This document shows positions 1 through 64,000 of a stretch of 64,000 nucleotides of DNA, piece after piece; the stretch's first letter is position 1; every line of letters begins with the position of its first letter. A program made the translations under genes and the position numbers. Source of the DNA: Hydractinia symbiolongicarpus (taxonomy: Eukaryota; Cnidaria; Hydrozoa; Anthoathecata; Hydractiniidae). The stretch spans positions 28,555,828 through 28,619,827 of the forward strand of contig NC_079876.1 of NCBI RefSeq assembly GCF_029227915.1. Direction: 5' to 3'. The notes below the pieces were generated by a model. The model was not told the origin of the DNA, did no database searches, and saw nothing but the letters and a program-made list of their open reading frames with translations.

Positions 1-1060
1 TAAGTGAGAAATAATATTAGACTGTCGTATATAAAATGGCCTGCCCTGATTATGTTCCTTTTATAAGTGACAAATAATATTTTTTGAGTAATAAATCGGC
101 CCATCCTGATTATGTTGCCCTAATTATGTATTTTCTGCCCTGTTCTTAACCAGGGCAAGCTGCAAGTCCCAACAAACATTCTCAGGCACATTAAAACATC
201 ATATTTTGGGTACTGTTGAATTGACCCAGCCAAATTTTGGACACAGTAGAGTGAAAATCATAGCTAGCTAGGTAGCTGGTAGAGAACGTGTTATACATTT
301 AGCATTTATATACAGCTTGTAGTAGTGGCTAAATTTTAAAAATAAAATGTTTATATTTATGAAGAATCAGAAAAATCGTATTCAACCATATTATTAGTTA
401 GCTAGCTGTTAATTTCATTGGATGAGATGTTTAACTAGCTAGCGAGCTGTAGCCAGCTAGTTAATATCATAGTCTATAGAAGAAAAACCTTATTAGACTA
501 TGCTAATATGGTTGAGTAGTTTCAATTTTTTATACATAAAATACATGGTATATATAAATTGTCAGCCTTCTGATTTTCCAAGAAAAGTTTCAATTTAAAG
601 TTCCTATTAAGAGGTAAATTCTAAAAAATTTATTGTTCTGTTTGTCTTCCACAATTGTTCTAAGATTGGGCATGTACTTCCATAGATTGGGCAGTCCAGT
701 CTTAAGACTGGCCACCCATTTGTCACTGTCAGAAGATTGGCCTGGCCAGTCTTAAGACGGGGTGTGTTCCAAGATTGGGCAGAACATAACCCTACAGTGC
801 CACTGATTTTTATGAGAGTAATAAAAGGTTGAATATTCCAGCACCGCACTGAAAATGTTTCTCGGGACTCAGCCCAAAAGCTATAGGACATGTTTTTTAG
901 ACCCGGGCTGACATTTTCAATCATGAGAATTGCTAATAATAGTTTTCGCACCTGTATTATTGTTGAATTGAGATGCTGTGAAAAATGGCTTTTCGATGTC
1001 CTGAGAAATGCATAAATTTTTGAACTCTGAAACTATGATAATAGGTCCAAAAACTTTTGG
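1..1060. other. AT-rich intergenic DNA, no gene seen
   Basis: No exon chain or recognisable protein was found on either strand. GCTAGCTA-type runs are scattered around 255-280 and 400-470. The open frames here are short and lack protein-like composition. Confidence 0.5.
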
Positions 1061-1500
1061 CTCTATTTCATTGGACTGGTTTAAAACCACAGCATACCAG
1101 GTTTTGAGATACTCTTTTGATTTTTTAAGAAGTTATGGGACTTTTAATTTTAACCACAAATACGATTTTATACTGTTATTGAAATTGTTTTGTAAAATTA
1201 CCACCTTTAGTAATGTTTAAATTCACAAATGATGTCATGGCAGTATAATAAGCTAATTAATAATTGCAAGCATTTGCATACTCTATTTCATTGGACTGGT
1301 TTAAAACCACAGCATACCAGGTTTTGAGATACTCTTTTGATTTTTTAAGAAGTTATGGGACTTTTAATTTTAACGACAAATACGATTTTATACTGTTATT
1401 GAAATTGTTTTGTAAAATTACCACCTTTAGTAATGTTTAAATTCACAAATGATGTCATGGCAGTATAATAAGCTAATTAATAATTGCAAACATTTGCATA
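1061..1500. repeat. Tandem duplication, two 220-bp copies
   Basis: The segment beginning CTCTATTTCATTGGACTGG at 1061 restarts at 1281 and runs to 1500. By eye the copies differ at only two positions (near 1134/1354 and 1270/1490), so the duplication is recent or homogenised. No coding function is evident. Confidence 0.95.
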
Positions 1501-1923
1501 CGTGCCATTAAAATTAGGGTTAAGTATCCCCTTTAACCTTTTCCATGAAAATCATAAATGCAGTAAATATCGTAAAAAAGCATAGTTAAAAATTTTTATT
1601 ACGTTCTTTTAAATCAAATTGTTATGTAATTGTATATAATAACAAATTCCTCATGAAGACTCCCAGGAGCTAAATAATTTGGAAAAGCATTTTTTATATA
1701 TAGTTTGTTTGATTTTACTGTTGGTATATTACTTCTGCAACTAAAATAAAACACAGGCTACAACAACCTGTAAATATCAGATATTTACCTAACTAGTCTA
1801 AAATCTCCTAACTAGAATACTATCCTAATAGTATAGTAGCCTAATTTGTTTTCCCTAAATGATGAAGATTGGTTGCATATAGGTAATCTTTACTTATATC
1901 ACTACATAAAGCTTTTTTGTTTT

Positions 1924-2290
1924 GATAGATAGATAGATAGATAGATAGATGTGCATATTTTACATGGCTAGCCTCACAAATATCGAGGGATATACCCTGT
2001 CTATTATTTCCAGGAGGGGCCATGGCTTAGATGGAGAGTCCTAGAGTATTTAATGCTCATTTTGAGCTACGCAGACCCAATTAGTAGGGCCCACGCTCTA
2101 CCAGACAACTCCCGGCAACATCCAACGGCCCACACAGTGTGCCATCTCCCCAATTTCCCTCACATGACTTGGGTTAACCCGGGGCTATGGTAACATTCAC
2201 TCGCCCATGTTGAATCGCCGTCAAGAGGAATTGAACCCCGGTCTCCCGCACAGAGTACGAAAGCTATAACCACTAATCTACGGCGCCACC
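1924..2290 (-). mobile_element. tRNA-derived SINE, copy A
   Basis: Read on the minus strand, the element starts with a tRNA-like head at 2290 going down. It has an A-box-like GTAGATTAGTGG and a B-box-like GGGTTCAATTCC, followed by a unique body, and ends in a (TATC)n tail at 1924-1950. A nearly identical copy lies at 22437-22788. The internal pol III promoter boxes, the copy number and the simple-repeat tail support a SINE. The family name is not recognised. Confidence 0.85.
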
Positions 2291-4140
2291 CAAATGTAAT
2301 TTATTAACTATGTTTCAGCTGTTCGACAGCCATTCTTAAGTACAAATCATTGGCATAAACAACTATTGCAATATTTTTATACAAATAATTGTATATACGA
2401 CCATATCCGATGATCATAACCTTGGCCTTAAATGGACTGTCCGGTGAAAAATGATTATAAAGTATTATTTTAAATTATCACATAGAAAATACCTTTCTTT
2501 TTTGATATTATTCACTTAATCATACATAATCAAACTTTTTATCGTAGTTGTTGTTAATGCATGGCTTCATCTTGTTGCTGCAAATGTCGGAAAAGGTCCT
2601 GAGTTAAAAATTTAATATGCGTAATTATGCATGTTACGTAAGAACAGTGGTGAAAACATACTATATGCAGTGAAAGTGTGTAGCGTATTCGGTAGAAAAT
2701 ATAACCCTCCCCCTAGAAGTTAGGTGTTTAGAAACTTATTTTATAAAAAATTTCAATTTTAACCTCTTCTCTGCAAATTATGAAATGCGATTATTACTAT
2801 GCCTTCCTGGAACACAAAAATCATGGTATTAGGTTTTCGTTATGAACCGGAAGATTTATAAAATACGGGTTGCTCCTGAAACACATTGTTTCAAACTCCG
2901 TATTGAATTAAAGTTGAAGTGTATATACCCTAAAAATTAATGCACAGCTATAAACCATCTCATTTTGATAACATAATTTTGTTAACATATTTTTAGACAT
3001 TTATACTAACTTTGCGTTATATTTTTTTAGACTGAAGCTTTGAAGTTTTGTGCAGTTTCCTGGTTTGAAAGAATTGGTAATATTTTAGTAAAAGTTGTTT
3101 GTATACAATTTACTGCCTCATTTCAAGTTACCATGAAATACTGTAAAGAAGTAACTGTAGCTTAAAGTTCCTGCTGAGAATTTACAGGCAATCGGTAACC
3201 TAATTGTAGGGGAAAGGGTGGGGCAGAGGACAAGAAAATTTTACCACTTATTTCAATTTATTAACACCCCTCATTAATTTGCGTTCTTCAATAAAAACGT
3301 TGTGGAGAACAAAAATATTTATATAAATAACAAAAGCTATCCAATCCTGTAGAGGAAACATTAGCCAATGTTTACAGTGTCTGATACAAGCAGAATACCT
3401 GTTGCACTCTATACATTACCCTCCTAGCCCTCTTCCCCTTGATTTCGGCCCCCTACCCCAACTATTGAGTTGAAGGAAATTACCATCCCTGCCCCCACTC
3501 CCACTCCTTAATAAGCCCCTCCCACTACAATTAGGGTTACCAAGTGTAGTCTTATTTCTTTCATAATACAACGTTTTTTTCATAATACAAAGTCAGTAGT
3601 GCTGCTAATTAATCCATTGTTACTTTTGCTGCCAAAAATATTTTGTCAATTTTTAATCGGGGTAAAAAGATAATTCGTTACTTGGGATGTTTTTTGCTAT
3701 TACCTTGTATCACTAAAGTAATATAATAATTTTTTATTTTTTAGACATTTTCAGCGTTACACGTTTTATAAAAGAACACTTGGTGTTCCAGTTTCTTATT
3801 TTGGGTACTTTATAAATTTAGTTTTAGTTAATCAAATCTACTAAAATTCCTTTAAAAAATTTCAATACAAAACCGTGTTTATTCCAAAATTTCCTTACAT
3901 AAATTTTGCCTGCAAAATTATTCTTGCTAAAAAAAATCAAACATTGATTCGAATAAAAGTGGATTTCGTTTCTGATGGCAGTATTCTTAACATAACATTT
4001 AGGTGATTTGAAAGGCAAGCCCTTTAAAACGAAAAGTAATTTCTCAATAAAAGACTTTTGATAATAGAACGTACAATTTATGGTAACTTGAATTTCTATT
4101 ACTTTTGTTATTGTAGAAAATGTATGTGTTTGTGCGGTAC
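2291..4140. other. Intergenic, no gene seen
   Basis: AT-rich sequence with no exon chain. A CT/C-rich stretch at 3410-3530 is the only compositional feature. Open frames around 3824-4238 are short and AT-driven. Confidence 0.5.
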
Positions 4141-5060
4141 CTCGTATTCAGTTGATACGCCTGTATTTTATGCATACACTCGTATTCAATGTAGGCAATT
4201 GTATTTGTAGGGAATGTAGGCGCTCGTTTATAATGCAAACACTCGTATTAGTTTTAATGCAAACACTCGTATATAGCTAATGCAGACACTCGTATATAGC
4301 TAATGCAGACACCCGTGTATAATGCAAACACTTGTGTATAATGGAAACACTGTCGTATATGGCTAATGCAAACACTCGTATATAGCTAATGCAGACACTC
4401 GTATATAGCTAATGCAGACACCCGTGTATAATGCAAACACTTGTGTATAATGGAAACACTGTCGTATATGGCTAATGCAAACACTCGTATATAGCTCATG
4501 CAGACACTCGTATATAGCTAATGCAGACACCCGTGTATAATGCCAACACTTGTGTATAATGGAAACACTGTCGTATATGGCTAATGCAGACACTCGTATA
4601 TAGCTAATGCAGACACTCGTATATAGCTAATGCAGATACTCATTTATAATGCAAACACTCGTATATAAGAAGACACTCGTATTTGCTACAGACACTCGTA
4701 TTTGTTGCAGCCATTGATATTCGTTGCAGCCACTCGTGTTCGTTACAGGCACTCGTATTCGTTGCAGACACTCGTATGTAGAACCTCGTATTTCAGTGAT
4801 TCGATTGTATTTAATGTATCCACTTGTATTCAATACAGCCAAATGTATGTGGACAGTTGCAATTAGTATAGACACTTATCTCTTATTTGTTGCAGTCACT
4901 TGAATGCCGTAATTGTATTTGATGAATGAATTTTATTTAATGTTATACTTGTATTCAATGTGTACTCTCGTTTTTTATGCAGACATGTACTTTATGTAAA
5001 CACCTGTATTTTATGCAGGCATTTGTATGTAGTAACTCGTATTCCGTTATTACACCAGTA
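4140..5060. repeat. ACTCGTAT minisatellite with higher-order repeat
   Basis: Units of about 21-22 bp share the core ACACTCGTAT, with variants CCCGTGT, CTTGTGT and CTGTCGT. Between about 4257 and 4640, five variant units form a larger block of about 110 bp repeated three times. The block starting GGAAACACTGTCGTATATGG recurs at about 4342, 4452 and 4561. The array decays to isolated motifs and reappears weakly at 5350-5590. Open frames across it are artefacts. Confidence 0.9.
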
Positions 5061-5064
5061 ATTA

Positions 5065-5350
5065 ATGTATATACTTCAGTGCTTCGAATAAACGCCTGAG
5101 GCGGTTATTTAAGTTTTCGATTTTTAGAGGGGCGTTTATTTAAGAGATCTCTACATTTTCTATATACATATCTATATCATCCATATCGTCAATTATATAA
5201 TGATGTAGTCCAGCGTTGACCTTATCTTCATATTTATTAAGTGAAACAAGCGTCCCTGTAAAGGAGAAGGCGTTTATTAAAAGGGGCAATTGATGAAAAA
5301 ACCTTTAAAAGAGGGAAAGGGCGCGAAAAGGAACAGGGCGTTTAACCGAA
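5065..5350. repeat. AAACGCC-type interspersed repeat
   Basis: Several copies of GCGTTTATT and AATAAACGCC occur in both orientations between 5085 and 5345. Similar text is at 9838-9930 and 10165-10205, inside introns of the recombinase-SET gene. This looks like a degraded interspersed family. The boundaries are unclear. Confidence 0.45.
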
Positions 5351-6009
5351 GCATTGCGGTACTCATATTCAAGCAGACAATGTGTGTAAACACTTGTATT
5401 TATGTAGACGCTTGTGTTATATGTAGATGCTGGTATTTATGTAGACACTCATATTTTATGCAGAAACTTGTAACTGTGCGGAATATGTAAACACTCGTAT
5501 TTTATGCAGGCACTCGTATGTAGGAACTCATATTCAGGGAGAAAACTGTATGTGGACACATGCATTTAACACAGAAACTCGTAAAACTCTCGCAAAAGTT
5601 TGTGTTTTTAACCCTAAGCATATCGGATTTTATATCCTCCATAACTTCTGATAGCTAAAGCTTCCTAAATGAAATGGAAACACAAAGTAACAGTAGGAAC
5701 TGGGAAAAACGACTAAGTTGCGGTCACAAACGTGACAAGGGCCTGACAGAGGGCGGTTAAAACTTCCTTTATACTTGGCTATGACTCGCATCAACTTTCG
5801 TCAACTCGCGTCAATATAAAAGCGTAAAAAAGTGCTTAATGTAAAGACAGCAGGTGAAAAAAAATTGCCTTCAAATATGCTTCCAAATGTGAAAATCTTT
5901 ATTTTGAGTACATATCTTAAAGTTTATAAAATAATTCGCAGAAAAAGACAACCGATAAATTCATATTCTTGCAGAAAAAAACGAATTCGAGTATATCCAT
6001 GTCTTTTTA

Positions 6010-6340
6010 GTAATCGGGGTGATAGCAAGTTCCGAGGTTGATGTAAAGAACGGGATGATATTAAGGGGTGAGGTTGATATAAAGAACGGGGTGATAATAA
6101 GTGCCGAGGTTAGTACAAGGACCGAAGGTGATAATAAATGCCGAGGTTGATGTAAGGATCGGGGTGATGATAAGTGCCGAGGTTGATATAAAGAACGGGG
6201 TGATAAGTGCCGAGGTTGATATAAGGATTGAAGATCACAATGAGAACCACGTGAAATAAAGATCGGGGTGATAAACACAGCCAAGGTTGATAGAAGGACC
6301 GAATATGATAATAAGTACCCCGTGTATTATAGGATCGTAG
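6010..6340. repeat. Degenerate ~36-bp minisatellite
   Basis: Tandem units share GTGCCGAGGTTGATATAAAG followed by an ACGGGGTGATAATAA-like segment; about nine diverged units are seen. Open frames on the minus strand across it (about 5961-6453) are repeat artefacts with reiterated residues. Confidence 0.85.
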
Positions 6341-6663
6341 GTGAGAATAAATGTCGAGATTCTGTAAATGCAAGTAGTTTGCTCAGATAGTTCCCTGTCG
6401 GGCAGGCGAAACAGGGAAGAAACAGTACCTGGTCCTGATGATAAACTGATCATTCTCGTTGTTTGATAACCTACACCTATCGTTTTTCTATCGTACTGTT
6501 TAATAAAATATTCTTTCCTTAATTGCGTAACGTTAAGCCGCCCTAATTTTTATCGATTTTGCAAGCGTTGATAATTTGTTTTTTTTATACAAACGGGTTG
6601 CTGGAGGAAAAGAAACACAGTAACTCGTTTGCCCACAGGCACTATTTCCGCAACTTTATGCTA

Positions 6664-6793
6664 CTAGTCAGTAGCCCGTAGATAAATCCACGGGTTATCG
6701 TGTCCTTTATCTACCGCATTTCGTGTGTTTCACTACTGCAGTGACCATTTTGCGTGACAGACACACTGACGTATACGGGTATTATAATATAGA
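6664..6793 (-). mobile_element. Short non-autonomous Helitron, isolated copy
   Basis: On the minus strand it begins TCTATATTATAATACC after 6793 and ends at a CTAG at 6664-6667, preceded by an imperfect hairpin. It shares its terminal sequences with the 7887-8399 array. Boundaries fit the Helitron rule of insertion between A and T without target duplication. Confidence 0.7.
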
Positions 6794-7206
6794 TAAATAA
6801 GTAACAAGAAAAACCCGTTCATTTTTGGGAGTATTCAAAAAATTTCCGCAGATACAATATTTCGAGAAAGTGACAGAAACTCGCACTTTGTGGAAATTAT
6901 TTCACGTTGCAATTAAACCTTATCTACTAAGATTAGCCGTATAAATAAAAATTGGATCCTGGTTGAGAAAAACAAAAACACAAAATACAGCCTGCAGTTA
7001 CTATCGCGTAGGAAAATTCACCTGATACTTCCAGTTCACCGAAAACAAAGATGAAAGTTCCATTTAATTGCTAAGTACAGGTGGCTACGCCTTATGAATT
7101 AAATTTACGCATCATTTCCTTCCACCGGTGTTATTACAACTGCTTACTTCAGTAGAACTGTATTTGTATGAATATGTATTTTTATCTTTATTTTAGAATT
7201 TTCGAC

Positions 7207-10200
7207 ATGGAAGGTAGAAAGTCTCTCTGCAGAAATACAGTACGGCAATTAGTTTATGTAACAAGACTATCAAAACAATAGTTGTTGTAGTTTTACATAG
7301 CCAGATGTTAGTAATGTGTATAAAACATAGCCTATTTACCTATTGCTATGTTAAAAAAGAGTTGTCCGAATTTTTTTTAAAGTTATGGACTTGACTTGAT
7401 AACAACGGTTTTGTTTATTATTAGCCTACCATTCAGAAGTACAGTTCTCACGAGTTTGATAACTTGAAAGATGCAGTGAGAAAAAAGTCACCGTGCAATG
7501 TGTTAGTTGGCGTTATTGAAAAAATAATGGCTTTGAAAAATGTTTTGGTTATTAAAGTAGCTGATGGCACTTGTGAAGCATTTGTTCGTGTCCAGGAGTA
7601 CTGCGACAAATTATCCAAATATATCAGCTCTGGGGATATATTGTACCTAAAAAAAATAACTTTTGATGAGGATAAAATGGGAGAATTTGCCAAAAAATCA
7701 TTGATTTCGAAACATTCAAACATGGTGTTACCATATCCAGAGCATTGTAAGTAACTCTTAGTAATTTTATTTTATTTTATTTATTTATCATTTATTCGGC
7801 AAAATTAGGTAGGTGCAAGTATTTCTTGTTTATTAACCATTTATAACGATTTTCAAATTTCTTACGTTTCAAATTTTTAATTACTACTAGTCGGTAGCCC
7901 ATGGAAATATCCCGGGTTCGCCCGTCCTTTTTATACAGCATTGCGTCTCGCTAATTGGGCAGCTAAAATACCATTTTGCGTGACAGACAAACGTATACGG
8001 GTATTATAATATAGACTAGTCGTTAAACCGTGGAAAAATCCACGGGGTCGCCCGTCCTTTATATATCGCATTTCGTGTTTCCGTAACAAAAAGACAAACA
8101 GACGCACGAACACACAGACGGAATACGGCTATTATTAACGAGATAGCCGGTAGCTCGTGGAAAATCCACAGGACCGCCCATCCTTTATATATAGCATATT
8201 TCGTGTTTCCGTAGCACAACGTTTTTCTCGTGCACAAACAGACAGACGGAATACGGCTATTATTAAAGAGACTAGTCGTTTACCTGTGGAAGAATCCACG
8301 GGGTCGCCCGTCCTTTATATATCGCATTTCGTGTTTCCGTAACAAAAAGACAAACAGACGCTCGAACAGACAGACGGAATGCGGCTATTATTAAAGAGAT
8401 GTGCGGGCATCGTGATCTTAAATTCAGTCGCACGGTAGCACACTTTTAAAAGTCACTTTGTTGGTGTTGCTAATAATATGATCGATAATTTTCTGGTCGG
8501 CGAGAATATGTGTTGATTTCGTCCAAACATTTGTAAGATATCTTTGTATTTCATTGTTACTGGGTTATCGGTGTCGTAAAGATCTATGTTAAAGTCATCA
8601 GTAAAAAAACGAGACTATTCCGTTTTTTAAAAATTTCTGACAGTTTTGGTGCTTAAATTTATTTAGCTATTCAATTTTTTCACTATCCACAAAGTTCAAT
8701 TGATAAAATGTCCCTAATTACATGAATTTAAGATAATCTTCCGATGTTACTAGGTCAACGGTGCGGAGCATGTTTTTTTATGTATCATTATGTCAAAGTT
8801 CATATTGTTCAATATAATATAAAATCCATCGAACATTGAAGAAAGTGACTGAGCGTCCTGATGAGCTGTTTTGAGTTGTGTGATTTATTTTTTCTTTGTG
8901 TGTCCAGTAAATGTTTTGATGCGATTGATGAGAACCAGGCCACGGATTTTTCGCTATATCGCCTGACAAAATTATGTTAAAAGTTGCTATTGAATTACTG
9001 TAATATAAAATGCGTCTGTTTGATCGCTTCAGTGGAGAAAACATGAACATAAAACTTGTCTGTATAACCATAAAACTAGGATTAACTCCAAAATTATCAC
9101 ACCACCAAAACAGCATCCAATTGTTACCATACATATATCAAAACAGTCAATAATCCAATAAGCTAGTTAACACTTTAACAGGTACAACTCGTTTAACATA
9201 TAATGTTTATGTATCCACTCCACATTTACACGTCTGTTACACATCCGATCATCTCTCGCTCAAATTTTATAATGTTTTTAATGTTAACGTTCAAGCTTTT
9301 TAACGTATTGGAGACGTGTTTGAAAAATAACTCACAATATTGTCTTTCAACGTTGAAGCTATCCCATGAATGTAATGCCTTCTTATTCGCATTATCCTTA
9401 ACAATAATATGACAATATTTTTTAGGGAAAAAAATGTTTTATTTCGAACATTTGGAGGCACTTCATTCGTTTATCTACTGCAATTATAATATTGTTAAAA
9501 ATACATCTGATAACGACGAAAGCGAATGGAGCATCTTTTCCTTTAGCGAAAAAGGTTAGACTATTTCATCAAGGTGTAGTATTGTGTTAGTCTGAAATAG
9601 AAATTTTTTATCTTTTTTTTTTTAGATCCAGAGTTCATTATCACAATTGCAGTGAGTTAAATTACTTTGTACTTTTAACTCTACTGAGCGAAGTTTAGGA
9701 AGGGTGGAGGGAGGGGACTTGGAATTCTTTCTGCACATAGCACTTTATAAGATAGATAAAATGAAGAAAACTTTAAAGAAGATTTTCTTAACAAAATATT
9801 TCTGAGAGATCACCCAATTCCAACACTTTGATGCATACCGTAAATGCTCGATTAAGCGCCCCGGGCGTTTGTTTGAATGTTGGCTTTTAGGGTGGGCTCT
9901 AGATGGGCAGTAAGTCAAAAAGCGCTTATAACAAAATATCATTTTTCTGTTATGTTAAAGTCTGTTTTAAGGAAACTATATTGGTCGCAAAATAAAAAGA
10001 ACAACGGATATAGATGAAGCAGGTATAAAATAACATGCTTCTGAGCGTAAAGGTTTATGGTTAAATTTTCTCTGCGTCAATAAAATGATAGCGGATTTTT
10101 TAAACAAAAAGGTAGACAAACATTTTGACAAATGTTTTATGATGCATTTTAAATTTTAAAAATACTTGATTAAGTGCGCTTATTCGGGAGTGGGAGCTTA

Positions 10201-13200
10201 ATTGAACATTTATGGATGCTTAGTAATAGTTATAATGGATAGTTATAATGCGTTTGCTATAAACTTTGCAGTCCGATGAAGCGCCAGCGCACATGGAGGA
10301 AATGAATTCAATGCAGAAAGATAACCTGGTAAAAAGATTAACTTCTCCATAATATTTTACAGCGATTTACATTTGTGTTCTTATTAATGAATTACTTGTT
10401 TTATCACTAGGTTCAAATTCAAGAAGAAGAAAGCACTTCGGAATACGAGCCCAGCTCATTGGATAGTGAATCAGGTACAATTAAGCCTGTTAGCCTGTTA
10501 TTATTATGGGCTAAGATTTTAAATTAAACAAAGTCTGTTAAGTTGTCGGCCGTCCAATGAGCTCTGACAGGTTTGCGTACTTGTTTTATAGATATTTGTT
10601 CTAATTGCGACGAACTTCGAACCTCGACCAACGTTTGCAATGTATTAAGTCCGAAATTGTATTTAATCTTTTAAACATTCTCTCTTTCCTTGGTTATTTT
10701 TCCTTTGCTTTTTTGCATTTAGAAAAAGAAAGAGAAGATCAACATCTTATAATGGTTAGACATTATATCACCCTCTCTTTTAATCTATTTTCTGTTAAGC
10801 TTTTAGCCGGATTTTGTGTTTCACAAGGGAAATTTACAAATTACCCGGGCATATTATGATCAGATACAAAGTTAAGCTAAAAAACTGATAGGGGACCATT
10901 TAGTCCATTGTTTTCTACATAGCTTGAACTATTCCTGTCTACACTTTTGTTTTATTGTCTACTGAAATGTGACTTACTTATTTAGTATCATAAAGCTAAG
11001 AAAAGAAAACAGTCTGATGTCAACAAAAACACTGCAACTAACAGAAAGGTACAAATGCAATTCTTTTCTTGTTATTGTATCTATTCACACAAACATGGTC
11101 ACTAGTATTTCACATTTTAATCTTTTTTATTAGAATGGAAAAAAGGAGAGTGGGAAGATGGAAACATCAGACTCCGAAGAGGACATCTTCTCTCAACGCA
11201 AGGTATTATAAAACCATAACGATGTATTATATATTAAATATATATTTTATATATAATAAATTCAGCTGTTGTGCTCAATATCTGTTGTACAATTTTTCGG
11301 ATATATAGATTTACTGGTTTTTTAGACAAAGAAACTAAGACAAGCAGAGCAAGCTGCGGAGTACCAGCCACAAGACATTATTTGTAAAAAGCGTGAATTT
11401 CAACACCGCTTAAAAAAAAGGAATGCCCCTCTTAGAAAAGTGAAAACCGAATTGCAATTGAAGAAGCAGAGAAAGAAAGTTGAAGAACTCGTTTCCCAAC
11501 ATTTGGGTTCTGCTGATGCTATAACACAGCACTATCATGGTTTACAAAAAAAGTACTATATCTACAAGTGTTCTGTCTGTGGGGCGTTTGTGAGCGAAAA
11601 ATTAAGAAGACACTTACAAGAAAAACATAAATACTCATGGTCGGATGCCAGGCTACAGGAAACAAAGATGCGTGTATTTTTTCTGTGGTGCAACGCGACA
11701 AAACATGAAACACATTTACCGTTGCCGTGTATGGAGTGCAGCGAATGGCATACGAGGTAGAGTTATTTTCTAGCTATCGGAGCTCCTCTGGGCATCCTCA
11801 CCCTTGTCAGGTTTATTAGTAACTCTCTTTTCCTATATTGTATGGCTACGATACTTTGTAGCCTTTATATTAATCTTCAATTTAATTTAATTTAAAGACG
11901 TTTAGTAGTAAAGTAGCAATGTGAAAAAGGCTGTTTTGAACGTTTATTTTTTATTTTTTAATACAAATATTTTATTTTTTACCAAAAACTTTCCGTTACT
12001 TACTTACTGTTAATTCGTGTAGAGCGACCTAGACGCTGGATACAAATTGTTAACGCCCAATAAGGCGCATTGTGGCACTTTAGGCGGAGAGGGTGTAGTG
12101 GTAGCGCATTTGACTTGTAACCATAAGGTTTAAGGTTTGATTCCTCACTCTGCTCAATTTGAATATACTGTAGTCAGCCCATTTCAGCTTTTTAATGGCC
12201 GCTAATTGGCTTGTGTGGCAGGCAAACAAGTTAGAGCAATGCTATACTTATCTCTCGTACTTAGATTTCGAAAAGCGAAAACATCTCATTGCTTATACTA
12301 TATTTTAAGGCTAGATCATCATCTCAAACGTCATCCTTTTCATAAACAGATGTCTATGGAAGAAATAAAAGAAACAGTAGAGCAAGCTAGGGCTGAACAT
12401 TGGAGCAAAGGATTTGGCCAAAATGGCAGTAAAGTACCAAGTGAGGACAAAGTAACAGAAAAGTTTAAATCTAACCTAAATGTTGAGGCGGATGGCGACG
12501 ATTTTGTGTCAAGATCACAGCCAGTGCCTTTGCAACATGATCATCCAAGTTTGGACTATATTCCGTCAGGATCTTGCCGTCTCACTTCGTCCAAACGAAA
12601 GGAATGGGGTGTAAAACCTGATGATTTTTTTAGTATTTATTTTTCCACTGCTGATGACTTGCTAGACAATTTTCAAGAAGAACTGCTACAGTCTGGCCAT
12701 ACAAAAGACAACTCAACTCAACATAGAAACCAAGTTGAATTAATATGGACATCGATAAGCAAAGACCTCGTCATGTTTCCTATAAATCCCCTTTCGAACA
12801 TGCATTTGTTAAGGGATTATTACCATCGGCCTACATTTAAAACTATTGGCAAAAAGGATGGAGTGCAGGCGAGCACCTTGCGTGCACGTTATGGATCTTT
12901 AGGAATGTTTTTACAGTACCTCCGACGTAACGAGATTTTTGCTGGAATGAGCAGATTGCAGCTTTCCTCTCTTTCACAATCTGCTAATGATTTCAACAAG
13001 CAGTTAAACCCGTTGGTGAAGCAGAGAAAGGTCGAAATTAGAAAGAACAAGTGCAAGCAGCTGCTTCGACCAACGCATTTTATCAAGTATGGTGAGAGCA
13101 AATTTGTGCAACATTTGATTTCACAAGTGCAGAAGGGAGTTACAAAGAGGAGCCAATTTACAAGATCGTTTGCTATTCAATTTCGTGACTATTTGATCAC

Positions 13201-16200
13201 CAATTTAGTTATTGGAAACGGATTGCGTGCCTCTAACATTATCGAGCTGACAACAAAGGATGTGGATAATGCTACAGTTGTGGAGGGCTATGAAGGACAT
13301 AAAGTACTTTCCAACTACAAATACAAGACAAGTACAATTTATGGCGAAAAATTCATCGTCGTAAATGACATGCTCTATTTGCAACTTCAATTTTTCCTTC
13401 GCAATTTGAGATCAATAATTTCAAAAAACCCTTCATTAAAAGTTTTTCTTCCTGCCTCTGGAGCGCCGAAGATGAGCCAAACAAATGTGTCGGCAAGCTT
13501 AACGGCAAGTTTTAAACTTGCAAAAGTTTTATTTCAAAATGAATACCAACGCATTTCATGTACAAGAGTGCGATGTGGTCTGGCAACGTTTGCTTGTAAC
13601 GATGGCGGCTTTGAATCAGGTTTTTTTGCGAAGCATTTTATGAAAAACAAAGAACAGACGACGGACATGCACTACAACTTACTGTCGAATCGCAGACATG
13701 CGTTGAATATAGCCATGAAGCTATATGCTTCTTTCAACGGCGTCGATGGAGAGAAAATTACGATTGAACCAAAAGATGTCCATGAAATAGCCGATAAGCT
13801 TAAAAAATCTTCCGGGAATCTGAACAAAGAACAGATACTTCGCTGGTTAAAAAGTAACGATCCACATGTCACCAAAAGCGAGTTGGCTGATTTCGAGGAA
13901 ATGTTAGCTGAGTGTGATCAAAAACCAAGCGGAAATACTTCAAGTTTCTATGGTGCTTCGCAGCAGGTAAACAATTATTTTAAACGTTATGGTACCTAAA
14001 GCCACAAACAAAAACAATAAAAAACAATTATTTTGGCTACTTATTATTTTACTTTTTTTAACTTTTTTTTAAAGATTTATTTTAACCGACGCAATTGTTT
14101 TCAAACAAACTAAAAACTTTTGACTCATAGCTTATTCGCAAAAGTTAAAAAAGTGAAGTACAATACAGTTTAAATGAATTTCCTTAGGAGAAAGATATTG
14201 ATTTTATTTCCGTTGCTAACTTGGATGGTACTACCACAGAAAACGAAAAGGTTTGTTTTTACTTAACATACAAGATAACTAGCTGATAAACAGTGGTAAT
14301 AAAACTATCATGATCTTCATATAAACTTTAGCTAAGTAGCGAGCGCAGCTCTGAAGATGGCGACAGTGATAGCGAGAATGAAAGTTTTGTTAATTCCCAC
14401 GATGGCAGCTTAGAGGTATAGTCCGCAAACTACATTCTTTTAAAACAAGTTTATATGTTTTGGTTTTACACTTTTAGGCAGGTTAAATATTAGACACGTT
14501 TATAATTTACGCATGTACTTATTATAATCTACCCATAGGAGCAGTGGACAGATAAAAATGTTAAAAACATCAGCAAAAAAGTTTCTACTAGGACGAAGGT
14601 ATATTTTGCAATATTTGAAAAATATGTTTAAAAGCAAGACTAAACTTCAGATCACGAAGCAAGCCTTTTGGTTCCAAAGAGGAGTTATTTGAGGCAAAAA
14701 TATTTTGACGAGTATATAATCGACTTTTTTTCTATTTTAATGAGTAGACTTAGTAATTCGAAAATATAGAAATATAAATTTATGAGATCGTTCATGTGAA
14801 TATCGTAAGCATTCAATAAAAAGTGTTGTTGATTTTTAGGTCGAAATAACATCTGATTCCAGTGGCTCAGATATAGACTGCGATCATCTACAGGTAAAGT
14901 AATATCTTTAAGCAAAATGTCAATGGGTCTTACAGCTTTTTATAAATTTGATTTCGGTCATCACTTGGTTGCACACTATCCCTACAAACCCTTGAAACAA
15001 ACAACATGTATATGTAGTAACCTAGCTTGATAGCACACAAAAGACATATAGACAGCGACATGATATTTTCTTATACTTATCTATGTTATGTTATGTATCT
15101 GTCTATGTGTTTATCGTCTGGATTGTTTAGAGTGATATCCAGGACGTTCTGTTTCAATATGACCAAAGGCGACCAGGAGATCTCATATATGCACGACAAA
15201 GTGGTGGAAGGATTGCCTATTTGATGTGTGCTCACTTTTGTGAGCCATTGATTATCCGAAAGCCATTTGATAATGAATTTAGTGTCGAAACATTTAAAGA
15301 TGAAGAAGTGGCTTATTTTATAAGTAAAATTAAGAGCAGTATTTTGCGCAAACATCTGGAAATGTTTACCCCAACGAGTGTTAAATTTTTCGTACTGGCC
15401 CTAAGAAGAAAATATTGGTCTAATGTTAAGCTTAATTTCACAAAATGGAAGAGATTCAGAAAAGAAGGGTCTAGCATGATTCAAATGTGTAAAGATTAGT
15501 AAGTTTGCTGCTACTACTGTTTTTATATACGTTTTCACTCAAAAGCAGCACAGGATGTGCAAAAACCTAATCTTGAACCCCTGATAAAGTATATACATAT
15601 TGGCTTTGTTTGAAAATTCCTTTTTCTTTCTTTCTAGCAATGATTTTTCTGTTACCTCGGTGAGTGTTTTATATTTATGTTTTACTTTAGAATAAATGGA
15701 AAGCCATGTCATACTTTTTAAATTTTTCTGTTCCCGTACAAATTGTTATTGATATGAAGTTTCAAAGATATTTTAAAGGTCTATCTATATAGAGCTCTCT
15801 AGAGAACGAAAAATTATAGTGATAAATACGAGTCAGAAAAATACATAGTTTATGACGGTATGTATCTCTTTACGTGTTTTTCTGACAATTCGATATTTAA
15901 TAGCCTGAGCAAAGAAATAAAGATAATGACCTCCATCACACTAGTCAAACCAGCGATTACAAAGAAGAGGTAAAACAAATTAATGCTGTTTTGAAAACAG
16001 AGCCTGTATGCATTATTACCGACTATCATTATGTATATTTTAGTCAAGTAGCGCCAACCAAGACTTATCGCAAAAAGACAATGCCAAATCTGCGGTCTGC
16101 GTCAAGCAAACGAAGGTAATTTAGATGCAATGAATTTTGAAAAAAAAATATCATTTAAATAAAATCTTACCTAAAAAATCCAAATTATTTTGTGGTTGTA

Positions 16201-18148
16201 GAACTATGAATTAAGAAAGGCTACCGTCTATGTACCACCAACAGTATGCGACACTCCATCATTTATGCATGACGTAAGTGATTTTTTTGTTTGTTTTTAT
16301 TTGGTTTGGTCTGCGAGCATACTAGATTGAATAGTCAGAATGACTTTTTGAATTTAGCCAAACGAGGTGAAGCAACAGAATCCAAAAGCATCAGAGGTAA
16401 TAATATGGTTCTAATCATCATTAAGTCATCGAACTACCTTTTTTTCACTAAACACATTCCATTTTGGAATGTTATAGGTTCTCCAATCTTGTAACGACCA
16501 TTTTACGCGTCCAAAAGAAGTAAGTAACACGGAGCCGGCATTACACTGAATAATCATGCTGTTTACTCTTTAAATGTTATGATTGTATCAAATAAAAGTA
16601 TTACTATTTAGGAACAGGCTTTGGGGGATGAGCAATGTTGCTTGACAAATGTAGATCCCTCAAGCAATTTCATTTGCAAAAAGATCGACAGTTATATAGG
16701 TAGATCGCTAGTTCATGCAGTCCATAACAAACTCTTCCAAATATCTTCCAATGTGAGCACGCTGGTAATAAAACACTGATCAATTTTGTTGATATTCTAG
16801 GCCATGGTGTATTTGCTTTAAAAAAATTCATACCTGGCGACTTTCTTCTCCAGTATCCTGGAAGTTTAGTGACCGCGGAAAAGGGTGATAAACTGGAAAA
16901 ATACTATGAAAAGAAAGGAAAAGGATGCTATCTTTACTTTTTTAATTACCATGGAAAAAAATTATGGTAAGAATTTCGTTGGATTATCAAAAGTACGCTG
17001 ATGCACCTTTCTACACATTTTTTAAATATATTTTTAGTGTGGATGCTACAAAAAACAATCGGTTGGGCAAATTTGTCAATGACAGCCAGAAGTCCTACGC
17101 CAACAGCGTAATGAAAGTAAAGACGTTTGGTGGGAAACCTTTTCTTTGCTTATACGCATTGAAAACTATTGAGAAAGGTTCAGAGATCAGGTAACTATCT
17201 CTAACAAAGAAATGTAAACAATTAAATCCTGTCATCAATTATTACATTTTTTACAATTTCTATTTCTAGATATAGTTATGGCGAAACTTCTGGTCTGACT
17301 TGGCGAAAAATGGTAGGAGAAATAAAGTTAATTTAACTGTTAAATAAGGCTATCCTTTTCATAAAAACCGTGTTGTTGCTTTGGCCACCTAATACAACCA
17401 CCACTTTATGTTGCGGAATAAATTTACAAAAATTAGCTAATTGAAAATATATAATTTGTCATTAAAATTAATATAAAGTCATTAAAATTTCAAAATATGT
17501 TAGTTTTTTTCAAAACACATAAGTGTAATTTCCAAAGTAAACAAAAAAGAGCCTGCCATAAATTTGACATCGCACATACCGGACGAACATGCCAGAATAT
17601 GTGCTTCGGCCATCTAAGTCTGCAATGCAACAAAAACGTATTGTGCGCACACGAAAATTGCAGTGCGGCGCTTTGCTAACACATTTACCTAATATTTGAT
17701 TCAGCCTCAGTCTTGAATACATTTTTATCACAAATATCAAGTGTAAAGGTACTACAGATACATTTGCGATCATTGTTAAGGACGATAGTTTTTCAGCATG
17801 ATCAACAATAAAATGAAAAGTTACTTACTTTTTCTGTACATGTTATCTTGATGAAATTTATCTGATTGTTTCTTCAAATTGTATCGTTTATAGGCAAACT
17901 ACAAAAGGCCATTTTCCTTGACAACTCTGGTAAGTAACTCTCATTTGCAATTTGCAGTATGAAGCAACCGCCTTTTTAAACACTTTGTTCTACTTCTTAA
18001 TTAGGGTAAGATGGATGAATCAGTAGACGCCAACTTAGAGGTAATCAAGATTTATACCACTATTATTGTGGCAACTAATTCGTGTTATTTAAAAAACTTT
18101 CCATTTCCATTTTAGCTATCACCTGATCGAGAATTAGATTTAGGTTAA
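7207..18148 (+). CDS. Crypton-like tyrosine recombinase fused to a KMT5A-like SET domain (29 exons)
   Basis: Exons were assembled from GT-AG sites, and every junction preserves phase: 7207-7257, 7425-7746, 9426-9554, 9626-9651, 10272-10328, 10411-10474, 10592-10641, 10986-11048, 11134-11202, 11326-11756, 12310-13966, 14188-14250, 14332-14415, 14539-14598, 14840-14893, 15131-15498, 15638-15659, 15904-15969, 16044-16115, 16202-16273, 16358-16396, 16478-16519, 16612-16699, 16801-16966, 17038-17190, 17270-17312, 17894-17929, 18005-18040, 18116-18148. The total is 4416 nt, divisible by three, with no internal stop. Order of parts: OB-fold-like exon 2, acidic micro-exons, zinc-finger-like exon 10, recombinase exon 11, further micro-exons, SET domain in exons 23-26. 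I infer a DNA-binding, possibly domesticated, chromatin protein. Alternatives are two adjacent genes, or a mobile element carrying both domains. Exon 7's donor is the weakest call. Confidence 0.72.
7425..7746 (+). CDS. Exon 2: OB-fold-like N-terminal segment
   Basis: The exon encodes about 107 residues. It alternates strand-like hydrophobic stretches with the pattern VLVGVIEKI...VLVIKVADGT...YISSGDILYLKKI, which resembles the OB-fold layout of single-strand DNA or RNA binders such as the RPA family. This is inferred from pattern only. It follows a 17-residue first exon starting at the ATG at 7207 and ends with a strong GTAAGT donor. Its T remainder joins GG at 9426 to make a Trp codon, which ties it to the rest of the gene. 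Confidence 0.5.
7887..8015 (-). mobile_element. Non-autonomous Helitron, array copy 1
   Basis: First of four head-to-tail copies within intron 2 of the recombinase-SET gene. On the minus strand it reads TCTATATTATAATACC... to ...CTAG, with a GGG/CCC hairpin about 11 nt before the CTAG. It abuts the next copy with no spacer. Confidence 0.8.
8016..8142 (-). mobile_element. Non-autonomous Helitron, array copy 2
   Basis: On the plus strand it starts CTAGTCGTTAAACCG and ends in GGCTATTATTAACGAGA. The hairpin CCGTGG/CCACGG lies at about 8028-8046. This is the mirror of Helitron ends: TC at the 5' end, hairpin plus CTAG at the 3' end, on the minus strand. Confidence 0.8.
8143..8271 (-). mobile_element. 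Non-autonomous Helitron, array copy 3
   Basis: Same family. Its 3' CTAG is mutated (TAGCCGG at about 8144-8150), but the hairpin region and the AATACGGCTATTATTAAAGA terminus are kept. Confidence 0.75.
8272..8399 (-). mobile_element. Non-autonomous Helitron, array copy 4
   Basis: Same family. It has CTAG at 8272-8275, hairpin arms around 8285-8303, and the terminus TATTATTAAAGA at 8399 followed by T, as expected for A|T insertion. Confidence 0.8.
8400..9425. other. Intron 2 remainder, no feature seen
   Basis: AT-rich intronic sequence between the Helitron array and exon 3. The minus-strand frame at 8793-9134 has no recognisable domain and lies in the intron. Confidence 0.5.
11326..11756 (+). 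CDS. Exon 10: zinc-finger-like segment before the recombinase
   Basis: This exon encodes 143 codons plus two bases. A Lys/Arg-rich helix-like stretch is followed by a C-x2-C...H-x4-H-type finger (YKCSVCGAFVSEKLRRHL, then EKHKYSW). A second C-x2-C (LPCMECSEWHTR) has its histidines (LDHHLKRH) in exon 11, so the intron splits a finger. The donor AG|GTAGAG joins the G at 12310 to make Arg. Such fingers usually bind DNA, and here they may target the recombinase. Confidence 0.7.
12084..12155 (+). mobile_element. tRNA-like SINE head in the recombinase intron
   Basis: 72 nt resemble a tRNA: an A-box-like GTGTAGTGGTAGCG, an anticodon-loop-like CTTGTAA (TGT, threonine-like) and a B-box-like GGTTTGATTCC. 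The acceptor pairing is incomplete, so this is a SINE or tRNA pseudogene and not a functional tRNA. It lies between exons 10 and 11. No second copy with the same body was seen in the window. Confidence 0.55.
12310..13966 (+). CDS. Exon 11: Crypton-like tyrosine recombinase domain
   Basis: One exon of 552 codons carries the catalytic domain. Visible residues are box I Arg in NGLRAS (codon at 13226), a basic stretch YKYKTS, box II Arg in CTRVRCGL (13571), His in AKHFMKN (13634) and the nucleophile Tyr in DMHYN (13673). The first position of the usual HxxR is Thr here, which is tolerated in some Crypton-type enzymes. The family cuts and rejoins DNA through a 3'-phosphotyrosine. The true exon start is the acceptor at 12308-12309; the upstream ATG at 12206 lies in the intron. 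If the donor at 13967 is not used, translation ends at 13999. Confidence 0.85.
14016..14021 (+). promoter_or_regulatory. Possible internal poly(A) signal
   Basis: AATAAA lies 17 bases after the TAA (13997-13999) reached when exon 11 is not spliced. It could end a recombinase-only transcript. A single hexamer in AT-rich DNA is weak evidence. Confidence 0.35.
15131..15498 (+). CDS. Exon 16: unrecognised 122-residue segment
   Basis: A longer exon between the micro-exons, with a mixed charged sequence (SDIQDVLFQYDQRRPG at the start, MIQMCKD at the end). No domain is recognised. It ends with a strong GTAAGT donor in phase 2 and joins a 22-nt exon at 15638. Its helical and basic character could suit a protein or DNA contact, but that is speculation. 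Confidence 0.6.
16612..17312 (+). CDS. Exons 23-26: SET domain, KMT5A/SET8 type
   Basis: Four exons encode a SET lysine methyltransferase fold: GHGVFALKKF with the AdoMet-binding GxG, GCYLYFFNYHGKKLC, VDATKNNRLGKFVNDS, then YSYGETSG. These match in order the SET8/KMT5A elements GRGVFA, CVDATKE-GRLGRLINHS and YDYG. NHS is NDS here, and the YDYG Tyr is kept as YSYG. KMT5A enzymes use S-adenosylmethionine to monomethylate lysine, classically H4K20. Whether this one is active is unknown. The exon phases (1, 2, 2, 0) join without gaps. Confidence 0.85.
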
Positions 18149-19920
18149 TGTTTCGTTTGTATTTAATGGAAGGTCCGTTTATGTAAATGTTAGATTTCAC
18201 TCTATATGTTTAGATAACTACAGGGTCAGCGGACGTTAATTTTTTCTATCTCTTTAATTTTTAAATATGCTACGCTAAAAGTATTGAACGATATTATTTT
18301 TAACTGCCATTTTGTATATTGCGTGTATATATGATTATACTCATTACTGCGTATCTAACTATTAACTTTTAGTTGGTTCTTACAAACTAAGATTTGGATA
18401 GTTACAGTACTATTTTAACCTAATTTAGTGATAATTTCTGATCTTTGGCGAAACTATAGCGCTGTCCCTGTAAATGTATTTATTCAATCTGTAATCAGTG
18501 TTGATTTAAAGATAATTATAGTTACGAAATAATTAGCTTGTAATGGTTGCAATGGTTGTTTTGATTATCCCAGTAATAATCCTTTGTAAACAATTATGCA
18601 AAACTGCACCATTACTTTTAGTTCATCTGTAGCCAATTATTGCTTAGTTCTTGTTACACGATAAATTAAAAGACACACAAAATGTAGCATATTTTGGTAT
18701 TCTTGTCAGCGTAATTGCTGGGAAACCTTTTCTTTGCTTATACGCTCTTGTTGTTAGTAATTTAAAAAGTGGCGGCTGATCATCACAATGATGGAATTGA
18801 TCTGGTAGATCTGTGACAGAAAAAAAACCTAGAGGGTTTTGAGAAAATTAAAATTCTTTCTCTTCCAAGAAAAGAATTTAGAAGGAAACAACGCAACAAG
18901 TGAATAGTTGGATAAAGCATCAACAAAGAGTAGACTTCGACACATATTTTTAAACCTATTTAAACCTGCAACAATGCTTTTTTTGCATTGATCGAGTCGG
19001 GTACTTTGATGGAGTTATCACTCTCCAAAGATAAGGCTGGGTGTAATTAAACCCCATTGCCGATTTAACTATTTGGAAAAGATAGTTTACCTCATCTATT
19101 ATAAAAAGAATAGGTACGATTTGCGGATTGTTTAATACTGGTGGATTCATTTGAGATTTCTGGTCAAACACTGGTATGATGGCAATCGCAATGCAAATCA
19201 ATTGCAGACAGCACAGTGCGCGATACGGATTTGTGAAGTACTGCACCACTTATTGCGACAAAGTAAAAAAACAATATATGTATATAAAATAAGAATAACA
19301 ATAAAGTGAACTACACCTTCATAGTGTTTTTAGAACAAAAGGATATGTTTTTATCAAAGAAGTTACTGACCATAAAAATGTACCTTCCCCAAATAAACTA
19401 ATTAATGTTTCGCCCAGAAATGCATGTTGTTATGTATTTTAAGAGTTAGCACAAAATCTGAAAAATAAACAGTTAACAACACTTTAAATATTGCATAGTT
19501 CTTCCAGCAAAAAAATGTAAAATGTAAAAAATATTCTTGCAAGGAATAAATTATTGCATGCAGTCCTTCCCCACCAAACTTTACACAAAATGTCAAAATG
19601 AACGGTTTGTGAGAAGTAGATCCGTATTAACAAAAACAGTTTTTTCAGCAACTTGAATACTGTCTTTAACCAAAAAATTTTTTTCACAAAATACAAATCT
19701 CATACAGTAGACTGCTACGAAATTTATATAAAATATTTACAGAAAGTAAAAGCATGGTGTAAAATCTAATTAGAGGGTCCAAGGAGTCTCTATTTATATA
19801 TATGTATATATAGATAACGAGACAGTCAAGTAATCGAGACAAATTTAGGATATGACCGTAGGCTGTCTGGTGCGTTTATCATTATTTCGCACTTTTTAAA
19901 TTGGTTATTCTACTTTGTCT
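18149..19920. other. Intergenic after the recombinase-SET gene
   Basis: No exon chain was found. At about 18719-18746 there is a short near-identical copy of SET-exon sequence (GGGAAACCTTTTCTTTGC, then TTATACGC, also at 17132-17159). The rest is AT-rich with no feature seen. Confidence 0.55.
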
Positions 19921-19962
19921 AAGGGCCGGAATATTTCCCATATGAGAAATAAGGCCCTTAAG

Positions 19963-20519
19963 GCGGGCTTGCACGTACAGTTTTCTTGTTAAAGAAATCT
20001 TTCGAAACAAGTATTTCATAGTGTAAGGAGCATTTCGAAATATTTTAAAACATTTCTAAAGTTTTTACCACCTGCTTTCTTCTAAAAGTTTTTTCAAAGG
20101 ATGCCGACATCCTGACTATATCACATGGCGTACTTTCATTCATCACTTTGAGTTTGACATTGTGTATCTTCTAAACAAACGAAGATACGTAATTTTACGA
20201 ACAAAAAACACAAACTATAATTGAATTCGATGCAGCGCGTAGATTTCGCAACAGGCAGGCACCATATACGCCAACAGCAGAGGAACAAGGATGGTAAAAA
20301 ACGTTTTATTTGAAGTAATATTTCCAGTGAGTAATAAAATAAAGGTGCAGTTTTTTCACTTTTGAATTTTTTTTGTATCGGGTTGACCATGGCACCTGAA
20401 TTACACCATGACTCAAGTGATTACAAACATTTCGCAATAAAGATTGATATAGTGTAAAAAGCTTGAAATTTTTCTTTCGAAAGTTTTCTTTAACAAGAAA
20501 ACTGTACGTGTAAGCCCGC
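19963..20519. mobile_element. MITE-like element with ~45-bp inverted ends
   Basis: GCGGGCTTGCACGTACAGTT at 19963 and its near-perfect reverse complement ending at 20519 form terminal inverted repeats of about 45 bp, including TTCTTGTTAAAGAAA. The interior is non-coding. No clear target duplication is seen. A short palindrome flanks it at 19921-19959 (AAGGGCC...GGCCCTT). Confidence 0.75.
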
Positions 20520-20734
20520 ATTTACTATATTGTTCTTTTAAGATAAGCGGTTTTTTTAAAGATAATGCTGAACTACACATTGAAGCATTCCCTCAAAATT
20601 TTAAAATAAAGCTTAAATATGGCAAATTTTCGTAAGATGCAGATAATAACGAAAACAAATTATTTCGGACTAAATTAAATAACGTACACGATTTATTTCA
20701 AGAAAATTTTTGGAAAATTTCCAGAGTGTGAGAC

Positions 20735-21300
20735 TAACGGACTAACGATGAGCTAACCATAGTGCGCATAATATGTTAGCCAATTTCAAATTTTGAGCTA
20801 CGGGTAGCTGATGTATTCGTTTCACGTTCACACTACGGTGCATCGTTAGCTCTTTTGTAGCCGAATATAATACGAGAAAGTCTTGCTATTATTACTACTT
20901 CGAAGAAGACGACGTAGCCTGGAAAGAAAGGAATTATCAATATTACGAAAAAGGAAACGACTTTAGGTCAGAAAGGCAGGAAAAATCTTTCACCCTTAAC
21001 GCCAACTCTTCTCCTTCTTTTTCAAACGTCATTTTTTAATTTTGTAAGCCATTTAGTTTTAAAACAACCTTTTACAACAAAACATAAATCACTTTGAGCA
21101 CGATTTATGTCGGCTTCCCTTGAAGAATGCTGAAAGTGAGCTTATCTCCCTGTTAGCCATAAAATATCAAAAAATCGGCTAACGATGAGCTAGCGATGAG
21201 TTCAGCAGTGAGCTAAGCAGGTATTTTTACGTTGACACTATGGGCTAAGGTCTTAGCGCGTCATGCGCATTATGGTTAGCTCATCGTTAGCCCATAGTGA
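20735..21300. mobile_element. MITE-like element built on CTAACGATGAGCTAA motifs
   Basis: CTAACGATGAGCTAACCATA near 20742 is mirrored by TATGGTTAGCTCATCGTTAG at 21271-21290. Further copies in both orientations lie inside (about 20842 and 21178), so it may be two nested elements. The interior lacks coding sequence. Confidence 0.65.
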
Positions 21301-21640
21301 GAACCAAGGTTAAACGATTTGTTAAGCGGGTCATTGTTCCTCTTTGGTTTCCTTTTTTTTAAACTATACTTGAAAAATAATTAGATTAATATAAATAAAT
21401 TAGAATTAATGGACATTTTCAATTCTCCGACAAGTACTACAACATAATTTACCGTACACAAGGTTACAAAGATTTATTTTCTTTGTTTTTGAAAGGAGCA
21501 AAAAATTAACTTTTCTTTTAAGATGTTGCCTTAGGTAAAAAAAAAGAAAAAAAGATTAATGAGACATATCAAAAAACGAATATCAATAAAGGTCTGAAAT
21601 ATCCGACCTGTTATTATTACAAGTTTGTTAGACATAATAA

Positions 21641-21755
21641 TGTCTGAATTATCCCACCGTCTGAATTATCCCACCATGTCTGAATTATCCCACCATTTGT
21701 CTGAATAATCCCACCATGTCTGAATATTCCCACCATTGTCTGAATAACCCCACCA
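21641..21755. repeat. ~19-bp minisatellite beside TAA tract
   Basis: Six units of TCTGAATTATCCCACCATG with small changes run directly into the TAA microsatellite. Confidence 0.85.
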
Positions 21756-21756
21756 T

Positions 21757-21984
<228 letters not shown>

Positions 21985-22175
21985 GTTGCAGTTTGCTATT
22001 AGCGAAACCAACCGAACATAAAATAATATGCAAAATGATTAATTTGTAAAAATATTAGGTATTTGTACCTTTTGTACCGTTCAACAGAGTAGTTCTGTTA
22101 TAACATTCAAAAACTAATAATTTCCGTACCGCTACACTAGACTGGCATCCTGCCGTGCTTCACTCAACCTCGAAC

Positions 22176-22228
22176 CCAGGGCCTGTAGCGTTTTTTGATA
22201 TGAGGATGAAACGCGTACGAGGCCCTGG
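22176..22228. repeat. Structured 53-bp palindromic repeat, copy 1
   Basis: CCAGGGCCT...GCGTTT pairs with AAACGC...AGGCCCTGG around an A/T-rich loop. The same sequence with extended flanks recurs in the opposite orientation at 34212-34264. It is probably a small foldback element. Confidence 0.75.
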
Positions 22229-22436
22229 TACAACAGACTTACTCAACCAATGAGAATGCGTATACGGCTTTTTTAAATTATGCTAAAAAGATAATAAATG
22301 CAGAAGTATTTTTTGCAAGCACAGCATTTTATAGTAACAACAAATATGGCGATGAGCATTACGCAGATTTTTTGGTAACTTGTTTATGAAGAAAATATTT
22401 ATTAATTCACGTTATTTTTGACTTTCCTTGCATCGT

Positions 22437-22788
22437 TAGATAGATAGATAGATGTGCATATTTTACATGGCTAGCCTCACAAATATCGAGGGATATACCT
22501 GTCTATTATTTCCAGGAGGGGCCATGGCGTAGATGGAGAGTCCTAGAGTATTTAATGCTCATTTTGAGCTACGCAGACCCAATTAGAGCCCGCGCTCTAC
22601 TAGACAACTCCCGGCAACATCCAACGGCCCACACAGTGTGCCATCTTCCCAATTTCCCTCACATGGCTTGGGTTAACCCGGGGCTATAGTAACATTCACT
22701 CGCCCATGTTGAATCGCCGTCAAGAGGAATCGAACCCCGGTCTCCCGCACAGAGTACAAGAGCTATAACCACTAATCTACGGCGCCAC
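22437..22788 (-). mobile_element. tRNA-derived SINE, copy B
   Basis: Nearly identical to the 1924-2290 copy over its full length, with the tRNA-like head at the high-coordinate end and a (TATC)n tail at 22437. This second copy establishes the family boundaries. Confidence 0.88.
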
Positions 22789-24839
22789 AATACTTATATT
22801 TTTAAAAAAACTGCAATTTAATTTTTGTTTTCACATGCTAAAAAGTAAACAGAAACTTGGTATAGATGCAACTTTTTTAGTATGTATGCTGGCTAACTAG
22901 CTAGATACTGTTAGCTAGCTTGAAGATGCACAACAATGACAAGTAATCTTTTTTATGTCACAATTCAAGGGATATTATTTGACAATTTTTTGGGATAAGA
23001 ATACTAGCTAGAGCATTAAAAAATATTTTAGGAAATAAAGTATAGCTAGCTGTATAAATAAAAGGAAATATATATATACAAAAAATAACAACTAATATAA
23101 ATCTTTGTTTTTAGGCAAAGGGAAAAAAAATATCACACCACATAAAGTTTATAGTGGATGTGATAAAGTGTGTAGACTGTGTGCTGAGACTGACTTAAAA
23201 CGATTTAGTCAAATTTTTGGAAATATTGGAACATCAAAACAACTTCAAGAGAAAATACAAGGCACTGTGGGTATCACAATTGTGTAAACTGATAACATAA
23301 ATGATATAATCTGTCGTAAATGTGAAAGAAAAATTGAAAACTTTGTACAATTTAAGATTTTGTGTCGGAATGCACAGATAAGCTTTCGGAAAAATTGCAG
23401 TGTGAAAAGGGTAATATCGTCACCAGAACAAAAATGTACCACAAAGAAACTCAGAGGTAAAATATACATTCTTTCTTACCTATGTTTTAAAAATTACATA
23501 TATCTTTTTTATATATACTATGCATATACATGTATACTTTTTTATATTTTATATATATTCTTCAAATTTACTATCTTGATTTATAGTGTCACCAAAAAAA
23601 CAACTGGTTTATGAAAAAGCAGGAAGCACATCACAGAATTCAACAGTGGAATATGATAAGTCTGTGTACCGTAAAGACAGATTTGTATTTCAATCAAGAC
23701 TATTAAGTGAAGATCAAGTTGACCATATCAATCAGAAAGTTAAATTAAGAATCTTATATATTAATTCCCTTGCGTGAGTAAAACTGTGAGTCCACGACAC
23801 GGAAATCACGGGTCACTTTTTTATGACGTGGCTGTACGCTAAAATTTAACTAAAAAGATTAGAAATGTACTTCATAGAAATCGCACATAAGGTGTAAATA
23901 TATAACCCGCTGCTAATAACGATATAAATATATATACCCTTATGCCAAAAAACTCTATGTTAGCATATATATATAGGTATCGCTACATATGAAACGGTAT
24001 TAGATATTCACAAAGCATACGGACTGTTAAATGAAGTTCCTAGCATAAAACGGAAATTGTGTTTACGAAAAAGATGGCTGTTCTTTTTGAGTATTCTCTA
24101 CTCTTTCATTCAAAATAAATCTTTAAAAAAACATTTGAAGAAGAGCATGGTTTTATAAATTAATCATAGCAAGGTTCTGTAAGGTTTTTTCATGTTTTAT
24201 TTTCAGTTTTGATTATATTATTGTTGCCAGACATGTTTTATAGCTAGCATCATAAAAAGCCAACCACCACCAACAACTAGCTAGCTAGCTAGGAATATAT
24301 ATATATATATATATGTAGCCATGTTCTTTATACCTAGCTAAGTCTCCAGTTTATATTTAAGTGACTAGCTATTAGCTGCTGTAGCTAGCTAATGCTAGCT
24401 TTAAACGAAAGATTCCCAGTATATATATTCCCACAAAACACATCAAACGTTATTAACCCTGAAAATTTTAAACATTTTCCTGGGTTTTTTTTGGTTTGCG
24501 AAGTTCTTTTCCTCCAAATATTCTGAAAATAAAGTTTAGAAATTACTTATTTTTAAAATGTAAATTTAATTTGTTTCAAATTGTGGGCAAGAACCTTAAT
24601 CAGCATGCTAAAAGAACTGACTTTTCTTAATTTAAAATTACTAAACACAACCATTTTCTTACATTTAGTGTAAACTTTTGTGTGTATGGCTTATATTTAA
24701 TACACCAAAAGAGCTACTTTGTTGATTTCAATTTTATACTCTTTGTAAGCTATTTTTTTCTTCTTTTTGACATTTCTGTTTTACCACTCAATTTTTACAT
24801 TTTATAAGTTATTTGGAACAGAATGGTATGAAATAGACC

Positions 24840-25629
24840 AAAATACCTGATCTTAGTTGTTTTTAATTTACAGGCTGTCTGTGAAACTTTAAGGGGAACA
24901 TTTGGTGGAAGACAATGGCATGACATATACTGATAGAACTGATTTTTGTTGTGTTAGATGTTATATCTGAACCTTTTTGACATTTTATGTTAATTTTGCG
25001 AGGAAGGACCATATATATATACACAGAAGAAGAATTCGATTTTACACCTTGCAAGCTTTGTTTTTCTATATTTTGTATAAATTCTTACTGGGGAGGACTC
25101 CGTGCAATATATCGAAATGACTGATCCTTCTCGATTTAAAGTTGATGTGTTCTAAATCGTATATAGTTTTGGAAATTTTGTGAAAGATTTAATGGGTAAG
25201 GGCTAGATGCAATATGTCAAAAAACTTTTTTTGTTGAATCAGAAGCACTCCCTATAACCATTCTTTTTTTTACAGTTTGTGAAGCTTTTGTGAGGAAAGA
25301 GTGTATGCAATATTATCGAAATAACTGATTTTTGTTGCAAACTGTTTTTCTTTGGCATTTTGGATTAAAATATTGTTTTAGAGGGCATATGCAGTAGATA
25401 TATGTACTGAAATAGTTAAATTTTGCAAACTTTAATTTTGTCGTTACCTCTCATTTTTTACATTTTGATTAAACTTTTGTGGGAGACTGTCGGTATGCGA
25501 AGGACCAAAATAAGAGATTTTAGTATTATTTAGAATTTGTATTTTGTGTTGCAAAATTGGTGCAAAAATTGACATAAAATGAACTTATATACAGATTGAT
25601 TGCTGTTGTTTAACATGACTCATTATGAC
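24840..25629. repeat. Degenerate tandem repeat in the large intron, 5' part
   Basis: Recurrent phrases (GAGGAAGGACTGTATGCAAT, ATATCGAAATAACTGATTTT, TTTGACATTTTG) recur roughly every 90-150 bp. The array resumes beyond the Harbinger element at 28770-29160, so the transposon split an older array. Confidence 0.6.
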
Positions 25630-26021
25630 TTAAGCTAAGGCGCCACGAGGAACATTTTCATGCGCGTGCTATGCAACATTGCTGCATAGCACGCGCATAA
25701 AAAAAATTACTCGTGTCCCATGCCTATTTTTCACTGCAATGCAGCAAAAAAATGTTGCATGGAGCAAACATTTTGCTCCACAACTTCGGGGACAAAATAG
25801 ATCTGAATCTATTTTGCTCCCGTGCTCCGGGGACAAAATGTGCTGAAAAATTTGTTGTGGAGCAAATGTTGCACGTGTCCCCACCTTCTGCAACAAATAT
25901 TTTACAAAATTATTTGAGGCATTATTTTATTGACCAATCAAATCACAGAAAGATATAAACAAGTTTTTTTCTTGAGAAGTTGAACTGCAAGTGAAGAGTA
26001 GCTAGTGAGAAAATAGCGAAA

Positions 26022-27170
26022 ATGGCGGATGAAAAGAAAAAACTATCAGACGAGGAGAAAGTTACTTTAATAAACTTTTATAAAGCGAACCCAACGTTAT
26101 GGGACAGTGGGAATATATATTACAAAAATAAAGACAAAAAAGAAGCTGCGAAAATAGACCTTGTCACTGAATTTGAGGGGGCGTATAGCTGTGATTTTCT
26201 AGAAAAAGCATTCCATTCTCTTCGTTCATCGATGCTCCGTGAAGTTAAACGTAATGCTGGAAGCGAAGTTCCATCGAAAAAGTGGAAGTTTTATGAACAA
26301 ATGGAGTTTATCGTAACTGATCTAACAAAAGAAAAGAAAAAAGCGCAACTTTCGTCCGACGAGTTGGAAGAATTGATTGATTTTTATCGTGAAAATCCCG
26401 CGCTTTGGAACCACACTCTACAAGATTATAGAGACAGAGTGTTGCGCGAAGCTCTGATGGTCAAACTGAGTGAGCGTTTTGATGGGAAGTATACCGTAAA
26501 CGAGCTCAAAACGTCATGGCATAACGCATTGACAAAGTATAGAAGTGAGCGCAATAGGGAGATTGGATCAAGATCCTCTGGTGCAGGTGTAAACGAAGCA
26601 TATTTTTCTACCTGGGACCATTATAATCAAATGGATTTCGTTGAGATTACTTGCGATATGGATGAGACCGTCGATACAATGAACGAGGATGAACCACGTA
26701 TCCCTGCTCCTAAAAAACGACGGGAGAAGAAGATGACGGAGGAGCAGTGTGCCAAAGCCGAACTGTGGAAAGCGTTGACAACTTCCATCACACAAAGGGC
26801 TGATCACCATGAAATCCGGCCGCAACAAGCTTCTACATATGGATGCGAAGCGCAATCTGCTGTCGAAAAACGTGCCCAAATTTTTGGAAGTACAGTGGCC
26901 GACAGTTTGGTCCAGTGCGAACTAAAAGATTGGCCAAGGTTGAAGAAAAAAATCATGGATATTTTTTTCGAGTATGAAGAGCAGAAACAACACCAATCTA
27001 TGCCTACCAACCATCATGCTCGTATGTTCGCAGCTTCAACGTTTACTCCATACACCCCATCATATCCCATGGCAAATACATATACTGGTATGCTGCAATC
27101 GCCACCTCTACCTTCTCAAAATCAGCCGTATTCACCCGCAAATTCATCCTGTTCGAACGATACGTTTTGA
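26022..27170 (+). CDS. Harbinger accessory DNA-binding protein, two MADF domains
   Basis: A single intact 382-residue frame. Two MADF (Myb/SANT-like) domains lie at about residues 15-105 (LINFYKANPTLWDS...WKFYEQMEFI) and 120-208 (LIDFYRENPALWNH...WDHYNQMDFV), then a basic stretch (PAPKKRREKKM) that may act in nuclear localisation, and a Pro/Ser/Tyr-rich tail. In Harbinger systems the Myb-like protein binds the ends and helps the nuclease enter the nucleus. It is transcribed towards the nuclease gene, 110 bp away. The duplicated MADF is the main oddity. Confidence 0.9.
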   Translation: MADEKKKLSDEEKVTLINFYKANPTLWDSGNIYYKNKDKKEAAKIDLVTEFEGAYSCDFLEKAFHSLRSSMLREVKRNAGSEVPSKKWKFYEQMEFIVTDLTKEKKKAQLSSDELEELIDFYRENPALWNHTLQDYRDRVLREALMVKLSERFDGKYTVNELKTSWHNALTKYRSERNREIGSRSSGAGVNEAYFSTWDHYNQMDFVEITCDMDETVDTMNEDEPRIPAPKKRREKKMTEEQCAKAELWKALTTSITQRADHHEIRPQQASTYGCEAQSAVEKRAQIFGSTVADSLVQCELKDWPRLKKKIMDIFFEYEEQKQHQSMPTNHHARMFAASTFTPYTPSYPMANTYTGMLQSPPLPSQNQPYSPANSSCSNDTF

Positions 27171-27280
27171 TACGTTACGTTATGGTTGGCAGACATTTTC
27201 TGGAGTAAAATAAATCAGAAAAATATATTAAACGTTCAGTAAATCTTATCATTTTTTATTTATCCTCGCAAAAAATAAAA

Positions 27281-28552
27281 TTAAATGTCAACTCTAGCGC
27301 AATGCCACTGCCAGCGTACAGCACCTTCCATTACGAAATACTCCGTGAACTCGTCTCTTATTGCTTTGGCTTGATTACTAGATCGATTGCCGTAAATGTC
27401 ATTGGACAGTGAAAACCATGTGCCAGTAGGAGTATCTTCTCTCCAAGCACCTTCGATAATTTCACCACGCTCATTCTCTCGGTCGACAAGACCAATTGGT
27501 AGCTCAATTTTGCCCACAGAACTTTTGCTCCTCTGCCAGTTATGCAATGCCACTGTTGCCATTGTGATGGTAGAAACCTTTTCTGGTTCTAAGTTTATAG
27601 GTCGACGAAAAATGCGCCACCGATTTGCCAATATCCCAAATCCGTTTTCAGAAATTCTTCTCTTTCGTGACAGTCGATAATTGAAGATGCGTTTGTTTAC
27701 TGTCAGATTTTTTTGTGGATAAGGCTTCATCAGGTAATTCTTAAGAGGAAACGCATCATCTCCTGTTATCACATACGGCACTTTGTTGTTTCGACCTGGT
27801 AAATTGCAAACCTCTGGTAAATTTAGCGATCCACTGTCTAGCGCCTTCTTTAAATTACATTGGTCCCATATACCTCCATCAGAATTTCTACCGTTCGCTC
27901 CAACTTCCACATAAAGAAACTCATATTCTGGCCCGACAAGAGCCATGAGCACTACACTGTCTGTCCCTTTATAGTTTCGGTAATGAGACCCTGAATTTGG
28001 GGGCTGCTGAATGACGATATGCTTCCCATCGAGAGCACCTAATCCATTTGGGAAGTTCCAACGCTCATTGAACTTTCTGGAGATATCTAGCCATTCCCCC
28101 TGTGTTTTCGGAGTTGAAAGGAAGGTTGGACCCAACCTCTTTATGATAGCTTCAGATACCTCCATAACAGCTGCTGAAATTCTTTTTCTTGACACTCTGA
28201 ATTGAAATTCTAAAGACCTGAAAGTCTCACCAGTCGCTAAGTAACGTAGGGCCACGCAAACGAGCTCAGCTGGTGTGATAGAATTCCTCATATTTGTATC
28301 TTGTTTCTGCAAATCCTCAGAAAGAAGACCGACTAGGTATTCGAATTGAGCGTTATTCATACGTATATACCCTCTACATTTTTTCTCATCGTTTTTTATT
28401 TCGTTGAAGATTGTATGAAAAGCGCCAAGACACTCTCTATTCCCAAGCCACGGTTGCACCCAGCAATTTCTTGGTGGTTCTTCACGATCTTCCTCTTCTT
28501 CTTCGTCCAACAAAAGTAAAGCTAAAATAACTTCTCTGTTTATTCCTGCCAT
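27281..28552 (-). CDS. Harbinger DDE transposase (HARBI1-like nuclease)
   Basis: An intact 423-residue frame with the DDE_4-type core: Asp175 in GALDGKHI, Asp266 in VITGDDAFPL and Glu302 in SENGFGIL. The 424-codon length is normal for the family. An acidic N-terminal stretch (LDEEEEEDREE) precedes a helix-turn-helix-like region (FRSLEFQFRVSRKRIS). It catalyses excision and insertion together with the MADF protein. The start follows a Kozak-poor ATG at 28552, just inside the inverted repeat. No lesion was seen, so it could be active. Confidence 0.95.
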   Translation of the reverse strand: MAGINREVILALLLLDEEEEEDREEPPRNCWVQPWLGNRECLGAFHTIFNEIKNDEKKCRGYIRMNNAQFEYLVGLLSEDLQKQDTNMRNSITPAELVCVALRYLATGETFRSLEFQFRVSRKRISAAVMEVSEAIIKRLGPTFLSTPKTQGEWLDISRKFNERWNFPNGLGALDGKHIVIQQPPNSGSHYRNYKGTDSVVLMALVGPEYEFLYVEVGANGRNSDGGIWDQCNLKKALDSGSLNLPEVCNLPGRNNKVPYVITGDDAFPLKNYLMKPYPQKNLTVNKRIFNYRLSRKRRISENGFGILANRWRIFRRPINLEPEKVSTITMATVALHNWQRSKSSVGKIELPIGLVDRENERGEIIEGAWREDTPTGTWFSLSNDIYGNRSSNQAKAIRDEFTEYFVMEGAVRWQWHCARVDI

Positions 28553-28660
28553 ATTTTAATCACACATGAACTCAATAAAAAACTTAAGGATACGGTATAC
28601 CCTTTGAGCATGATTTTTTAACTTCGATTTTCGAAATAATCTTGCAGCAAATAAGATGTG

Positions 28661-28745
28661 GCGCCACGAGAAACATTTTCATGCGCATGCTATGGGACAT
28701 GTTGCATAGCACGCGCATGAAAATGTTCCTCGTGGCGCCTTAGCT
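28661..28745. repeat. Foldback right end of the Harbinger element
   Basis: GGCGCCACGAG at about 28661 is followed by its inverse, CTCGTGGCGCC, at the terminus. The last 85 bp therefore form a long hairpin with loop GGGACATG-like sequence. The left end has a shorter palindrome (about 25655-25700). Confidence 0.85.
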
Positions 28746-31700
28746 TTATATATATATTTTATGAAAATTTGTGACAGAATACTATGTGAGATTTGAAATT
28801 TTGTTTACTTTATTGATGGTAAAACAGCATGCAAATTGCTAAAAGGACTTTATTAATTTTAGATTTAAACACCGTTATTTTGTTGGCATTTTGTCTAAAG
28901 TTTGGTGAGGAAGGACTGTATGCAATATATCTAATGTTTTATTGCATTATAATTTGTCCTTGCAAATCCCTTTTTTTACACCTTAGATAAACAATTCTGT
29001 CAGAGGCACAATTTATTGTTTATTTTTCACATTGTGTGTCAACCTTTGGCAGGGTTTGCAATAAACTAACTGATTTTAACATATACAATGAGAGAGATTT
29101 GTGTTTGACATTGATCAGCTTTTTTGTATATATGTGGCGATTTGAGTGATTTAAATTTTATGGGTGAGATGTATGTTGAAATGCTTTAGGAAACTTCTTT
29201 CCGAATAATTTTCGCATTTGTCAGATGGTCAGAGCAAGTAATTTTAGTAGATTTAGATTTTAAATGTCACATAAATACTGCAGTTCCTGAAAACCTTCAA
29301 TTTTTTTGGTCATTTATATAATAATGCAGATGTAAGATGCGCACTCCTGTATTGTTTGTTTTTTGATGGACGCATATCTGCTACATAAATTAAATGGAAT
29401 ACAGTGGATTCTTCCACGGGAAACAGCTAGTACCAAGTACAATCGCAAATATCTCATCTCTCATACCCAGCATTTACTTCTCACAAAAATGTATCATCAC
29501 AGCATCTATTGAAAGAAAGTCAAAAGAATTATGCAAGAAAAAGAATGGTAGTGTTTTATATGGGACATTATTTGAAGATATGAATAACTTTAGTATTGAG
29601 GCAATTTGGAATGAGTTGAAGGTATCTCAGCCATTTTTAATAGATGTATTTGCTGCTACATCTGGATTACAACTTAGCCCCGATAGATTGCCAGAAGTTG
29701 CAAAAGTCAAGTTTTGCTTCATATACTCTATCCTAATGAATATTAAATGGGAAAAGCTATAACTTTTTCAAAGACTTAACACAGTTTCACTAATAGAAGG
29801 CGGTGCAAGTAAAAAGGTAATCTTTTGTATCTTTTTTAGCACTTTGGCAAAAATTTAGCATAGAGAAAATAACCAAATTTCACAAGTCCTAAAAATGATT
29901 TTCACTTATCAAACCTTTTCTAAAACTAGCAGAGTATAAATGTTATTAGACCATTTACTCTTGTTTAGCTTCAGCAAAGGTTACACAAGCTTGGAGTAGC
30001 TCTATCATACACCTCCCGTTCATACCTGTTGAATTTGATTGGAGGACATTTTTGTGACAAAGCAGTTAATGCAGTCAAGGAAAACAAATCATTACGTGGT
30101 ACTGGTGACAATTGGGATTTGCGAGTATTAAAAGGCCACATGACCAAGGAACTTCAAAATGAAGATATCCATTTATTTGCCTCAAATCTTTACATTAATA
30201 GAGTAGATTTTAACCATTTGTCCAATGATGCCCCAATTCGTAATTTAAATGACTGTAATCGTTGCGTTTTCCTGTTGAATAGGAATGATTTAACAAGGCT
30301 GAGAAATAATTTCATGGTTTTAGTTGGCAGAATTTGCTTTGAATACCTTCCGAAGTTCAAATTTTTGAAAAAGGTAATACCTAAACACATCCAACATGAA
30401 TTTTCATATGAAATGGCAAAAAGCTCAGTTATCATCAGTTTACCAATTATTGATGCTAATGAAGTGAAATATGATGATTGTGTGAAAATCCTCAGAACAT
30501 ATGAAAATTGGATTTTTGAGATCTACAAAAAAAGTGGCAGAATAAACGAAAGGGAGGTTGAAAATCCTATTTTTCCTAAAGACGATGCATCTAGACCTGA
30601 TCAACCTGGAGCACATTTTCAGTCAAGTGAAGATGATCCTATGCGAGAAATGAAAATTCCTTTTGCGGGAGATCAATTGACCCGTGTAAGGTTTGCTGGT
30701 GCTAAGGATCTACTTGCAGATGCACATACACCAACTGACAGGTTTGAGCACTGCTCTCCGTTCAAACCAGTGATGTGGCACTGTAAAGCATCTTTTCTAC
30801 AGGGATGTTATAGTATGTTATACGACAGCACTTCATTTAATCAACAAGGCACATTAAAATTCTTCAGAGAGAAATATAACCGTCGAAATGTAACTCCAAC
30901 AAAAGTCTTAGATTCGTACGATGGTTGCGAAGAATTATTAATAAGTGTTGGAAAAGCATATATTGTTGTAGGGTTGATGAAACACTTTGGAATGGCCAGC
31001 CTTGATAGTTACCCTACATTGAATAAATTTAATTCAAATATGTGTCACAAAGAAACAACTGAAATACAGAGCTACTACAATGAATCCATTGGATCTTTTG
31101 TTGACAATTACATTTTTCAGAAGGGGCAATCTCCTGAACCAGGTGAAGATGAAGATTATATAAAAAATTATGCATTGTTGGTGTCATATCTAACTATGAT
31201 TCTACTGCAACTGAAAGATACAGCAGCGGAAGGTGATGGTGAAAGAAATTTGACCAATCAAAAATTGCTTATGCCCATATTCAAGTCATTTAATACACAC
31301 AGCAAGTATGCATTGGAGATGTTTGTGTCCATAGCACAAATAGAGTGCCTATCAACACCACGTTTGTCTGCACAACTCAAGTGGGGCTTTTTTGTAACTG
31401 GACGGGTGGTATGGGTCGAAATATTGAAGATGATTTAGCTCAAGAGATTTCCAACAACATTAGTAAGAATGTAGTAAAAAGATTAGGTGCAAACAAATCC
31501 TTAACATCTATCAGCACAATTTGCAAAGCAACAACAGGAATCAAGGCACTTCTAGAAAACCTTGACAAAGTTCTAAATGTACCAAAAAACAGTTCAAGAC
31601 ACACAACCACAAGCCCTTATGAGGATGAATTACAAATGATCAATGATCTACTACAATTAGATCCATTTGAATATACACCTGGACGCTTTCATCCATCATT

Positions 31701-31932
31701 TAGAAATATAAAAAGAAGCCCTCAGTTATACCTTGACACTAATCATTTCCATCAATGGCTTACAAAGCATAAAAAGCAAGTTTCTGGAATGTAAAAAATG
31801 TATATATATATCACACACAGGTTAGTTTACACACAAAAAATAATTCCATAATAAGCTAAGAGTAGAATATATAAGAAAACTAAAATTGATTAATGTATGT
31901 AGTAACATTACCTCACATTGTGTATTATGGAA

Positions 31933-33867
31933 TTACTTCAGTGTGGTATACTTCTCAATAACTTTAAAAACTCTGCTACTAACAAATTCCTCCCACAACT
32001 GATATTCTAACAAGCTTTCCACATCGTTGACATACTCAATGTTAATAATAATTTCTGAAAATTTTTCAGCCAAGTTTCCTGTATCCACAATGTTATAAAA
32101 CTCCATGGCTGCATCATGTGTGGCTTGGTCGTGATCTGCCAGTATATTATCAAGTTCATCTGATAGTTTCTTTAAACTCTCATCTGATACTTCTCTATAT
32201 TTAATACGTTCCTCTTTTTTAGGTTCTTTCAAGAGTGAAGAATCACAATTGCTACAGCATTGATCCTGGGGTTGATAATGATATCCAAAGTGAATCATCA
32301 ATACTTTACGAAGGCATTGTGTCGTAGTACAAAAATTCACCATATGTTCATCAACTTTATTTTGTTTTAAACGCCTACTGCTGATATCATGCCCGGTATA
32401 GTACAATCTTGCCAATGCTTCTTGCCCTCTTCGACCAGCCCGTCCAAATTGCTGCATATAGTCTTCGATGGTACTTGGTGGACTTATATGGAAAATTTGT
32501 TCGATATAGGGTGCATGAACACCCATACCAAGCGCAGAAGTTGCTATTATAACGCGAATGTTTGAAACTTCTTTTGCAACTTCAAGGAGAATTTCGTTTT
32601 TCATTGACTTTGTTTGTGGTGCGTGAAATTGCACAATTAAACAATTGCTAGGGTTTGTTATGTTTTCAACATACATGTGTTCCTTTAATACATTTTTTAT
32701 TAACTTGTATATATACCCACAAAACCTTAATCCACAATATATAATAGTTTGAGGAAAACTTTTCTTTAGTGATTTTAGCTCCTTTGCAAGTGGCAAGATG
32801 ATATTTTCAATACCTTCTTCACCAACTTTTCTCTTTTCTTTGCACATGTATACATTTTTTCTGTTTGGATTAACAGATATTATTGTTGGGGTTTTCATTC
32901 CAAGTATATGTTTTATTTTAGCCAGTGTTTTTTCTGTTGCGGTAGCTGTAAGTGCGATAAAAGGTACCTCTCTAAAAAAAGCTCGCATTGCTCCCAAGTT
33001 TTCAAATTCTTTGCGAAATTTTTTTCCCCTTAAAGATAAAGAAATATATATATATTTTAGGATTAACATTTTGTTAGTTATATATAATAATTTTGTTAGT
33101 TATATATAATTTTATATCTGTTTTATATTATATATATACATTTTTGTTATTCAGTTGTTGTACAGATATTCTTGTCTTTGTTATTTTATTAGCATTTTGC
33201 AATTAACATTACATTATTGCATATTTCCTTATTAGAGAAATTATTCTTGTATATATATATATATACATATATATATAATATTTAACTTTTTTAAAGTTGT
33301 AGCTATATATATACCTATATAAATAAAGTAGTACTTACCAGGTGTCCAAGCAGTGAGCCTCATCAATGACACATTTTTGACATTTTTTTGATAAATTTTC
33401 GTTTTCATCAAAGTTCTTCCTCTCTCACTCAATATAGCCTCTGGATGGCAAAATAGGAAGTCACAATGACCATCCAATACAAATGATGGTAAGACATCTT
33501 CTGTTTTATCACTCAGACAGATATCCTCAAACAACGTCTGTACAGCATTCTCCTCAAAATTTAAGTCACGTAGGATGTAGCAAGTCATTCCTACTTTTTT
33601 CAGAAAATTCACTTGATCTTCCATAATTGCGTTTAAACAAGTGATTACAATGACAATTGAAGATTTTTCGTCTTTGTTTCTCATGACATCTGGTAACAGT
33701 TGAAAAATTAAAGATTTCCCATATCCTGTTGGAAACACCCCAATGACATCCTGTCCTCTTACTATGGACTCCAAGCACTTGACTTGTTTGGGTTTAAAGT
33801 TAAGGTCAGGAAAATTTCGACACTCCAGAGATCTTTGAATTTTCTCCAAAATTGCGAAGGGTTCCAT
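31933..33867 (-). pseudogene. RecQ-like DNA helicase, one-base lesion before DEAH
   Basis: Two exons on the minus strand: 33867-33339 and 33028-31933. Helicase motif I is GVFPTGYGKS, III is ALTATATEKT, V is ATSALGMGVHAP and VI is QQFGRAGRRG, followed by a short cysteine cluster (QCCSNCDSS) like a reduced RecQ zinc module. The motif II DEAHC codons (33350-33364) lie in a different frame from the upstream exon, so one base is missing just before them (33365-33382). The exon junction rebuilds Trp-Gly-Lys-Lys correctly when read in the DEAH frame. There is no HRDC domain. It is convergent with the DUF6589-like gene, 138 bp apart. Confidence 0.8.
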
Positions 33868-34211
33868 CGCATCATCTGTTATTTTTGACGTAGATGTAAA
33901 ATTTAGAAATTCTATTCTATAATATTTAAAATAAGAATAATAATAAACATTTAAAGTGGCTATCCCAGAAAATCACAAAAACCTATAGTTAGTGGATTGT
34001 TTCCACTATACAATACTATATGTATCATACACCACAAAATGACTAGAAAGCCATTAAGGGTTGTATTTACTCTGTAATTTTACAGTGTAGCTATAGGTAG
34101 CGCTGGCTAAAGTACCCTCCCGCCACTAGAACACCATCTTCGATCGAAAACGTCACGCATACATTACGTTTCTCTGCATGCTTAATTTTGGGCGAATTTC
34201 AGTCTGTTGTA
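33868..34211. other. Intergenic, no gene seen
   Basis: Possible promoter side of the RecQ-like gene. Only a small palindrome, CTGTAATTTTACAG, near 34070-34085 is visible. Confidence 0.4.
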
Positions 34212-34264
34212 CCAGGGCCTCGTACGCGTTTCATCCTCATATCAAAAAACGCTACAGGCCCTGG
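34212..34264. repeat. Structured 53-bp palindromic repeat, copy 2
   Basis: Inverted copy of 22176-22228, with the similarity extending over about 34201-34283. Confidence 0.75.
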
Positions 34265-34439
34265 GTTCGAGGTTGTGCTTCACTAGTCTCGGTAGTAAAA
34301 ACGGCGACAAAAAAGGAGCCTATTTTAAAATTCTACCGGCTGAAGCCGTAGAACAATGAAGCGCACTTTTGCCTGATAAGATGTTTCTGTGTTTAGTATT
34401 TATGACATAAAAATCGCAGGATAAAATTTTTCGTTAGAT

Positions 34440-35620
34440 TCTAGCATAAGGGTAATTCTGCCTTTGGCAGTTTTTACGGGTGTGGTTGAAGCATACCTTA
34501 AAATCTGCATGTCTGTTTCTCTAAGTACTAGTTTCTGATCTGACTGTCTATATGTAGCATCAAATGTAGACAAATTCAAAATGTTAATTGCAGAACCAGA
34601 GTCAATAAGAGTGTTAATAGGTACATTATAAATACCAACAGATACAGAAAATGTTTAAATGTTCAACTCAAGAGCCTGGGGATAATTCTGTGATCGTACA
34701 GTATACAAAGATGCGGTATTAAGTTCCTTCTTGGATGATTCACCTTTATATTGGTTTAAAGGACTGTAATTTCTTATTGTAGGTTTAGAAATAGATCGAT
34801 ACGATTTAGAAGGAGCGGTACTGCGACAAACGTTGCCAAAGTGCCCATTTTTTTGCAATTATGACAAATTGTATCAACATCACGACAACGAACATCCGGG
34901 TGAGGGTAGGAACCTCCACAACGCAAACAGGATTTAACACTGGGTTTAGAGTGTGAAGAAAATTTCTAACCTGATGGAGCAAGAATCTTTAATCTTGTGT
35001 GTTTAATACAGTTTACCTTCTTCGCGTTCTGCTTTGATATTTATTTCGCTCTTTTCAACAGGTACAGATTGAATATTTGTATCTTCTAAGGTCTTTGCAT
35101 AAACCAAAAATTGCGTTAACGATAACGTTGGATTTCGAAATAAATATCTTCGTAATTTATTACTAGTTGTTAAATTTCCAACTGTCGTTTAATTTCATTC
35201 TCTACTTGTTCTCCAATTGAGCATTTTTGTGCTTATTGGTTAAGCGGTATAAAGTATTGCTGAATGTTTTCATCTTCTGATTGTATCATAGAATAGAAAA
35301 TATAAATTTCATAGCTTGTATTTGTTTGTGGGTTGAAATGTTTATAAAATACATCTGACCCACATTCGTATGTTTCATTTGTATCTGTAACAAGTAGACT
35401 ATCGTAAATGTCATATACCTCTTCTCCTACGTAGAAGCAAAAGTAAAGCTACTTTTTTGTTTGTTGTCGGTAATGTTGAGATCAACACAAAGGTTCTCGA
35501 AACGTCTTTTATATTTAGTCCATCTGGTGGCGATTCTAGTAGTATCGTCTGTGTCGAATGACGGGAAACTCGGCATGTTCAACGTACTAACGACCATGAT
35601 GTAAGTTTTATCATGCACTT
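34440..35620 (-). mobile_element. Decayed Gypsy-type gag/protease remnant
   Basis: Read on the minus strand from 35620 down: a gag start (MPSFPSFDTDDTTRIATRW) with frame breaks, a nucleocapsid with Cys-rich part and a CCHC zinc knuckle (CHNCKK...GHFGNVC) broken at a seven-A run near 34848-34854, and then a retropepsin-like active site, LIDSGSAINIL, at about 34580-34600. No reverse transcriptase, integrase or paired LTRs were found here. It is a fragment of an LTR retrotransposon and not a working element. Confidence 0.75.
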
Positions 35621-36245
35621 AGCCCCAGTGCACACACACACAAAAAATATGGAGGAGGTTGTTTCTCCTCCCAGGATGTTAATTCTTCTTGGGCTTGGAT
35701 TGCAGAATGTACCTTTCTTGGTATAAAAGTGAAAATTGAATATTTTCACATGCTATTATTCTTCATGTGCAGGGGGTCTAGATTTTGCTAATTAATAAAA
35801 ACACAGTTTGTGCAACCTAATGGTTTTTTGGTGCCGTCTAAGAAAAAAGCTGTTGGAACAAGGCTGCAGTTTTTACAAGAAGTCTTAAGTATTTACGTCG
35901 AATAAAATTTTTTAAATGACATACATATTTGTTTTTATTATGTTGAAACACATGTTACAAGCGACGCAAAAATTCCCTTATAATTTCTTGGTAACTAAAG
36001 TATGTTTTGCAATCAAAAGCAATCTGATATATGCGACAGACGCTTTTTAAATTAAATAAACAATGTTAATGGTTATTGAAATAATACCAGTAGATATAGA
36101 AAGTTCACTGCAACCGTTAGTGCACGAAATTATGAAACGATTTTCAGATTTTACATCACAAACTTGTAAGCAGCAATGGTAAGCATATTGTCTCTCTAAT
36201 ATTTATAACACACGTACAAATGTTATTTTAACATAACTAGTAGAA
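35621..36245. other. Intergenic, no gene seen
   Basis: AT-rich DNA between the Gypsy remnant and the hAT element. Confidence 0.4.
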
Positions 36246-37877
36246 CAGCGCCCGCGGCGCGATTTGTAAAGTGGTCGGGCAACATAATATAGTGACTAAG
36301 GAGGCGGCACCTTGGTTGGCGCCGACGGGCCGAGAAAATTTTTACTATAAAGACCCTTCAGATTGGCTAAAACAAGCATCTTTAGCTATAAGCTACAGCA
36401 GAAATGTATGTCAAAATAAACTCTTTGCAGAGGAATAATTATTTTTTCTCACAGAATATCAATAAAAATCTATTTTACATTTTTCATAAAAAGTAATAAA
36501 AACGTTACAAATCGCTTTCTGTAAAAATACCAAAAACATTTTGCCTAGATGGATGAGCCCTTACAAACTCATTGGCAATATCTATTAAAGAAATCGTATC
36601 TAAGATTTCCTTGTGTACGTTCAACAATGACAAATCGTTGAACCTTTTCTGATTCATGCTAGAACGTATCCAGGTTTTCAACCGTCTCATCGTAGAAAAT
36701 GATCGTTCCGGAGTAGCGGATGTAGCTCCCATTGTTAAAACCAATCGTATGATGATGACGACATTTTTTATCAATTTTCGTTTTTCGGTTGATAACGACT
36801 GTACAACATCTACAACATCGCTGAAGTTGACAGGACTGGATTCACGAAAGATAGTTGGTACCAACTCCAATTCACACAACAACGATTGATCGTCAAAGTC
36901 ATCACAGAAACTTGCATTAACGGTCTTCATTTCTTCTTCGGCTGGCGTTTTACTTATTGACTTCAACAACAGTTGTTCCACTTCTGTATATACTCTGAAG
37001 GCAGGTTGCTCAAACCTCTCTTTGATGGCGCTGACAATTACGTCAATTGCTTCGAAATAGATGGCCTTATGGTGGGCATGAGCAGTTTCTGGATAGTAGG
37101 CTTCTCCAGTGCTGCTTGGATTTCCTTCCACAAATTCCAAGATGTCGTACTTTGGTCTTTTGCGTTTTCTTGGCGCTGTTGGCGAAGAAACGAAATCCAT
37201 CGAACTTGCTGACTTGGTAACTGTCTCGTAGAATATATCAAAGTCTCTCTCGTTTCTCATGCCTTGCATCGTCTTGTTCGTAAGTTCAGCCAATTCTTTA
37301 CCGCTGATTGCTGACATTTTTTCTTTCTGAAGTGTTATGGACAGATTATCTGTGTGAGCATAAAGCTTGCGTCCTAGATTCAGACCAAAATAGAATGAAA
37401 ATGACTCCATCTGCTTTTTACACCCATTAATCCTCGACTTCGTTTCAGCGTCTAGCTTCTCATTTAAACTCTCGTTTCACAACGCCATCAGTGGTTTGTT
37501 GTTTTCGATGATCTTCTTGAAACAGTTCGACCGAATTGTCCACCTTGTTGTACTCAGCTTATCCAGCTTTCCTGCATGTTTATCAGTTCCTAGGGTTCCT
37601 TCAACATTTGCAGTCAGCTTACCCAGCATGTTCTCCCGTTTCGGTGCAATGTAATGTCTTCATATTTCATAGTAATGGAAAAGGTGAAAAAGAAAAGTTT
37701 TGCCTTTGTTATAGTTCAATTTTTTATTTTAATTATACAGAAAGACCGTTAATGTAATGCTATTTTATTTGGAACAAGAACTCTCAAATCAGAATGTTCT
37801 AGCTAAAAAAAATTATTACTTTGCAAAAAAGTGGTCGGGCCACGGCCCGGGTGGCCCGCCCGTCGCCGCGGGCCCTG
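36246..37877. mobile_element. hAT transposon with inverted ends
   Basis: CAGCGCCCGCGGCG at 36246-36259 and the reverse complement of CAGGGCCCGCGGCG at 37864-37877 match at 13 of 14 bases. They start with the CAGNG pattern typical of hAT ends, and the transposase lies between them. The ends are strikingly GC-rich against AT-rich surroundings. The 8-bp flanks (TAGTAGAA, TGGAATCT) are not an obvious duplication. GTGGTCGGGC occurs near both ends. Confidence 0.75.
36505..37580 (-). pseudogene. hAT transposase, C-terminal part, interrupted
   Basis: The open 301-residue part (37410-36505) ends with the hAT dimerisation region (ATSATPERSFSTMRRLKTW, then NDLSLLNVHKE). The same frame continues upstream past 37410 (TTRWTIRSNCFKKIIENN, KPLMAL), but a TGA stands where Trp is expected (KPLMAL-stop-NESLNEKL, near 37475). 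The upstream DDE part with BED zinc finger is not found, so the copy is truncated and dead. Confidence 0.75.
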
Positions 37878-39030
37878 TGGAATCTGTGTTATTTTTCTCG
37901 TTTTTTATGTAGATTTTGGTCTTATTTTGTTCCTAATTAAATAGACAGAACAGAACTTCAGAATCCAACCTCTCTCGTTCTTTCTTATGAAATTTTTCTT
38001 TTTAAAGTTCTCTTTAAATTTTAGTATTACTTATGTAGCTCAAAACTGGGTTCATAACAATCACGCGTTCGCGGTTACTTTAAGGAAAGAAACTTTAGCA
38101 AGTGAAAATTTAGGGAAAAACTTTCACCAATAGCCCCTTTTAAAAATTCTCACGAAAATTAATTTTCTTGAAGCACTATTTCAACTAGAATTAATTCTAT
38201 CGCTTATGTAAGCCTCCAACTAGTCACTTTTACTTTCTGGCCGAAATTATGAACTGGGTTAGTATTAGCTTCTTGTTTTGCTTTTTTTTCAGTAATTATA
38301 ACTTTAAAAACAGAAGATTAACATTTGAAGCGCTGGCTTATTTTCTGTATGACATTTCACGATTTTTGATCTAATTCGGCAAAATCAACATACGCGAAAA
38401 ATGGGAACAGGAAGAGAAAAAATATTTCATCCTAAAAAGTAATTCTATTTCTTATTTATCATAACAAGGAAAAGACTCTCGACGACTGAAATTTTTTACG
38501 GTGAATTTTTCCACGCAGTCATATGAACACCAAGATTTTCGTCAATGCATGTTAAGATGCATAAGCTTGATCGTTCCTTAATAAAAAATTTTTTGAGAAC
38601 AAACTTTTGAATTGTAGGACCTTAAATTCGTAATCCAAATGTTGAAATGGACTTGAGGATATCTTTTTGGGGAAAATTCCCAAAGAGTCCTATTTGTTTC
38701 TGGCGTCAGCACAAGCACATTTTTTTGAATTTCATAATTTTTGACGAACGGTTCCAGATATATTGGGGTTTAAAGGTTTTTGACGACGTCATCATCCCAT
38801 TCATTTCGCAGCGGATTGGAGGAAACAGATTTGGGAAACTTACCCAAGTTGGTCTCATGTTATCCCTAGTTGCCAACACGGTAAAAAAAAATGATGGTTC
38901 TACCTCGTTTGCAAGTGCATTATTATTCAGAATATTCATACAGGATATAGTCACTTTAGTGTTGGAAACACTGTTATCAATGTGGGTCCTGTGTTCGGAA
39001 TGTATACATTAAGTATACACCAATAATACC
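37878..39030. other. Intergenic, no supported gene
   Basis: A 121-residue plus-strand frame at 38647-39012 has no recognisable domain and no splice context that I can defend. The rest is AT-rich. Confidence 0.4.
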
Positions 39031-39167
39031 TACCCAATTTCCCTCACATGGCATAGGTTGACCCGTAGTTGTGGTAAAAGCACTTGCTAAACATGTCCGC
39101 GCTGTGGACCGAACGGCGGACCTTGTGATTGCGAAGCAAACTCCATAACCACAAGGCCACGCGCCAC
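39031..39167 (-). mobile_element. SINE related to the 1924 and 22437 copies, partial
   Basis: Shares CCCAATTTCCCTCACATGGC with the other two SINEs but has a different tRNA-like head (minus strand: GTGGCGCGTGGCCTTGTGG, then GGTCCGCCGTTCGGTCC). This suggests a sister family sharing the core. Confidence 0.6.
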
Positions 39168-41463
39168 ATGACGCTATATGATGTACACATCTTCCTTTAG
39201 AAGGGATAAGATTTTTGTTGGATTTGTTTTTTTTGGTTTACATTTGAAAATTACTTCAATAAATTTCAACAAGCTAGAGAGTTTGCTACTTACTGTATTT
39301 CATTGTAATTCATTAAATTCAAATTCAAATTAAGCTATTGACGTTGAATTAACGTTAATAATGACGTCGTGACATTTTGTTCTTGTCGAATAACATTTAA
39401 AACATGCATTTTTCGGCTACCTTAAATAAACATTACCACAACCACTATGCTTGTCACAGACACTTCGTATTGTTATATAAGACTAGTCGTTAAGGCCCGT
39501 GCAAAAATCCACTTAGACAGGAGAACAATGGAGGGAGAACCTTCATTCGAAATTTGATGACGTCAGGATGGAGCTGTCAATATACAAATAAAATTTGTTT
39601 ACCTGTTGCCTCTGTTCTGTAGATCTCAAACCGCTGATAAAGAAATAGTATATGTTCATGCACATTTAACGAACGATAAAATAATATTGGGTTGTAAAGG
39701 TATTTTGAACCCGTCTGTGCCAATACGGGTGGTATAACCTTGCTTTGGGGATATTAAACAACTTGGTCCCCGGTGAACCCTAGTTAACCACGCAGGAGAT
39801 GATGTCATTTATTTTCAGTTGTTTCCAAGATATATAGACTTAATTATAACTGTTTCATTTGCGGTGATAGGGATGGTACAACGAATTTTCCTGAATTAAT
39901 ATTTGTCGTTTTTCAACTGATATTTTTAAATTGCTGTCCTTTGAGAGTCGTGCAAGCTATCAAGTATTGACAAATATTATTACTAAAAAAATATATATAT
40001 ATTATATGACAGAGAATATAAAAAGTGTGAATTAAACTTTTGTGTTCAGCATAAGCATAACGTGATCTTTGGCTTTTCTCTACTTTCGCTTTCCTTGCCA
40101 CTGTACGCTTTTCCAGCACAAAATGATAAAGTCTTGAAATTAGAGCAGGGCTACTTTGTGCGATGCACAAAGACGAAGGAAGTTGTGTGTATACATCACT
40201 CCTACCTGTTTACTACGTTTACTAAACTGAACAACAGAGTAAAAGAGAATCTGTGAGTGTAATCAATCATAGTTCCTCTTGCTGGCTAATTATATGCAAG
40301 TTCATAAAGTCGCAACACAAAAAAATATGTAAAAGATTTTCCAAAAAGTTCTAAGATAGATGCCATTGTTGTGAAGCTACTATCTATCTAGCTAACTTTT
40401 TTGTGTGAACTACCTATGTTGTCATTTTTTGGTAATAAGATATATGTTTTTTTGAAAGCATAGCATTCTATGACTTTAGAAGGCCACAATTTTTATCATC
40501 AACAATGACATGCTGAACGTAATAACGAAATAATGTGAATTTTATTTTATGTTGTTTTGTGTTAACAACATCATTTTGAGCGCATTTTTTATTTTTTAAA
40601 AATTAAAACATATTTATTTAATCTTACTTGTAAGTGTGACCTTTCAAAATAAATTTGAATTAACAGAAACAAAAGTTGAATGCATTTTTCAACATATAAG
40701 CTACATCTATACTGCTTTTCATTACATATGGTAAAGTGATATAATTGAGATTTTAAATCTTCCAGTAAGGCTCCTTGTTGATCTTTTGTGAGCAATCTTC
40801 TTATCTTGGTATACTTTCTTTCTTAATCTTTTTTCTTTTTTGTAATAATCTATATTTACCGTTCTATTGCTTCGTTTTATTTCTTGTTTATTTATTTTTT
40901 GTGTTGTCTTTTAACAAAAGATGTATGTTTGCACTTATTCTACAAACAATGTTCTTTTTATTTTGTTGTTAAATTTGCTTATGTGGTATTCATTTGTTCA
41001 CATGCCTGTCTAAGTATGTCACACAAGTGAGTAATTTATTGAACAGAATGTCCTTATTCGAACAGTTATGGTGATGACTGATCTCCCTCTTTTACCCTAA
41101 AAATAATAATAATCAAAGCCAATTAAAGATAAAGATTAACCTAGTTCATATTCACACTGTAATGAGCAATTTCAGAACGCATCCATACTGAAAAGAGAAA
41201 CACATGTATTTTTTTCTTTCTCAAATGACTGCATACACACTTTAGTTTTTCTGTTAATTAATTTAAACTACTTTTTCTTTCTTTTTTTTTACTGATTTAT
41301 TCATCCTCCAAAGAAGGCTTTTGTAATATGTGTGCTAACACCAAGAGCAAAGATACAACATGCACACAATTTTTTTATCGTTTTTAAACGCTTTATACCG
41401 CCCCTTGCTCTCTTTCGAATAAGCTGTCTACGTAAAAGTAATGGTCTATGGTAGTTCTAACAT
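39168..41463. other. Intergenic, mostly featureless
   Basis: A Helitron-end-like scrap, CTAGTCGTTAAGGCCCGTG, lies at 39483. The plus frame at 40062-40256 starts with a hydrophobic stretch and stops at a GTGAGT-like site, but its phase (2) does not fit the first ENPP exon found (phase 0), so I leave it unassigned. Confidence 0.4.
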
Positions 41464-41580
41464 ACTAACCGGTGGCGCGTGGAAAAATCCACGGGTTTGC
41501 CCGTTCTTTTTATACTGAATTGCGTGCATCCTGCTACTTGCGGTACCATTTTTCGTTACAGGCGTATTTATACTACTGTC
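41464..41580 (-). mobile_element. Diverged Helitron-like copy
   Basis: Keeps the hairpin CGTGGAAAAATCCACG and the GCCCGTTCTTTTTATAC segment of the 7887-8399 family. The CTAG end has decayed to CTAAC, and the other terminus is unclear. Confidence 0.6.
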
Positions 41581-42524
41581 CTAACAACAACTTAAAACCA
41601 TTTTGTCTCACAATATACTAAATTTAAAATTTTTTTACATTTTTAAGCTTCTCGTGCGCTGTATTTCGCTGTATTGGATTTTTCAATATGTTTATGATTG
41701 AAATATTTTTTAAAAAAACTAAAAATTTTTCAACTTTCAAAATAGACAGGTCATATGTGATAACGGTTTCGGACCCTTGAAACGGATATTGAATCCTTAA
41801 TTCTACCAAGTAGGTAACTAAATATTTCTTCCATCAAAATGCAACCCTATATACGTGTCATATGCATAAAAATAGTTATAAGCAAAGGGAGGGTGTAACA
41901 ATACTTTGTATATTTGTTGTTATGCCTTTTAACAGTTTAATATAAGCAAAAATTTCTTTGCTAACTCATGTAATGTAATTCAATAAATCAAGGATTAATT
42001 TTAGGAGGAAGAGGGGGCGGTGAAGTGAGAAAAAGAGGAGAGAGAATTTCTTATAAGCAATGTTCCATCGCTAACAAGTTAAGGGGAAAAGGGAAGGGGG
42101 AAAGGAATTTAAATTTCCAATAAATCTAGACAAAGAGGGTATTGGATGGGCCTAAAATCTCGACTTTTGAGGGGGACGTCATTTACGAAGATTTGAGCTT
42201 GTACAATACTCTTTTTTGTAAATCTTTTAATCTTTCAACCCCTGCTTACTGAGTCAAAGCATACATGGAAAAAGAATCTAATATGTGGTAATTGACTTAA
42301 GGATGTTCCATGTAGTAAAGGTGAATAGGTTTGCGAAAAATAAATCTAAATTTATATATATGCAAACGTTCAGTGTAAAGAACATTCACCTTGTCCACTA
42401 TTTTCAATATCTCAATGTAATCGCTCACAAAGAAGCAAAAATCTTTCATATATGTCATCTCCTTCCTATAGAAAAATTGATAATTATTTATTAACTTGCA
42501 ATATTTGTTAAATTTGTCTTTTAG

Positions 42525-45500
42525 GTTACAGTGATTACGATTATTGTTGTTATACCACTTGCTGTGGTGCTGTCCAAATCTAAAGGTACGTTTATGTACT
42601 TACACTTGCCATTAAAAAACATTATTAGAAGGTAGCCGGGAGGCATTTCATGTATATATTAGATAATACAGGTAAATCTGTACGGTAAAAGAACTATGCT
42701 AGGTTCTAACATGTTCAAATTCACATTTGTTGACTTCGCAATAGGGAGAGAACATTGTGGTTTTCAACATGGCTATTTATAGCATATATTGTAAAATCAC
42801 TTAACCTAAGGGTAAAAAGAGACATTATCCATTAGCCTTGTAAAGCTTTCAAGGCTTACTTTGACCCTCGATGCTTATATTACCTTCAGCATGATAATAT
42901 TGCATTGCTTCATGATTGTGTTATGTATTGTGTTTTAGGTATTTTTTAGAAAAAAATAATAATTTTATTCGATGCTACTGGTAATCTTCTTCTTTTTTAG
43001 ATGAGTCTCGTACAGGTGAAATGTAAGTTTTGACATAACTAAATACTTTCATAATGGACCATTGTTTTTAAGAACAACTATGATGTGCGCTATTTCTAGA
43101 CCACGTCACACAAATTTAAAACATAGTTGAGGTTGTTTAAGAACATAAGTTTTCTGGGAATAACAATTTGGAAAAACAAACAGGATGACACGAAAATGCT
43201 CTTTTGAAGAGTCTTGAAGAGTTTTGAAGAAGTGTATATAAATTTCATTCAGATAATTTGAATTTAACATTTAATAATTAAGTCACTTTCTTGTAGTGAA
43301 GATATACGTGTTGGCGACAAACAAAAGTATATATACAAAATAATAAACGATCTTTCTAAACAATAGTTTAGTAGTCGATCAGTACTACGTATTTTGTTAT
43401 TTTTAATAAATCTTTTTGTTAATATCATTTTGGTATTACTTATTTTACACACAATACCCGGTTAGATTTTAAATTCTCTTTTACTTGTGTATATATATAT
43501 ATATATATATAGTGTACAAAATAATGTTTTTTAGGGAAAATGTGGTTCTACTAGTTTCACTTGATGGTTTCCGTCATGATTATCTCAGTCTTGGACTTAC
43601 TCCAAACTTGAACAAAATTGGTACGTTTGGATATGTATCATCATACTAATATTAAATATTTTTCCCTTCCCTTTGAGATGAGATTAAATTACCCAAATAA
43701 TACAAGTCTAATATGGTGCTACACAGCTTACATTATATTACATTGTTTTTTCTTTTTTTTAATTTTTACACTCTCTTATTCGCTGTAATTACTGCTGGTG
43801 GAAAATGTTTTGCCGTTGAAAGAAAATATCTGAATGGAACACTTCAATTTTTATTGAATAGAGTTCCTCTGGTTATATATTATCGTCGTCGTCATCGTTT
43901 AGTGTGCTGACAGCAGGTTAACAGCTTTGCACAAAGATATTCACACACCACGTCGAATGCACTATTCAAACAACAGGTAAATACCAACGCATGGTATGTA
44001 ATTAACTAACACATCAACCCACTGCAACGACCAGTGAAAGATAAATATTTTGTTCACGTATTATTTACCCATTCGCTTTGCAAAAGGAGAAAGAAAAAAA
44101 TAATAAATTAGCGTGAATTCGGTTTCTATTTAAAGCTTGCGTTTTTTAAAACCTCGTTACATTTACTCTATTGGTTGATTTTTTCCTTGTTGTTGTGGTA
44201 CACCATACACTTGAAATTTTCAGACGTCACAATATTGGTATACGCAATGTAAAATTTAGCGTCAGGAATAAAATCATTCTGAGTTCTTTCCATTAAACCG
44301 ATTCCTCTATTGCTAGTTTAAACCAGATTCTTTTTATGTTACAACCTCACAAATGTTTAAAATTGTCACTGATCAATCTACTGGATTTATATACTTCTTT
44401 TACCGGGATGTTTTAGACGCATTGGAGATCTGTTTTTAACGCCTGATAAATGATGGCAAGTATTGAGGTATACTATCTACGTTTTACCACTGTCAACAAA
44501 TGATTGCATTCCTAAATGAAGTTTCGTATATTTCTTTATTTCTTAATTTTTTGTCATCAGAAATAATACCTGCCGATCATGGATGAAAGGCTATCACGGC
44601 ATCGACAGCATTGAAAAGGATATGCAGGTTAAGTGGACGCTATTGCTTTTTTGTAGTTGTCGTCGCTGCCGTTGCTAGGGACAGTTTAACAGCAAATCAT
44701 ATTTTTACTTTCAGGCCATATTTATTGCCTCTGGTCCTGATTTTAAATCTAATTACACGTTCGAGCATATTCAAAATATCGAGATCTATAATTTGTTAAC
44801 AGGTACATGAAAAATTGTGTTCTTTTTAATAGAGTTTAATTAGCACGTCAGTCGGAGGAAATAGTTTATTAGAAAAATTACTACTAGACCACTTTTGTTT
44901 ATGGCAAACGTTTTGCTAGACGACTTTTGTTTATAGGACACTTATTACTAGACCACTTCGATTAACATAAAACGTGTTACCAGACTACTTCGGTTTATTG
45001 GAAACGTATTACTGGATTATTTCTGTTTATAGGAAAGTTATTACTAGACCACTTCGTTTTACAGAAAACTTGTTTTTAGACCTCTTCGGTTTATAGGATA
45101 CTTATCACTAGATCACTTCCGCTTACGGCAAACTTGTTACTAGAACGTAAAGGGTAGAGATAGAGAAATGTATGTTCTGGCACAGTTGCACATCGCACAC
45201 ACACGCACGCCCCCAGTCAAACACAACAAATCCCATACCATCCAACACAAGTACTTACCATGCTGTGCTTAGTCATGCATATCAAAGTAAATTCCCCATC
45301 ATGCTGTGCTTAGTCATGCACATCAAGGTAAAGTCCCTATCATACTGTATTGATTCATTCAAGACACAGGAAATGTGCAGCAAAGCTTTCATAAAAGACC
45401 ACGGCATGTTCTGGTTTATTCCGGTCAATTCACATGTGCAACAAAGCCGTTGAATATCATGCCTGTCTGTTAAGACTTGTACCAAGCAAGTTAAAAACGC

Positions 45501-48500
45501 AGGACATTGGTAGCAACATGTGTCCAATATGTAGGTAAATCCTCGGACCTTGCTTAAGATTAATAAAATGGTACTCTGTTACTGGTGCTCCGTAGAACTG
45601 GGCGACAAAATAGGCGTCAGGTGTCCCATGAGATACGTGTCATTTCATTTTCTTAAACATTTAACCCAAGGGAAAAGTTCTTAGGTTTAATACACAATAA
45701 CTTTGGCCGTAATTTGACACTTTGGAACTGAAACGCGGTAAAAGGTGAAGAACTGGAGCGTTTGTGCCAGGCTTCTTATTAAAAATGTGCATTTATTTCT
45801 TTTGTCTTTGAATCTCTAATAGTTTGAAAAACATTTTTAGATCTTCTTCGCATCAAACCAGCTCCTAACAATGCCACTGCTGGTAGCTTGCGTCATCTTT
45901 TGACACCTGAATGTCTAAAGACTTTGAAGCCTGTTGCAAATAAACGTAAAATTCAACTACCGAATTGTGGATTTCCTGATGATCTTGAAGAGGCTTTGAA
46001 CAAATGTAAAACATGTGTTTGTCCCCACTGCGGTGTGAGTTCTCTCTTCTTCACTTAACTTTTTTTACGTGCGTATTTTTCCCCATGTCTCAGATTTTAA
46101 ATATTTGCAACCTCCCATGCGTTTATGTACTTACATTTTTGTAAATTTCGAGAATTAAATTCCCCGATAAGACTTTATTTGCAAATTTAATCTTGGTTAA
46201 AGTTAGCTAGTTTTTTTTGACCATCCCAATGATATTTAAGAGATAGTAACAGTGAATAAGATTTAATATATATTATATTTGGTAAAATCACTTTAATCGT
46301 CGATTCACGATTTCGCTAATGCAGTGGCGATTCTTAAAATACCATGGGTGCAAAAACTTTAGACATTAAACTAATTAACGTTGGCATTTTGCAATTGCTG
46401 ACCCAATTTTTAATGTGTTAAAGAACCTTTGCCGACGTGAAAAAATGCAACCTAACTAAAAAGACATATTTTTTCTGGTAAAAGTTGCAAAAAGCGACCA
46501 TCAAAGCGTGTTAATGTAACGCGGAAATTTTGTCATAATTATGGTTATCTGTTTCGTAAAAAAAAAGAATCAATCTGAATAAGCTTGCAGACTATCCTAA
46601 GAAAAAAAAATTCGTTGTTAACCGGTTCTTTATCTCCAATTTGATATGGACAAACCATAAAAAGAAGACATTCAAGTTAAGCTGGATTCGCAAACAAAAA
46701 CAGAACGGAACGGGTAATACTTGAATTTGTTTGGCCAATTTGCTTATCACTCTTTTATTTAATACTAGTCGTTAGCCCGTGGAAAAATCCACGGGGTCGC
46801 CCGTCCTTTAAATTAACCCGTTGCAACAAAGTGGACAGAAATACATCACATTTGGTATTGATGCGCATTTTAAAAATTTTGTGTTTCCGTTACGGGACAC
46901 AGCTTTCGCGGACACACAGACAGACAGACGGAATACGGCTATTATTATAGAGATACACACTAACTAGATTTTGAAAAACACAATTTTTGACCCGATTCAT
47001 CCCATTTTTGTGTAGAAAAGGTAGCTGTATCATAGCTTTTCCCATGTTTTCAACCTACGTTGTTATCCCATTGTTCACCCTCCTCCGTTTTCTCATTACC
47101 TTAATGATCCTCCTCCCTGCTCTCATAAGCTTAATTAACACTTTTCTGTGTTCTTCCTTTTATAGTTTAATATGTCATCGAATCTGACATTGTTCCGAAA
47201 AAATTTAAATTTGACGCAGAGAGAAGGTAAAAGAACTGACTCTTTGTAAAAGTTATTTAACATTTGTCATAGAGACTATTGACTTTTTGAAGTTTCTGTT
47301 TCTAACACTGTTTCTTAAATTCATAATAGAAAAAATCCTGATCCTGGTTGTTCTTTTAAAAAAGGGAATTACGCACCCTTTTCTAATGGTCTTTTATAAA
47401 ACACTTGGGTTGGATAATAGGAAAAAACCTCTTTGCTTTATACCGTACTAAGAGGTATTTCTCGTTTGATAATCGCAGAAAACGTTTTACTCACGGATTT
47501 CTTAATTCGTGATTGTTAGTAGTAGCTAGTTTTGTGTAATACTGCTTGAAATTGTTTTACAATATAACTCAAATTTGAATTTCACCTTTTTATATAGTTA
47601 CCCGATCTCATAATTTACACTTGCCGTGGGCGTTACCTGAAGGTCACCACGTGCAATGTATTCTCACACAAAAGCATTATGTCACTGGATACAGTACCAA
47701 ATTGCACATTCCACTTTGGGTTGGTTATAAACTGACGAAAGAGGTTTGGATCTTGTTAGTATGTTTTGTAAGCGAGTGTCTTTATAAATTTAAGTGGGAT
47801 CTACTGAAAGTTTGCAGATCCTGTCCTCTGTTTTACAGTCTGTTCGGCAAGTTAGTATGTTTTGTAAGCAGGTGTTTTTATAAGATATCACCCTTTTTTA
47901 AATTCAAAAAAGATTTACTGAAATTTAAAGAGCCTGTCCTCTGCTTAACAGTTTTTCCGGCTGTTTTCTAGCTTTCGCATTTCTAAAAAAACTTACATTA
48001 AATGCATCCATTGTAATACATAAATTTCAATACATCAATTACAATGCTGTTTATTGAATTTTCCGCCATTTTGTTTTTAGCAACTACTGGTAAACACTTC
48101 ACGTACAAATTGTCTTCGTCGCGATATCAGACTTACCAGCGCACAGAGTTCATTTTGCAAGTCGTACAGTCGTTCAGGTTACGATCGAGGCCATATTGCT
48201 CCCTCAGGTATTTGTTTTTGTACCCAAATTCATATTATATTAGTAATTTTGGAGATAATCTATCCACTTAAAAGGTATGGAATTAAGAATATCCTATTCG
48301 TAAGCACGTAAAAAATTTCACTGTGAATCACCCATCTATTTTTTCCCACCGTTTCCTGCAGCATTGCTCCCTGTTAGCATGAAGCAATGTATTTTACTTG
48401 GACAGGGGTTATTACTATTAGTATAGGTGCAATTATTATGTGGTCTTAATAAGTGATAAAATTTTGTGACTATTCCTAACTTTTATTATTGCTTCTGATA

Positions 48501-51500
48501 AAAAAAAAATTTTGGAAAAATTTTGTACTTTACTGCGGGGTATTGCTTTTTTGGACGGGGGTAATTTTTTTGGAATTTTGGAAGCCGTTGACATTCATGT
48601 AAGAAAGTTATAAGATGTATTGGGTATATAATTATTTATTCTTTTCACTTCTTCCCAGCAATGGGTGATTAAGAATAAATAGCAAATCAATATGGTGATA
48701 TTGGTATTCTCGCCTCGTTGGCTTGGCAAAGCACATATACAATACACCTCGCCTCGTTGGCTTGGCAAAGCACATATACAATCGCCTCGTTGGCTTGGCA
48801 AAGCACATATACAATACACTGCTTGGCAAAGCACATATACAATACACATTCTCGCCTCGTTGGCTTGGCAAAGTACATATACAATACATTCTCGCCTCGT
48901 TGGCTTGGCAAAGCACATATACAATACAGTATTCTCGCTTCGTTGGCTTGGCAAAGCACATATACAATACAGTATTCTCGTCTTGTTGGCTTGGCAAAGC
49001 ACAGCACATATACAATACACTCGCCTCGTTGGCTTGGCAAAGCACATATACAATACACGCCTCGTTGGCTTGGCAAAGCACATATACAATACACGCCTCG
49101 TTGGCTTGGCAAAGCACATATACAATACACGCCTCGTTGGCTTGGAAAAGCACATAAACAATACACACAACTATGATGAACGGCATGATGATCAGCAACT
49201 GGATGAAAAAAACTTCTCTAGCCCATGGATCCAAACGTGGGAGCTTTATAGCCTTTTTTCTAGAGAAGAAAAACCGTGAAGATGACCATTTGTTATGCCG
49301 TGCATCTTACAATATATATCTTCGTAGTCTGTTTTCCACGACTTTCGTCATAAATTCGAAGTTTGATAGTACATGAAAAAATAAAAGATATGAAGAACAT
49401 TAAACACTGTTAGCAAAAGTTTGCGACGCCAAGGCCAACTGACGATCAAGGAAGAACCCTTGCGAGAATCGCCTGAAATACTAACTCACTGCGCATGAGC
49501 AGTCACACCTGCAAAGCATTGCCGTACAGAATCTGAAAAGAAACTTAGTTTCCAGCAATCTGCGATAGTGGAAACCTCGCTTATATGTATGTTGGTTACT
49601 AAGAGGTAACCAAGGTGTTGCTAAGGTGATATATGGTTACTAGAGACAAAAAGCAGGCCAGATTTGAAGGAAATATCGATCCAGCAAATTGACGTCATTT
49701 CGCATCCCAATGACGTCATTATATTGTTTTCCTTACCTCGATTATCTGTAAATGTCATGTTCTACATATATGCTTAGTTTAATGACATGAGCATCAACAT
49801 TTCTGGTAGAACGGGCCTTTTTATCTTTATCGTTAAAATAAGAATTTTTTGCCAAAATGACGTCACTTTTTATTCCCAATGATGTCATGTGAAACACATA
49901 TTTTGGTATTCATTCCACAAATCTACCAAGAAGCAAGGTCATACCATTAGTAACACGCGAGAAATTAAAACGTACTGAAAATTTGGAAAAATGACCATTT
50001 TTCGCATGTGTGACGTCATTTCTAATCCCTATGATGTCATCAAATTACTTTTTTTTACCTGGATTGAGTTTGTACTAAGACATTCTCCAACTAAGCCAAG
50101 TTTCATCACTTAAGCACAAGTGGTTCAGGATTTTTGACCAGTGGGTACTTTTAACCCCTCCCCCAACCCCCCAACCCCCCCCCCCCTGTTACCAGGGCCA
50201 AAAAAGCTCAGATATAATAGGGTTAAAACGTTGCGAAAAGATCACAGAAATGTATTTTTGATTCAAAACATAGTGCGGAAATTTTGCAGAGAACGGTCAT
50301 CCTTTTGGCTCCTGGTCTTGTTTTGCACGCTCGAGTTTTTGCTCCATTTATAAACAATCCAACATAGTAGTGCAATAACCTGTTCAAGATGTATTGCGGA
50401 TTTTTAAAATCTTGAAGTCAGACTAGGTGTCCTTAAACATATTGAGTATTTATCATTTTCCAGAAGAAAAACCTTGAAAAATCGGGATATCAGATGTATT
50501 TTAGATGGAAATGTAAATATTTAAAAAATATTTTCAGTTGTTCTGCCTATTCATGAGTCCACATGCTTGGTAATGCCATTTTCGTTTTTACAGTGTTGGC
50601 TATATCTTGATACTTGAGTCTATGTGCTTTGAAAGCTTTAATTATTGAAAAAAACCTTGAAAATGCTTAAAATATGGAGAGAAAAAACCTTGCAAATCTT
50701 AAACGTGTTAAAGAAATTCGGTAGACAGTTTTTTTTTTGCATTTTTCCTCTAATTTAGGTGATTTTAATTTTGACGAATTTGCAGCACAGGATACTTTCA
50801 TTTTAAGTAACATAGCTCCACAACACAAATTCTTTAATAAATTTGGTAAGTCACTTGCTTACTTGATTGTATAGTGTAGTGCTACTCTCATTGTTGGATT
50901 TAGCATAAAGATGTCTACCAACTTGCTATGTTTGTTCTCAAAATACTCGAAGAATCTTATTAGTAAGTTGGTAATGACCGCGGTTATGAGTAATGACTTT
51001 TAGACCTGAAATATTTAAAATGCAGCTGAATAACCTTATTATCGCCATTTTCATTTCGATTCACCTCACATTGAAACAGAAGGACCTGGCGTTATTGTTT
51101 CTGTTACTGCTATTTTATTTATTTCTCTTATTTTTTTTAAGGTGCATGGTCGTATCTTGAAGATCTAACTCGTGACTTAGCAAAGAAATATGGAAACATT
51201 CACGTCTTATCCGGCTCAATATTTGATATGAATAATGATGGCCTTTCTGACGCTGGGTTGGACCATAAAAGGTTAGTACGCAACAAACAAACAATCATAT
51301 TATTTACAAGTTATAAACTTCTGTCGGTTAGCTTGTTCGCATTCGTTCGGGTTTTGCGCGCGTTTAACTGTAATAGAAAGTGAATTTCGCTTGAGTACCC
51401 GTTTCTCATAAAATAGAATTTTGCTCCCCTTTTCTTCTACGCTAATAAGCTTTTAGCTGCTTCAATTAAAACACGTGTGCAACAGAGTCTCTAGTGCAAA

Positions 51501-52830
51501 TCTTTATGCTTGGAGAAAATAAGACAACCGTTTTTTGTCTAGCTTAACCGTATCTTATAGTGTGCACTAGTATAAACCCTTACTCCTAAAAATCGACCCC
51601 CCACCTGCATTTCAATCCCCCACAATCTTAAAAAGCGTAATAAAACTGTCGAATTAAGTGCTATTCACAGTTTTAACCCTTTTAGTCAAATCTAGCCGTA
51701 AAGTATGTACGAACTATTTTTGCATGTTACCTTGGATAAAATGTTATGCGCAAGATTATAGCGAATAAACACGCTTTGAACTGTGTTTGTAAAAATTAGT
51801 AGGTAAAACAATTGCTTTACAAGACCTTGTTTCCTAATTCCATTTACTTTCAACACAAAACGCTAGCTAACAAGGCAGGTATTGTTTGTATCATTTTTAT
51901 GTTGGCTCTGAAATTACTAAAATATTTATCATTTGTTTCCACACATACTCAGGTGGCTTCACAATACCACTGGCGATGTTCCTATACCAACCCATTACTT
52001 CAAGATTCTCGCCAAATGCAACAACGCATCTAAACCAGTAACCGATTGCAACAAGGAAATAGATGCACTAGCGTTTATTGTGCCACACAATGAGGAGAAG
52101 ATGTGTTCCGTAAGTTCTGTTGTTGTTGTGTCTCTACTAACGCTGTGCTTGTTTAAAACCTCTTTATATTCATCTGATGATTTTGGTTGTAAGTACTCGT
52201 GCTTTCTGTTTGAATGTAATTTTTCGTCAAGTCTTCTACTGTACTTCGCGATGCTCTTCGTTTTTTAAATCCTTTTTAAATTGTGCTTGCTCTTGGTGAC
52301 TTGTTTTCGATATCTTTCGTTTTTTTTTGTCAGAAAGTTATATTTTTATTTTTATATTATATTTTTAGTCTTTTTGTAACATTCTTATGTTACTTATGGT
52401 TTTTAATGCTTTAAGACATTCAATGAATATAGACATTTATGTCTCGTCCAATTTCCAATTCCATAAAAATTTCTTTTATTTAAGATAATAAGGGACGGGT
52501 TAGTCAAAGGGTGAGAAAATTATTTCCAACAAACATTTCCTGTGTTATGATTGGTTACTTTAGAGTACGGTTATAAACTTGGGTTCTTATATACTTTGTT
52601 TAAATGTAATTTTATCATAACCTATAAATGTTTTTTGGACGTATAAAGGTAATGGATAAAATAAAAATTCTCTACTCTAGCTTTGGTCTGTTTCTGAATA
52701 CACAAAGAAACATGTGGCTACAATTAGAGATGTTGAGTTGATCACTGGACTTACTTTTTTCTCCAGCTTAAAGACTTCTGACCAAGCAAGGTTAAAAGTG
52801 AAATTGAACACAGACATATGGCCGCATTGA
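42525..52830 (+). CDS. ENPP-family ectonucleotide pyrophosphatase/phosphodiesterase, catalytic exons missing
   Basis: Exons: 42525-42585 (membrane segment VTVITIIVVIPLAVVL), 43001-43022, 43535-43620 (VSLDGFRHDYL, first zinc Asp), gap, 44561-44627 (GYHGID, last zinc His), 44715-44802, 45841-46034 (DLLRIKPAPNN), 47166-47226, 47598-47743, 48081-48177, 50759-50845, 51142-51271, 51953-52109 (PIPTHYFKIL), 52681-52830. The order and motifs match ENPP1-3: a type II membrane phosphodiesterase cleaving extracellular nucleotides, ending in a nuclease-like domain. All junctions fit in phase except 43620 to 44561, where direct splicing hits a stop after eight codons. The exons for the Thr nucleophile and the middle zinc ligands were not found in that 940-bp gap. 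The start exon and any somatomedin-B exons were also not found. It is either a deleted copy or an assembly collapse. Confidence 0.8.
44875..45145. repeat. Degenerate ~42-bp minisatellite in ENPP intron
   Basis: Units of the type ACTTCGGTTTATAGGAAAC, then TTATTACTAGACC recur six to seven times, with strong divergence. Confidence 0.7.
45256..45345. repeat. ~43-bp tandem duplication
   Basis: ATGCTGTGCTTAGTCATGCA followed by TATCAAAGTAAA-like sequence occurs twice in a row, with a weak third start (ATCATACTG). Confidence 0.7.
46765..46953 (-). mobile_element. Longer Helitron copy in ENPP intron
   Basis: About 189 bp. Minus-strand start TCTCTATAATAATAGCC (46953 down), end with perfect hairpin CCCGTGG/CCACGGG, 11 nt, then CTAG at 46765-46768, flanked by A and T. 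It is longer than the 7887-8399 copies because of extra internal sequence, and gives the clearest ends of the family. Confidence 0.85.
48711..49166. repeat. ~38-bp minisatellite in ENPP intron, about 12 units
   Basis: Unit: GCCTCGTTGGCTTGGCAAAG followed by CACATATACAATACA. Unit lengths vary (about 30-46 bp). It is open in several frames on both strands, producing long but artefactual reiterated peptides. Confidence 0.92.
49690..50039. promoter_or_regulatory. Three paired CRE/ATF-like sites, ~160-bp period
   Basis: TGACGTCA at 49690, 49711, 49858 and 50011, with TGATGTCA at 49880 and 50032. Each pair is about 21 bp apart with an AATCCC- or ATCCC-like spacer. TGACGTCA is the full consensus of CREB/ATF bZIP factors. 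The regularity suggests a degraded tandem repeat carrying the sites, within the ENPP intron. Confidence 0.55.
50148..50187. repeat. C-rich tract
   Basis: AACCCC/CCCCC runs ending in a long C homopolymer at about 50174-50186. Strand-asymmetric low complexity. Confidence 0.8.
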
Positions 52831-55189
52831 TTTTCGAAGGAAGAACACACATAATCCGCACTTTTCATTATCATTTTTTCATTTTCATTTTAATCTTCTT
52901 TTTCTTCCTCTTTTCTTCTTTTTTTTGCGTATATTTAATTTTTTTGTTAGCTAGCATTTTTAAGAAAATGGTTTTCTGTATATTAAAGAAATACGATTAG
53001 AAAATGCGTCTTTCTTGCTCTACATATTTTCGCCCCAAAATATTATAATGCCGGAGGCTGTATGTGCTTGTTTTTCATGCTTTTTTATCCTCAAATATTC
53101 TTGTGTTTACAAAAAAAATTTGCAAAACTTGTCACTGTTCTGTAATTTTTTTTTCCACAATACACCTTTTCCGAATTTGTTTTTTTTTAATGTAACGATT
53201 TCTCAAATTGGTTAAAAAAATGAATATGATTTTTGAAATTCTCACCTAAAACTTGATAAAATGTGAAATTTTTAGATTCATACAGCAAACAAACAACCTG
53301 AAAGAAAGTTTTTTTAATTTCGCACTAATTGACCTCTGCTTGAAACAGAAGCTTATAGTACAAGTCGAAAATTTGACTTGTAGTAATTGTCAGACTTTGA
53401 CCGTAACATTAACACGACCATAATGTCGGATTAAGGTAAAAATTTATACATGCACCAATTTAATGATGCTAAATATAATCTTTAAGTCCAAACATAAAAA
53501 TTCTAAAATTCTAAAATCATGCAATTTGGGAAACGTGTGTTAATATCTGAATCAATCTCAAAAAATCCTTCTCTAAACGCCGTTTTAACTAATAAGCGCC
53601 CTTTTATGAATGAATAGCACTCATTTCCGACATCGCTTTTTTGAGTAAGTACTTATGAAAAAAAAAAATGTTCAAAATTGATTGTTTCTTAACTCTACAC
53701 ATTATTTTCATCTTAATCTATAACAAAATTTACACTGAGAACTAATTCTTAATTTTTAGGTCATTTTTTTGGAGTTATTCATTATTCATTAGTAGTTTGA
53801 CAGTATTGTAGTTAATATATTTACCTTGTTAGTTTATTAGGGCTAATTTATACGGTCGCAATAATGTCGCGTATGTTTCAAATCTGGTATAATGTTTTTG
53901 AAGCTGATCGCCTATTTACATTAAAACGTCTTCTTCATACGTACAGGTCTGTTGAAATAAATTTGATGCCACTGTATAAAATAGGCCTAAGATATGTTGC
54001 TCTTTCGCGATTTTTTTTAAATTTCGCGAAATTTAGATTTTTCATTTTGGAAAACGATTTCATTTTTTCTTCTGATTTACCTTGCACTGTATATAATAGG
54101 TACGTAAATTTTAACCTCAACAGTTTTATTTTTTCCACTTAAAACCGTTAATTAAAAACGAATTTGCATCAATTTTGTAGAAAGTCGTATGTGTTAAATA
54201 AAAAATACCAGTGAATAGAAAGCTTTCTGAATTATTTGACTGCACCATCTAAACCAAATTGTCAAGGGAACGACCGTTCAAATATCTGTAAAAAAACATA
54301 AAATACCCAAATAAGCATGCAGCAATTTGCTGGCAATAATGAAGTACCTAAAAACACCCTCAGAAATAGCGCCGTAAAATTTTGATCATAAAGATGACAA
54401 CAAAAGTTCCCTAGCACTATATCTTGATTACTTGCAGTTAGACCCTCTCCTCTGATTTGGATTTTATTGAATTATTATGAGACAATAACAATAAAACAAT
54501 TTTTACTATTCCTTTCCTTCTCATTTACCTAGCACTGTATATAACAAGTACATAGATTTATTCTATGTTTCTGCATAAATCCGATAAAATCATTTTAAAT
54601 CGAGAAAAAGAAAATGCACCAATATCTTCCTTCCACAAAATTAGGACTTCCTAACTTGACTAAAATTAGTTCTCACAAAAAATAATTCATTTGAGGTATT
54701 ACCTTTGTAAGGATATGTATGTATTGAATAAAGAATATCATTATATGGATAGTTCTTCTTATTTGACAATATCGTCTGAATCAAACTGTTAAGGGACTGT
54801 TCACATCACCTTTCACATGTTTAAAATTGCAAAGCATGCTGCAATAATAAAGTACCTAACACACCACTGGAAAACGCGCCGTAAAGATTTAATCACAAGA
54901 GATTGCATTAAATTTGTCCTAACAGTTAATCTTTTGCAATTGCACTCTCTTTCCAACCCCTAATTATGGAGCATACGAGCAGTTCCTAAACCAACAGGAC
55001 TTACATAATGCCTCATTGAAAATAAATAGTTTCAAGTATTCTAAATTGTATTGATAACCAAGAAAGAATGGACCCATTATTTTGTAATGATTTGTATCAT
55101 TGATAAAAAACTTGGTAAGTGTATTATTGTTGTTATTATTCATCGTATTCATGCATAAAAGTTTTTGGCGTACTTAAAAAGCATATTAA
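52831..55189. other. Intergenic, no gene seen
   Basis: T-rich and A-rich sequence with short frames only. Two loosely similar segments around 54050-54260 and 54500-54780 (both with ACCTTGCACTGTATATAA- or ACCTAGCACTGTATATAA-like text) suggest an old duplication. Confidence 0.45.
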
Positions 55190-55593
55190 ACTAGACTTTA
55201 CTGTAAACTTCTGGAGAATTTTTAAGTTCCAAAAAACACGGGCTTACAGGCAGAAAAGTGGCAAATCATTCCGTTAGAAAAACATCGATTGGAAAGCTTT
55301 TGGATGCAAATGTCCCCGAAGTTTATGTAGCCCAACACAGTGGTCACAAAAATATTGATTCGTTAAGAAATTACAAATCAGCTAGTACCACTCACCGTTA
55401 CAAAATGTCAAACATCTTGAGCTCAAATAATAACCAACTTGACGTACATAACCAATCGACAGCTCTTAATACTTCCAGTTCCACGCAGTCTTCCACCCTC
55501 TCTTCATTTTTTTCCGGAGGAAATTTTAACAATTGTACATTTAATTTTAATACGAACACTCCACCAGCGAAACGACAAAGAATTGAATTTTAA
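55190..55593 (+). pseudogene. Tyrosine recombinase C-terminal fragment (Crypton-like)
   Basis: The frame reads KKHGLTGRKVANHSVRKT, with box II HxxR intact, then VYVAQHSGHKNIDSLRNY, with the third box His and the nucleophile Tyr, and ends in a Ser/Asn-rich tail (FNNCTFNFN) and PPAKRQRIEF. Box I and the N-terminal half are missing. It resembles cnidarian Crypton-like or KCTD/ZMYM-type recombinase ends. The family differs from the 12310 enzyme, whose box II is TRVR. Confidence 0.75.
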
Positions 55594-55807
55594 AACTGTT
55601 TTGAAAATATTCCATTTTTAAAAGTTGTATTGTATTGTTTATTTTTGAACGAGTTGTGGATCGAATGTCTGTGTACGTTCGAAATATAAAGAAAGTTACA
55701 TGGTTTCCATCTAAGGCTTGTTTTTGTTAAAGACCCCTGGACTCTAAAACCTTTTTTTCATTAATGGTTATGAAATAATCAATGGGGTAATAAATGTCTG
55801 TCACTCG

Positions 55808-55872
55808 CATGGACCTCACTGCGTTCGGTCCATGACGTCATGACCTCGGTCTATATTTTCCCGTATAGACCG
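55808..55872. repeat. Two consecutive perfect hairpins
   Basis: CATGGACC/GGTCCATG at 55808-55834 and CGGTCTATA/TATAGACCG at 55847-55872, 13 nt apart, 215 bp after the recombinase fragment. They could be the terminus of a mobile element. Confidence 0.7.
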
Positions 55873-55907
55873 GCTAAACGGTTAATAAGCCATTAATATC
55901 AAATTAT

Positions 55908-55977
55908 GCCCTGATAGTCTAATGGCTATGCCACCCATGCAAATGAAGGATCTATGTTCAAATCCTGTACAGGGCCA
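55908..55977 (+). mobile_element. tRNA-like SINE head (Cys-like)
   Basis: GCCCTG pairs with CAGGGC across about 68 nt, with an A-box-like TAGTCTAATGG and a B-box-like GTTCAAATCC. The anticodon position suggests GCA. The T stem does not pair well, so a SINE or pseudogene is more likely than a working tRNA. The body appears to continue to about 56110. Confidence 0.5.
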
Positions 55978-56621
55978 GAAAAATCATAATTATTTTGCAC
56001 CAACAACAACCAGGTGATCATGAGCATATGATATAGCCATACTGAGGGTAACAGGTAATCTTGAGTTGTAGAGGGCAGAGTTCCCTTGCCTGGCAAGCAT
56101 ATACTTCGCCTTTGCCTAACCTCTCTATGCCTTTTCTGATCCCTGCGTACTATGCCCTTGTTTGTGCCTCCCACGCCTCGCTCCCCCTGCCTTGCTGACT
56201 CCCCTTTCTGTTTCCTTGCCTGCCTTTTTGAATAATGCTCTAATAAGCTTTCGAGGTAATATTTTGTCCTTTCATCGCTCTTATCAAACAAATGAAGTGG
56301 TGGAGAATACTATTGCGATCATGTTTAGTAAAAACTACTCTCTCCTCCTTTGGCAAGGGCAATTGTCAGACTGTTCTTCCTCTGATTTCACTTCATTACA
56401 ATTTTCATCATTCTCATCTATTGCTTAAAGTAGAGGTGCACAACAATGCGCTACATTCACCCATGCACACCTGCACTAATATGATTTTATGAAGTTTATC
56501 CTACATTGAATCTCTTTTATAACTTAAAGGAAAAAACTTGTTTAGACAGAAACTTAGCACCGGTACTTTCATATGTTTCAAATAAGTATTATTTGCCTGC
56601 AGTTTCTTTGTTATTTTCAAA

Positions 56622-56978
56622 TCATTGTCCCATAAAATATTGCATTTTATCCCGCAACTGCTGATCTGTAACACAGTAAATACTCGGTGCATATTGTTCT
56701 TTCTGGAAATAAATAGCGCTTTTGGCGGTCAATTCTGAGTGGCACATTAAATCAGCTAAATCATGTGAAAGCTCTTGTTGGTGCTCGTAGACTTCACTTA
56801 AAGCAGATTTCCTGTCCAACGTAGCAATAATACGCGGTTGCACCTTGGTGTGGCCAACAGCCTTACCCCAGAAAGAATTAGGTTGGACTATCACTATTGA
56901 AGAGGTCATGTGCTTAGGACTGCAATTAACAAAGAATAAAGATGATTCTTCTTTGTAGAAATCAATTCTTTCTTCCAT
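56622..56978 (-). pseudogene. Second tyrosine-recombinase-like C-terminal fragment
   Basis: A 118-residue frame with TLDRKSALSEVYEHQQELSH followed by LADLMCHSELTAKSAIYF. This fits the Arg-Lys box, the HS box and a Tyr spaced as in tyrosine recombinases whose C-termini read LAxLMxHSxxTAxxxY. The upstream catalytic Arg is not visible. It is a separate lineage from the 12310 and 55190 enzymes. Confidence is limited because only one box is strong. Confidence 0.45.
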
Positions 56979-57111
56979 TTCTGCATAAGAGATTAAAGCG
57001 ATTACGTAAGCACGATAGCAAAGATTAAACTACAATCACTATTAATTCGAGGTGAAAAAAAGAATTGTTCTAGTGAATAAATCTATTATCCTAAAAATTT
57101 AGGTTTAAGAA

Positions 57112-58379
57112 TGGGTTGATATTTTAGGGCCACTGTTGTTTCTTATTTATATCAATGATATATTTAGAGCATCTAGTGTCTTAAATTCAATTTTATTTGC
57201 TGATGATACAAATTTATTCTTTACTCATAAAGATATAAACGTACTTTTTGAAACCACTAACCTAGAATTGGCTAAATTGGCTGATTGGTTTAAAGCGAAT
57301 AAATTATCCCTTAACACTTCAAAAACTAGATATACCTTTTTTCACAAACTTAGTAAAAAAGATAAAATACCTCTTAGGTTACCTGGATTAGTTATTGATC
57401 ATGTAAACATAAGAAGAGAATATTCAATGAAATTTCTTGGAGTTCTCCTAGACGAAAATTTAACATGGAGAGAACACATTAAATTAGTGGAAAACAAAGT
57501 TTCCAAAAGCTTAGGAATCTTATATAAAGCCAGTTTCGCTTTGAATAAGAACTGCTTAAGAAGCATATATTTTTCCTTTATACACTGCTATTTAAACTAT
57601 GCAAACATTGCATGGGGTAGCACTAATATAACAAAATTAAAAAAACTGCACATTCAGCAAAAACATGCCAGTAGGATTATATTACGACAGAATAAATGTT
57701 CCCATTCTAAACCACTGCTAAAAGAACTGGGTATTCTTAATGTATGTCAGCTAAACATTTTTCAAGTCCTTATTTTCATGTATAAGATTAAAAATTTAAT
57801 AGCACCAAATATATTCATTACATTATTTAAGAAAGTTCAACATAAATATCCAACTAGATTTTCAGGTAATAATTTCCTTCGGCCAAAAATCATATCTAAT
57901 GTAACAAAATTTTCAATATCAAACCGAGGCCCAAAGCTCTGGAGCATGCTTCTAAACGATGAGATAAAAAGCATTCCATCTACAAAACAATTTAAAATTG
58001 CACTAAGAAATCAGCTGTTACGAAGTAATAACGAACAAGTCTTCTTCTGAAACAACACTACGTGTGATAATTAAACGCTTTCTTTTATTTAACATAACAT
58101 TTAATATTTTATTAAGTTTTTAATTATCAATTTTTATTTGACGCTCTTTTTAATGACGGCTATGTCAGGTGTGAGATGATAAGACTGCATAGTCTTCTAC
58201 TTACTCCTGCCATTTTATTCTACGTACGTGATACAGTTATGTATATATATATGTATATATATATCCTAATGTAGAAATTTATGCCTGTACTTATGTGTAT
58301 GTAGAACTTGTATCTGTAATTTTGAAATAGTTGTATGTAAATTTCTTTTGGCGAAAAAAAAAAAAAAAAAAAAAAAAAT
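57112..58379 (+). mobile_element. 5'-truncated LINE retrotransposon with poly(A) tail
   Basis: Starts within the reverse transcriptase, ILGPLLFLIYINDI, and ends in a 28-30 A tract (about 58350-58379). 5' truncation and a poly(A) end are classic for target-primed reverse transcription. Flanking target duplications are not clear. Confidence 0.88.
57136..58050 (+). CDS. LINE reverse transcriptase, C-terminal part (Jockey/CR1-like)
   Basis: 304 open residues: the active-site FADDTNLFF, then the thumb region (LADWFKANKLSLNTSKT, KFLGVLLDENLTWREHI) and the conserved C-terminal part of Jockey/CR1-type LINEs. It lacks the fingers part of the polymerase and the endonuclease, so it cannot mobilise itself. 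The uninterrupted frame implies recent insertion. It runs to a TGA before a 300-bp 3' UTR. Confidence 0.9.
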   Translation: MFLIYINDIFRASSVLNSILFADDTNLFFTHKDINVLFETTNLELAKLADWFKANKLSLNTSKTRYTFFHKLSKKDKIPLRLPGLVIDHVNIRREYSMKFLGVLLDENLTWREHIKLVENKVSKSLGILYKASFALNKNCLRSIYFSFIHCYLNYANIAWGSTNITKLKKLHIQQKHASRIILRQNKCSHSKPLLKELGILNVCQLNIFQVLIFMYKIKNLIAPNIFITLFKKVQHKYPTRFSGNNFLRPKIISNVTKFSISNRGPKLWSMLLNDEIKSIPSTKQFKIALRNQLLRSNNEQVFF

Positions 58380-59663
58380 ATTGTTGTGCTAAGTCTACCT
58401 TTTATAGCTCGTTGAGTATGTTAGCATCTCCATCTCTCTCTTTTTTTACATAAAGCGGTCTATAAAGGAAAAGTAGACACTCTTGGAATTAAAGCCAAAA
58501 GGTTGGTTCCTAAGACATTTTATAATCCTAATCATAATTCATCAACTCTTTGGGAGCATCACTTCACTTGCAGAATTGTGTAGTCTTTGTACACTTCACT
58601 TGATTATGACTCACTTATTGAACAATCAAATACACTGAGGCATTGTGACAGGCGCCTCTTAGTATTTTTTGACCATTTTAGTCAAGCTTCACCTCCCCCT
58701 CCATTCTTATAATAATCAGGAAAGTGGTATTTGAAGTTTAAATCAATGCTTTCTTCCCTTTGACAACAATTGGGATACTTTGACTCACAAGAAATTTGAC
58801 CTATGCTCAAAATAATAAGCTGTAATTATTTTATAGAATTATTTAGGCTTACCTTCATTTCCAACAACGTTCTTGATTTAGTGCTAGGAACGTAGGCGGC
58901 AGCAACGTAAGCAAAGGCCGTGCGCTCTTGACTTATCAATCTTCGTCACTGCTTTTTCTGAATTAATCGTTTCAGGTTTCAAGCGCTTCAAATATTTTAC
59001 ACCCCCTCGTTTTAACGTTTTTTTAAACACTTCATACTCGTCCTCACTTTTGTCGCTCTCTTAAAACCATTCAGACTCAGTTTCTTACTCATTGACTGTA
59101 AATGCAATCTTTAAAAGTAGGCGAAAATCTTTGTGATCCATAATCTTATGTGTCTGTCGCAAGGGATTGTCCAACCTTATCACAGTTTTAAAGTAGCCTG
59201 TTTTTTCGTGTACGTTCTTTTTTTTAGTTTTCCGCACTTCTTTGTACTGGCGTTGTCGTAGTTGCCCTGTCTGGATTTTTACTGCTCTTGCGTTTTCTGC
59301 GTCAAAGTTATAAACAATCATTACATGTATGTTCTAAGTTTGTTCGTTAACTCCACAAAAGGGCATACATTTTTTTAGTTGTGTCTGATTTACCACCTCG
59401 TTCTCCATGCTTTTTGTCAAAAATCTAATATTCATCTGTAACATTTGTCTCAAAAACATTGTTACTAAAGACGTAAATCGAGTCTTTTTGACTATATACC
59501 TTTCTAATTTTCAACAGAGTACTGATACCGATTATGCTCTCAGGTTCTTCTTAAAAGGGCAACGAAATGTGTTGCTTCGACTGGCTTTACGTGCAATAAA
59601 GCTTGTATGTCTCTATGCAAAATTTTGAAGGATAGTTAGTTAGTTCAAAGTTTGAAGTTTGAA
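58380..59663. other. Intergenic, no gene seen
   Basis: AT-rich sequence with short frames. Nothing recognisable. Confidence 0.4.
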
Positions 59664-60442
59664 GTTTAGAATCTGTTTGTCTATTGTAATCACGTATGCA
59701 CATAAAACAATGTTACCAAGTTTGAAGCTCTTGAACAAAAAAGAAATGGCGCGTTCGTTTGTTTAAACTAGGTTTTTAACTAGTTCGAAGGTTTCCAATC
59801 TTTTATTGATGTAGTTAAACTCATCTGACTTTTCGTCTAAATCGAATGCGCTATTGGAGATTATTCTACTTTCCTTTTCCCAGCAATCTTTAATTTTCTA
59901 GATGTTTAACGCTCGCAAATTAAGCGGTTTTGTGCTCGCAAATTGAGCGGTTTTGTGCTCGCAAAATGAGCGGTTTTATGCTCGCAAAAAGAGCGGTTTT
60001 GTGCTCGCAAATTGAGCGGTTTTGTGCTCGCAAATTGAGCGGTTTTGTGCTCGCAAATTGAGCGGTTTTATGCTCACAAATTGGGCGGTTTTGTGCTCGC
60101 AAATTGGACGGTTTTGTGCTCGCAGATTGGGCGGTTTTATGCTTGCAAATTGGGCAGTCTTACGCACGCAATTCGAGGCCACGAATTTTGCGCTGTATCG
60201 ACAAATACGCTGAGTGTTAACCGGCCTTCAAATACCACATTCTAACGTTACTCCAAGTGTGTATATATTTCTGACGTTTTTAATAGAAGTTACGCAGTTT
60301 CTCGCGCTGGTGTTAATCGAGTGTTTTTAATCTATGTATACAATTTTTTAATTAAGATAAGATAAAACAGACATAATTTTTTTTGTCTCGTCAGTTTGAT
60401 ATCTTCATTTGAGTAATTACAATAGACAAACAGATTCTAAAC
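59664..60442. mobile_element. Candidate foldback element: 27-bp perfect inverted repeat around a minisatellite
   Basis: GTTTAGAATCTGTTTGTC... at 59664-59690 is the exact reverse complement of 60416-60442. The 725 bp between hold the 23-bp minisatellite. No protein is inside. Target duplication is unclear. Confidence 0.65.
59908..60170. repeat. 23-bp minisatellite, about 11 units
   Basis: Unit GCGGTTTTGTGCTCGCAAAT plus TGA, with mild divergence towards the right end. It is open on both strands, giving artefactual peptides. Confidence 0.95.
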
Positions 60443-60674
60443 TTTCACGTCTTTTCACATACTTTATATTTTAATTGTAAACAAACAAAAAAAACCCACA
60501 ATACTTGCTTGATCTGAAATATTTTAATAAAACAAAGAAATAAACAAGAATGAAGAAGAAAGGCCAAGTTCTGCTACGAAATTCGCAGTGAAAATGATTT
60601 CTTATTGGTGCCTGTTACAACATGGTCACAATTCAACTAAGTAGTGAAAGAGTCCAACAGATATACTAGCAGCG

Positions 60675-61625
60675 TTGACAAAGAAAATGACAGCAGTTAC
60701 TCATAATTCTCAGTTAATTGCTGCTTTAAACCGTCCATTTGGCACTGATCTGTTTTTCCAAGTTTTATTGTACGTTGTTTTGAGTATTTTAACATTAACT
60801 GCGAACACAACGCTTCTCTTTCTCTTACGAAAAACACGTCAAACGGCGGGAAAAGTTAACATGATCTTTATAATTCTATGCATGGCAGATGGGTGCGTTG
60901 GTTTGGTTACTATACCCATCATGCTCAGTTTTATTGTTACTTCACATCCATGTTTCAGATATTTACTGTTGAACATTTTAGCACGTATACCGCCTGTTTA
61001 TTCGACAAGTTTAACATTATTTTTGGCAATTGACCGCTATGTGAGTATTATACATAACCGATTGATCACTTTTAAGTTGATAATGCTTGGTACAGTAGTA
61101 TTCACTTTTTTATTTTCTTTGCCCGATACTTTTTCGGTACTGTTCCGTAAAATGCCGCAAACTATCTACTCGGACGACATTATAGATAATATTTTACTAG
61201 CCACTGGTGTGGCATTTTGTCTTTCAACCCTTTTATTGAACGGTAGATTACTACATTTCGTGAGGTGTCAAACAAAAATAATGGAAATTAAACTCGCCAC
61301 TGTTGTTTTTCAGCGAAGGAACACTATGAAAATTATTAGTTTTATAATGTTGTCGCAAACAACGACATACGTGCTATACCTATCTGGTAGATGTATCTTA
61401 GCTTTTGTTTTTGATGCCAACAAAAATAACGTGCACATACGCAGTGTATATTTCACATCACTGTGGATCATATTCAGCAATTCTTTCTTCAACACTCTAG
61501 TAATAATGTTTCGCAACAAAAAAGTTTACCGATGCTGGAGGGATTTCATTGCAGGATGTGGTGGTGGAAAAGAAACAAGCGAAAACGTATTGAGATCGAT
61601 AGTACGATCAGAAACCAATGGTTGA
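60675..61625 (+). CDS. Intronless class A (rhodopsin-like) GPCR, orphan
   Basis: 316 residues with seven hydrophobic segments. TM1 (about 26-51) carries Asn44, TM2 (62-86) carries Asp72 in CMADGCVGL, and TM3 ends in AIDRY (Asp120-Arg121-Tyr122). TM4 is 134-150, TM5 170-190, TM6 218-246 and TM7 259-279. The TM7 NPxxY motif is replaced by NSFFNTLVI. The N-terminus is short with no signal peptide, as is usual. The first ATG in frame at 60675 is preceded by MTKKM-type context; a second ATG four codons on (60687) is possible. The ligand cannot be told. Single-exon receptors of this kind are common in cnidarian expansions. Confidence 0.85.
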   Translation: MTKKMTAVTHNSQLIAALNRPFGTDLFFQVLLYVVLSILTLTANTTLLFLLRKTRQTAGKVNMIFIILCMADGCVGLVTIPIMLSFIVTSHPCFRYLLLNILARIPPVYSTSLTLFLAIDRYVSIIHNRLITFKLIMLGTVVFTFLFSLPDTFSVLFRKMPQTIYSDDIIDNILLATGVAFCLSTLLLNGRLLHFVRCQTKIMEIKLATVVFQRRNTMKIISFIMLSQTTTYVLYLSGRCILAFVFDANKNNVHIRSVYFTSLWIIFSNSFFNTLVIMFRNKKVYRCWRDFIAGCGGGKETSENVLRSIVRSETNG

Positions 61626-63788
61626 ATACTGCAAGGAACAAAGAAACAAAAAAGGGGGATGAAAAATGACCTTGCCAAAAGAATTTTTTATCATCTTTCT
61701 TCATGCTATCATTATTGACTTTTAAACTATTTTTATTACTAATCTACTATTCACAATACTGTTCATTCATTATACTTTATACTTTGTGAAAAAATCTTTG
61801 CATAGATTTTGTGATTAGTGAGGTTTTCAATTAATTCATATACTTCTGACTAAGAAAAGAGGTTGTTTATTGGAGAAAATTTTAGATGCACTCTTTTTTT
61901 ATACGAGGTCACACTTTATAATATTAATGAAGCCTAGATTGGGTAAAAAAATAATTTAATAACAATTTAAAAGCAATGTTAGGCTTAGTTTTTATTTAGT
62001 GTCTATCATATCAAGTCACAGTAGTTATAATAATCTGGTCACCTAACATAGCATAATCAAGGAAACAAGAGAAACAAAATTGAAACAGACTTGTCTAACC
62101 ATTTATGCCTAAATGAGTTCGTTTAACAATGGTCTATCTTTAAATAAAAATGTAAAAATTCAGCTTGTGTTTGTAAACAAAATACATCTACATTTTCCAG
62201 AAAACTTTGATACAAGTAAGGGCTACATAAACTGTTATATAAACGAAGTGATATGCTGTTTTAAGACAGAAAGAATCTAATAAGCTATGTGTTAGCCTCT
62301 ATGCCTCCACCCCCTGAGAGCAAAGTCATGAAAAAAAATCTGAATATTGCTCACTAAAGTCTTACTGATTTTTTTTAAAAAATGCATGTATATAGTCATA
62401 AAAAAGTGATAAAAATGTTTTTATAACATATGAAAGAATTGTTTTCATGTTTAAAAAAACATTTTTATTGTCATGGAAACAAATGAGAAAAAAGATTGGG
62501 AAATTCCTTAGATCATTTAAATGATGTAAATAATTGAACGTTAGGAAGTTTAGATAAAATACTAGAAATGATAGATTCGTTTTAAGGAAATACCCTTAAA
62601 AAAAGTTAAACTTCGGCTTTCAGCTCGAGATATTCTCAGCCACAAGTAGTAAGGTAACAACTTCTGAACTCATCTACCAGTACGAGCCTGTATGCTTATA
62701 CTGTGGTCCGTGATCGGGGTCGGTTATCAAAAATTTCGTGTACAACCGTCTGACGAGAGTGCACGACCATGGTTGCCCTCGGGTAAAGGTAACTCCTAGT
62801 CATCCCAGGGTCAAGGTGACAAGGTTTGGTGCTGCCTAAAAGTGCTGCCCGACCCTCAGCCCGTAAAAGGGATTGACCGCACTTTTGTTTTATTCCTATT
62901 TTTTAATAAGCTAAGAGTAGAATTTACATTCGTGTTTACAATTTACATCAAGAATTGTTACAATGAACTAAATTTTTTCGTTCTTTTATTTACTATCTAC
63001 CAAAAAGATATATTTACAGTTTAATTTATACTGTTATTTTAAGCTATTTTTGGGAAGTCTTACTCAAGCTTTGTGTTGACAAATTAGTCCTGAAATATTT
63101 TTATTAAAAAAATACAATAATGACGCAACAGTTAACGGTGAAGTTGGAGCCCCCGTCAATCATTTCTTAGAATCAAGTTTTAAACAACGGCGATGGACGA
63201 TTTTGGGCTAACCACTTCATATTAGAAAGGGAAGGAGATGCTCTAAAAACGATTTTTTTTTCATTATTAATCATCCTTGAGAGTGAAGTGAAAAGTATTG
63301 TAAACAACAAATCAGTATGGCTTGCGCTACAAAAAGGTAAGGTGGTAGCATAACAATGCTAAATAACGTAAAAAGATAAAAATTATTACTGTTTCACCAT
63401 TCTTTAAAAAGATAAGTGCTATTACGAGTAGTAATATTAATTCTTAGATGCTTTATACTTGATTTATTAGAAAAGATAATATTGCTTTAACCTGTTGTCT
63501 CTTCTTTATCTAAGGACGGCCAGTCGCCGTCGCGTTGTTAGAAAAGATACAAAATGCCCCTGGGGACGAGTTTGATATTGCTTATTACTGTTTGTAATAA
63601 AAAAATAGTGCCAGTGTTGTTCAAATTAAGTTAAAAATGTTTAGAAACAAACGTTTCAGGAAGGCATTACTCGTAACGTAATTGTAACGACAGCTTGAAT
63701 TCCCCGTTCCCTCTATACGGCTAATTCGCAATGCATTATGGTAGTTGTATTCCGCGAAAACGTAAACAAACCATTCGTAGTAACAAAA
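61626..63788. other. Intergenic, no gene seen
   Basis: AT-rich, except a more GC-rich block at about 62602-62880 that looks like part of an interspersed repeat or LTR, though no second copy is in the window. Confidence 0.4.
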
Positions 63789-64000
63789 ATGGCCGAACAA
63801 GTACACTTCATCCTTAATTCTACTCAAAACCAAAGCGATATACAAAATTCTAATCAAGACAACAGTTTTTTTCAAAACTTGGGCTCTCCTGCAAGCATTG
63901 GCTCAAACTTTTCATCAAGTTCAAGCTTTTTATTGCAAGCTAAAAGTAAAGGAGGAGGGATAACTTGCTGTGTACCTCTCTGTCAAAACAACTCAAAGAA
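63789..64000 (+). CDS. THAP-domain protein, 5' end, cut by the window
   Basis: From the ATG at 63789 the frame is open to the last base. About 60 Ser/Asn/Gln-rich residues are followed by GGGITCCVPLCQNNSKK, the opening of a THAP zinc finger (C-x2-4-C start of a C2CH module that binds DNA). THAP proteins are either transcription factors or P-element-like transposase relatives. The long low-complexity leader before the THAP domain is unusual, since THAP normally sits at the N-terminus. It may be a first exon. Confidence 0.75.
   Translation, partial: MAEQVHFILNSTQNQSDIQNSNQDNSFFQNLGSPASIGSNFSSSSSFLLQAKSKGGGITCCVPLCQNNSK

Follow-up and report, generated by a model that had tools for sequence, protein, structure and literature searches.

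Does one gene of the hydrozoan Hydractinia symbiolongicarpus encode a protein in which a tyrosine recombinase (YR) is joined to a SET methyltransferase, and, if so, is this gene a resident of the host genome or part of a mobile element? Both questions are raised by LOC130630515, which lies within the 64-kb stretch of DNA analysed here as a whole (hereafter, the window). With the coordinates of a first-pass annotation in hand, and before any protein database search, the coding model was rebuilt from splice signals; it comprises 29 GT..AG exons at 7207-18148 (+), adding up to 4380 nt and 1459 aa with no internal stop and one terminal stop, and 20 of its 28 introns are in phase 0. The annotation had likewise joined 29 exons in phase with no stop, which stands, and had put the product at 4416 nt and 1471 residues, i.e., 36 nt and 12 residues more than our model. 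When exon 22 is left out, the model is letter-for-letter identical to the database protein P0001, isoform X2 of LOC130630515 in H. symbiolongicarpus, an uncharacterized protein of 1445 aa. Our splice-site model and the database protein therefore agree in placing recombinase and SET in one predicted protein, as had been proposed, and the two junctions initially regarded as doubtful, 13966/14188 (GASQQ followed by EKD) and 16699/16801 (DSYIG followed by HGV), are both present in P0001; support for them comes from gene models, namely the splice-site model and the database protein. At the level of gene models, the recombinase-SET fusion is confirmed as real. Exon 22 (16478-16519, +; 14 residues), missing from isoform X2, is likely real and optional, since it has a counterpart in the paralogue P0002 (SEVMDVYNIHFTREK vs. 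SEVLQSCNDHFTRPK).

With the whole model as query, three proteins were recovered from 5561 candidates (P0001, P0002 and P0003). P0002 is encoded by LOC130626107 on another contig of H. symbiolongicarpus, and its 1243 aa include both recombinase and SET, displaying the same order as LOC130630515: zinc fingers, recombinase, the domain encoded by exon 16, and SET, which in both proteins is preceded by a conserved PSFMxDPN block. The segment of P0002 that spans zinc fingers and recombinase, used in a second search, retrieved 20 proteins from 4345 candidates (hereafter, the family), five of which have an organism assigned, all hydrozoan: LOC130630515, LOC130626107, LOC130624937 and LOC130636789 from Hydractinia, and LOC105844710 from Hydra vulgaris. 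The exon-16 domain (15131-15498, +), for which no Pfam family was found, is common to P0002, P0017 and Hydra P0019 (pairwise BLASTP 8e-30, 6e-09 and 7e-09, respectively). P0017 (LOC130636789) begins with a partial SET, followed by recombinase and exon-16 domain; this N-terminal SET scored 20.9 bits in Pfam, below the 22.4 cut-off, and matched the SET of LOC130630515 at 3e-15 by pairwise BLASTP. In the retrieved isoforms, Hydra P0019 harbours recombinase and exon-16 domain without SET, and Hydractinia P0012 has neither SET nor exon-16 domain. Given the layouts of P0002, P0017, P0019 and P0012, the recombinase appears as the common core, with SET on either side or missing in the retrieved isoforms. 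The remaining 15 of the 20 relatives showed no SET or exon-16 match, which says little, as they resemble gene calls of a single exon, stopping where exon 11 ends. The co-occurrence of recombinase and SET, for which a search in other cnidarian proteomes had been suggested, was recovered with the SET part as query in the paralogue (2 of 398 candidates, P0001 and P0002), with no other species returned; this search, covering about 795-2530 aa, missed P0017, and its sensitivity is thus limited. In the open-access literature searched, with Repbase outside its scope, a recombinase-SET fusion was named in no title or abstract opening among those listed.

The recombinase is encoded at about 12539-13753 within exon 11 (12310-13966, +), which also contains the end of zinc finger 2. 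Fold comparison was needed for its assignment, because no recombinase was returned when PDB sequences were searched with the family profile (a single row, a zinc-finger chain, at 0.75). The predicted structure of the domain matches the catalytic fold of tyrosine recombinases, and in a viral structure library one nameless row fell under E 0.001, the next two being phage integrases (1.7e-3 and 2.5e-2). Pfam Phage_integrase scored 16.9 bits on the LOC130630515 model, below its cut-off of 27.1, which is exceeded by the relatives P0012 (28.4 bits) and P0017 (31.3 bits). By predicted fold, the domain is a tyrosine recombinase.

The catalytic positions were assigned to XerD by motif, by eye; the structure model is weak at residues 429-469. 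Arg715 at the first catalytic Arg position (13226-13228, +), Lys748 at that of the beta-hairpin Lys (13325-13327, +), Arg830, and Tyr864 at the nucleophile position (13673-13675, +) are invariant in the 20 family rows, where identity to exon 11 drops to 36%. Conversely, both classical His positions are replaced in 20/20: TRVR stands in place of HxxR (13562-13573, +), with Thr827 at the His position (Thr in 19 rows, Ser in one), and Asn855 occupies the second His/Trp position (13646-13648, +; Asn in all 20). A Crypton-type enzyme with Arg, Arg, His and Tyr had been proposed, and of these residues both Arg and the Tyr hold in the whole family, together with a Lys, whereas the reported His is not at a classical catalytic position. 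Since the R-H-R-Y tetrad given for Cryptons in PMC3212892 is incomplete here (R-T/S-R-Y), we file the domain as a tyrosine recombinase by fold and not as a Crypton, membership in that group being unproven. DUF3504 was not among the three Pfam families matched by the model at E up to 1, where Phage_integrase itself lies below cut-off.

The SET domain is encoded by exons 24-26 (16801-17312, +; introns 16967-17037 and 17191-17269), with a Pfam SET score of 41.6 bits (cut-off 22.4). The best 14 of 68 PDB matches are KMT5A/SETD8, the first at 8.8e-22, and KMT2A comes next at 2.2e-14 among the matches listed; the description of the domain as KMT5A-like holds. In the PDB alignment, the positions of KMT5A Tyr245, Tyr271, Tyr334 and Tyr336 are all Tyr, and that of Asp338 is Glu. 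His299 of KMT5A matters for activity; at its position, P0001 and P0002 have Asp (NDS for NHS), and P0017 likewise reads NDS. A literature search on this residue gave no paper with 'H299A' among those listed. The alignment to KMT5A starts in the SET core, downstream of the arginine anchor (Arg188/Arg192), which holds the enzyme on the nucleosome (PMC7893823). Because of the NDS at the His299 site and the anchor outside the alignment, methylation may be lost or altered. Separately, a 31-nt piece at 18715-18745 shares 97% identity with a segment of SET exon 25 (17127-17157) from which it lies 1588 nt downstream; it is too short to explain.

Regarding the remaining regions, a basic region and zinc finger 1 are encoded by exon 10 (11326-11756, +), as is the CxxC of zinc finger 2. 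The zinc-finger-like motifs noted earlier are borne out by two CxxC pairs conserved in 19 of the 20 family rows, with a Pfam C2H2 match below cut-off. The OB-like segment proposed for exon 2 (7425-7746, +) found no such support: this exon matched no Pfam family at E up to 10 and returned seven weak rows among PDB sequences, with a best E of 0.072 and no OB protein among their names, and its single-sequence structure model was of low confidence (pLDDT 38). Intron 2 contains a 128-nt tandem repeat in 3.3 copies (7983-8399), related to a stretch upstream of the gene (6663-6793).

The comparison of P0001 with P0002 by segment gave 144/200 identical residues (72%) in the catalytic part of the recombinase, 119/204 (58%) in its N-terminal part, 96/154 (62%) in SET and 60/107 (56%) in the zinc fingers; values were lower in the C-terminal tail (12/25, 48%), the post-recombinase stretch (31/70, 44%), the exon-16 domain (50/121, 41%), the region upstream of the zinc fingers (20/57, 35%) and the linkers (27/80, 17/57 and 14/60; 34, 30 and 23%). 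Both enzyme domains are clearly better conserved than the linkers, a pattern that would fit one protein under selection.

Other elements were also identified in the window. An ORF fragment at 55207-55590 (+) displays the classical recombinase motifs HSVR and SGH and the Tyr, with Phage_integrase at 18.2 bits, below cut-off; it was unmatched by the 20-protein family at 1e-3, and probably belongs to a different, Crypton-like lineage. At 25995-28555, a MADF ORF (+) adjoins a DDE_Tnp_4 ORF (-), which we take to be a Harbinger-like transposon pair, and at 29969-33972 a DUF6589 ORF (+) adjoins a RecQ-like helicase split over two ORFs (-). Further mobile remnants are a hAT dimerisation domain (36508-37476, -) and a reverse transcriptase fragment (57109-58047, +). 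A viral or bacterial origin of the family was also considered and rejected: its alignment gave 21 pattern stretches in viral contigs and 11 in genome contigs with no confirmed relative in either, and P0012 had no relative in phage records; these searches used two peptide patterns only, which distant relatives could escape.

The annotation had put forward two functions, a domesticated recombinase that writes a chromatin mark and a mobile element equipped with its own histone modifier, and both are retained here as candidates. According to the reading that we prefer, with a probability of about one half, LOC130630515 is a gene of many exons that resides in the host genome and belongs to a hydrozoan YR-based family, encoding a recombinase-derived chromatin protein. 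Binding to particular DNA sites, these sites being probably remnants of the ancestral element, would be mediated by the zinc fingers and the clamp-like fold of the YR, and the tethered SET would act on a lysine near the bound site, either in a histone (H4K20 as a first guess) or in a different protein. Formation of a Tyr-DNA link by the YR may also still occur; full recombination is uncertain, since both of its His have been lost. The many introns, the optional exon, and paralogues that are far apart in sequence speak for a host gene, and so do the protein clusters, which list one contig each (unannotated copies would escape). Against it stand the NDS of P0001, P0002 and P0017 along with the anchor outside the alignment, and the isoforms of Hydra P0019 and Hydractinia P0012 that lack SET. 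Furthermore, the Tyr kept in 20/20 is easier to reconcile with a recombinase that is still active than with a relic serving DNA binding alone, because domesticated Cryptons have lost it according to the account in PMC3212892.

The main rival, which we regard as possible and clearly less probable, is a mobile YR element, broadly Crypton-like, with a SET module of its own: zinc fingers and YR would move the element, and SET would counter silencing or alter chromatin where the element leaves or inserts. The invariance of R, K, R and Y at such low identities favours it, as does the presence of at least four diverged family loci in Hydractinia. Cargo of this kind has a precedent in oomycete Cryptons, some of which encode a C48 peptidase as an additional enzyme (PMC3212892), and the patchy counts of KMT5A-like genes (up to 65, 24 and 61 in Hydractinia, Hydra and S. 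purpuratus, respectively, vs. one in Nematostella; PMC10368294) form a pattern often given by mobile elements. However, a mobile element would have to accommodate 29 exons over 11 kb and the single contig per protein cluster, and no second copy lies in the window, where tblastn with P0001-P0020 and exon 2 gave no match outside 7200-18200 at 1e-3. Animal Cryptons, as described in PMC3212892, are without a C-terminal domain, in contrast to the two downstream domains of LOC130630515. We found no pair of repeats of at least 24 nt bracketing the gene, which is neutral for a mobile origin, as animal Cryptons have no terminal repeats in that same description. It is also conceivable, and in our view unlikely, that the protein is a host scaffold without either enzyme activity, in which the YR-derived part binds DNA and a pseudo-SET serves as a binding domain; the replacement of both YR His in all rows and the NDS motif point in this direction, and the invariant Arg, Lys, Arg and Tyr of the YR, as well as the Tyr at the four KMT5A positions, point away from it. 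Lastly, gene prediction could have merged adjacent recombinase and SET genes, a possibility left by evidence that consists of gene models and by P0017, whose SET on the opposite side indicates that the SET-YR order is not fixed. We consider such an artefact highly improbable, given the identical order and the PSFMxDPN block in a paralogue on a different contig and the agreement between splice-site and database models.

The host-gene reading finds its closest analogue in SETMAR of anthropoid primates, which likewise unites a SET methyltransferase with the enzyme of a mobile element, the Hsmar1 mariner transposase, in one protein, and which the Hydractinia protein would resemble in logic, the DNA-binding part being expected to aim SET. 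The transposase of SETMAR is of the DDE/D type. It is catalytically inactive (PMC8704517), whereas the YR of LOC130630515 keeps Arg-Lys-Arg-Tyr; moreover, the order of LOC130630515 occurs in two paralogues and its SET is KMT5A-like. Animal multi-domain genes with a YR-derived domain are also represented by the Crypton-derived DUF3504 genes (KCTD1, KIAA1958, ZMYM2-4, QRICH1 and WOC). According to PMC3212892, all of these have lost the catalytic Tyr and the second Arg, both invariant in the present family, and its account of them names no SET. The same source describes a bird Crypton YR, located in an ATF7IP intron, that may be catalytically intact and could be translated within a chromatin-related protein; its account reports no fusion transcript and no SET for this case, in contrast to the database protein joining YR and SET in LOC130630515. 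KMT5A (SET8), the H4K20 monomethyltransferase, provides the closest PDB SET, with its catalytic Tyr positions kept; LOC130630515 differs from it in NDS for NHS, Glu for Asp338 and its place in a protein of 1459 aa, the arginine anchor lying beyond the alignable part.

The family also bears on an expansion of KMT5A-like genes reported in 2023, with up to 65 in Hydractinia, 24 in Hydra, 61 in S. purpuratus and one in Nematostella (PMC10368294). That expansion concerns the same species and includes longer multi-domain genes with a KMT5A-like SET, mostly N-terminal, whereas SET is C-terminal in LOC130630515; P0017 shows the N-terminal order and, in addition, the recombinase, so that LOC130636789 matches the published description of a longer gene with N-terminal SET. 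The words 'recombinase' and 'integrase' are absent from the main text of PMC10368294. LOC130636789 suggests that part of the Hydractinia expansion corresponds to this recombinase family. Hydractinia and urchin KMT5A-like proteins are similar at both their SET and C-terminal ends, as reported in the same paper, and we predict that the C-terminal ends of the urchin proteins are recombinases. More speculatively, and with considerable doubt, an animal YR lineage with a rewritten active site (Arg-Lys-Thr-Arg-Asn-Tyr) may still act on DNA and carry a KMT5A-like methyltransferase, in which case the expansion in hydrozoans and sea urchin would be its spread, first as a mobile element and since then partly domesticated.

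In SETMAR the transposase is dead; the recombinase of the present family, by contrast, retains its nucleophile and three further catalytic residues in each of the 20 relatives retrieved, and SET is attached in two paralogues; it is therefore testable whether one animal protein both acts on DNA and writes chromatin. Furthermore, the recombinase family constitutes a concrete candidate for the origin of KMT5A-like genes; some of these are on early in Hydractinia embryos and have so far been described as predicted H4K20 methyltransferases.
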